Shown here: piece after piece, positions 1-30,231 of the stretch
Position numbering within the stretch: the first letter of the stretch is position 1
How the letters are laid out: each line of letters opens with the position of its first letter
Source: a virus
Length of the DNA stretch: 30,231 nucleotides
Direction: 5' to 3' (one strand)
Virus record (IMG/VR): IMGVR_UViG_3300005613_000297
Coordinates: 1-30,231 of that record
Program-made: the position numbers and the translations under genes
The notes under the pieces: model-generated
What the model was told of the DNA's origin: nothing
Database searches by the model: none
The model's input: only the letters and a program-made list of their open reading frames with translations

Positions 1-68
1 GGCCGGCAAAAGCTACCTGTTGTTCTGTTACGCGCGCGCGCTTTCGATTTTTTCCTTGATAATCAAGG
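1..68 (+). other. Window edge; possible 3' end of an upstream gene
   Basis: Two forward frames are open from the window edge: frame 1 to a TAA at 82-84 and frame 2 to a TAA at 77-79. The frame-2 peptide starts AGKSYLLFCYARAL and would overlap the start of the next gene by about 10 bases, which fits the tight packing seen elsewhere. It is too short to identify. It also contains an alternating CG run at 31-41. Either frame, or neither, may be coding. Confidence 0.3.
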
Positions 69-458
69 TTGGAGCGTAACATAAAACGCACAAAAGATAA
101 CAAGGGTTCATCCATCGAAATCGTGGAGCAGTTCCCGCAACTTCCCGCTAAAATTCAAAAAGAAGCCACTCCACAAAACACTCTTGAGTGGTATCAGCGC
201 ATGCTCGCCATTATCGAGGCACACATCGACGTGGCGCCATCTAGGGATATCGCTACGCTGGCGCGTCGGGCCATGCAATATAAAGAGGCTATCGATCAGC
301 TCGAAGCCGAACAAAAAGCAAAAAGCGCCAAGGGAAAAACGCCGGCAGAGCTGCGTGAGCAGTTGACGAGTCAATTCCACAGCATGGCCGATCCGTTATT
401 GGAGATCGCGGTGCGGGTGTACTGCGAGAGAAACAGATGCAAGGTAGTGCCGGTCTAG
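69..458 (+). CDS. Putative terminase small subunit
   Basis: This 129-aa, charged, largely helical protein lies directly before the large terminase gene, the usual place for the small terminase subunit that recognises packaging sites on the concatemer. I see no clear helix-turn-helix motif, so the call rests on position, size and predicted helicity. Residues 76-105 are rich in Lys, Glu and Ala and could form a coiled coil for ring assembly. The only standard start in this frame is TTG at 69, because TGA and TAA lie just upstream at 57-62. The nearest Shine-Dalgarno-like GGAG (71-74) lies after that TTG and is 6 bases before an in-frame ATA at 81, so the true start is uncertain. It could instead be an unrelated small packaging-region protein. 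Confidence 0.5.
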   Translation: MERNIKRTKDNKGSSIEIVEQFPQLPAKIQKEATPQNTLEWYQRMLAIIEAHIDVAPSRDIATLARRAMQYKEAIDQLEAEQKAKSAKGKTPAELREQLTSQFHSMADPLLEIAVRVYCERNRCKVVPV

Positions 459-459
459 C

Positions 460-493
460 GGATACCTGTATGCGTGTGTAGGATACCTGTATG
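460..493 (+). repeat. 13-bp direct repeat carrying two start codons
   Basis: The sequence GGATACCTGTATG occurs at 460-472 and again at 481-493. Both copies end in ATG. The second ATG (491) starts the large terminase. The first (470) opens a three-codon mini-ORF, ATG CGT GTG TAG, that stops at 481. It looks like a local duplication of the terminase initiation region. Confidence 0.7.
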
Positions 494-1921
494 CTGCTAT
501 CGGAAGACCAGATCGACCTATCCGTTTTTATGGATGCGGCCGAAACATCCGAATCAAACCCGCTTGAGCACGTCCGCCTAACGGATCCGCAGATCAAGTT
601 TTGCTCAATGACCGAGCGTTTCGCCTTGTGGCGCGGAGGTAACCAACTTGGCAAAAGTCACGGCCTTGCCTACGATATCGTGCAATCCGCACGCGGCACC
701 CACCCGCATAGACCGGTGCCGAAAGGCCCGACGAGGTGGCTAGTCGTTTCCGAGTCGTGGGCACAGATGGACCCGTTATGCGAGAAAATATGGGACATGC
801 TTCCCAAAGAGGAGATTGATCCGCGTGTTCGCTATGAGCGCGGCGGCGGATTTCGGGGCTTCAAAGATCCGAGGATCCCATTCACGGCTGGGCCAGGCAA
901 GGGTTCGATCATCATATTCGCTACCTATAAGCAAGGTTCTACCCGAATAGCGGGTGGCTCGTTCCACGGCGTTTTCCTTGACGAGCCGTGCCCGGAGTCC
1001 GTATTTGGTGAGTTGCTTCCTCGCGTTTCACGCTACCACGGCACGATAAGAATCACGATGACGCCTACGCCGGAATGCCCACCACAGCAATACATGCGAG
1101 AACGGGTTGAGAAGGGAAAGGTTAAGGAGCTTCAAACCTCGCTTAACGTAGATGCGATAACGCCAAGAGGAAGCCTTATTGAAAGGCCATGGAAAACGGC
1201 AGAGCAAATAGAGGAGGATCTGGCTGCATATCTCGATATCGAGCGAGGTATGCGAGAACACGGCGACTGGGATCCGGTCATCGCTGGCCGGTGGCTCACT
1301 GCGTTTTCAGAGGAGTGCATAACAACAGAGGAACCAACTGGAACATTGTGGATTGCGGTGGGTATCGACCACGGTGCAAAAGCCGGTCGTCAGGCCGCAA
1401 TGCTTGTGGCGTGTTCAGACGACGGAGAGCAGTTGTGGTATTTAGACGAAACGAATTCGGATGGTCGCACCTCACAAGATGAAGACGCGGCCGCGATTCT
1501 GGCAATGCTCGCACGTCACGGCCTGGCCTGGCAGGATGTCGATTATTGGATGGGTGACCGTGCACATGGTGGCGACTATCTCGGCAATGAGAAATCCAAC
1601 CGCGAACTATTGCACTCGTTTTCAAAGAAACTCAAAATACCATCTTCCAAGCTCCGTTCTAACGGTTTAAGAATTCGAGTCCCCTACAAACGGCGAGGCT
1701 CCGTAATGCGCGGCCTGCGGCTTATGAATAGCCTTTTCAAAGACAAACAGGCAAAGGTGCATATCAGGTGCCAGCGTTTCATTGAGGCCGTGAAGGGGTG
1801 GGAGGGGAAGCGGGAAGATCCGCTAAAGGACATCCTCGATGCTGCACGCTATCCTTGTGAGGCGCTTTACGACGCACGAGTTTTACGTTCCGACATACCC
1901 GCAACTGCACGGGTATATTGA
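491..1921 (+). CDS. terL: Terminase large subunit (packaging ATPase and nuclease)
   Basis: This 476-aa protein is the DNA-packaging motor. It hydrolyses ATP at the portal vertex and cuts the concatemer. The N-terminal ATPase domain has a Walker A-type loop GGNQLGKS (residues 49-56), a Walker B segment VFLDEP (161-166, with D164 and the presumed catalytic E165) and a coupling-motif-like ITMTPTPE (188-195). The C-terminal RNase H/RuvC-like nuclease domain begins at IAVGIDHGAK, with D293 the likely first metal-binding acid. WYLDET and DYWMGDRAHGGD further on probably supply other acids. Length is typical for TerL. It follows the putative small terminase and precedes the portal by 12 bases, the classic packaging order. 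The ATG at 491 has a weak upstream Shine-Dalgarno sequence. Confidence 0.93.
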   Translation: MLLSEDQIDLSVFMDAAETSESNPLEHVRLTDPQIKFCSMTERFALWRGGNQLGKSHGLAYDIVQSARGTHPHRPVPKGPTRWLVVSESWAQMDPLCEKIWDMLPKEEIDPRVRYERGGGFRGFKDPRIPFTAGPGKGSIIIFATYKQGSTRIAGGSFHGVFLDEPCPESVFGELLPRVSRYHGTIRITMTPTPECPPQQYMRERVEKGKVKELQTSLNVDAITPRGSLIERPWKTAEQIEEDLAAYLDIERGMREHGDWDPVIAGRWLTAFSEECITTEEPTGTLWIAVGIDHGAKAGRQAAMLVACSDDGEQLWYLDETNSDGRTSQDEDAAAILAMLARHGLAWQDVDYWMGDRAHGGDYLGNEKSNRELLHSFSKKLKIPSSKLRSNGLRIRVPYKRRGSVMRGLRLMNSLFKDKQAKVHIRCQRFIEAVKGWEGKREDPLKDILDAARYPCEALYDARVLRSDIPATARVY

Positions 1922-1933
1922 CAAGGTTAAAGC

Positions 1934-3709
1934 ATGACTTTCTACGATTACCATGTACCACCGATGCCAATAGATCCGGAAGATTCGAGGCGGTGGAATG
2001 AGACACGCCGCCGCCGCCGGCTGCTCGATGGCGCGTGGCCGGTAGACCTTGAGCGGAAACTTGAAATCCAATTTGGCCTGATTCGGCGCGAGGTCATGGG
2101 ACCGTCTTCGCTGGCCAAAAACTTCTTCAAAAGAACTTGCGAGGAACTAGCGTCACTTTACCATAAGGCACCACGCCAATGGCACGAATCGGGTGACTCG
2201 CTAGACGAGTTCCTTGGGCCAAACGGACTTATCCAATATTCCATGCGATGGAACCGCATGCGCAGATTCCAAGTCGAAACGCTAGGGCTTCGCGAAAACA
2301 TGCTTCGTTTCGACGTTCGCGATGGGCGGCTTTTCCAACGCACCGTGTACCCGGATACTGTTACCGCTCGCTCACACCCGAGCGATCCCAACCGACCGAT
2401 CGAGATAAAGGAACTGCTTTGGCATGCTGTCCCCGGTCTAGACAGACCGAGTTGGTGCTGGCATGTCCTGAGTATTGAAGACGAGGCGAATCCAAGTTAT
2501 CGTGTTTTCACCTCGAAGAACGGTGGCATAGGGGAAGATGTTACCGCCGTTGTCCTGGGTGGCGATATGTCCGGCGAGAATTATCCGTATCGATGGACGC
2601 AAGGCGATAGAGCGGGAACCCCGTTCCTTCCCTACGTTCTGTTTCATGCTGAAATGGGAGCCGGACTTTTCGACGCCTTTAACTGGCTTGAACTGGTCGA
2701 GGGCTCGTATGATGTAGCTTGCTTATGGACTTTTTGGGTGCATGTGGTTTTTCGGGCCAGCTGGCCGCAGAGGTACGCGTTAAACGCCATAGTGGCCGGC
2801 ACTGCTACCGAAGACGGCGACGGTAGAGGCCGTCGTCAATCGATCCCAACCGACCCCACGTCGGTAGTGCACTTTGAGGTTGATCAACCTGGTACCCAAC
2901 CACAGATCGGCCAGTTCGTACCATCTGCGGACGCCAAGCAACTGCAACAAGCAATCGCAGCTTTCGAGGGTTCGTTGGTCGCTATCACCGGAATCGACGC
3001 CGCTAACATCGTGCGCGACTCCTCCGACGCTTTCAGCGGCGCTGCGCTTTCTATAAATCGTGACGGTAAGCGTGAAGCACAAGCGGCATACGAGGAGCAG
3101 TTTCGAATGTCGGATGTTGAGGCTACCGAGAAAAGCGCGGCGCTACTCAACCTTTCCGGCGCGCTGCCTTATGATCTTCCGGAGTCTGGTTATCGTATTG
3201 CATACTCAACTATCCCACTTTCACCTAACGAACTACAATCCCGCCGGGAGCACAATAACGGAATGATTGAGGCCGGCCGTATGTCGCGGGTGGATGCGTA
3301 TATTGACGAGAACCCTGGTACATCCAGAGATGAGGCAATGCAGGCGCTAGAGCGAATCGCTACAGAAAACGCGATCGTCGAAAAGCTTACGACTTACGAG
3401 GACGCTCCGGACGCTCCGGACGCTCCGGACGCTCCGGACGCTCCGGACACCGATGACACCCCCGAAGACCAAGAGGTTGCCAGCGCGGCGGATCAGGCTC
3501 AGTCGGCACAGGACACGGCGCTAAATGGAGCGCAGGTGTCTTCACTTTTAGAACTAATCACGGCAGTAGCTGAAAGACGCCTACCACGTCAATCAGCGAT
3601 TGCAATTATTCAACGAGCGTTTTCCGTATCGGCAGACGATGCCGATCTCATTTTAGGAGACGTAGGCCGCTCATTTTTCGTTGACATCGGGGAGGAGCCT
3701 CCCCAATAG
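1934..3709 (+). CDS. Portal protein
   Basis: This 591-aa protein lies between the large terminase and a scaffold-like gene, the place of the dodecameric portal through which DNA enters the head and to which the neck attaches. The sequence fits a portal: a basic helical N-terminus, a mixed alpha/beta body, and a long helical C-terminal part around residues 335-470. I recognise no short diagnostic motif, so position and size carry weight. After the conserved body comes an acidic low-complexity tail with five DAP tripeptides (about residues 490-504), then a Gln/Ala-rich stretch and a final helical segment. That tail is longer than needed for the portal core and may face the scaffold or the packaged DNA. 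The start ATG at 1934 follows AAGG-type purines. Confidence 0.82.
   Translation: MTFYDYHVPPMPIDPEDSRRWNETRRRRRLLDGAWPVDLERKLEIQFGLIRREVMGPSSLAKNFFKRTCEELASLYHKAPRQWHESGDSLDEFLGPNGLIQYSMRWNRMRRFQVETLGLRENMLRFDVRDGRLFQRTVYPDTVTARSHPSDPNRPIEIKELLWHAVPGLDRPSWCWHVLSIEDEANPSYRVFTSKNGGIGEDVTAVVLGGDMSGENYPYRWTQGDRAGTPFLPYVLFHAEMGAGLFDAFNWLELVEGSYDVACLWTFWVHVVFRASWPQRYALNAIVAGTATEDGDGRGRRQSIPTDPTSVVHFEVDQPGTQPQIGQFVPSADAKQLQQAIAAFEGSLVAITGIDAANIVRDSSDAFSGAALSINRDGKREAQAAYEEQFRMSDVEATEKSAALLNLSGALPYDLPESGYRIAYSTIPLSPNELQSRREHNNGMIEAGRMSRVDAYIDENPGTSRDEAMQALERIATENAIVEKLTTYEDAPDAPDAPDAPDAPDTDDTPEDQEVASAADQAQSAQDTALNGAQVSSLLELITAVAERRLPRQSAIAIIQRAFSVSADDADLILGDVGRSFFVDIGEEPPQ
3401..3445 (+). repeat. Five perfect tandem copies of a 9-bp unit inside the portal gene
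   Basis: GACGCTCCG is repeated five times without a mismatch, at 3401, 3410, 3419, 3428 and 3437, and encodes five Asp-Ala-Pro triplets. The next triplets degenerate to Asp-Thr-Asp. Copy-number change would be in frame, altering the length of an acidic, Pro-rich linker without breaking the gene. Confidence 0.95.
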
Positions 3710-3721
3710 GAGCGGCCCACA

Positions 3722-4330
3722 ATGGCGGAAGAATCAGTATCTTACGAGCGTTTTCAACAGAAAGTTCAAGAGGTTCAAGAGCTCAAAAACAAAATAGCGG
3801 ACCTCGAATCGAAACAAAGCGAATCCGCAAAGGTCGAGCGCGTAGCAACAAAGCACGCGGAGCGAATAGTGGAGTTGGAAGCACAACTAAACTCTACAAG
3901 ACACCAACATGAAATGGCGTTGACCATGTCTGATATGGGCCTCACGGATCCCGAGATCCGCGAAACCGTAGAATGGCAATATGGTAAGTTGCAAGGTGAA
4001 GACCGTCCAGCGTTCGGTGAATGGCTCGGAGGGATCAAAGAAAACCCCGACCAAGCCCCGGCGGTTCTCCGGCCTTTTCTATCGAAGCCGGCACCCTCGC
4101 CAGAACCTGAGGCGAAACCGGCACCGACCACCACCCGCCAACCGCTGCCAAACCCCGACAACGGAGCGCGACAGGTTGCAGGCGCTCCCGCTGGCTACAC
4201 CGCGCAATCGATCAAGAATATGTCACTGGCAGAATTTGCGCAAGCAATGCCGGCTTTGGATGCTGCTATCCCAAGCCTCGGCCTTCGTGCATCGGCTTAT
4301 TTCCCAAAGGGTGGGGACGGCAACGGGTGA
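3722..4330 (+). CDS. Head scaffolding protein
   Basis: This 202-aa protein has a long N-terminal heptad-rich, charged helix (roughly residues 8-65). A mixed helical part follows, then a Pro/Ala/Glu-rich linker (about 120-150) and a short C-terminal segment. This is the usual build of internal scaffolds that template procapsid assembly and then leave or are degraded. It lies between the portal and the major capsid gene, where scaffolds are encoded, 12 bases after the portal stop with GGAG upstream. No serine-protease motif was seen, and no separate head protease gene lies nearby. The family assignment is by architecture and context. Confidence 0.72.
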   Translation: MAEESVSYERFQQKVQEVQELKNKIADLESKQSESAKVERVATKHAERIVELEAQLNSTRHQHEMALTMSDMGLTDPEIRETVEWQYGKLQGEDRPAFGEWLGGIKENPDQAPAVLRPFLSKPAPSPEPEAKPAPTTTRQPLPNPDNGARQVAGAPAGYTAQSIKNMSLAEFAQAMPALDAAIPSLGLRASAYFPKGGDGNG

Positions 4331-4392
4331 CCGCCGGTTGACGGCTTCAAATCCTCCGTCTACCGTGGTTATGTTCCCCGCCGTCGCTGGCG

Positions 4393-4429
4393 TTAAAGTG
4401 CGTTAGGAACTAACGAAAACACGCTTTAA
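4393..4429 (+). promoter_or_regulatory. Hairpin in the leader of the major capsid gene
   Basis: The 116-base gap before the capsid gene contains a perfect inner stem, CGTTAG (4401-4406) with CTAACG (4410-4415) around a GAA loop. An outer arm TTAAAG (4393-4398) pairs with CTTTAA (4424-4429), with an asymmetric internal loop. There is no T-run after it, so it is not an obvious terminator. It ends 17 bases before the capsid ATG, and the Shine-Dalgarno sequence AGAGGTG follows it. It may stabilise or process the highly expressed capsid mRNA. A TTGACG at 4338-4343 could be part of a promoter, but no good -10 box follows. Confidence 0.5.
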
Positions 4430-4446
4430 TACTCAGAGGTGCCAAA

Positions 4447-5373
4447 ATGGCTGACGAAATTCTAACTGGATCCGGCGGGGGTGGCGATATCCTCGTCGCG
4501 GAAGTCCAGAGCAAATATGCACAACTTTCACTTGCTGATCGCGCTTCACTGCGTAATCATCCGACGCTCGTAAACCTCGGACCAAACTTGATCGGCTCAG
4601 GTACCGAACAGATTTCTATCTTCGGTCTGGACGGTTCGGATCTGATGACGGCCCGAACGGAAATTCAAGCGATCTCGAACCAGGCTTTCAGCGTGTCATC
4701 CGTGACTTGTACGCCTGCACCGTACAGAATCGCGTATGACTACTCCGACCAAATTGGCGCTCTTGATCCCAGCGGCGTGGTGAATTCGTACCGGCTTGCT
4801 CAATCCATTGTCGGATCTGCCACCATGACCCTTACGAATTTGATCGCACAGGCGATCGACGGCTTCACCGCTGTCGGTACGACCGGGGTCGATTTCACGC
4901 ACGACACATTTCTGGCCGGACAATTCGCGCTTGACCAGGCATCCGTAAACGGTCCCTACCTTTGCGTACTTCACCCCAAGCAATTCACCGATTGGCAGTC
5001 CGATCTTGAAACGCGCGGCGGTGTGACTCAGTGGCGACCAGCTACCGCTGAAATGCAAATGCTCAGAGGCCAAGGCTACAAAGGCATGTACAACAACATC
5101 GACATTTTCGTGTCCAGTAAGGTCCAGCCAGACGGCGGCGGTTCCACTGACTGGTACGGTGGACTGTTCGGCGCTGGAGCGGTGGCCTACAAGGAAATGG
5201 CACTTGGTCCTGCTCCCCGGTCGCAGATCGTCCTGCTCGATGTAGAGGGCGTGATCCGTGTCGCCGAGTCCAGAAACGAACTGTCTGGCGATACTCAGGT
5301 TGTAGGCCACTATTTTGTAGGTGCATGCAACCCTGAAGCGTCACGAGGCCGAACCCTCATTTCGGCGCAATAG
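4447..5373 (+). CDS. Major capsid protein
   Basis: This 308-aa protein is assigned as the main head shell subunit, presumably HK97-fold. Evidence: position after the scaffold, size, a strong Shine-Dalgarno sequence (AGAGGTG), its own structured leader, and a strong terminator straight after the gene, as expected for the most expressed late product. The N-terminal part contains a Gly run (residues 9-13) and a helical arm (about 18-40). The middle (about 112-150) is helical and could be the spine helix. The C-terminal half is beta-rich and ends in an ACNPEASRGRT-like segment. No protease-cleaved delta domain is apparent, in line with a separate scaffold. Confidence 0.82.
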   Translation: MADEILTGSGGGGDILVAEVQSKYAQLSLADRASLRNHPTLVNLGPNLIGSGTEQISIFGLDGSDLMTARTEIQAISNQAFSVSSVTCTPAPYRIAYDYSDQIGALDPSGVVNSYRLAQSIVGSATMTLTNLIAQAIDGFTAVGTTGVDFTHDTFLAGQFALDQASVNGPYLCVLHPKQFTDWQSDLETRGGVTQWRPATAEMQMLRGQGYKGMYNNIDIFVSSKVQPDGGGSTDWYGGLFGAGAVAYKEMALGPAPRSQIVLLDVEGVIRVAESRNELSGDTQVVGHYFVGACNPEASRGRTLISAQ

Positions 5374-5382
5374 TTACCTTTC

Positions 5383-5419
5383 GCCCCGGCCTTTGCCGGG
5401 GCTTCACATTTTGTTTTTT
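5383..5419 (+). terminator. Rho-independent terminator after the capsid gene
   Basis: A perfect 8-bp GC stem, GCCCCGGC (5383-5390) with GCCGGGGC (5395-5402), closes a CTTT loop. It is followed by a T-rich tract that includes TTTTGTTTTTTG. It lies 10 bases after the capsid stop codon. It probably trims the capsid transcript and lowers expression of downstream head and tail genes. Confidence 0.85.
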
Positions 5420-5443
5420 GTAATTCACATCAGGAGCCCACAA

Positions 5444-6097
5444 ATGCCGAAAGAAATCAAGGCACCCGCAAAGACAACTATCAAAGCGCCTTCAAAGGCG
5501 AGAGCCGGAATAAAGCCGACTCCACCACCATCCGTAATGGAGGCGCCATTTAATTTTGCAGCCACTCATTCATTTGTGTATCTGGCGCACCCAACCCGGT
5601 GGGACGTTTACGAAACGTCGGAAGGCCCGGAACTACTACCGCAACTCCGTGCATTCCCCCGAGCGCCGGGCGTCAATGGCGTCGTGTACGTCCGAGGCCA
5701 TGACGATGGAGACGAAACGGCGGCAGTTGCCAACCTATGCCATAAAGACGGGTGGGTAAAAGTCGATCCCAACGTCACCGTTTTGGCGTTCGGTGAATCG
5801 GTGGACGGCTATGTACACCAATATCCAGGCCGAAGCGGACCGATCAATTTACCGGTTTGGACGAGGCTATATCAACTCGGCGACGAGGTCCAACGTCAGT
5901 TTGACGCGGACGGTTTTCACGATTTTCTGCGTTTCGTGCGGGATAATTACCTCGGGCAGCCAACCCCGGAAATCAAGCGATCTAAACATTTACAGCTCCG
6001 CAATATGGCCGCAAAGGGACTCTCAAAGCAGGCTTCCCCCGCCGGCGCTATCGCCGGAGAAATCATGGCGCGCAAAGCTGAGGCCGTCGCTACATGA
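5444..6097 (+). CDS. Unknown head-region protein
   Basis: This 217-aa protein has no function I recognise. The ATG at 5444 is chosen over an upstream in-frame ATG at 5321 because it has AGGAG with good spacing, and the upstream start would place 41 residues over the capsid gene and the terminator. The N-terminus (residues 1-30) is a basic Lys/Ala/Pro-rich tail that could be disordered or contact DNA. The body is mixed alpha/beta, and the C-terminus is an Ala/Lys-rich helix. Encoded right after the major capsid protein, it may be a minor head or head-stabilising protein. It overlaps the next gene by ATGA (6094-6097), so the two are probably translationally coupled. Confidence 0.7.
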   Translation: MPKEIKAPAKTTIKAPSKARAGIKPTPPPSVMEAPFNFAATHSFVYLAHPTRWDVYETSEGPELLPQLRAFPRAPGVNGVVYVRGHDDGDETAAVANLCHKDGWVKVDPNVTVLAFGESVDGYVHQYPGRSGPINLPVWTRLYQLGDEVQRQFDADGFHDFLRFVRDNYLGQPTPEIKRSKHLQLRNMAAKGLSKQASPAGAIAGEIMARKAEAVAT

Positions 6098-6399
6098 GTA
6101 AACCGGGCTGGCAAATGACAGCCGCCGAAAAGGTGGCGCAGCGCCATCGACCAGATCGTGACGGCGAAGCCGAAACGCGGCGGATGCGTACGGCGCACCT
6201 CATAGCTGCTTCACTCGGCGAACCGCAACCGATAACTGGCGAGCTGCCAGGGGTTCGGGACACCCGTAACGATATGGTGAGTCAGGAAATCGCGATGGGT
6301 GCATCGCCCGAGGCTGCCCGGCGACAAGTCGATCGAGTCGTGGCACACTATGAACGGTCGGTGAAAGCCGGCCATGAACCCTACCCAGCAAAGAGGTAA
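6094..6399 (+). CDS. Small unknown head-region protein
   Basis: A 101-aa hydrophilic, Arg/Glu/Ala-rich protein, predicted helical, with no recognisable domain. It begins inside the stop of the preceding gene (ATGA overlap) and ends 3 bases before the next start, so it is part of the same translationally coupled head cluster. The segment around residues 65-90 (SPEAARRQVDRVVAHYERSV) is a likely amphipathic helix. No membrane segment or signal peptide is visible. Position suggests a structural or assembly role, but nothing in the sequence proves it. Confidence 0.65.
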   Translation: MSKPGWQMTAAEKVAQRHRPDRDGEAETRRMRTAHLIAASLGEPQPITGELPGVRDTRNDMVSQEIAMGASPEAARRQVDRVVAHYERSVKAGHEPYPAKR

Positions 6400-6402
6400 A
6401 AA

Positions 6403-6957
6403 ATGTCTGTAGGTACAAACATCTACCAAAAAGTCGGAAAGGCGCTAGCGTCCTTCGGTTTCGTGGTGCGGACTAGTAAAACGAGTGTAGTAGCAAACGA
6501 TCCGACGATCTCCGCCGGCGCTGGCGCCCCAACGGCAACAGAGCCAAACGGATCTCTATTTCTCCGAACAAACGCCGCATCTGCCGGTGAGGCTGTTTAC
6601 GGCCGCCTCGGCGGTGGCTGGGGTCCGCTCGTCGGCGCCAACCTCGACTCCGATCCCGGCGATGCCGGAGCACTGCAAGCGCTGTCAAACGCCTCGGTAT
6701 CGCTAACCTCAGCGGGAGCCGGTGAAACGCGCACCCTGGCTGATCCGGCATTCGTTGGACAAACGCTGTCCCTCATCCACATTGTGGACGGTGGTGATAT
6801 CGCTGTGACGGCTGCGAGCGCGATTAACAAAGCTGGAAACACCGGTATTGCTTTCGCTGACGTCGATGATTTCATCTCGCTTGTCGCGGTCGATGTCGAT
6901 GGCGCCGGTGATCTTGAATGGCGCGTAGTGCAAAACGACGGTTGCGTACTTAGCTAG
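6403..6957 (+). CDS. Probable head decoration or fibre-like structural protein
   Basis: This 184-aa protein has an N-terminal helix (residues 1-20). A segment GAGAPTATEPNGSLFLRT (about 39-56) follows and resembles the Gly/Pro loop plus GSLYLR strand common in phage fibre and decoration proteins. The C-terminal beta-domain (about 105-184) runs through VGQTLSLIHIVDGG, AINKAGNTGIAF and LEWRVVQNDG. That last region resembles the fibre-tip fold also seen at the C-termini of the proteins at 18840 and 20189. A good Shine-Dalgarno sequence (AGAGGT) precedes the ATG. Lying in the head cluster after the capsid gene, it may decorate the capsid or form a short head fibre. Assignment is by pattern only. 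Confidence 0.6.
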   Translation: MSVGTNIYQKVGKALASFGFVVRTSKTSVVANDPTISAGAGAPTATEPNGSLFLRTNAASAGEAVYGRLGGGWGPLVGANLDSDPGDAGALQALSNASVSLTSAGAGETRTLADPAFVGQTLSLIHIVDGGDIAVTAASAINKAGNTGIAFADVDDFISLVAVDVDGAGDLEWRVVQNDGCVLS

Positions 6958-6967
6958 GCGGTTATGA

Positions 6968-7975
6968 ATGTCTTCCCTACTTAGAGCCGGTTTTGAAGTC
7001 AACGACCTTGCAGCCTATGCAACGGCAGGGTGGACTTTCGCAAACTGCACATTGACCGCCACGAACGCCCATCAGGACATGAACGGGCGTGGCGGCTCAC
7101 TGTGCGTGCGCACAGCTAATTTTTCAACGATATACACCCGGACGTTTTCGACCTCCGCGCAATACGTATGCTTCTTCGTGTACTTTGACGCGTCAGTCCC
7201 AAGCACTTCGTCGATTACGGTGTGGGCATACCTGACAGGCTCGTACCAATGCGGTTTCCGGATGCGCGACGACGGATTCGTCGACCTGTTGCGCGGCGCC
7301 GGGACGGTCATGGCGACCAGTGTCGGGACATTTGCCACGGGTACGGGGTACTGGGTTGAGGCGTACATCGACGCCCAAAACACAGGTGAAATGTGGGTAA
7401 AAATGAACGGAACGCTGATGGTGTCTGCGGCGGCTACAGACTTCCAGGATCTTGGCTCACCCTATTTCGACCAACTGCGATTTTACTCAAGCACAGGATA
7501 TTACCGCTATTTCGACGATCTAGCAGTTCGCACCGGCGCGCAAGGCACGATCCCTCTCACCAATGAGTTGTATTGTGTGCCCCAATACGTCGATGGGAAT
7601 TCGGCCGTAGCATTTACGCCTTCTGCTGGTACCAATTACGAATGTGTAGATGAAAATCCATTCTCTTCGGCGGACTATGTGGAGACGGTCACCGCAACGA
7701 CCGAGGACCGATACACACTCCAAAACCTCGCAGTATCGCCGCAATCAATCGACGGCGTAACGTTGTATATCCAAGGCCAGCGTGATGGTGCACTGACGAC
7801 AATCACGCCTCTGGTCGAGCACTCAGCGACAACAGACTACGGAACGGCAACATCCCCAGGTGGGGGTGGTGTGTCCGGAATGATTGTCGAGAATTTTGAC
7901 ACGTGCCCTTCGTCTGGAGTCGCATGGACGGAAGCCGAGGTAAACGCCGCCATAATCGGCGGAAAGGCTGACTGA
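6968..7975 (+). CDS. Structural protein with a lectin-like jelly-roll domain (putative)
   Basis: This 335-aa protein is rich in Thr, Ser, Gly and aromatic residues and strongly beta-stranded. The N-terminal 190 residues resemble concanavalin/LamG-like jelly rolls: an FE/D opening strand, RTFSTSAQYVCFFVYFDAS, GYWVEAYIDAQ, and a closing FDQLRFYSSTGYYRYFDDLAV. Its family in phages often has carbohydrate or particle-surface roles. The C-terminal part (about 200-335) is a second beta-region ending in a short helix. It contains several Cys residues but no catalytic motif. It lies in the head/neck cluster, and its TGA overlaps the next ATG (TGATG at 7973-7977), implying coupled translation. It is probably a virion surface protein; binding to sugars is inference. 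Confidence 0.55.
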   Translation: MSSLLRAGFEVNDLAAYATAGWTFANCTLTATNAHQDMNGRGGSLCVRTANFSTIYTRTFSTSAQYVCFFVYFDASVPSTSSITVWAYLTGSYQCGFRMRDDGFVDLLRGAGTVMATSVGTFATGTGYWVEAYIDAQNTGEMWVKMNGTLMVSAAATDFQDLGSPYFDQLRFYSSTGYYRYFDDLAVRTGAQGTIPLTNELYCVPQYVDGNSAVAFTPSAGTNYECVDENPFSSADYVETVTATTEDRYTLQNLAVSPQSIDGVTLYIQGQRDGALTTITPLVEHSATTDYGTATSPGGGGVSGMIVENFDTCPSSGVAWTEAEVNAAIIGGKAD

Positions 7976-8736
7976 TGGCTGACTATGCGCGGCTGGAAGG
8001 CGTTCTGGCCGAGGTAGCTGTCGAGTCGTCCGAGTCGCGGCTTAGGATAGATGGTATCATGGCGGAGGTAGCTGTCGAGTCGTCCGAGTCGCGGCTTAGG
8101 ATAGATGGTATCATGGCGGAGGTAGCTGTCGAGTCGTCCGAGTCACGGATGAGAATCGAGGCTATCATGGTCGAGGCCGGTCTTTTCGGTCCGCTAACCG
8201 AACCGATAAACGGAGTCCCTTCCATGGCAATCGCAAGAGCACAAATCAATGTAGATATTTCTTCATTCGTTACGGCGGTCGATCCCGGTGACGGCGCGGT
8301 CGGTGGGTCGATTCAAAAATTCAAAGCCTGGCCGGTGGGCACAGCTACGCACCAAGCGGATCTGATGTACTACGCCGGACGCACCCTATCGACTGGCGCC
8401 AACGAAACGCTCGACCTCTACGGGACGCTTGAGGACCCCATCGGTGGCATTCTGAATTTCGCGGAGATCCGCGCAATTTGTATCCTCAACACGTCTACGA
8501 CATCCGGCGAAGATCTGCTAATTGGACCCGCTGCCGCAAATGGGTGGGGCGCTGGCGCCGGTGGTATCGTCAACGACGCGAGCGATCGTATTCGCGTACC
8601 AGCAGATTCTCCATTCGTTTGGATTAACCCCAATGGTGGGGCTGTAACAGCCGGCACTGCGGATCAATTTTACGTCGAGTCAGAAGGCGCGGCAGATATC
8701 ACTTACCGAATTCTAATCATCGGGGTATCTGCATAA
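7975..8736 (+). CDS. Virion protein with triple 18-aa helical repeat and beta C-terminus
   Basis: This 253-aa protein has two parts. Residues 12-65 are three 18-residue repeats of the type AEVAVESSESRLRIDGIM, predicted helical and suited to a coiled coil or trimerisation stalk. From about residue 83 (MAIARAQINVDISS) comes a beta-rich domain with LNFAEIRAICILN, DLLIGPAA and a terminal ITYRILIIGVSA. This pattern recurs in small phage head or tail accessory proteins. The internal ATG at 8223 could in principle express the C-terminal domain alone. The gene is coupled to both neighbours through TGATG and TAATG overlaps. Exact function is unknown; a decoration or neck-fibre role fits the position. 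Confidence 0.6.
   Translation: MADYARLEGVLAEVAVESSESRLRIDGIMAEVAVESSESRLRIDGIMAEVAVESSESRMRIEAIMVEAGLFGPLTEPINGVPSMAIARAQINVDISSFVTAVDPGDGAVGGSIQKFKAWPVGTATHQADLMYYAGRTLSTGANETLDLYGTLEDPIGGILNFAEIRAICILNTSTTSGEDLLIGPAAANGWGAGAGGIVNDASDRIRVPADSPFVWINPNGGAVTAGTADQFYVESEGAADITYRILIIGVSA
8008..8169 (+). repeat. Three 54-bp tandem repeats in coding sequence
   Basis: Units span 8008-8061, 8062-8115 and 8116-8169. Units 1 and 2 differ by a single base at the third position. Unit 3 matches for its first 29 bases and then diverges. The near identity, including silent positions, points to a recent in-frame duplication. Each unit encodes 18 residues, so the helical stalk can lengthen or shorten without a frameshift. 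Confidence 0.95.
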
Positions 8737-9485
8737 TGCCGATCAATCGCACTGAATACGCAGCCGGGTTTGAAATCCCTGATTTGATTCAGCGCGATCG
8801 GGCTGTCGTGCTTACGTGCCCCGTGTACAGAAACGGCGATCTTGTTGCTCCAACGTCCGGAACCGTCACCATTCTCAAGCCTGATAGCACCGAGCTGGTG
8901 GCTTCGACGGCAGTGGTTATATCCGGCGATGTGGCGCAGGTGAGCCTGACGACGTCCCCCTATGCGGCCGAGTCCTACCAAATGGGGTATCGTGCGATCT
9001 GGTCCCTCGTAATGCCTGACGGGAACACCCACGACTTCCGCAACGAGGTCGGCATCGTTCGCAACGCCGTTCATATGCCTGCAACAACGCGGGATCTTTT
9101 GAATCGGCATAGCGATTTAGATAGGCATCTGCGCGGCACCGGAGAGGCCTCTTGGCAGCGATGGATTGACGAATCATGGTACCAGCTTCAACGCTGGATG
9201 ATACGCAAAGGTAACCGACCAAACCTCATTATCCAGTCCACAGAGCTTAAGGATGTGCACGCGGTGTGGTGTCTGATGCTGGTTTTCCGGGACCTGGAGA
9301 CGGACGCCGATCCAGATGGTCGGTACGCAAGGCTTGCAGCGAGATACAAAATGGAGTTGGACGAGCTACAAGAACAGGTGCATTTTCAATACTCTACGAC
9401 TGATGAGCACATTCCAGACCAGAAGAAGAGAACCGGCGAACCAACAACCTTCTTAGCTGTTTCTGGTTATAGGGGCTGGCGTTAA
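8736..9485 (+). CDS. Putative head-tail connector (adaptor) protein
   Basis: This 249-aa protein has two parts. Residues 18-100 look like an Ig-like beta domain (VVLTCPVYRNGDLVAP, TVTILKPDSTELV, YRAIWSLVMPDGNTHDF). Residues 115-225 form a helical bundle (RDLLNRHSDLDRHL, WIDESWYQLQRWMI, ELKDVHAVWCLMLVFRDL, RLAARYKMELDEL). The helical part resembles gp6/gp15-like adaptor proteins that sit under the portal. An N-terminal Ig-type extension is less usual. It lies between the head cluster and the probable tail terminator, as expected for an adaptor. Start and stop are shared with neighbours by TAATG overlaps at 8734-8738 and 9483-9487. Confidence 0.6.
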   Translation: MPINRTEYAAGFEIPDLIQRDRAVVLTCPVYRNGDLVAPTSGTVTILKPDSTELVASTAVVISGDVAQVSLTTSPYAAESYQMGYRAIWSLVMPDGNTHDFRNEVGIVRNAVHMPATTRDLLNRHSDLDRHLRGTGEASWQRWIDESWYQLQRWMIRKGNRPNLIIQSTELKDVHAVWCLMLVFRDLETDADPDGRYARLAARYKMELDELQEQVHFQYSTTDEHIPDQKKRTGEPTTFLAVSGYRGWR

Positions 9486-9997
9486 TGGAGCGGCGCGGGT
9501 ATTTCCCTCATGAAATCCGCCAGCTAATCACATCGCGGATCGAGGCGCTTACTCCGTCCGACGGCTTCACGCCAGGACGATACGAAATAGGATACGCGCA
9601 TTCCGCCAATGATGCGTGGCGTGAGGCGCTTGAACCTCTGGTCCCAGAATGGGAACCATCGACCACCGCACATCTTGCGTTTTTTGTTGACGATCGAGAC
9701 ATTTACGATTCGGCGCAACACCGTTCTGGCCGCGAATGCCCGATGACGGTATCGAATTATGTGATACGCTTCCTATTCGAAATGCGTCCTAGGTACCTAG
9801 TAAATGATTGGGATGGGGCCGGAAAAGCAGCGGTTGATCTGTACCGGTGGCTAGTAGCCACAGACTGGACGGATGCTTGTAACATCCTCAGCACCTCGCG
9901 CCCGATCAACCGCGCCCCAATCGGAAGCGGCGAATGGCTGGCGGTTGAGATACGATTGGATGTAGAATTTCCCCTATCACTCGCTGAAGCACTTTAG
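9485..9997 (+). CDS. Putative tail terminator / tail completion protein
   Basis: This 170-aa protein is mixed alpha/beta: an N-terminal helix (FPHEIRQLITSRIEAL), several central strands (LAFFVDDRDIYD, NYVIRFLFEMRP), a helix (AGKAAVDLYRWLVATDW) and a final strand pair (WLAVEIRLDVEFPLSL). That order matches small tail terminator proteins, which cap the tail tube and join it to the head. It lies immediately before the major tail protein gene, where tail terminators are normally found. No catalytic motif is visible. The ATG overlaps the previous stop, and the stop is 11 bases before the tail-tube gene. Confidence 0.6.
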   Translation: MERRGYFPHEIRQLITSRIEALTPSDGFTPGRYEIGYAHSANDAWREALEPLVPEWEPSTTAHLAFFVDDRDIYDSAQHRSGRECPMTVSNYVIRFLFEMRPRYLVNDWDGAGKAAVDLYRWLVATDWTDACNILSTSRPINRAPIGSGEWLAVEIRLDVEFPLSLAEAL

Positions 9998-10008
9998 GAG
10001 TCAATATC

Positions 10009-10503
10009 ATGGCTGGAGTATTCACCTTAAAACACTGTTCCCTTGTGGGCCAAGACGCGACAGGTACACCGATCGATGTCAACCTCGCGCCCGGTCCCGG
10101 CGATTTTTCCATCAGCGGGCTTGAGCATAATCTTACGGAAGCGCTGCCCGTCTACAATCGTGGAACATATTATGAGGCTGTCGAGGGGTCCGATAAGGGT
10201 GTCGAATTTTCATTGACCGTTTACCATGAGGGCGCGCTCGTCGATGGCGGAACCGACACCGTCATGAATATGGTAATGAAGCAAGGCACCTTTTCAGCCG
10301 GCACCACGACTGACGCCGGCGGCGTCGTGTGGATGGTTGATATCGTTTTTACCGCCACGCGTTCCGGCGTGACGTCAACAATCACCCTGAATAATTGCCG
10401 CGTCATGGTATCGTACACTGAAGACGCTAACGGCAACCAGCTGCAAATTTCAGGCACCGCATACGGTACCGGAACAACTAGCCGGCCCGTCGTCATCGCC
10501 TAA
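10009..10503 (+). CDS. Major tail (tube) protein
   Basis: This 164-aa, beta-rich, Gly/Thr/Val-rich protein fits a tail tube subunit that polymerises around the tape measure. Strands such as FSISGLEHNLTEALPVYNRG, VEFSLTVYHEG, VVWMVDIVFTATR and CRVMVSYTEDANGNQLQISG suggest the tube beta-sandwich. It lies directly before a frameshifted chaperone pair and the tape measure, the diagnostic siphovirus order. A strong Shine-Dalgarno sequence (AGGAGT) precedes the ATG. No C-terminal Ig-like decoration domain is present. No sheath gene lies next to it, which argues against a contractile tail. Confidence 0.8.
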   Translation: MAGVFTLKHCSLVGQDATGTPIDVNLAPGPGDFSISGLEHNLTEALPVYNRGTYYEAVEGSDKGVEFSLTVYHEGALVDGGTDTVMNMVMKQGTFSAGTTTDAGGVVWMVDIVFTATRSGVTSTITLNNCRVMVSYTEDANGNQLQISGTAYGTGTTSRPVVIA

Positions 10504-10528
10504 CACCTAAATTGCAAGGAGCCCACCA

Positions 10529-10930
10529 ATGCAGTTATCACCGCTGAAGCTCGGGGATCGAGAGATACCCCTATCACTACCTTGCGCATCCGATCGGGTC
10601 GCGCTTTTTAAATCGTTTTCCGCCAATCAAGAAAAAGAAGCGGTTGTAACTCGTCTTTCCATGGCTGCCATTGGCTTGGCGTGGATGGCTGCGGGCAAGG
10701 TCGTGCCGCCTTGGCCGGGTGGGCTAGCTGAAAGCGGTTACGATCTTGTCCGCTTTGGCGAGGTGGTAGACGCGGCATTATCGGAAGAGGAAGACTTGAT
10801 TTCCATTTTCGCGGCGGCCGAATCAGTCGTTAGCGCGTGCATGGTCTCGATGATCCCCCGTCAAGATCGCGTGGAGGACGCCGGAGATTTTTTAGGTCAC
10901 CGGCCGGAAGTTGGGTTCGCGCCGGCATAG
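10529..10930 (+). CDS. Tail assembly chaperone, short form (gpG-like)
   Basis: This 133-aa protein lies between the tail tube gene and the tape measure and shows the hallmark of a tail assembly chaperone, a programmed frameshift near its 3' end. Its body is helical (YDLVRFGEVVDAALSEEEDLISIFAAAESVVSACM is split by acidic turns) with an N-terminal segment LSPLKLGDREIPLSLP. Such chaperones keep the tape measure soluble and recruit tube subunits, and they do not remain in the virion. AAGGAG precedes the ATG. The zero-frame product ends 12 codons after the slippery site with the tail GHRPEVGFAPA. Confidence 0.8.
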   Translation: MQLSPLKLGDREIPLSLPCASDRVALFKSFSANQEKEAVVTRLSMAAIGLAWMAAGKVVPPWPGGLAESGYDLVRFGEVVDAALSEEEDLISIFAAAESVVSACMVSMIPRQDRVEDAGDFLGHRPEVGFAPA

Positions 10931-11109
10931 AGATCGGTATTGAATACTATAGAGATCCATTTGCGTTCTTTGACCTAACGGAGCAACAGCAAGCTTTGCT
11001 GTTTGCTTATTCGAGACATGGATCAGCCAACCCCCAATCAAGCGAACCACCCAAAAATAAGGGTACCATGTCACCGGTAGACAAGGCTAAATACGTCTTC
11101 GGGGTGTAG
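10529..11109 (+). CDS. Tail assembly chaperone, -1 frameshift product (gpGT-like)
   Basis: A -1 slip at UUUUUUA (10888-10894) joins the first 122 codons of the chaperone to 71 codons in the other frame (10894-11109), giving a 193-aa protein. The extension begins RSPAGSWVRAG, is helical in its middle (DPFAFFDLTEQQQALLFAYS) and ends SPVDKAKYVFGV. The extension frame has no good independent start: its first ATG is at 10837, within the upstream gene and without a clear Shine-Dalgarno sequence. Known gpGT proteins use the extension to contact tube protein while the shared part binds the tape measure. A small neck-like gene follows one base after the stop. Confidence 0.82.
10888..10894 (+). other. 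Programmed -1 ribosomal frameshift site
   Basis: The heptamer T TTT TTA is in the correct phase (codons GAT TTT TTA) for a canonical X XXY YYZ slip. GGAGGA at 10873-10878 lies 9 bases upstream, the spacing at which an internal Shine-Dalgarno sequence stimulates -1 slippage, as in dnaX. Downstream, CCGGC (10900-10904) can pair with GCCGG (10921-10925), giving a short stem starting 5 bases after the heptamer. Confidence 0.85.
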
Positions 11110-11110
11110 C

Positions 11111-11689
11111 ATGGGATGGATGGACAGCGGTAATAGCGCGAAGTTCTGGAGGGCGCGTGAAGCGTTTGAGCGTTCCAATATCCAGAAAGCCAAGGCAAAG
11201 CTAGAGGAAATGCGCTCCGCTGGCGTTACCGCTTCCGCCATACCCGAGCGCATCAGGGCGCAAGCGGCAAGCGCAGGCATTGCCGGCCGGTGGATAGCCA
11301 GAATAAACAAGTTTGGTTTTCCCCATAAGAAGCACATAAACCCTAGTTGGGTCCAGATCGATCCGGCGCTCATGGAAAAATTCATTGAGCTGGCCGGCGC
11401 AGCGCACCCGGCGATTGTGGAGGCGTACGACAAATATCTTGGAAACCTTGCAAACACTGCGTTCATCAGATGGCCAGTTTATAGCGGGCTTTCCAAATCA
11501 ATGCTGGCTTTGGAGTATTCCATAGAGAGCGGTAATTTTGTGGGCTCCTTCGGCTCGACTGCTCCATATACCTTTTACATAGGTAAATATCACAAGCCAC
11601 CCCCACACCTTCATTTGATAGCTAGGCCCGGAAAGAGCGCGGCGCAGAAGATCGGCGAGCAAGCGATCGGCGTATTGGCGGGGAAATAG
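11111..11689 (+). CDS. Unknown tail-region protein, possibly neck/HK97 gp10-like
   Basis: This 192-aa protein is encoded between the frameshifted chaperone and the tape measure, where most siphoviruses have nothing. The N-terminal 75 residues are helical, basic and Ala-rich. The C-terminal half contains FIRWPVYSGLSKSMLALEYS, a strand-turn-strand GNFVGSFGSTAPYTFYI and a His-rich KYHKPPPHLHLIARPGK. The middle recalls gp10-like neck/tail completion proteins (a substrate-like TGxLRxS turn followed by a Y-containing strand), but the match is weak. It could instead be a small tail assembly factor. The ATG is one base after the chaperone-extension stop, and its own stop is one base before the tape measure ATG, so all three are likely co-translated. 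Confidence 0.6.
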   Translation: MGWMDSGNSAKFWRAREAFERSNIQKAKAKLEEMRSAGVTASAIPERIRAQAASAGIAGRWIARINKFGFPHKKHINPSWVQIDPALMEKFIELAGAAHPAIVEAYDKYLGNLANTAFIRWPVYSGLSKSMLALEYSIESGNFVGSFGSTAPYTFYIGKYHKPPPHLHLIARPGKSAAQKIGEQAIGVLAGK

Positions 11690-11690
11690 C

Positions 11691-13688
11691 ATGGCGTCAC
11701 AAGACTACTACCTCCGCATTATAGCGGACCTTAAAAAGTATCAGTCAGAGTTTGCGAAAATTCCAGGATACACCGACAAAAAAGCAGCAACGGCTGCGGC
11801 CGCTTTGGAGCGCCGATTAGCGAAAGCGCAAACGGCTTCCGCTGCGCTTGCAAAAAAAGCTGCAAGCGACTCAGCGAAAGCATGGTCCGGTAGCATGTTT
11901 TCGACATTCACCGATCTGAAAAGTGCTTTCGATACGCTCGGGTCAATAGGCGGAAAGGTCGTAGAGCAAATAAATGCGGTGCAGGAATACCGCATTTCTA
12001 TCGACCAGTTATCAACGAGAACTGGGGTAGCAACTGAGGTTCTTGGTGGCCTAAACGTTGCGGCGGAAAATGCCGGCATTTCGTTGGACGAGATCACCGG
12101 TTCGCTTTCAGATTTCCCCAAACGAATCGACGAAATGGCACGCGGTACCGGCGAAGCAAAGGTAGCGTTTGACCGGCTTGGGATTTCTGCTAGAAACACG
12201 GACGGCAGTATCCGGGATTCGAACGAGGTGTTTAAAGAAACGGTTGCTAAGCTACAGGGGATCGGCGACGCCGGGCAGAAAGCGGCCCTTGCGAACATCG
12301 CTTTCGGTGAGGCCGGCGGGAAGCTCATGGCGGTGCTTGGCGACAGGTCGCTAGATGATTTTGTTGAATATTCGAGAAAGTTCGGTATCGACGTTGGGCC
12401 AGAGGCAATAAAAAGATCGAAGGAATGGACGGCCGCAACGGCGGAGCTGAAACGGGTGTTTGAAGGCACCGGCGCAATGATAGTCGACGAGCTAGACTTG
12501 ACCGGAACTATCAGAAATTTCACGCTCGGCTTCGTGTATATGCGCGAGCTTGTATCTGGCTTTTTCGGCGACTGGATGGAGGGCATCAAGGCCACCGCTG
12601 ACGGGATGCGGTCACTCGTAACGCTGGATTTTGCTGCAATGGGACCGGCGTTTGAGCGATATAAAGCCGCGATGGCGGACGCCATAGACCCTAGCCAAGA
12701 GTTTGCTGACGCCAAGAAGGTTGCCGAAACATTTTGGGCGGGGCGCGGGCTGCTCGGTGATGATGCCGGCGACGGCAAAAGCGGGCCGCTGTTCGGCGAT
12801 CCAGACAAGCAAAAGAAGACTGCTATAACGGCTCTTCAAGATGTTTGGTATGAACAAGAAAACAAAATGGCGCAGGCTACGCGAGACTTTCAAAAGGCTC
12901 AACAAAACGTGATAGACCTAGCAAAGCAAGCTGGTATCGCGCTAGATGACGTGCTCGTCACCGATGCGTTACTGGCGCTTGAAGTTGGTTTCAAGAAGAC
13001 GACCGATCAAATAATCCGCGACGATATCGCCCGCATAGGCGGTGCAATTATGGACGTGTTTAAGTCCATTGATCAGCTTACAAGCCAGTTGTTTGAAAAC
13101 TCTACAAACAAGCGAAAAGAAAACATATCTGATTTGGAAGAACAGCTAAAAAGGGCGGAAGAAGCCGGCGATACAATGCGCATGCGTTCCATTGAAAACG
13201 AAATTAAAGCCGAGAAGGATAAACTTCGAAAAGTCGCCGCCGCGCAAAAAGCAATGGCAATAACAAACGCCATTTTGCAAGGTACACTCTCAACAATCGC
13301 CGCACTACAATACGGTCCGGCTTACGCTATAGTTGCTGGCGTAACGGCAGCGGCGGGGATCGCGGCTATAGCCGCAACGCCACCGCCAAAATTTCACCGG
13401 GGCGGAATGATCCAGCCTGACGAGGTAGACATTCGGGCCCAGCGCGGCGAGTTCGTTATGTCTAAACAGGGCGTTGCAGCTTACGGAGAACAGGCGTTAC
13501 GCGATATGAATGCGGGAATGGGTGGCGATCGCCCACTAGTCATTCAGCAGGTGTATGAGCATCGGGTATTGGGTGAGGTTATTCGGGATCATCTGAAGCT
13601 AGATACTCCGCTACGTCGTGCCGTGCGCTCCGACCGCACATACGGTAAAAACCGAACCAACGTAACCAAACATAAAGGCGGCCTGTAA
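11691..13688 (+). CDS. Tape measure protein
   Basis: This 665-aa protein sets tail length and travels through the tube during ejection. It is helical through most of its length, with Ala/Lys-rich coiled-coil regions at about 25-65 and 470-515. Residues 90-220 resemble the conserved tape-measure segment (STRTGVATEVLGGLNVAAENA, DFPKRIDEMARG, LGDRS). A hydrophobic stretch (about 521-563, INITNA-like helices then GPAYAIVAGVTAAAGIAAIA) could insert into membrane. A C-terminal FHRGGMIQPDEVDIRAQRGE module, common at tape-measure ends, follows. At roughly 1.5 Angstrom per residue the tail would be near 100 nm. The stop overlaps the next ATG (TAATG). Confidence 0.9.
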   Translation: MASQDYYLRIIADLKKYQSEFAKIPGYTDKKAATAAAALERRLAKAQTASAALAKKAASDSAKAWSGSMFSTFTDLKSAFDTLGSIGGKVVEQINAVQEYRISIDQLSTRTGVATEVLGGLNVAAENAGISLDEITGSLSDFPKRIDEMARGTGEAKVAFDRLGISARNTDGSIRDSNEVFKETVAKLQGIGDAGQKAALANIAFGEAGGKLMAVLGDRSLDDFVEYSRKFGIDVGPEAIKRSKEWTAATAELKRVFEGTGAMIVDELDLTGTIRNFTLGFVYMRELVSGFFGDWMEGIKATADGMRSLVTLDFAAMGPAFERYKAAMADAIDPSQEFADAKKVAETFWAGRGLLGDDAGDGKSGPLFGDPDKQKKTAITALQDVWYEQENKMAQATRDFQKAQQNVIDLAKQAGIALDDVLVTDALLALEVGFKKTTDQIIRDDIARIGGAIMDVFKSIDQLTSQLFENSTNKRKENISDLEEQLKRAEEAGDTMRMRSIENEIKAEKDKLRKVAAAQKAMAITNAILQGTLSTIAALQYGPAYAIVAGVTAAAGIAAIAATPPPKFHRGGMIQPDEVDIRAQRGEFVMSKQGVAAYGEQALRDMNAGMGGDRPLVIQQVYEHRVLGEVIRDHLKLDTPLRRAVRSDRTYGKNRTNVTKHKGGL

Positions 13689-16600
13689 TGGGAACCGGAA
13701 CCGAGCCAACTCTTTTTCGAGGGCTGTTGCTACACGATCAGAGAATCGATATCGGATCTGTGTGGGCCAGCCAATCCACATACGACACCGCCGGGTCAGT
13801 CGCTGGTATACCCGAGCCGTCAGCAGATACTGAAATGGTGCTTGAGGCTTCCGGGACTCAAACGGATAGCACTGCTATCGAGGTCCTGTCAATTAGCGGG
13901 GGTTTTGCAGAGCCGGGCGGTGGTGGTTTCGCATGGCGATACGAAGGCGATGCCCTATACAGGGGGCGAGATGTTCCGAATGTGATCACCGGCTTTGAGT
14001 TTGTGAGTTGGACAACAACTTCCGATGCCCATATAACGCCGCACGCCGTCACGCTGGCCGACGATACGGTAGTTGCGGTAACGGACGATACGTCAGTGAG
14101 TCGAGAGGTAAACGCGTGGATTAGGGCGACCGATGGGGCTTGGACAGACGTTGGAGCAATTCACACCGAAACGAATACAGATGTTTTGAGCCCTTGCCTC
14201 GTTCTGCTTCCAAGCGGGCGGATCTTGTGTTTTCATTTTGTGCACACATCGACGCGTACGCAAATTGCAATGAGGTACAGCGAAGATGCCGGGGTGACGT
14301 GGCAGCAAGGTTCTGCGTATGTCCTTCCGGACCCAATCTTACGATCGACCTATACGATAAAACGCTTTCGAGCAGCATACAAAGACGGACAGATCCTAAT
14401 GTTGCTCCACCTGCAAAGCGCGACACCACGTGATGTGTTTTTTCAATACGCAAGCGATAACCTGGGAGCATCTTTCGATTTGGTTACTTCGTTCGATGGT
14501 TCTACTATCGGCGAGAGATATGGCTACCCCGATATCGCTGTGGTCGGCGGTAAGTTTGTAGCGGCGGCGCTGGCGTTCGATGGGGCAAACGCTGGCGGCT
14601 GCAATGTGTGGCTATTAACATCAGCATATGAGCCTGTTCTGGCCGCTGACGCTATAACGGACTTGTCCCCAACGGAGGCGTTCACCGAAAGCACGTCGGG
14701 AACGTCTATTGACGTGGCAGATCTGGCGGTATGCGCAGACCAAGACGGCACGGTATACATCTTTACAAGGTATTCAACGGTAGCAACCTCCAATGGTGGA
14801 GGGATCTGTTACCGTTCTGAAAACGGTGGCACATCCTGGGAATCCATGGGTTCCGGCAATCCAGCAGGAACTTCAGATAATCTTGGTATGTGGTGGTATA
14901 ACGAGGACGCTTCGGATCAAATAGTGAACTTTTCGGTCACTCCGCAACGCGGGCGAATCGTTATGGTGCACAACTTTACCGGAACGCCAGATCTGCACGA
15001 TGATTCCTTCTGTGTGACGTACATCGGAGGATACACTCAAATAACAATGCCGAGCCTAGATAACTACGTCCGAGACATTGGACAGGTCAACTTCACCCAC
15101 AACTATCTTCCGTTTGACTTACCCGGTGATATCGACTGGACAAAAACGGCGGTCGGAACAACGTCCGAGTCGCTAACCGGGGGAGCCCTGGTTATAGGTT
15201 GCACTAGTCTCGGCGGGACGCTGTACTACGATCGCAACGTTCCGGGCACAATTGCCGAGGGAGTTATTGCGAAATTTGCGGCGGAAAGTGGCACCGCATT
15301 TCGCTTCTTTGTGCAACTAGCGGATGGGGTCAGTGACTATATGGTTGAGGTTCGCGTCACCGGCACAGATCTACTTCTAAGGGACGAACACGCTGGAACC
15401 ACGATCAACACGGTTGCCTATGACGGCAGCGCGGTTGAGGTTATCGTTGCGGTAGCAAACGATGATGTTGTTGCCGCGTGGAGGTATTTAAACACATCTG
15501 AGGATCGCCAGTTTGTAGAGCTTGGTAGTAGCGGAGTTCTGGCCGATGCTGGGGCTGGGCCGATCAACAACAATATATCCTTTGGCGTGGACGGATCGAC
15601 AGGTGAGGCGACGGTTTATCAGGTGCATGATGCTAGTGACGAGTATACCGGGTTACAGCTGGCGGGTGGCTTCACGAACCCAGATGATCTTTATGCTCGA
15701 ACCTTTGGCACAAATGCTGTTTCGATCACCGACGGTCTAAAAATCCGCGCAACGGACGGTCCTACATTTGAGGGGGACGAATGGACGATATCTTCGCGAA
15801 GCGACTACGCGCTAACCAACACCCTCCCAAACGTGCAGCCGTCACCGCGTAAACCTTGGCGCTCGGCTACCACGACGGCCGATATGATGATTGCGTTTGA
15901 TTTAAACGACGAATCGGCCACACCGGCAAATTCGTGGCTAGGCGACGGGTGGATCGCTGTGTACCTGCAAGGTATAAACTTCCGTGATTTCGTAATTCAA
16001 ACCTCAGATAACACCCCTACATGGGGCGACGTCGCATCCGTTGATGCCTCGGTTGCCGTCAGTTACCAGCGCTTCGGAAACACCCTTCAGCCAGATACGG
16101 CAGCAACGAGCGGTATTTATTTACAGCGAAACGAACTATCCGGCGGATGGTTCGAGTTTCAAGGCGGACAATTACGCAAGATTACCGGGAACACCGAGGG
16201 AGCTTGGGTGAATTCCGGAGTTTCGTCAGGTGTTCCTGCCGGAAAATATCCAACGATTTTTCTGGATGGTGTCACGGGCGCGGAGGGAACTGGCACGGCC
16301 AGCGGTCGGATTTGGTTTCCGTCTGTTTGCGCTGTGATACCAGTGCCTTTCAGTGAGGCGATACGGCAGGGCATACGCTTAAAGCTCCGGCCTAGCGGCA
16401 CATCTCAGGCGCCTGCGGATGGATACTACGAAATAGGTCAATGCGTGATCGGCACCGTCGCGGCTTTCGGATGGGATTACGAGGAAAGTAGAGGGAGAAC
16501 CTACACACCGAATGTCGAGGTCACCACGCTGCGGGACGGCTCAAGGTTCTCTCGCGTGTTGGGCCCGGGTAGAAAACGTGTTGAATTTTCGTGGCCGAAT

Positions 16601-16921
16601 GGTGTGCCGCAACGCCGTATATCTGGATCGTCTACATCCGATGATTTTTTGGAGCAGGGCGACGGGGTACCTTTCGCAGCGAAGCACGACATTCCGGAAA
16701 TGCTGCAAGGCATATTTGAGGAGCTAGACGGGTCACACACGCCCGTTGTGTACCTGCCATATATCGACGGTACATCGGAGAACACACTCACCTACCAGCG
16801 GGTTCGTGGCGCAGTATATGGCCGTATAGTATCCACGCTACAAATAGACACGGTCAACGGCGACGAAGGGATCGACGAGTTTTTGCGCGTCGGAAACATA
16901 GTGATTGAGGAAGAGCTATGA
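13688..16921 (+). CDS. Large tail protein with BNR/sialidase-like propeller and distal-tail-like C-terminus
   Basis: This 1077-aa protein follows the tape measure, the usual place of distal tail or tail-tip proteins. Residues 95-480 look like a beta-propeller with Asp-box signatures: SEDAGVTW near 198, a weaker SDNLGASF near 256 and SENGGTSW near 376. These are typical of BNR repeats in sialidases and related sugar-binding proteins. The middle (about 480-700) is jelly-roll-like. The C-terminus (about 920-1077, YTPNVEVTTLRDGSRFSRVL to IVIEEEL) resembles a beta-sandwich found in distal tail proteins. I cannot confirm a catalytic sialidase set (Arg triad, Tyr/Glu), so glycan binding is as likely as cleavage. 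It overlaps the next gene by ATGA. Confidence 0.65.
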   Translation: MGTGTEPTLFRGLLLHDQRIDIGSVWASQSTYDTAGSVAGIPEPSADTEMVLEASGTQTDSTAIEVLSISGGFAEPGGGGFAWRYEGDALYRGRDVPNVITGFEFVSWTTTSDAHITPHAVTLADDTVVAVTDDTSVSREVNAWIRATDGAWTDVGAIHTETNTDVLSPCLVLLPSGRILCFHFVHTSTRTQIAMRYSEDAGVTWQQGSAYVLPDPILRSTYTIKRFRAAYKDGQILMLLHLQSATPRDVFFQYASDNLGASFDLVTSFDGSTIGERYGYPDIAVVGGKFVAAALAFDGANAGGCNVWLLTSAYEPVLAADAITDLSPTEAFTESTSGTSIDVADLAVCADQDGTVYIFTRYSTVATSNGGGICYRSENGGTSWESMGSGNPAGTSDNLGMWWYNEDASDQIVNFSVTPQRGRIVMVHNFTGTPDLHDDSFCVTYIGGYTQITMPSLDNYVRDIGQVNFTHNYLPFDLPGDIDWTKTAVGTTSESLTGGALVIGCTSLGGTLYYDRNVPGTIAEGVIAKFAAESGTAFRFFVQLADGVSDYMVEVRVTGTDLLLRDEHAGTTINTVAYDGSAVEVIVAVANDDVVAAWRYLNTSEDRQFVELGSSGVLADAGAGPINNNISFGVDGSTGEATVYQVHDASDEYTGLQLAGGFTNPDDLYARTFGTNAVSITDGLKIRATDGPTFEGDEWTISSRSDYALTNTLPNVQPSPRKPWRSATTTADMMIAFDLNDESATPANSWLGDGWIAVYLQGINFRDFVIQTSDNTPTWGDVASVDASVAVSYQRFGNTLQPDTAATSGIYLQRNELSGGWFEFQGGQLRKITGNTEGAWVNSGVSSGVPAGKYPTIFLDGVTGAEGTGTASGRIWFPSVCAVIPVPFSEAIRQGIRLKLRPSGTSQAPADGYYEIGQCVIGTVAAFGWDYEESRGRTYTPNVEVTTLRDGSRFSRVLGPGRKRVEFSWPNGVPQRRISGSSTSDDFLEQGDGVPFAAKHDIPEMLQGIFEELDGSHTPVVYLPYIDGTSENTLTYQRVRGAVYGRIVSTLQIDTVNGDEGIDEFLRVGNIVIEEEL

Positions 16922-18498
16922 TCTCCTATGAGGCTATGCGGTCAGGCTCGATTGATTTTTTGTTGGCGGTAACATTCGGTGGTCAGGTCTTCCGATGGGC
17001 GAGTAGGCCGGCCACTTACACCGACGCGGATGGTAACCAGCTAGAGCATCAAGGGGGTGTCGATACCTCGATCGATTTTGCGTTTGAGCTGCTTTCACCA
17101 TCACCCGCCCTTATATCTGTTCCCTTCTCGCTGGTTTTTCCGGTTTCGGTTGCGAAAATGGTTGCGTCAGGCTTTGATTTTTCGGCTGCTACCGGAGAGT
17201 TTTCTATCATTGAAACCGGTGCATCGTACGAATCAAGAATCGTTTTACTACGAGGCGCGGTTGTTGCACCTTCGTATGGGGTTGATGGCTCCCCGACCTC
17301 GTTTTCTGTGAGACAAAACAATTACGAAGACATGGTTTCCATCCCGGGTGCGACTGCTAGAGTGACCGATGAGACATGGGATGATTACGACGATTCGGTC
17401 AAAGGCAGGTTTTACCCGATAGTTTTCGGCCGGCCTGGCGTTATTACCGACGGCTCAAGCGAAGAGCAGACGACCGGATCCCCGGGGTTGTTGGTTGACC
17501 TAACTAATAGGTATCTGCTCGTTTGTGATGGGCGAGTAGCCTCCGGGAATGTTCATGTCATTGATTTGAATGGCAACGCCGGGGATGGTAGCGGGGAATC
17601 GTTTTCGGTAACGACGACGAAAGACAACAACGGGCGTACAGTTTCAGTTGTTCAACTCAGATCCACGGCAACCGGATCGGCACAAGTGGCGGCGGTAGAG
17701 GGACACGAATACTGGGTCCGCTGGGATGAGGACGGCGGGATATTCGCCAGCGATTCGACTGCCGTAATGCTAGGAGCCGGCGAGCTTATAAGGTATATGT
17801 CTAACCTTTCGTCGATACAGTTCGATCGCGGAGCAATTGCATCGGTAAGACCAAAGCTCAACGAGTATAGAATATCCGGCTACATTGACGAGCCAACCAC
17901 CCCTTGGGGGTTTATTCAGGATAACCTTTTACCAATACTTCCGGTGTCGTTTATCGCGACAGGTGGGGGCCTGACACCAATCGTTTTCGATCGAAACTCG
18001 CCAGCCGTTGCACATCTGGTTGACTCGCCAGATATCTCTTTTTCGCCAGCCGTCGATTACGATAATGGCGAAATTGTTAACTCGATACGGATCGACTACG
18101 GTACCAGAGGCGATAGCCAAGAGCTTCGATCCACTTTCACGATCTCGGGAGATGACAGAGAACCTGGAGCCCATCGCAGCTTGATCGCAAACACATCCCA
18201 AAAACGATATGGAAAAAGGGAGGTCACGATCCAGACTGCGTATGTTGACGACAAGGCTACGGCGCAACTTATCGCGCTCGACCGTCTTGCTCTGTACGGG
18301 TTGCAGCGGCGGCGGATAACGGCTAACGCCTCATGGTCACATGCCTATCTGAAGCGGGGGATGTGCGTTACAGTTACCGTCGAATCCCTGTATATATCGG
18401 CTCAAAAAGCGGTTGTTGAGAGCGTAAGTTATTCCATTTCCGGCATCAGTCTAATACTACTAATAGTGGAAGACCCGGCGCGTGACACCCGCGCTTAG
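16918..18498 (+). CDS. Putative tail hub / tail-tip protein
   Basis: This 526-aa beta-rich protein is encoded after the distal-tail-like gene, where tail hub (gp27-like) proteins lie. The N-terminal part (residues 1-110) resembles an oligomerisation beta-sandwich. The middle contains WDDYDDSVKGRFYPIVFGRPG, seen in tail proteins of this layout, and GELIRYMSNLSSIQFDRG. The C-terminal part (about 370-520) has INSIRIDYGTRGD-like hub strands and ends in a small beta-domain (AYLKRGMCVTVTVE, VESVSYSISGISLILLIVED) common at hub ends. No lysozyme or peptidase domain is visible. Role at the tail tip, closing the tube, is inferred from order and pattern. The ATGA overlap couples it to the previous gene. 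Confidence 0.6.
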   Translation: MISYEAMRSGSIDFLLAVTFGGQVFRWASRPATYTDADGNQLEHQGGVDTSIDFAFELLSPSPALISVPFSLVFPVSVAKMVASGFDFSAATGEFSIIETGASYESRIVLLRGAVVAPSYGVDGSPTSFSVRQNNYEDMVSIPGATARVTDETWDDYDDSVKGRFYPIVFGRPGVITDGSSEEQTTGSPGLLVDLTNRYLLVCDGRVASGNVHVIDLNGNAGDGSGESFSVTTTKDNNGRTVSVVQLRSTATGSAQVAAVEGHEYWVRWDEDGGIFASDSTAVMLGAGELIRYMSNLSSIQFDRGAIASVRPKLNEYRISGYIDEPTTPWGFIQDNLLPILPVSFIATGGGLTPIVFDRNSPAVAHLVDSPDISFSPAVDYDNGEIVNSIRIDYGTRGDSQELRSTFTISGDDREPGAHRSLIANTSQKRYGKREVTIQTAYVDDKATAQLIALDRLALYGLQRRRITANASWSHAYLKRGMCVTVTVESLYISAQKAVVESVSYSISGISLILLIVEDPARDTRA

Positions 18499-18528
18499 GC
18501 CGGCTACCATATCGCCAGAGGTGCGACC

Positions 18529-18840
18529 ATGGCCACGACTGTAGACAAGAAATTCGGCGTTGACCGAGGCACATTATCCGCGACACCAGACGAGTCTACC
18601 GAATTCGTTTTGCCCGCATGGGCGACCGAGGTTTCGGTGAGAGCCGGAGCCGCTGCACTAAAGTTTGCATTTGAAGGCACGGATGGCGGAGCACTCGGCG
18701 CGCACTATATCGACATCGACGCAAACCAGACGATTGAAATCGATATTCGGATGTCGGCAAATCGCCAGGATGGCCGGCTAGTCTACGTCGCATCGACAAC
18801 GGCGGCGGCGGCCTATACCCTCGTATGCGAGCCTGAATAA
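18529..18840 (+). CDS. Small beta-rich virion protein
   Basis: This 103-aa protein consists of short strands (ESTEFVLPAWATEVSVRAG, LKFAFEGTDGG, IDANQTIEIDIRMS, AAYTLVCEPE) and looks like a single beta-sandwich. It resembles the small accessory beta-domains found with phage fibres and decoration proteins, but I cannot name a family. AGAGGTG precedes the ATG at good spacing. The stop overlaps the start of the fibre-like gene (TAATG at 18838-18842), so it may be a fibre partner, adaptor or tip accessory protein. Confidence 0.6.
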   Translation: MATTVDKKFGVDRGTLSATPDESTEFVLPAWATEVSVRAGAAALKFAFEGTDGGALGAHYIDIDANQTIEIDIRMSANRQDGRLVYVASTTAAAAYTLVCEPE

Positions 18841-20189
18841 TGCGCGTGTCAGGCGGTGGCGGTGGTGGTGGTGGTGGCTTGTCTACCGCATACCCGATTG
18901 AAATGACATGGCAGCCGGGAGGCACGTTAGACGCCGACAATCTGGTAGCCACCACGTGGGCTGAAGTCGAAACGCTGGCGGCTGGCCTAGACGGCCACCG
19001 TATCAAATTGCTGCTTGATGCTACATATTCATCAACGCTTACGCTGACGACGCCAACTGTTCCGCTGTCGCGGTTCATGCCGCACGGCATGGTGTCTACT
19101 AGTGGAACTTTTTCCATTGACCTCGCGATAGGCGACGGGGTGACGGCTAGTGACTGGTTCTCAGATATGTCCGGTTCAATCCGAGTTGTCCGGTCCGGCA
19201 CTAGCGCAACGGACTTCATTGATGTGACCGGAAGCGGAGCGCCAATTGTTGTGTATGGAACAGGAGAAATTCAGTTCGACAACCAGAACGCAAACAGCTC
19301 GCTCTTTAAAATCGGCGGCAACCGGATGTTCATCGGCCGGCTGCTTGGGGCTGAAAGCAAGTTCGGTGAAAGCGGCTCACGTCCGGTGGTTGAAGTCGCG
19401 TCAAACTCCGCGAGTGTACAGCTACAGGTGCTAGGCGTTGGCGGATACATCACATCAAACGCCATAAATCGTGCAGGGTTTTCCGGTGCAAGCATTTCGG
19501 TAAAAATCGGAATGGATGCGGCCAGAATGAATCCGCCAGCATACTCCCCTGATGAGTTTTTGATTACGGGAAAGACCCGACCTAGTCATCAGGCGGAGCT
19601 ACTCACAGGCAGCGGACCACTCAACCTAACGGCATCGGTTGTCGAGCTTGGAGCTACTGTAAAGCAAACGCTTACGCTTCTGGACCTTGGTTTTTGTGAG
19701 GAACGCGAGTTTCTCATCTCATGCATCGAGCAATCTGGGGCCTCATGGTCGGTCACCTGCACAGGCGTTGATACATTCTCCGGCGGAGCGACAAATATAA
19801 AGCTAAATCCTGGCGATTCCATGAGGCTCATAGCAACACCGTCGTATTGGTACCCGGTAATCACGCGAAAGCCTATGGTTCTCAGTACTGGAGCAGCAAA
19901 GACGGCCAACTATCAGCTTAAAATCAACGAGATCGCGTGCTATGACGCCAGCGGTGGTACACTACAGCTTACGCTACCAAGCTCTGCAAGATTTCGGGAC
20001 GGGTCGCGAACCGGAATTAAAAACGTTTCTTCCTCCGCTACGGGGATCACTGTTTCGGCCGGTGCGGATACTGTGGAGCAGATCGGAGCACGAGGCACGA
20101 CCGGGGGCACGGACACCATCGGGATCGCCGGAGAGTGTATCGTATACGAATTAAAAGGTTCAACCTGGTATATCGTCGGAGGTGAATAA
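18840..20189 (+). CDS. Putative tail fibre / receptor-binding protein
   Basis: This 449-aa protein begins with a short polar leader and nine consecutive Gly residues (5-13), a flexible hinge that would let the body pivot on the tail tip. The body has repeated hydrophobic strands with Gly/Asn turns (about 60-230), compatible with a beta-helix shaft as in many receptor-binding proteins. It ends in a fibre-tip-like beta-domain (about 345-449: ANYQLKINEIACYDASGG, TGIKNVSSSATGITVSAG, GECIVYELKGSTWYIVGG). Host range determination is the likely role, inferred from position and architecture. Its stop overlaps the ATG of a small protein with a similar tip domain. Confidence 0.62.
   Translation: MRVSGGGGGGGGGLSTAYPIEMTWQPGGTLDADNLVATTWAEVETLAAGLDGHRIKLLLDATYSSTLTLTTPTVPLSRFMPHGMVSTSGTFSIDLAIGDGVTASDWFSDMSGSIRVVRSGTSATDFIDVTGSGAPIVVYGTGEIQFDNQNANSSLFKIGGNRMFIGRLLGAESKFGESGSRPVVEVASNSASVQLQVLGVGGYITSNAINRAGFSGASISVKIGMDAARMNPPAYSPDEFLITGKTRPSHQAELLTGSGPLNLTASVVELGATVKQTLTLLDLGFCEEREFLISCIEQSGASWSVTCTGVDTFSGGATNIKLNPGDSMRLIATPSYWYPVITRKPMVLSTGAAKTANYQLKINEIACYDASGGTLQLTLPSSARFRDGSRTGIKNVSSSATGITVSAGADTVEQIGARGTTGGTDTIGIAGECIVYELKGSTWYIVGGE
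18852..18878 (+). repeat. Poly-glycine triplet tract at the fibre N-terminus
   Basis: Nine Gly codons, of which five consecutive ones are GGT (18861-18875). The tract encodes a flexible linker. Slippage would change linker length in whole codons and so would not switch the gene off. Confidence 0.9.
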
Positions 20190-20542
20190 TGCCTGCTAGG
20201 TCATTTGTATCAAACACTTGGATGGGCGGCGGAGGGTCAATGTGGTCTGGAGCTCACGTTCCCAGCGGATCGCACTATGCCGTGATTGGCGAGTTTGTTT
20301 TTGCGGACACATCAGCGGCAACTGTCGATATCTACCTGCCGGAGGATCCTTCTGATTGCGACATTTTGCCGGTGCGGAGGGTGGCCGGTGGCCTGAACCT
20401 GACAATCCACGGTAACGGGCGACTCGTAGAGCAATTTCTATCAGCTACAAATTATTCTGACTCGACGATAATAAACACAAACGGTGCAACCGTGCATTTC
20501 GTTTACAACGGATTCCTGAAAAAGTGGCACCTGTATAAGTGA
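20189..20542 (+). CDS. Small fibre-tip-like protein
   Basis: This 117-aa protein is almost entirely one beta-domain: AVIGEFVFADTSAATVDIYL, LPVRRVAGGLNLTIHGNG, ATVHFVYNGFLKKWHLYK. The final W-x-LY strand and the order of strands match the C-terminal domain of the preceding fibre and of the 6403 gene. A Gly/Met/Trp-rich start (NTWMGGGGSMWSGAHV) could be a flexible arm. It starts within the stop of the fibre gene (TAATG), so the two are probably made in linked amounts and may form one tip complex. A detached fibre-tip domain, a fibre chaperone or a second small spike are all possible. Confidence 0.58.
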   Translation: MPARSFVSNTWMGGGGSMWSGAHVPSGSHYAVIGEFVFADTSAATVDIYLPEDPSDCDILPVRRVAGGLNLTIHGNGRLVEQFLSATNYSDSTIINTNGATVHFVYNGFLKKWHLYK

Positions 20543-20551
20543 GGAAACAAC

Positions 20552-20758
20552 ATGGCAAACAAAGTAAAAATTCCATTCTTTAAAATTCTCCCCTTGGTAC
20601 TTGATCTAATCGGCTTTGTCGTGGAGGCTGTAAAAAAGCACAGCGATCCCGAATCTCCCGACGGGATCAAGATAAACAAGAGCGAAGCCGAAGAATTGGG
20701 CAAATCAGTGGGGGCGGAGGCGACCAGGCTGATCCTCCACCTCATCGCGGACATGTAG
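20552..20758 (+). CDS. Small protein with N-terminal hydrophobic segment (possible lysis protein)
   Basis: This 68-aa protein has a hydrophobic stretch FFKILPLVLDLIGFVVEAV (residues 9-27) followed by a charged linker and an amphipathic C-terminal helix. The single membrane-like segment and the location just before the endolysin suggest a lysis-related role such as a holin or antiholin. The hydrophobic stretch carries one Asp, and no family match is evident. AGGAAA precedes the ATG. A minor structural or regulatory protein is also possible. Confidence 0.5.
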   Translation: MANKVKIPFFKILPLVLDLIGFVVEAVKKHSDPESPDGIKINKSEAEELGKSVGAEATRLILHLIADM

Positions 20759-20787
20759 CCGATCCGCGCCAAAAAAATGGGAAAGTC

Positions 20788-21387
20788 ATGCCGCTAAAAG
20801 TTGCTGTCGTTGTCGGTCATTCGTCCGCTGGAAAAGGCGCGGTGTCCGTCAGTGGCGTCCAAGAATACGATTGGAACACCGTTTTTTCTGTGTCGTTGTG
20901 CGACGAGCTGCGTGCGCTCGGCGTAGAGGTCGTCACGTACGACCGGCCGACCACCGGCTACACGTCGGCAATGATGAGCCTGGCGCGAAAAATTAACGCA
21001 GGCAACCCAAGCTGCGCAATCGAACTACACTTTGACGGAGGATTGCCAGAGTGGCACGGGGCAAGCGCGCTCCATTGGCCGGGCTCAACAGCGTCTGAGG
21101 CGCTGGCGGATCGAGTCGCGGCAGCGGCGGCGAAAGCTTCCGGCGTCCGGAATCGTGGCGCGATCGCGCAATCGAAATCTAATTCTGAGCTACCCCTGTT
21201 CTTTCTAAAATCGACGAAATGCCCAGCCGTAATACTGGAATCACACTTCGGGTCAAATGCTGAGGACCATTTCCTCGCCACCATTGCTCGTGATGACGGG
21301 TCACTTGCGCGCGAAATAGCGCGCGCCGTGGTAGAATGGTCACACGACTGGAGGCGCGCGGATGGACGAGTTGAAACACCTGCTTGA
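20788..21387 (+). CDS. Endolysin: N-acetylmuramoyl-L-alanine amidase (Amidase_3 type)
   Basis: This 199-aa enzyme should cut the bond between N-acetylmuramic acid and L-alanine in peptidoglycan to release progeny. It has the Amidase_3 pattern of zinc ligands and catalytic residues: H11 in VVGHSS, E26 in GVQEYDWN, H81 in IELHFDG, and E151 in VILESHFGSN. RNRGAIA (about 121-127) matches the conserved RG turn. No signal peptide or cell-wall-binding domain is present, so export would need a holin. A one-domain globular endolysin is common in phages of Gram-negative hosts. The 3' end overlaps the next gene by 26 bases. Confidence 0.9.
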   Translation: MPLKVAVVVGHSSAGKGAVSVSGVQEYDWNTVFSVSLCDELRALGVEVVTYDRPTTGYTSAMMSLARKINAGNPSCAIELHFDGGLPEWHGASALHWPGSTASEALADRVAAAAAKASGVRNRGAIAQSKSNSELPLFFLKSTKCPAVILESHFGSNAEDHFLATIARDDGSLAREIARAVVEWSHDWRRADGRVETPA

Positions 21388-21658
21388 AGCCCACCCATTC
21401 GCAAAAGATGTAGCTCTTGACACAGGCGCCATAGGCACGGCAGTTGCAGCCTCATCCGCCGCCGTTTCGCAGCTTGATGCGGAATGGATGTCTTACATTA
21501 TAGTGCCTATTATTTCTATAGCCGTGGCATTCATTCGCGAAATTATAGCGGACAGAAGCGCAAAACGGAGGCGCGAAGCAGCCACGAAAGAGCTAGAGCA
21601 GAGGCTAGAGCAGGAGCGGATCCGGCGAGAGATAGAGAGACTTAGCAAAGAGGGATGA
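21362..21658 (+). CDS. Putative holin-like membrane protein
   Basis: This 98-aa protein has a weak hydrophobic segment (about 20-37, DTGAIGTAVAASSAAVSQL) and a strong membrane helix (about 43-60, WMSYIIVPIISIAVAFI). A highly charged coiled-coil tail (64-98, KRRREAATKELEQRLEQERI) follows. Size, one or two membrane segments and a charged C-terminus fit holins. It overlaps the endolysin gene by 26 bases and has GGAGG seven bases before its ATG, so the pair should be co-expressed. An inner-membrane spanin-like role is less likely because no outer-membrane partner was found. Confidence 0.6.
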   Translation: MDELKHLLEAHPFAKDVALDTGAIGTAVAASSAAVSQLDAEWMSYIIVPIISIAVAFIREIIADRSAKRRREAATKELEQRLEQERIRREIERLSKEG

Positions 21659-21660
21659 GA

Positions 21661-22455
21661 ATGTCTAAAATGGGCCGGTGGTTTGAGAAGTTTAGGTCAG
21701 TCCCGCACCGCCAGCCAGGACGCACTCACCTGATCATCGGCGACGCGCACGCGCACCCTGACCACGACCTCGATCGTTTCGTTTGGCTCGGGCGGATGGT
21801 CGCAGACATTCAGCCAGATATTGTTGTTTCAATCGGTGATTGGGCAGACATGCCGTCGCTGTGTACCTACGACAGGGGGCGCAAAGGGTTCGAGGGTCGA
21901 CGGTATATCAAAGATATAGAAGCCGCAAATGAGGCATTAAACCTATACCATCGCGAGCTTGGACCTTATAAATGCGATCACGTGTGGACGGTCGGAAATC
22001 ACGAGAACCGCATCGACCGGGCCACCGAATACGATGCGGTTTTGGATGGGCTCATCACCCTCGAAGACCTTGACTTTCGACGACGAGGTTGGGAAGTTGT
22101 GCCGTTCGGAATACCCATATCAATCGACGGGGTGGCCTATGGGCATTACCACACAAAAGGCCCGATGGCTCGTCCAATTAGCGGCCAGAATCACGCTCGA
22201 AACATGCTTAATAAGCTGCATCATTCTACTGTTGCCGGCCACTCTCATTTTTTCGATGTGGCTTTTGATACGAATGTCATGGGCGAACGCTTGCAATCGC
22301 TGGTTGTTGGCTCGTACTTTGGGCACCGCGAATCATACGCGGGCCGAAATAACTGGGAATGGTGGCGGGGAATCGTCGTTTTACGAGACGTCATTGACGG
22401 ACGATTCGATATCGAAACCCATGAATACGACCGCATTCGCCGGACGTGGGGATAG
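21661..22455 (+). CDS. Calcineurin-like metallophosphoesterase
   Basis: This protein (264 aa from this start) has the full metal-binding signature of calcineurin-like phosphoesterases: GDAHAH (27-32), GDWAD (59-63), GNHENR (112-117), then GHYH and a final GHSH. These bind two metal ions and hydrolyse phosphomono- or diesters. Substrate cannot be told from sequence; RNA, cyclic nucleotides or nucleotide signals are options. The ATG at 21661 is preferred over 21655 because AGAGGG lies at proper spacing only for the former; the latter would add two residues. It sits after the lysis genes at the end of the late operon, an odd place for an enzyme of nucleic-acid metabolism. Confidence 0.88.
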   Translation: MSKMGRWFEKFRSVPHRQPGRTHLIIGDAHAHPDHDLDRFVWLGRMVADIQPDIVVSIGDWADMPSLCTYDRGRKGFEGRRYIKDIEAANEALNLYHRELGPYKCDHVWTVGNHENRIDRATEYDAVLDGLITLEDLDFRRRGWEVVPFGIPISIDGVAYGHYHTKGPMARPISGQNHARNMLNKLHHSTVAGHSHFFDVAFDTNVMGERLQSLVVGSYFGHRESYAGRNNWEWWRGIVVLRDVIDGRFDIETHEYDRIRRTWG

Positions 22456-22456
22456 C

Positions 22457-22726
22457 GTGGCGTCACCACGCGCCCAGAAACTGGCAAACGTCCTCGAAAA
22501 TCACCCGATGGTCATGGCCTATTCGCACTGGTCCTATCACGTCGAGCTAGACGGGGACATCGCTTACATGGTCATACAGGCACCTGACGCACCAGCGTGT
22601 GAAGGGCACTTTGATGCTACGCTTTCGGTGGCGCGCTTAACAAAAGGCATAACGGACGCCATCACGGAATACCTCGACATACTCCGGGCGGATGGGTATT
22701 ACATCCAGCCTATAGCGGATTGTTAG
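22457..22726 (+). CDS. Small unknown protein, last gene of the rightward late operon
   Basis: An 89-aa protein that starts at GTG 22457, one base after the phosphoesterase stop. The frame is open much further upstream, but only as an overlap with the phosphoesterase. The sequence (HPMVMAYSHWSYHVELDGDI, LTKGITDAITEYLDILRADG) looks like a compact alpha/beta domain with no known motif. It could also start at ATG 22509. It converges with the leftward operon, and the two coding regions overlap by four bases (22723-22726). I see no clear terminator between them. Confidence 0.6.
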   Translation: MASPRAQKLANVLENHPMVMAYSHWSYHVELDGDIAYMVIQAPDAPACEGHFDATLSVARLTKGITDAITEYLDILRADGYYIQPIADC

Positions 22727-23016
22727 GCTATATACCAGCATTCGGCCAGCGCCCTCACCTCTTCCACATGAGCCGACGGCCAGTCAAGCGATTGGTCACC
22801 GTTCGAATTCCATTTTTCGCCTGTCCATTTTTCGCCGTAAACCTCGGCAGCCTGTCGGCATAGCTCACGGCCGAGTTCCCACGCCGCATCAAAAGATTGA
22901 GGTTCTTTGGCGACAATACCGAAACGGTAGGCCTCATGGCCTACTGTTGCCCACGATACCCCAATCTCGCACCGGAGCCAGCGTACGAAAATCGCATGAT
23001 GAACATCCACGGTCAC
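22723..23016 (-). CDS. Unknown protein, last gene of the leftward operon
   Basis: A 97-aa protein with no recognised domain. It is rich in Trp, Glu and Ala; the helix EPQSFDAAWELGRELCRQAA is the clearest feature. A short duplicated motif GEKWTGEKW is encoded by a 12-bp direct repeat (22810-22821 and 22825-22836). The ATG overlaps the stop of the preceding winged-helix gene (ATGA at 23016-23013), which supports coding. It may be a small early protein acting on the host or on replication, but nothing shows which. Confidence 0.6.
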   Translation of the reverse strand: MTVDVHHAIFVRWLRCEIGVSWATVGHEAYRFGIVAKEPQSFDAAWELGRELCRQAAEVYGEKWTGEKWNSNGDQSLDWPSAHVEEVRALAECWYIA

Positions 23017-23414
23017 CTCACACGGATGATACCACGCAGATTTAGGTCGCGTATTATTGCGGCCACATCTGAGGGGTCCATCCGCAAACGTTCGGCGATC
23101 TCCCTGGCTTTACTCCCGCCTTGACGGTGAGGAAGGTTGACATATGCCATATGTACCCGGTGCTCTCTAGTCACCGTCGGGTCAGGCTTCTGCTCTACTA
23201 TTCCTATTTCGTCGGCGTACATCTTACCCTTTTGGGTCGGTACAAGCTTGCGCCGGCGAGCGATGACGCCGGACGCGTACAGGTAGGACAGAACGCGGGC
23301 GATCCGCTGCGCGTCGAGCCCTAGATCCTCCGCCAGCGTTTCGGAAGTCCAATCTCCTGGCTCTGTTATAATGGCGCAGAAAACAGACCATTCGACAGGT
23401 GTCAGTTTCCGCAC
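23013..23414 (-). CDS. Tandem winged-helix DNA-binding protein
   Basis: This 133-aa protein appears to contain two winged-helix domains. The first covers about residues 5-60 (LTPVEWSVFCAIITEP, SETLAEDLGLDAQRIARVLSYL, SGVIARRRKLV). The second covers about 95-133 (KAREIAERLRMDPSDVAAII, RGIIRVR). The GTG at 23414 is chosen because GGAGG lies six bases upstream and it directly follows the previous stop; an ATG at 23492 would add 26 Arg-rich residues over the upstream gene. Such proteins usually act as transcription or replication regulators. Located late in the recombination operon, it may control the switch to late genes; that is inference. Confidence 0.7.
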   Translation of the reverse strand: MRKLTPVEWSVFCAIITEPGDWTSETLAEDLGLDAQRIARVLSYLYASGVIARRRKLVPTQKGKMYADEIGIVEQKPDPTVTREHRVHMAYVNLPHRQGGSKAREIAERLRMDPSDVAAIIRDLNLRGIIRVR

Positions 23415-23415
23415 C

Positions 23416-23658
23416 TCACGCCTCCGGATACGGTGCGCACGCCGCACACACCTGCGAGGCCCACGCCGCACACGCATAGTGGATCGCCGCAATCATATCG
23501 TCGCCGATTGGCGCCGTTTGGACCACCTGGCCATACACTCGCAGCTTGACCTGGTTCGTCATGAAGTCAGTTTCTACCGTTGCTTCCAGGTCTTTCCATG
23601 CCGCATGGTACAGTGCGACCAGCTTGACCGCGTCGTCGTCATCATTTTCCCACAGCAT
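23416..23658 (-). CDS. Small unknown early protein
   Basis: This 80-aa protein (MLWENDDDDAVKLVALYHAA...) has an acidic N-terminus, a helix, a central beta-region (VKLRVYGQVVQTAPI) and a Cys-rich C-terminal helix (IAAIHYACAAWASQVCAAC). The ATG at 23658 follows the exonuclease stop (TGATATG) and is preceded by a run of seven G on the coding strand, which can act as a Shine-Dalgarno sequence. An upstream ATG at 23703 would overlap the exonuclease. No function is recognised. The three spaced C-terminal Cys could bind metal, but there is no standard zinc-finger spacing. Confidence 0.6.
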   Translation of the reverse strand: MLWENDDDDAVKLVALYHAAWKDLEATVETDFMTNQVKLRVYGQVVQTAPIGDDMIAAIHYACAAWASQVCAACAPYPEA

Positions 23659-23659
23659 A

Positions 23660-24295
23660 TCACCCCCCCAATCGCTTGAAAACGGCGCGCGTAAGCTCGA
23701 CATCTTTCATGCAGTATTGAGCAATCGCCTCCCTGTCGCCGTCCAACCACATTCCGAGGACCTGCGAGCCGTCGGCCGATTTTTCACCGAGACCCAAAAA
23801 CTCTGCTAGATCACCGAGCCCGGTCCATTCGCGGCCTGGACCCTGCCACATCAGCATCGTATCGGAACACGATTTTAACCATCGATCAAAGGGGATCTTG
23901 TTTAAATGCTTATGCATACAGCGCGCCGTATGATGGTGAATAAAAGTAAGGTCGAACTGGATATTGTGGCCAACCCATTGAGTTCCGGCCCACATCGGGC
24001 GCTCTATCGTGTTGCCAAGCTCGGCGAAAAAACGCGCCAAAACAGCTTCCGTTGATTCTTCGATAATGCACTTTGGTTTGCCGTCTTCGAACGCGTAGCC
24101 AATAGCGCAGATCTGACCATGACGCCACGAGAGTGCAGTTTTTGACCACGCCCCATTCGCGTTTTCATCAATCCACGCATCGATCGTCTCTTGCTTTTTG
24201 TAATTTCCAGGCACTTTTTGTGCTGCAAAATCTCGGATTTGCTCGTCACTCCACGACATAGCCGGGAGCGTCTCTATGTCCACATATAATTTCAT
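23660..24295 (-). CDS. 3'-5' exonuclease, DEDDy (DnaQ/PolB-like)
   Basis: This 211-aa enzyme is a stand-alone DEDD exonuclease. Motif I is VDIET (D6, E8), motif II is GHNIQFDLTFI (D115) and motif III is YCMKD (Y194, D198), so it is the DEDDy subtype seen in proofreading domains and in PolB-related exonucleases. These remove nucleotides from 3' ends using two metal ions. It is encoded in the same operon as an ERF-type annealing protein and SSB, and may trim 3' ends during recombination or repair. A 5'-3' exonuclease would be the more usual annealase partner, so the exact role is open. GGGGGCGAG precedes the ATG. Confidence 0.88.
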   Translation of the reverse strand: MKLYVDIETLPAMSWSDEQIRDFAAQKVPGNYKKQETIDAWIDENANGAWSKTALSWRHGQICAIGYAFEDGKPKCIIEESTEAVLARFFAELGNTIERPMWAGTQWVGHNIQFDLTFIHHHTARCMHKHLNKIPFDRWLKSCSDTMLMWQGPGREWTGLGDLAEFLGLGEKSADGSQVLGMWLDGDREAIAQYCMKDVELTRAVFKRLGG

Positions 24296-24304
24296 CTCGC
24301 CCCC

Positions 24305-24682
24305 TTAAAACGGAATCGAATCATCGAATTGATCCGCTTGCTTCGCTGTTTTCTCACCGCCACCCTGCAAAAACTTGACTTCGTGGGCCACGACCTCGGT
24401 CGACCACCGGTCGTTACCGTCTTTGTCCTGGTATTTTTTCGTCGAAATCTTGCCTTCGACGTACACTTGGCGTCCTTTAGTTAGGTATTTAGAGCAATTT
24501 TCGGCAGTCTTTCCGAAGCATACCACTCGATGCCATTCGGTATGGTCGGACCACTGCCCATCTTTGTCTTTTCGCCGCTCCGAGGTGGCGATTCGCAGGT
24601 TGCAGACTTCCGTGCCTGACCCGGCGGTTTTGCTTTCGGGGTCTGCTCCCAAGTTTCCAATCAAAATTACCTTGTTTAACAT
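24305..24682 (-). CDS. ssb: Single-stranded DNA-binding protein
   Basis: A 125-aa bacterial-type SSB with one OB fold: MLNKVILIGNLGADPE at the start, then LRIATSERRKD, TEWHRVVCFGKTAENCSKYL and KGRQVYVEGKI. A short linker leads to the acidic tip DDSIPF, the site at which SSB partners dock. It would coat ssDNA made by phage replication and recombination. The ATG at 24682 is preferred over one at 24727, because it has AAGGAAAG upstream and gives the canonical N-terminus. It lies 2 bases after the ERF stop, in the same operon. Confidence 0.96.
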   Translation of the reverse strand: MLNKVILIGNLGADPESKTAGSGTEVCNLRIATSERRKDKDGQWSDHTEWHRVVCFGKTAENCSKYLTKGRQVYVEGKISTKKYQDKDGNDRWSTEVVAHEVKFLQGGGEKTAKQADQFDDSIPF

Positions 24683-24683
24683 T

Positions 24684-25349
24684 TCACTTTCCTTCGCTAA
24701 TGCGGGCGGCGCCGCCCTTGTTTTCAATGAAATCCATCAAATTCTTGCGCGTCTCGCGGTCCATTTGCGACGGTCGAAGCCTGTTGTTTGCTTCGCACCA
24801 CGCCGCCACCGCCTCATATTCCAGCCCGTTATGTTTTAGTTGGCCGCAAAAGGCGCTTCTCGCCGCTTTCCATGTCGGGTGATGGTCCACAGCGGCCGTC
24901 ACTTTTTCGCGCAGCTTTGCGATTTTACGCTGCTTTTCCCGTGCCTTTTCCTCGGTGACCACCTCAATGCAAAACAGCTGCCTCAAAATGTACTTGTGCG
25001 CTTGTGTTTCGGCCTTCGCGGCTGCTTTGTCGAGTGAGTCAACGCCTTGACCTACAGAGCACGCGGGAAGAAAACCCTCGCACCCCTCTGCATACACCTT
25101 CCAACGCACGATATCGGTGACTCGATACTGCTTGGCTCCGTTGCGCGACTCGCCTATATCGTCGATTGTGATAGCGTGGTCGTCCGGCAGTATCATGACG
25201 CCGTGTTGCTTGAGTGCGGGCTGAAGAGCCTCTATGTACGCCGTATCTGATGCGTACTGGAAACGGTCACCGAATGTCATTCGGCCGTCTTTTGTAACCG
25301 TGCCGTCAATATCCCGAAACACCGCTGCAAGCTTGTCTATGACCTGCAT
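24684..25349 (-). CDS. ERF-family single-strand annealing protein
   Basis: This 221-aa protein matches the ERF recombinase pattern: RFQYASDTAYIEALQPALKQ followed by HGVMILPDD near the N-terminus, and AAAKAETQAHKYILRQLFC after a DSLDKA motif (residues about 115-135), where the ERF signature lies. These proteins anneal complementary strands in phage recombination and genome circularisation. The C-terminal part (about 145-221) is a separate helical domain that may contact SSB. The ATG at 25349 is chosen because it overlaps the stop of the small upstream gene (TAATG) and has a GGCGGG Shine-Dalgarno-like run. An ATG at 25400 would run over that small gene. Confidence 0.88.
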   Translation of the reverse strand: MQVIDKLAAVFRDIDGTVTKDGRMTFGDRFQYASDTAYIEALQPALKQHGVMILPDDHAITIDDIGESRNGAKQYRVTDIVRWKVYAEGCEGFLPACSVGQGVDSLDKAAAKAETQAHKYILRQLFCIEVVTEEKAREKQRKIAKLREKVTAAVDHHPTWKAARSAFCGQLKHNGLEYEAVAAWCEANNRLRPSQMDRETRKNLMDFIENKGGAARISEGK

Positions 25350-25453
25350 TAGTAGCCCGCCACGAACGGGACGGCGTAGCAAAGACCCCAAAAAAACCAC
25401 GTTGTAGCTACCATAACAAACAAAATGCCGGCGACCTCGATAATGTAATCCAT
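25349..25453 (-). CDS. 34-aa membrane peptide, first gene of the leftward operon
   Basis: Reading leftward from ATG 25453, a 34-residue peptide starts MDYIIEVAGILFVMVATTW, continues with FFWGLCYAVPFVAGY and ends at TAA 25351-25349, sharing bases with the ERF start (TAATG). Nearly all of it is hydrophobic, consistent with one membrane helix from about residue 8 to 30. GGAG lies eight bases before the ATG. A GTG at 25462 with AGGAGG six bases upstream would give a 37-aa version. It resembles short single-pass phage proteins made early, some of which act on host membrane targets; no specific role can be assigned. Confidence 0.65.
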   Translation of the reverse strand: MDYIIEVAGILFVMVATTWFFWGLCYAVPFVAGY

Positions 25454-25541
25454 CTTATCCACTCCACACCTCCTGGTAGCGAAACGTACCGCGTCGGGTT
25501 AATGTGTGCAAGTTCGCTACACAAAAAAGGAAATAAACACC
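25454..25541 (-). promoter_or_regulatory. Divergent control region with inverted repeat and probable leftward promoter
   Basis: This 88-base gap separates the leftward operon from the rightward Cro/XRE gene. An exact 8-bp inverted repeat, GTAGCGAA (25476-25483) and TTCGCTAC (25513-25520), spans the middle with a 29-base spacer and may be an operator pair. On the minus strand TTGCAC (25511-25506), a 17-base spacer and TACGTT (25488-25483) form a weak promoter candidate lying within the repeat pair. A repressor on these half-sites would then cover both ends of that promoter. No convincing plus-strand promoter was found. Confidence 0.5.
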
Positions 25542-25787
25542 ATGGACTTGACCGAAACCACCACGTTAGGCCAGTTTTTGCGCGAAGCCAGAAAACGAAC
25601 CGGCGCCAAAGCCGATGATTTTCGCGCCATCGGCGTATCGCGATCAGCGGTATACACCTATGAGCGTGACGAGTGGCGACCACGTGCGCCGCGTTTTGCC
25701 GACGTGCTTGATTATCTAGGCGTGGTCGATGGCGTCGAGGTACTGCACGGCTGGAGCTTGCTTGGCGCCAGGCAGTCCGATATATAG
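25542..25787 (+). CDS. Cro/CI-type (XRE family) transcription regulator
   Basis: This 81-aa protein has an XRE helix-turn-helix: LGQFLREARKRTGAKADDFRAI leads into GVSRSAVYTYERDEWRP, with the recognition helix at about residues 29-40, then FADVLDYLGV. The length fits a Cro-like repressor with no cleavable C-terminal domain. It is divergent from the recombination operon and faces a spaced inverted repeat. It is therefore a good candidate to repress its own gene and the leftward promoter. The ATG at 25542 with AAGGA upstream is preferred over a GTG at 25506, which would lie inside the operator region. A terminator follows. Confidence 0.82.
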   Translation: MDLTETTTLGQFLREARKRTGAKADDFRAIGVSRSAVYTYERDEWRPRAPRFADVLDYLGVVDGVEVLHGWSLLGARQSDI

Positions 25788-25799
25788 TCATGTCTCCAG

Positions 25800-25837
25800 C
25801 CCGCTGCGCCTTTCTTCTTTGGCGTGGCGGGTTTTTT
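25800..25837 (+). terminator. Rho-independent terminator after the Cro-like gene
   Basis: CCCGCTGCGCC (25800-25810) pairs with GGCGTGGCGGG (25821-25831) over five outer and four inner base pairs with two central mismatches. The 10-base loop is pyrimidine-rich, and TTTTTT follows (25832-25837). It lies 12 bases after the stop of the regulator gene and would separate it from the replication genes. Confidence 0.8.
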
Positions 25838-25862
25838 ATGGCACGGTGTAGGCGAGGTGTCG

Positions 25863-26099
25863 ATGTGTGACGACGAACACCCTACCGGCCGGTTTCGTGT
25901 CGGCCCACATGAAGACGACGAGCCCACCGGGTGGAGAGAGACCTTTGGTCAGGTGCATCGACGGGTCCGAACCTCGCATGAGATGCAGGCTTTGCGCCTG
26001 CTTCGCGCAGTGGTGACGTGCGTCACTGTCGCGTGGCTGGCCATTGCAGCGGTTGCTGCGATGACTTTTTTCCTGATTCGGTGGCTCGCTGGATGCTAG
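25863..26099 (+). CDS. Small protein with C-terminal membrane helix
   Basis: This 78-aa protein has an acidic/polar N-terminal part (MCDDEHPTGRFRVGPHEDDE), a basic helix (HRRVRTSHEMQALRLL), then a membrane segment AVVTCVTVAWLAIAAVAAMTF plus FLIRWLAGC. It looks like a tail-anchored protein with its N-terminus in the cytoplasm. The ATG at 25863 has GAGG upstream. A GTG at 25824 would lie in the terminator hairpin and is rejected. It is the first gene after the Cro-like regulator, ahead of replication genes. Superinfection exclusion or membrane anchoring of replication are possible roles, but no motif supports either. Confidence 0.55.
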   Translation: MCDDEHPTGRFRVGPHEDDEPTGWRETFGQVHRRVRTSHEMQALRLLRAVVTCVTVAWLAIAAVAAMTFFLIRWLAGC

Positions 26100-26121
26100 T
26101 GCATTACGGGTGTGGCCCACC

Positions 26122-26163
26122 AAAAAAAATCCCCCGGGCATGTTGGGAGCACGCCAAGGGGAT
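26122..26163 (-). terminator. Minus-strand terminator in the primase leader
   Basis: Read on the minus strand, ATCCCC (26163-26158) pairs with GGGGAT (26134-26129). Inside it, GGCGTG (26155-26150) pairs with CATGCC (26142-26137), including one G-U pair that exists only on this strand. Eight T follow (26129-26122). The arrangement is a strong terminator for leftward RNA. On the plus strand it has no trailing T-run and would form only a 5'-leader hairpin before the primase gene. Confidence 0.65.
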
Positions 26164-26205
26164 CGGTAGGACCTACATTGTAATGCTCCTGGATTAGGTA
26201 GGCAA

Positions 26206-27180
26206 ATGAGCGACAAAAAGAAACCGGCGTTTGATATCGCGGTTTTTACCAATATTTACGACCGTGCCCCCAAGGCGCACCGTTGCACACATGACGCGCT
26301 AGAAAAGGCGCTAACAACCTTTGATATCGTCGGAGACGCTCCAAAGGACCGCATTAAATGCTGGTCACCGACGCGGTATAAATGGGTGGATACGCCTGAA
26401 AGCGACCTTGAATATATAAAATCAGGTGTCACCGGCAAAGGCAGGCCGATGTGGCGCAGCCAAGAAAAGCCGATGGAGCGGCGAGGCTACCATTTAAACC
26501 GTGGTAGGTTCGGTGTTTTGAGCGTTTCATGCTTCGTTTTAGACTACGATGACGGAACACCGCTAGACGCTGCACGCGCCCCCTGGATGCAATACAACCA
26601 TTGTTGGCATTCATCCTACTCTCATACGAACGAGGTTCCGAAATTCAGGCTAATCGTTTTTTTGTCAGAACCGGTCGATAAAGACCTTTGGCCGAGGGTT
26701 TGGCGGTGGGGTTTCGAACGGGCGGCGGGCTCTCCAGATGAGGCGTGCAAGGACCCTTCGCGTATTTATTTGGTGCCTACACTGAAATCGGAGAACCAAC
26801 CGCGTCTGTGCGGGTCGCATGAAACAGGTGAGTTTCTGGCGGTGGATTGGGATTCGTTGCCGGATGAACGAGGAAACAAGTCGGTTTTCATCCGTGAGGT
26901 TCCAAGACCGGAAGTCAGGGGACCGATAGGCGAGGTGATACGCGAGGTTCGAAGCCGGTTAAAACATGACCCGTTGGAGAGGAAGCGCGTCGCGGTCATT
27001 CTTGGCGCAACCCAAAACACAGATAGAGCGTGGGGAATGCGTTGTCCAGCGTGCGGTCGTGCGAGCGTTTGGTTTTTGGTGAATCCCGGTGCGCAAAAGG
27101 GGGCGGAATGCAATCATAAGAATTCTTGTGGTTGGTACGGATTTTTAGACCAACTTTTGGATGGGTCATACAATGGATAA
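26206..27180 (+). CDS. AEP-like (archaeo-eukaryotic type) primase with zinc ribbon
   Basis: This 324-aa protein shows the outline of an archaeo-eukaryotic primase domain as found in phage and plasmid replication proteins. Its features are FVLDYDDG (110-117, acidic pair for metals), WHSSYSHT (134-141, the S/H motif) and KFRLIVFLSEPV (146-157). A linker with basic helices (about 235-270) leads to a zinc ribbon with C280, C283, C302 and C308, plus H304. Such proteins make primers at the origin. The next gene is a VapE-type helicase that overlaps it by 8 bases, a pairing that is known in mobile elements. AGGTAGG precedes the ATG. Motif assignment is by eye. Confidence 0.75.
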   Translation: MSDKKKPAFDIAVFTNIYDRAPKAHRCTHDALEKALTTFDIVGDAPKDRIKCWSPTRYKWVDTPESDLEYIKSGVTGKGRPMWRSQEKPMERRGYHLNRGRFGVLSVSCFVLDYDDGTPLDAARAPWMQYNHCWHSSYSHTNEVPKFRLIVFLSEPVDKDLWPRVWRWGFERAAGSPDEACKDPSRIYLVPTLKSENQPRLCGSHETGEFLAVDWDSLPDERGNKSVFIREVPRPEVRGPIGEVIREVRSRLKHDPLERKRVAVILGATQNTDRAWGMRCPACGRASVWFLVNPGAQKGAECNHKNSCGWYGFLDQLLDGSYNG

Positions 27181-28423
27181 TAAAATTTACGACATCGAAA
27201 AATCCCGTTGGCTCGTCCACTTTGCCGCAATCACCGAAACGGATCCCGTGGTGTCCGAGGGTATGCACCTTTTTGAGGACCGAAAGGGGAATATCATGCA
27301 TAGGAAGAACCTTTTCAACGTCAATCACGTCCTGACGCGTGACCAGAAATACCAGGGCAAAATTCAGTACGACGAGTTTTCCGACACGGTCCTCGTCTAC
27401 GGTCAGCCGGTCATGGATACGATGTGCACACAGATAGCGATCGACCTCTCGCATCGCTACCCTGGCCTAGACGTGCCTTCGTCGCTCGTATATGAGGCGG
27501 TGATCCGCGTGGCGAGGGAACACGCCATACACCCGGTGCGCGACTACCTAGACGGGCTCGAATGGGACGGCGTGGAGCGAGTAAGCCGTTTGTTCCTGCA
27601 TTACTTTTCGGCGGTACACCAAAACCAAAACGAAGCGAGGCTAATAGAGGACATTGCAACATGCTTTTTAGTGTCGTGCGTCGCTCGCGTCATGAAACCA
27701 GGTTGCAAGGTCGATACAACGCCGATCGTTTACGGCGGCCAGGGGATGGGCAAATCAACCGCTTTTCGCGTTTTGGCCGGTGAAAAGTGGTTTTCTGACA
27801 CGCCGCTCCCGCTCGGGCATAAAGATTCGTACCAGCAGCTCCCGGGCGTGTGGATTTACGAGCTGGCGGAGCTTGATTCTTTCAGAAATGCCGAGTCAAC
27901 GCAGATAAAGGCCATGCTGTCGAGTCAGGAGGACAAATACAGGCCATCCTACGGCCGCGTTCGGGTGAATGTTCCGCGGCAAACTGTGTTTGTCGGAACG
28001 ACAAATGCCGAGGAGTTTCTTAGCGACGAAACAGGCTCCCGCCGATTCTGGCCCATTGAAGCCGGCAAGGTGCAGATGGAGCATCTATACCGCGACCGCG
28101 ATCAACTGTGGGCGGAAGCCGTGCACCTATACCAGAGCGGCCGGGAGTGGTGGCTCGACTACGAGCAGGCGCGAGATTTAGCCGCCATGAGCGACCGGTT
28201 CCGGCAGGTGGACCCGTGGGAGGACGAAATACTGCAGTGGCTGCAGAGCTACGCGCTCGTCATCACCACGCGCGCCATACTCACTGACGCCCTCGGGGTA
28301 CCGAAAGATCGGGTCCGCCGTAGTGACGAAATCCGCGTCGCGAAGATCATGCGCTCGATTGGGTACAGCAAAACACGCGAACGGGCGAACGGCACAAGAA
28401 TGCAGGCGTGGACCAAAGCGTAG
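27173..28423 (+). CDS. VapE-family replicative helicase (superfamily 3-like)
   Basis: This protein (416 aa from ATG 27173) belongs to the virulence-associated E family of phage and plasmid helicases. It has YLDGLEWDGVERV (about 125-137), typical before the ATPase core. Walker A is GGQGMGKST (188-196), Walker B-like is WIYELAELD (227-235) and a sensor/Arg-finger region TTNAEEFL...GSRRFW lies at about 276-293. The C-terminal 80 residues form a winged-helix-like domain (TRAILTDALGVPKDRVRRS, AKIMRSIGY). It would unwind DNA at the origin with the primase. ATG 27173 overlaps the primase stop; 27161 is an alternative that adds four residues. The last codons carry the first copy of the TGGWCCA repeat. 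Confidence 0.88.
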   Translation: MDNKIYDIEKSRWLVHFAAITETDPVVSEGMHLFEDRKGNIMHRKNLFNVNHVLTRDQKYQGKIQYDEFSDTVLVYGQPVMDTMCTQIAIDLSHRYPGLDVPSSLVYEAVIRVAREHAIHPVRDYLDGLEWDGVERVSRLFLHYFSAVHQNQNEARLIEDIATCFLVSCVARVMKPGCKVDTTPIVYGGQGMGKSTAFRVLAGEKWFSDTPLPLGHKDSYQQLPGVWIYELAELDSFRNAESTQIKAMLSSQEDKYRPSYGRVRVNVPRQTVFVGTTNAEEFLSDETGSRRFWPIEAGKVQMEHLYRDRDQLWAEAVHLYQSGREWWLDYEQARDLAAMSDRFRQVDPWEDEILQWLQSYALVITTRAILTDALGVPKDRVRRSDEIRVAKIMRSIGYSKTRERANGTRMQAWTKA

Positions 28424-28472
28424 TGGACCACATGGACCACTAGTGGACCACTACAAATGGTCCACCATATTA

Positions 28473-28502
28473 AGCCTCGTTCCTCTGGTTCGGGGCTTTT
28501 TC
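28473..28502 (+). terminator. Rho-independent terminator after the helicase gene
   Basis: AGCCTCG (28473-28479) pairs with CGGGGCT (28491-28497), including one G-U pair, around an 11-base loop. TTTTT follows at 28497-28501. It should end the primase-helicase transcript inside the repeat region and separate it from the downstream promoter. Confidence 0.75.
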
Positions 28503-28570
28503 CGTTGGACCACATGTTTTCTCCCTATGACTCATTACTTCCCATACGTTACTAACTGCCATATGGCCAG

Positions 28571-28600
28571 TTTTACAACTTTTAAAGTTTTTTCTAAAAA
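28571..28600. other. A+T-rich core between repeat arms (candidate unwinding element)
   Basis: Twenty-six of 30 bases are A or T, in a genome segment of otherwise near-balanced or G+C-leaning composition. It lies between the two repeat clusters and immediately before the tandem heptamers at 28605 and 28613. Origins often place such an easily melted segment next to initiator binding sites. Confidence 0.5.
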
Positions 28601-28736
28601 GAAGTGGTCCAGTGGTCCAATTTCAATTTAGCAACGAATAGCCGTCGTTTTGGTGGACCACTAGTCCAAAAAAGAAGTGGTCCACTAGTGGTCCAAGTGG
28701 TCCAAACCGCCGAAGAAGTGGACCACAAAAAGCGTA

Positions 28737-28765
28737 TTGACACGACGTGTGAATGTTGGTACAAG
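28737..28765 (+). promoter_or_regulatory. Sigma-70-like promoter for the winged-helix gene
   Basis: A perfect -35 box TTGACA (28737-28742), a 17-base spacer and a -10 box TACAAG (28760-28765, four of six matches) predict a start near 28772, about 14 bases before the ATG. The last TGGWCCA copy (28719-28725) lies 11 bases before the -35 box, so a protein bound there could block or help RNA polymerase. Confidence 0.75.
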
Positions 28766-28785
28766 AAACATGCACCGGAGACGAC

Positions 28786-29148
28786 ATGCGACAGATCGAC
28801 AAAATTAAAGCACGCCTAACGGAGGCCCGTCGACCGCTAACGACTCGCGAAATAGCGGCGGAAACCAACTTGACGCCAGGCCAGGTAAGCAAGGTCATGC
28901 ATGCATATGCGGACTCGCATGACATTGTGCGGTCCAGTACGTCTACCAGAGAGAGCGCGTGGTCAATGGCTAGCGTTTTGCCCCCTCCTGAGGCACACGA
29001 GAACCCGGAGGACCTGGACACCGTCCGGGAGTGGCGTGCCTCTCAGGCGGCAGAAAACACGAAGCCGTCACGACTTACGACTCGGCTCGTCACGGCCGTA
29101 AAGCTCATGGGTATAGCCTTTTCCGTCCTGAAAGGAGACATAAAATGA
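28786..29148 (+). CDS. Winged-helix DNA-binding protein beside the repeat array
   Basis: This 120-aa protein has an N-terminal winged helix (about residues 1-48): IDKIKARLTEARRPLTTREI, AAETNLTPGQVSKVMHAYAD and HDIVRSS as the wing. The rest is a polar linker and a C-terminal amphipathic segment (RLTTRLVTAVKLMGIAFSVL). ATG 28786 with GGAG five bases upstream is chosen, since an ATG at 28753 would lie within the promoter. It is the first gene after the palindromic array and so the prime local candidate to bind it, either as autoregulator or origin-binding protein. That link is inference. Its stop overlaps the methyltransferase start (ATGA). Confidence 0.72.
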   Translation: MRQIDKIKARLTEARRPLTTREIAAETNLTPGQVSKVMHAYADSHDIVRSSTSTRESAWSMASVLPPPEAHENPEDLDTVREWRASQAAENTKPSRLTTRLVTAVKLMGIAFSVLKGDIK

Positions 29149-29753
29149 ATAATAGAGCAGTAGCGAAGCCGACACACGAGCGAAAGAAAAACGAAGCCTA
29201 CTACACCGACGAACGCGTAGCGTTGGCGTGTGTCAGGTACATGGCCGAATACATACGCCCTGACCGCATACTTGAGCCGAGCGTCGGAGGCGGTGCATTC
29301 GTTCGAGCCTGCCGCGAGGTCTGGCCTGACGCGCATATCACTGGGGTGGACGTTGACCCGGGTGCGAGCGGTCTAGCAGAGTGCGACGAGGCTTTTGTCG
29401 GGAGCTTTACGGAGTTTAAATCGCCAAAACCATTCAATCTCGTGATAGGTAACCCTCCTTTTTCGCTCGCAGCGAAGCACATTCATCATGCGATCGGGAC
29501 GCTCCACGAGTGGCCGCGTCTTGCGGTGGTCGCCATGCTGCTCCCGTCGTCATTTTGCGGAGGCGCGTCTACGCGGGGATGGTTCCACGAGGCATATGGG
29601 GCACCGCTACGCCGATGCACGATTCACCCGCGACCATCGTTTACTGGAGGTGGAACCGCTGCAATGGAGTACGAGCTGATGGTCTGGAGCAATGCCGAAC
29701 ATAACAAGCGTGGAAACACATATATCAATTGGAAAAAGGAGCAGCAACAATGA
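29145..29753 (+). CDS. DNA adenine (N6) methyltransferase
   Basis: This 202-aa protein has a SAM-binding motif LEPSVGGGAFV (43-53), an acidic strand end VDVDPG (68-73) and the catalytic NPPF (103-106). It is therefore an amino-methyltransferase, most likely acting on adenine. YYTDERVALA near the start resembles the motif X region. At 202 aa it is short and lacks an obvious large target-recognition domain. AAAGGAG lies seven bases before ATG 29145, so longer upstream starts are rejected. No restriction partner is nearby, so this is an orphan enzyme. It may protect phage DNA from host nucleases or mark replicated DNA. Target sequence cannot be told. Confidence 0.85.
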   Translation: MNNRAVAKPTHERKKNEAYYTDERVALACVRYMAEYIRPDRILEPSVGGGAFVRACREVWPDAHITGVDVDPGASGLAECDEAFVGSFTEFKSPKPFNLVIGNPPFSLAAKHIHHAIGTLHEWPRLAVVAMLLPSSFCGGASTRGWFHEAYGAPLRRCTIHPRPSFTGGGTAAMEYELMVWSNAEHNKRGNTYINWKKEQQQ

Positions 29754-30040
29754 CAAACCAGAAACTAATCCCCGTAATCGTCGAGGACAAGCACCGCTAC
29801 GTCGGTTTCGGATACACTGAAGATCCGGACGCAACGCCAATTAAGCTAGTCAATGCGCGTGTTATCACGTATTGGGGAACGACCGGCGGAGTGTGTCAGC
29901 TGGCACTAGAGGGACCACAAGAGGCAACCCGCCTCGGTTCTGTAGCCCCGAAGCAAACTCTGCGCGAGCCAGCGAGGGTGTATGAGCTAACCGACGAAGT
30001 CGGCCAAAAGTTCATGGACCGAAAGACTTATGGAAAGTGA
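29750..30040 (+). CDS. Conserved small phage protein (DUF6948-like, tentative)
   Basis: This 96-aa protein has a beta-strand-rich start (KLIPVIVEDKHRYVGFGYTE), a central NARVITYWGTTGGVCQLALEG and an end with APKQTLREPARVYELTDEV. The pattern of a Trp-x-Gly turn followed by LALEG recalls a small family of unknown function common in phage early regions, which I think is DUF6948, but only from memory. ATG 29750 overlaps the methyltransferase stop (ATGA), with AAGGAG upstream. It probably belongs to the same operon as the winged-helix gene. Confidence 0.65.
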   Translation: MTNQKLIPVIVEDKHRYVGFGYTEDPDATPIKLVNARVITYWGTTGGVCQLALEGPQEATRLGSVAPKQTLREPARVYELTDEVGQKFMDRKTYGK

Positions 30041-30231
30041 CGTACTGACGCACATCTCGCACGCCGATCTATACGCTATCGGCGCTTGTGAGGATGGCGT
30101 GCATGAGGCGTGGGTGGCGCTCGGGTGCCCGACGGTGGTGTCTGTAGAGGATGTGCTCGCGTCGATACCAGGCACCGATTCGAGGTATGCTGTAATTGCT
30201 GCGAGGCTGAACGGCTACGGCAGCGACGGCG
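30030..30231 (+). CDS. Unknown protein, truncated by the window edge
   Basis: From ATG 30030 a frame stays open to the end of the window, giving at least 67 residues that start MESDVLTHISHADLYAIGAC. It overlaps the previous stop by 11 bases, and AAAGAC upstream is a poor Shine-Dalgarno sequence, so translation may depend on coupling. The visible part is acidic and mixed alpha/beta (EDGVHEAWVALG, SVEDVLASIPGTDSRYAVIA). It resembles small phage accessory proteins, but no family is assigned. The 3' end is missing. Confidence 0.6.
   Translation, partial: MESDVLTHISHADLYAIGACEDGVHEAWVALGCPTVVSVEDVLASIPGTDSRYAVIAARLNGYGSDG

Follow-up and report, generated by a model that had tools for sequence, protein, structure and literature searches.

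A viral record of 30,231 bases, which carries no completeness estimate and is referred to in its full length as the window, contains a dense array of the short palindrome TGGWCCA directly behind a pair of primase and helicase genes. The initial annotation left the function of this array between a replication origin, an operator array, a partition site and a decoy, which raises the question of what the array does and which protein reads it. Among these options, an origin beside the primase and helicase genes turned out to be the best supported, based on the place of the array, the spacing of its sites, the covariation of the repeat with the helicase and the fold. The array very probably represents a phage replication origin that would be read by the C-terminal winged helix of the VapE-type helicase encoded upstream.

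The repeat array and the genes around it

The window holds 15 copies of TGGWCCA, 13 of them within 28409-28725 and the other two isolated at 23519 and 24883, exactly as the initial annotation had counted them. In 100 dinucleotide-preserving shuffles, the motif occurred with a mean of 3.08 copies per window (largest value 8), corresponding to about 0.03 per 317 bp and close to the earlier chance figure of about 0.04. The start-to-start spacings (15, 9, 11, 14, 48, 99, 8, 41, 24, 11, 9 and 21 bp) confirmed the irregular arrangement over a range of 8 to 99 bp. An extension to GTGGWCCAC, previously ascribed to many copies, is exact in five of the 13. The unit had been described as self-complementary; it is indeed a near-palindrome but also partly directional when the copies are oriented by the central base, with G at -1 in 11/13 and A at -2 in 9/13 copies, although within the window this orientation depends on the central A or T of a palindrome. 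The commonest oriented form, AGTGGTCCA, is exact in eight of the 13 copies.

The sites are arranged in two groups. The left half-array (28409-28512) comprises six sites, starting at 28409, 28424, 28433, 28444, 28458 and 28506, and the right half-array (28605-28725) seven, starting at 28605, 28613, 28654, 28678, 28689, 28698 and 28719, the prevailing direction being opposite in the two groups. They enclose an AT-rich core of 92 bp (28513-28604), the proposed melting region, with an AT fraction of 0.66 (0.68 with slightly different limits) vs 0.45 in the body of the helicase gene. A 29-nt inverted repeat with 97% complementarity joins the two groups (28424-28452 and 28676-28704). As a single strand, the array folds strongly (z -5.9), which reflects the inverted repeats and adds nothing beyond them. 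The array begins 12 bp ahead of the helicase stop codon and extends 302 bp past it, so that the first copy lies within the last codons of the gene and the second starts on the stop codon. A possible terminator of helicase gene transcription on the plus strand (28479-28502) was called inside the left half-array by a consensus scan, which yielded eight terminator-like sites in 4.2 kb vs 5.0 +- 2.4 in shuffles.

No DnaA box within one mismatch of TTATNCACA was found in 28400-28740, and the window as a whole has 14 such boxes vs 16.9 expected. The GC skew displayed no clear extremum at the array, where the initial annotation had proposed to look for an origin peak (28.4-28.7 kb). A search of Rfam at gathering thresholds over 26000-30231 gave no match.

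Genes for a terminase large subunit, a tape measure protein, an endolysin, an Erf-like annealing protein and an exonuclease identify the window as DNA of a tailed phage. The first gene of the replication pair, P0001 (26206-27180, plus strand; 324 aa), encodes a primase of the archaeo-eukaryotic (AEP) type, which matched phrog_9765 (DNA primase, 2e-10) and no Pfam family up to E 0.05. The best match of its AlphaFold model (mean pLDDT 78.1), and the only structure below 0.001, is the AEP domain of the cyanophage S-2L PrimPol (6zp9, E 6.5e-5). Homologues of P0001 occur in 10 of 284 vapE loci, and a scan with the primase returned three viral-contig loci and none among phage records.

The second gene, P0002 (27161-28423, plus strand), encodes a VapE-type SF3 helicase of 420 aa (PF05272, 1.5e-76), the proposed origin initiator. 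Its VapE score reached 257 bits vs 20.6 bits for DUF5906, the latter below the cut-off of 27.6 for that family, and there was no match to Pox_D5. For the AlphaFold model, built on 38 aligned sequences (mean pLDDT 89.2), the best solved fold match was 7pds_A, with a Z of 31.5 over 381 residues (model residues 29-420) and an E of 1.6e-42 by sequence. The 7pds structure contains six chains of PriRep1 with double-stranded DNA, the molecule being named 'Similar to D. nodosus vapE', and presumably comes from a staphylococcal island. Further fold matches were the NrS-1 PrimPol (Z 14.8) and the SaPI5 primase-helicase 7ola (Z 13.0). At the C-terminus of the model, three helices (352-363, 370-377 and 387-399) are followed by a beta hairpin (402-409 and 412-419). 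Residues 352-419 (28214-28417, plus strand) are accordingly predicted to form a winged helix, which, together with the covariation described below, makes this domain the proposed iteron reader.

On the 3' side of the array, the plus-strand gene for the small HTH-like protein P0003 (28753-29148) starts at an ATG at 28753 or 28786, i.e., 27 or 60 bp past the last TGGWCCA site. Its HTH matches are weak and below cut-off. No homologue of P0003 was found by tblastn (E up to 0.01) in the 284 vapE loci, which a fast-changing small protein could escape, and P0003 was set aside as a general reader of the iterons on this basis. A DNA methyltransferase-like gene (29145-29750; phrog_799, 6.9e-27) directly follows. 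A blastn search with 26200-30231 against 50,697 phage records identified no close DNA relative, and viral-contig scans with the window helicase alone or with P0003 returned zero loci.

Repeat arrays behind vapE in other phages

Scanning viral contigs for three closely spaced TGGWCCA motifs yielded at least 120 loci. Among the 120 listed, vapE was recognised by the window protein in eight loci, which represent four lineages; the corresponding count for the whole helicase panel, 13/120, is inflated by five panel queries taken from the TGGWCCA set itself, leaving 8/120 as the independent figure. With the permuted palindrome GGTWACC, the whole panel found a helicase in none of 120 listed loci. In all four TGGWCCA loci that were inspected (L190, L197, L207 and L243), the array was located at the 3' end of vapE. 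Many further TGGWCCA matches are spaced in multiples of three, as in repeats within proteins. Irregular dense GGTWACC arrays also occur, in L311, L322, L399, L394 and L343, the fetched DNA of which contained no panel helicase.

Locus L243 carries two TGGWCCA arrays (611-700 and 5566-5655), one behind vapE and a second beside an integrase gene, an arrangement that resembles the ori and crr sites of phage P4. Arrays spaced like the first L243 array are present in L247, L273 and L288; the integrase was identified in L243 alone and assigned in the other three on the basis of an equally sized neighbouring gene. TGGWCCA arrays were in addition observed behind DUF5906 helicases (L227, 1050-1358; L281, 3094-3367) and behind a Toprim/AAA_25 protein (L192, 1669-1869). 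One iteron sequence therefore serves several initiator families.

Dense repeats of differing sequence lie 3' of vapE in L006, in Marinobacter phage PS3 (L008) and in Synechococcus phage S-LBS1 (L013), and about 380 bp behind vapE in the Pseudomonas phages L009-L011. For a systematic count, 9-mers were scored on both strands with one mismatch allowed in stretches of 350 bp, and an array was accepted when the best stretch with a start from -100 to +450 relative to the vapE stop exceeded every distant stretch of the same locus. The first set comprised 48 lineages (190 loci, clustered at 80% identity), of which 47 could be assessed and one was dropped as it lacked downstream sequence. All lineage and locus numbers are those among the matches listed (the best 80 in several scans) and represent samples rather than censuses; the largest vapE lineage has at least 131 loci, the named members of which are mostly Pseudomonas. 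Arrays were detected in 32 of the 47 lineages, mostly with other repeat letters. A held-out set of 95 new lineages (158 usable loci of 160) was fetched later with other query alignments, one of which (A4, five rows) included the window helicase, and gave arrays in 63 lineages.

No array was accepted in 15/47 and 32/95 lineages, respectively. Among the 15 lineages, a reading frame runs through a TGGWCCA array in L190 and six copies tie with distant stretches in L273, while no explanation was found for the remaining 13 of the 47. Lineages with a vapE gene and no accepted array behind it include L068, L015, L026, L030, L031, L012, L102 and L107, among others. In such lineages, the origin may be located elsewhere or consist of more degenerate sites.

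Most repeat units of the relatives are directional, have a length of about 9 bp and differ in sequence from TGGWCCA. Judged from these repeats, TGGWCCA appears to be a nearly symmetric variant of a usually directional iteron of about 9 bp, and the initial view of the short palindromic unit as unusual thus did not hold up. The initial annotation had also regarded a lack of conservation in relatives as an argument against the array. The letters are indeed not conserved, whereas the place is kept in most sampled lineages and the spacing in part.

Two candidate features of the core did not generalise. An AT-rich core was dropped as a general rule since the core exceeded the gene body in AT content in no more than 20 of 32 lineages. 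The element CCC(C/T)TAT occurred in 15 of 35 regions of the first set vs 3.8 elsewhere, with 7.4 +- 2.4 (maximum 15) in base shuffles, and in 16 of 55 held-out regions vs 6.9 elsewhere and 12.8 in shuffles; given the shuffle counts in both sets, it was rejected as a shared core element and attributed to base composition. In phage APSE-7 (L297), a putative origin is annotated ahead of the replication genes (1646-1746), but a 12-copy array of the GTACCAACC / GTAACAACC type that displays the shared geometry is located behind vapE at about 4207-4510.

Spacing grammar and covariation with the helicase

The arrangement of sites was compared among 32 first-set lineages with at least six copies, a set that includes L273 and L296, in which the array ties with distant stretches, and omits L301 and L304, which have accepted arrays of five copies. 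A recurring half-array became apparent. Outward from the core, it starts with sites of the same direction 8-9 bp apart, followed by an inverted site 33-45 bp on, a return to the first direction after 18-24 bp and a further step of 9-11 bp, and in the fullest cases this pattern is mirrored around the core. At least one grammatical half was present in 18/32 lineages vs a mean of 0.54 (maximum 3) in 300 shuffles of gaps and directions and 1.59 (maximum 6) when directions alone were shuffled, and both halves were grammatical in 8/32 lineages vs 0.03 in shuffles. The signal lies in spacing and orientation jointly; a best-split orientation test within each lineage gave no p below 0.06.

As the ranges had been picked after viewing the maps of the first set, they were frozen and applied to the 95 held-out lineages. 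A grammatical half was found in 22 of these vs 0.71 (maximum 3) in 200 shuffles. Both halves were grammatical in only one held-out lineage, and the symmetric form is therefore not general; in many of the held-out maps, a full half is opposed by two to four sites. The site counts per side are 6+6 or close to it in much of the first set, held-out lineages mostly having 5-7 sites on one side and 2-4 on the other, and a strict count of six sites per ring and two rings was kept only as a hypothesis.

In the window, the right half (>8>41<24>11>9>) fits the grammar, while one spacing of the left half (14) lies outside the range of 18-25 and its inner tandem site is missing. Taken singly, the match of the window has a shuffle probability of 0.011. 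A similar succession, 8-43-24-10-8 compared to 8-41-24-11-9 in the right half of the window, occurs in L006 with a different iteron. The geometry recurs in phages and prophages of several bacterial phyla, such as in Marinobacter (L008), Streptococcus (L302), a Myxococcota MAG (L094) and a Flavobacteriales MAG (L097). A search of openly licensed PMC papers found no literature on iteron arrays behind vapE in tailed phages or on a shared spacing grammar, and a layout independent of the iteron sequence, as well as its breadth in phages, is new as far as we could find.

To relate the repeats to their potential reader, iteron profiles were compared between lineages with protein similarity. Across 32 lineages, similarity of the residues from about 350 on correlated with the iteron sequence (rho 0.21; 1/500 permutations as high), also when corrected for the rest of the protein (0.19; 1/500 permutations). 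The part before residue 350 or so gave a rho of 0.09 (73/500 permutations) and -0.01 upon correction. A partial Mantel test by segments was carried out on 29 lineages of the first set, three lineages fetched by their motif having been removed; with these included, the effect was weaker and of the same direction. The corrected values were highest for residues 298-362 (rho 0.28) and 331-395 (rho 0.24), each with a p of 0.001, the floor of 1000 permutations, and borderline for 364-420 (p 0.057). Between residues 34 and 329, p was 0.13 for one segment and above 0.15 for the other seven, and the extreme N-terminal segment, absent from the held-out test, had a p of 0.047 on 120 pairs only. In 55 held-out lineages with arrays, corrected p values were 0.012 for 331-395, 0.006 for 364-420 and a borderline 0.058 for 298-362, and 0.21 or more for the seven preceding segments. 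Uncorrected, all ten segments tested in the held-out set correlated with a p of 0.002 each, which relatedness among the phages would lead one to expect, and the claim therefore rests on the corrected values. Since arrays can overlap the last codons of the gene, the segments ending at 362 and 395 weigh most. The effects are small and occur at the same place in both sets, suggesting that the iteron sequence tracks the C-terminal segments of the helicase beyond the rest of the protein.

A natural pair of phages fits a C-terminal reader in part. The helicases of IPP26 and the S. thermophilus phage CHPC1282 are 74.5% identical; in blocks of 40 alignment columns, identity amounts to 72-95% in columns 41-280, 53-70% in 281-440 and 57% in the first block. 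Behind the helicase gene, IPP26 has seven CGGTAGC and zero CGGTAAC, and CHPC1282 six CGGTAAC and zero CGGTAGC.

A candidate origin among known replicons

These results bear differently on the other functions that were considered. The array might serve as an operator, with P0003 or a different regulator of the phage bound to the palindromes and controlling its own promoter and the downstream operon, without any role in replication. Palindromic sites are typical of dimeric repressors, and P0003 starts close to the last site and has its weak HTH matches. However, no consensus promoter was called beside P0003 at 28.7 kb, arrays stay with vapE in most lineages yet P0003 has no homologue detected in the vapE loci, and the iteron sequence covaries with the helicase C-terminus, rendering a pure operator function improbable; a dual role as operator and origin may exist. 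We consider it even less probable that the array is an origin read by host or other phage initiator proteins, with VapE merely recruited as the helicase. The occurrence of TGGWCCA behind DUF5906 and Toprim/AAA_25 proteins would agree with this, in a scan that was itself conditioned on TGGWCCA, but iterons that follow the C-terminus beyond the rest of the helicase argue against it. The same applies to IPP26 and CHPC1282, with differing repeats and helicases that diverge most strongly at the N-terminus and over the C-terminal third, and SaPI Rep is reported to recognise its origin itself (PMC7581432). A decoy titrating a host factor, a partition site for segregation of a plasmid prophage, or a recombination hot spot left by a mobile element is very unlikely: in S. 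thermophilus, extra copies of a phage origin-like region are described as blocking the accumulation of invading phage DNA (PMC6356513), so that titration can be a side effect, but most sampled lineages retain an array behind the helicase gene, and part of them the shared spacing, with different iterons. Neither a constant position behind vapE nor covariation with the C-terminus of the helicase would be predicted for a decoy, a partition site or an operator array, which makes all three less likely than initially allowed for.

The array in the window is thus a strong candidate for an origin of the SaPI/PICI type, probably read by the winged helix of the adjacent helicase. At such an origin, the VapE-type helicase expressed from the gene just upstream would act as a self-loading initiator. 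Its C-terminal winged helix would bind the six left and seven right TGGWCCA sites, which are roughly mirrored around the AT-rich core of 92 bp, and the bound proteins would assemble rings on either side. The rings could then open the core and start bidirectional unwinding, and the neighbouring AEP primase would provide the primers.

With arrays behind vapE in most sampled lineages and a spacing shared in part, this looks like a general type of phage origin, and phages with no annotated origin could have one predicted from their sequence. The surprising part is a layout that outlasts its sequence, the palindromic appearance being a local variant. It is also quite possible, if decidedly more tentative, that the origins of VapE-helicase phages follow a sequence-blind geometric code, in which iteron letters and winged helix change together, the geometry acting as a template for the rings and the pair of iteron and winged helix as an exchangeable lock for replicon identity. 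A recurring geometry with changing letters would provide a test bed for the placement of self-loading helicase rings on double-stranded DNA and for the evolution of replicon specificity.

Several known replicons share part of this organisation. Classic iteron plasmids have directional iterons of about 17-22 bp and a DnaA box nearby, unlike the window with units of 7-9 bp in both directions and no DnaA box in the array. In phage P4, the alpha protein is a fused primase and helicase, the C-terminus of which binds short iterons at two separate sites, ori and crr; in the window, primase and helicase are encoded by two genes and TGGWCCA forms a single cluster. P4 alpha, ori and crr are also mentioned briefly in PMC6092414. 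The D5-like helicase Cch2 of SCCmec has been shown to bind direct repeats 3' of its own gene, at a putative origin (PMC7581432). The position downstream of the own helicase gene is as in the window, and the mere three 5-nt iterons reported there and the different helicase family are not. The S. thermophilus phage Sfi21 (NC_000872) has an annotated 'origin of replication, 302 bp non-coding region, phage inhibitory sequence', which, as does the array in the window, overlaps the end of the helicase gene and lies behind it, although the Sfi21 helicase belongs to the sister family D5/DUF5906 and not to VapE. There, 11 GTAAC occur in 381 bp vs 0.8 elsewhere; the GTAACT sites are arranged as <8<77>8>59> around an AT-rich core, and the shorter GTAAC sites are mixed in direction.

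The closest likeness is to the pri-rep-ori modules of SaPIs and PICIs (SaPI Rep, PriRep1 and the E. coli PICI EcCICFT073), which, as does the window, combine an adjacent primase gene with a helicase homologous over its full length (7pds_A) and an iteron region immediately 3' of the helicase gene, the latter being an origin in the window by inference. PICI origins have an AT-rich region between two iteron sets (PMC6092414), matched in the window by 6 and 7 sites around the 92-bp core. In SaPI Rep, the C-terminal domain acts on iterons directly 3' of the helicase gene (PMC7581432); the predicted winged helix of the window helicase, with the covariation in two sets, may be a counterpart. The proposed initiator of the window is homologous to SaPI Rep and, going by this homology, may likewise be self-loading. 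The window differs from these systems in its near-palindromic iteron TGGWCCA and, unlike a PICI satellite island, represents a tailed phage with its own terminase large subunit, tape measure protein and endolysin. The kind of origin proposed is thus already known from SaPIs and PICIs, and is met here in a tailed phage.

Follow-up and report, generated by a model that had tools for sequence, protein, structure and literature searches.

What is the dense cluster of short repeats behind a helicase gene of this virus: a pair of arms that are bridged or base-paired, a set of operators, or an origin of replication? The window, that is, the whole 30,231-base stretch analysed here, is a viral contig that may be a fragment of a larger genome. 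An earlier note on this DNA had singled out two mirror-image 28-base arms. As it reported, positions 28424-28451 (TGGACCACATGGACCACTAGTGGACCAC) match the reverse complement of 28677-28704 at 27 of 28 positions, with one mismatch; a repeat search extends the match to 29 nt (28/29, 97%). The arms are composed of the 8-mer TGGACCAC and its reverse form GTGGTCCA, and the heptamers within them start at 28424, 28433 and 28444 on the left and at 28678, 28689 and 28698 on the right. The mirrored steps of 9 and 11, then 11 and 9, and the inter-arm distance of 225 bp had thus been read correctly. The palindrome CCACTAGTGG, said to lie in each arm, is found at 28682-28691 on the right as described, but its left copy is at 28437-28446, one base away from the 28438-28447 given before.

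The arms do not stand as a unit. Dinucleotide shuffles of the 30,231-base record contain 3.1 ± 1.8 copies of TGGWCCA (maximum 8), whereas the record itself has 15, of which 13 fall within 317 bp (28409-28725), a clustering that is not due to chance. Seven of these heptamers (28409, 28458, 28506, 28605, 28613, 28654 and 28719) were absent from the earlier note, which likewise missed the A+T-rich core and the adjoining VapE helicase gene (Table 1). The mirrored arms are just the outer part of a larger array of about 13 sites, to which inner sites and one reversed site per half also belong. Outside the iterons the arms have four spacer bases in common, with 3 of 4 matching; because the spacers contribute only these four bases, most of the 27/28 match is the iteron itself, and the informative part of the arms is their mirrored spacing. 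The best mirror axis of the array passes through the midpoint of the A+T-rich core, at about 28559, and unites four mirrored pairs (28424/28688, 28433/28677, 28458/28654 and 28506/28604), whereas the axis implied by the arms lies five bases to the right and yields three, all of outer sites. A+T content is 68% in 28514-28603 compared with 42% in vapE, and G+C content is 34% in 28520-28599. The hairpin within the left half-array folds as RNA at -14.1 kcal/mol (z -3.6).

Table 1 Features of the array and of the genes in front of it
Feature	Position	Strand	Evidence or remark
Probable primase-like partner, 324 aa, directly 5' of vapE	26206..27180	+	phrog_9765 DNA primase, E=2e-10 (weak)
VapE-type (PriRep1-like) helicase gene, 420 aa	27161..28423	+	PF05272, E=1.5e-76; phrog_1313 DNA helicase, E=6.4e-102
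Outermost left heptamer, TGGACCA	28409..28415	+	In last vapE codons (Trp-Thr-Lys)
Left outer triple, TGGACCAC at 28424, 28433, 28444	28424..28451	+	Left arm of the earlier note
Reversed site of left half, ATGGTCCAC	28458..28464	-	Near-palindromic, orientation weak
Terminator-like vapE hairpin, AAGCCTCG...CGGGGCTT, then T run	28472..28499	+	Terminator scan, RNA fold
Left inner site, TGGACCAC	28506..28513	+	
Central A+T-rich gap, candidate melting site	28514..28603		68% A+T
Right inner pair, GTGGTCCA at 28604 and 28612	28604..28619	-	
Reversed site of right half, TGGACCAC	28654..28661	+	
Right outer triple, GTGGTCCA at 28677, 28688, 28697	28677..28704	-	Right arm of the earlier note
Extra flanking site, TGGACCAC	28719..28726	+	

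The protein encoded in front of the array matches PDB 7pds by phmmer (E=1.6e-42) and by profile (E=5.6e-90). Its AlphaFold2 model, based on 41 aligned loci (mean pLDDT 91.8), has all six chains of 7pds, 'PriRep1 with dsDNA', as best Foldseek match (TM 0.74-0.78), followed by NrS-1, the SaPI5 primase-helicase and poxvirus D5/E5. By sequence and model alike, VapE is a homologue of the hexamer solved on double-stranded DNA. Its C-terminus, H352-363/H370-377/H387-399/E402-409/E412-419 by DSSP of the model, is predicted with high confidence to form a winged helix at residues about 352-419. The primase-like protein has no Pfam match; genes for an SSB, an ERF recombinase and a 3'-5' exonuclease (Pfam) lie nearby. 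Because terminase, tape-measure and endolysin genes are present, the record represents a tailed phage, not a satellite. Its structural module is very divergent, as the ORFs in portal, capsid and tail positions (1934-10500) have no PHROG match at 1e-3. The tail region also contains a 1,077-aa ORF (13688-16921) with weak BNR/sialidase-like repeats (PF13088, E 2.5e-5, under the curated cut-off), and two genes 3' of the array is a DNA methyltransferase-like ORF (29031-29753; phrog_799, E 6.5e-28) whose start codon is uncertain. Several other identities of the array were considered and dropped: a packaging site; a CRISPR array, for which the motif is too short and occurs in both orientations; and an attachment site, as no integrase was found among the window proteins scanned and the arrays in relatives are not tied to one. 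Rfam gave no RNA family.

Taken together with the comparisons below, these features lead us to put at roughly 85% the probability that 28409-28726 serves this phage as its replication origin, in the form of a SaPI/PICI-type iteron array on which two VapE hexamers would load. In PICI origins an AT-rich region lies between two sets of iterons 3' of rep, and plasmids are maintained by means of pri-rep-ori (PMC6092414). Like the SaPI/PICI rep-ori of staphylococcal pathogenicity islands and of PICIs from Gram-negative hosts, with its two sets of short iterons around an AT-rich stretch immediately 3' of an initiator-helicase gene, the array here lies directly behind such a gene, with its first site in the last vapE codons and its end at 28726, and its sites (28409-28513 and 28604-28726) surround the 68% A+T gap. 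In both, the motif varies between elements, and the helicase has the same fold (PriRep1, 7pds). The difference lies in the element itself: a PICI is a satellite without virion genes of its own, a description that does not fit this virion-forming tailed phage. The papers that we searched yielded no description of a mirrored site-by-site layout, although older primary papers on SaPI origins, which lay outside the search, may contain one.

Other known replication systems are alike in part. In phage P4 the primase is fused and of the Toprim type, and the repeats are otherwise arranged. The P4 alpha protein with ori1/crr is alike in being a primase-helicase whose winged-helix origin-binding domain reads short repeats (PMC4234260). 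SCCmec Cch2, which forms hexamers and dodecamers, is a self-loading helicase whose C-terminal domain binds repeats directly 3' of its own gene (PMC7581432), but it belongs to another helicase subfamily, and its iterons number only three, within a 23-bp direct repeat. In pRN1 and BIP-1 the origin is just 3' of a gene for a primase, SF3 helicase and winged helix (PMC4234260), but no iterons are recognised there, and recognition is attributed to structure instead of repeated sites.

To place the array in a wider context, we collected vapE loci from alignment-based scans of IMG/VR and bacterial genomes, together with annotated phages and plasmids. The 282 sequences, including the window, gave 48 representatives on clustering at 70% identity. 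Searching IMG/VR with only the window protein, with confirmation by tblastn, returned nothing, and alignments were needed. Each locus was scanned in sliding 400-bp segments for the 8-mer with the most non-overlapping copies on either strand at <=1 mismatch; this replaced an initial score, the best exact 7-mer within 600 bp 3' of the gene, which was too strict. The top repeat segment of the locus lies at -100 to +500 of the vapE stop in 38 of the 48 representatives. In 32 of the 48, the array segment beats every segment outside -400 to +1000, with 8.8% expected from the share of such segments among those scanned (binomial p about 1e-22); the remaining 16 have no strictly outstanding array behind the gene. 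Pseudomonas arrays, whose motif is degenerate, lie 300-650 bp downstream, past a small gene. Neither the arm sequences, for which IMG/VR holds no exact match, nor the replication genes of the record, for which blastn found no match among phages, led to a close relative of this array.

The motif itself changes by lineage while its position next to vapE stays: it is TGGACCAC in this record, GGTCACC in Marinobacter PS3, TGTCCYAC in Pseudomonas, CCTAACC in Synechococcus S-LBS1, TTGCCAAC in locus L116, GGCCACACC in the Myxococcota locus L087 and TGTTGCATC in Staphylococcus LH1. This constancy bears on the idea that the heptamers are operators for a transcription factor controlling flanking genes, such as the HTH proteins encoded at 25506-25787 or 28753-29148. 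The sites are near-palindromic, repeated and between two genes, with an HTH-like ORF 3' of them (weak Sigma70_r3 match), but we found no promoter-like site in 28200-28900. Across loci, moreover, the array accompanies vapE and not any given regulator, and it occurs on plasmids with few other genes, which makes an operator array very improbable.

Among these plasmids is pGO128 (4,340 bp, five annotated genes), in which the array follows VapE, its only evident replication protein; further arrays are found on Yersinia pYe4449-2, Komagataeibacter pKNA06 and the streptococcal satellite Javan746. Such natural replicons, which combine VapE with an array, support an origin function without proving it. 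Four plasmids of 4.3-26 kb (L193, which is pGO128, and L194, L195 and L196) have VapE as sole evident replication protein plus a recombinase-family gene, and this class is typed as non-mobilizable by PLSDB.

Individual loci showed further variations. In L006 (Synechococcus phage S-LBS1, about 5199-5237) and L196 (about 4971-5005), what looks like an intrinsic terminator of vapE consists of two iterons that face each other and a T run behind them, so that terminator and origin sites have bases in common; the window differs, in that a separate hairpin takes the terminator role. The S-LBS1 record also closes with about 115 bp of its origin region repeated (5210-5330 and 5467-5581), which is either an assembly overlap at the record end or a true duplication. 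Proteobacterial cores are often not A+T-rich and consist of alternating purine-pyrimidine (CG)n/(CA)n of up to 35 bp, which is Z-DNA-prone (L116, about 5380-5414; also L010, L025, L218, L088, L004 and L058). In 17 of 48 representatives the origin region holds the longest alternating purine-pyrimidine run of the locus, with 10.5% expected (p 4e-6).

We then asked how the sites are arranged. Position-weight refinement placed sites in 33 arrays, and 32 were retained after L155 was dropped as unconvincing. The common layout has outer sites in the same orientation, one reversed site about 20 bp inward and inner sites 8-9 bp apart, and across a central gap of usually 40-125 bp the second half-array repeats the first in inverted form. 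In L116 (14- 23- 46+ 79- 88- 97- and 153+ 162+ 171+ 204- 227+ 236+), all 12 sites are mirrored to the base, each pair summing to 250. We scored mirror symmetry as the number of opposite-strand site pairs on one axis (±1 bp), summed over the 32 arrays. The 101 pairs observed compare with 64.6 ± 2.9 (maximum 74 in 2,000) when gaps and strands are shuffled and with 68.0 ± 3.3 (maximum 78 in 1,000) when gap-and-turn steps are shuffled jointly. Mirrored site placement is thus a real, family-wide property. Individually, 10 of the 32 arrays reach significance under the stricter, joint-step null; for the window array alone, p is 0.011 under the gap and strand null and 0.027 under the stricter one. The number of sites per half has a mode of 6 on the left (18 of 32 arrays) and of 6 on the right (median 5), a count that depends on the threshold of the site caller.

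These results support in part what the earlier note had made of the arms. Its own check, whether relatives drop one of the arms or the spacing, speaks across the family for two mirrored halves, but the sequence itself is not conserved. Its proposal that the sites lie on the same face of the helix does not hold as a rule, as the commonest step between same-strand neighbours in relatives, 9 bp (65 of 179), rotates successive sites by about -50 degrees. An oligomer bridging the two 28-bp arms and looping out the 225 bp between them is the least probable of the explanations that we weighed. Two mirrored arms do exist, and head-to-head hexamers would in effect join the halves, but identical sites lie inside the supposed loop (28458, 28506, 28605, 28613 and 28654), and the inner sites are the best-organised ones in relatives. 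The sites do look like those of an oligomeric protein; bridging as an end in itself is unsupported.

The arms might also pair as a cruciform or a single-stranded hairpin whose shape is read by the helicase, as proposed for pRN1 and BIP-1. pRN1 requires its 3' stem-loop, one has been proposed for BIP-1 (PMC4234260), and the single strand of the array folds at -64.6 kcal/mol compared with -37.7 in shuffles (z -5.9). Inverted copies of one motif, however, yield hairpins automatically, and a hairpin does not need same-strand repeats at 9-bp steps. On the mirror axes of 17 arrays, iteron positions are 58% complementary but spacers 32%, close to the 26% expected from composition, and the window spacers are 25% complementary on the axis of the earlier note. 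Arm-to-arm base pairing is therefore not a conserved feature, and complementary arms that include non-iteron positions, as in a pRN1-type origin, were not found. Because site positions are kept and spacer pairing hardly is, protein geometry is favoured over a pRN1-like stem-loop, which we judge improbable, if somewhat less so than operators or looping.

The repeat can also be followed without protein information. Scanning IMG/VR with two tandem copies of TGGACCAC gave 120 loci; a recognisable vapE was present in 6 of the 35 loci with at least 6 heptamers per 400 bp, compared with 2 of the 53 with fewer than 4. The array begins just past the vapE stop, at 3 bp (L302, L309 and L377), 19 bp (L352, L382 and L396) or 20 bp (L363 and L394). 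Ten genes 5' of arrays comprised two VapE, six DUF5906 (helicase-like), one Toprim/AAA and one Prim-Pol; one repeat is thus in use behind several replication-helicase families. TGGWCCA arrays lie 5-142 bp behind DUF5906 (PF19263) helicase-like genes in L312, L343, L373, L390, L402 and L348.

How would VapE use such an array as an origin? By analogy with SaPI Rep, we infer binding, loading of a double hexamer, melting and origin activity. The C-terminal winged helix of VapE would read the iterons directly 3' of its own gene, and each half-array, with VapE copies bound to its iterons, would seed one helicase hexamer on double-stranded DNA. The rings, opposed to each other, would then melt the A+T-rich core between the halves and depart in opposite directions, while the upstream primase and host enzymes would prime synthesis. 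In SaPI Rep, recognition is by the C-terminal part (PMC6092414, PMC7581432). In our loci, motif distance correlates weakly with sequence distance in VapE 386-420 (Mantel r 0.21, p 0.004) and, with the helicase core removed, with that in VapE 355-420 (partial Mantel p 0.023), but not with the helicase core given the C-terminus (Mantel p 0.22). This co-variation, although weak, points in the same direction as that known for SaPI Rep.

More speculative is the idea of one iteron per subunit and six per half. In its broadest form, VapE helicases of phages, satellites and plasmids would share one origin grammar: a mirror-symmetric set of about 12 iterons, six per half, around a core that is A+T-rich or of Z-DNA-prone alternating purine-pyrimidine. 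Each half would have an outer pair or triple, a reversed site about 20 bp inside and an inner pair or triple at 9-bp steps, providing one site per hexamer subunit, so that the DNA would template head-to-head double-hexamer loading. We offer this generalization tentatively, as one that is possible but less likely than not.

The array is real, functional-looking and, as judged from sequence, of a known kind. What is new is that this kind extends to phages as well as plasmids, that the mirrored layout stays constant while the motif changes and, possibly, that a six-per-half rule holds. The finding contradicts the claim that such an origin organisation is unique to PICIs. It also bears on how VapE is described: the VapE domain of Marinobacter phage PS3 has been called 'a typical AMG', auxiliary and pathogenicity-related (PMC8424206), and this phage (L003) has a clear mirrored array directly behind its VapE gene. 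VapE, still annotated as virulence-associated or auxiliary in phage papers, would together with its origin form a replication initiator module across phages, satellites and small plasmids. From the mirrored layout follows a geometric model, open to test in compact systems, of how a self-loading helicase builds its two rings, to be compared with the double hexamers of SV40 T antigen and MCM, and the layout provides a simple rule to locate origins in many uncultivated phage genomes.
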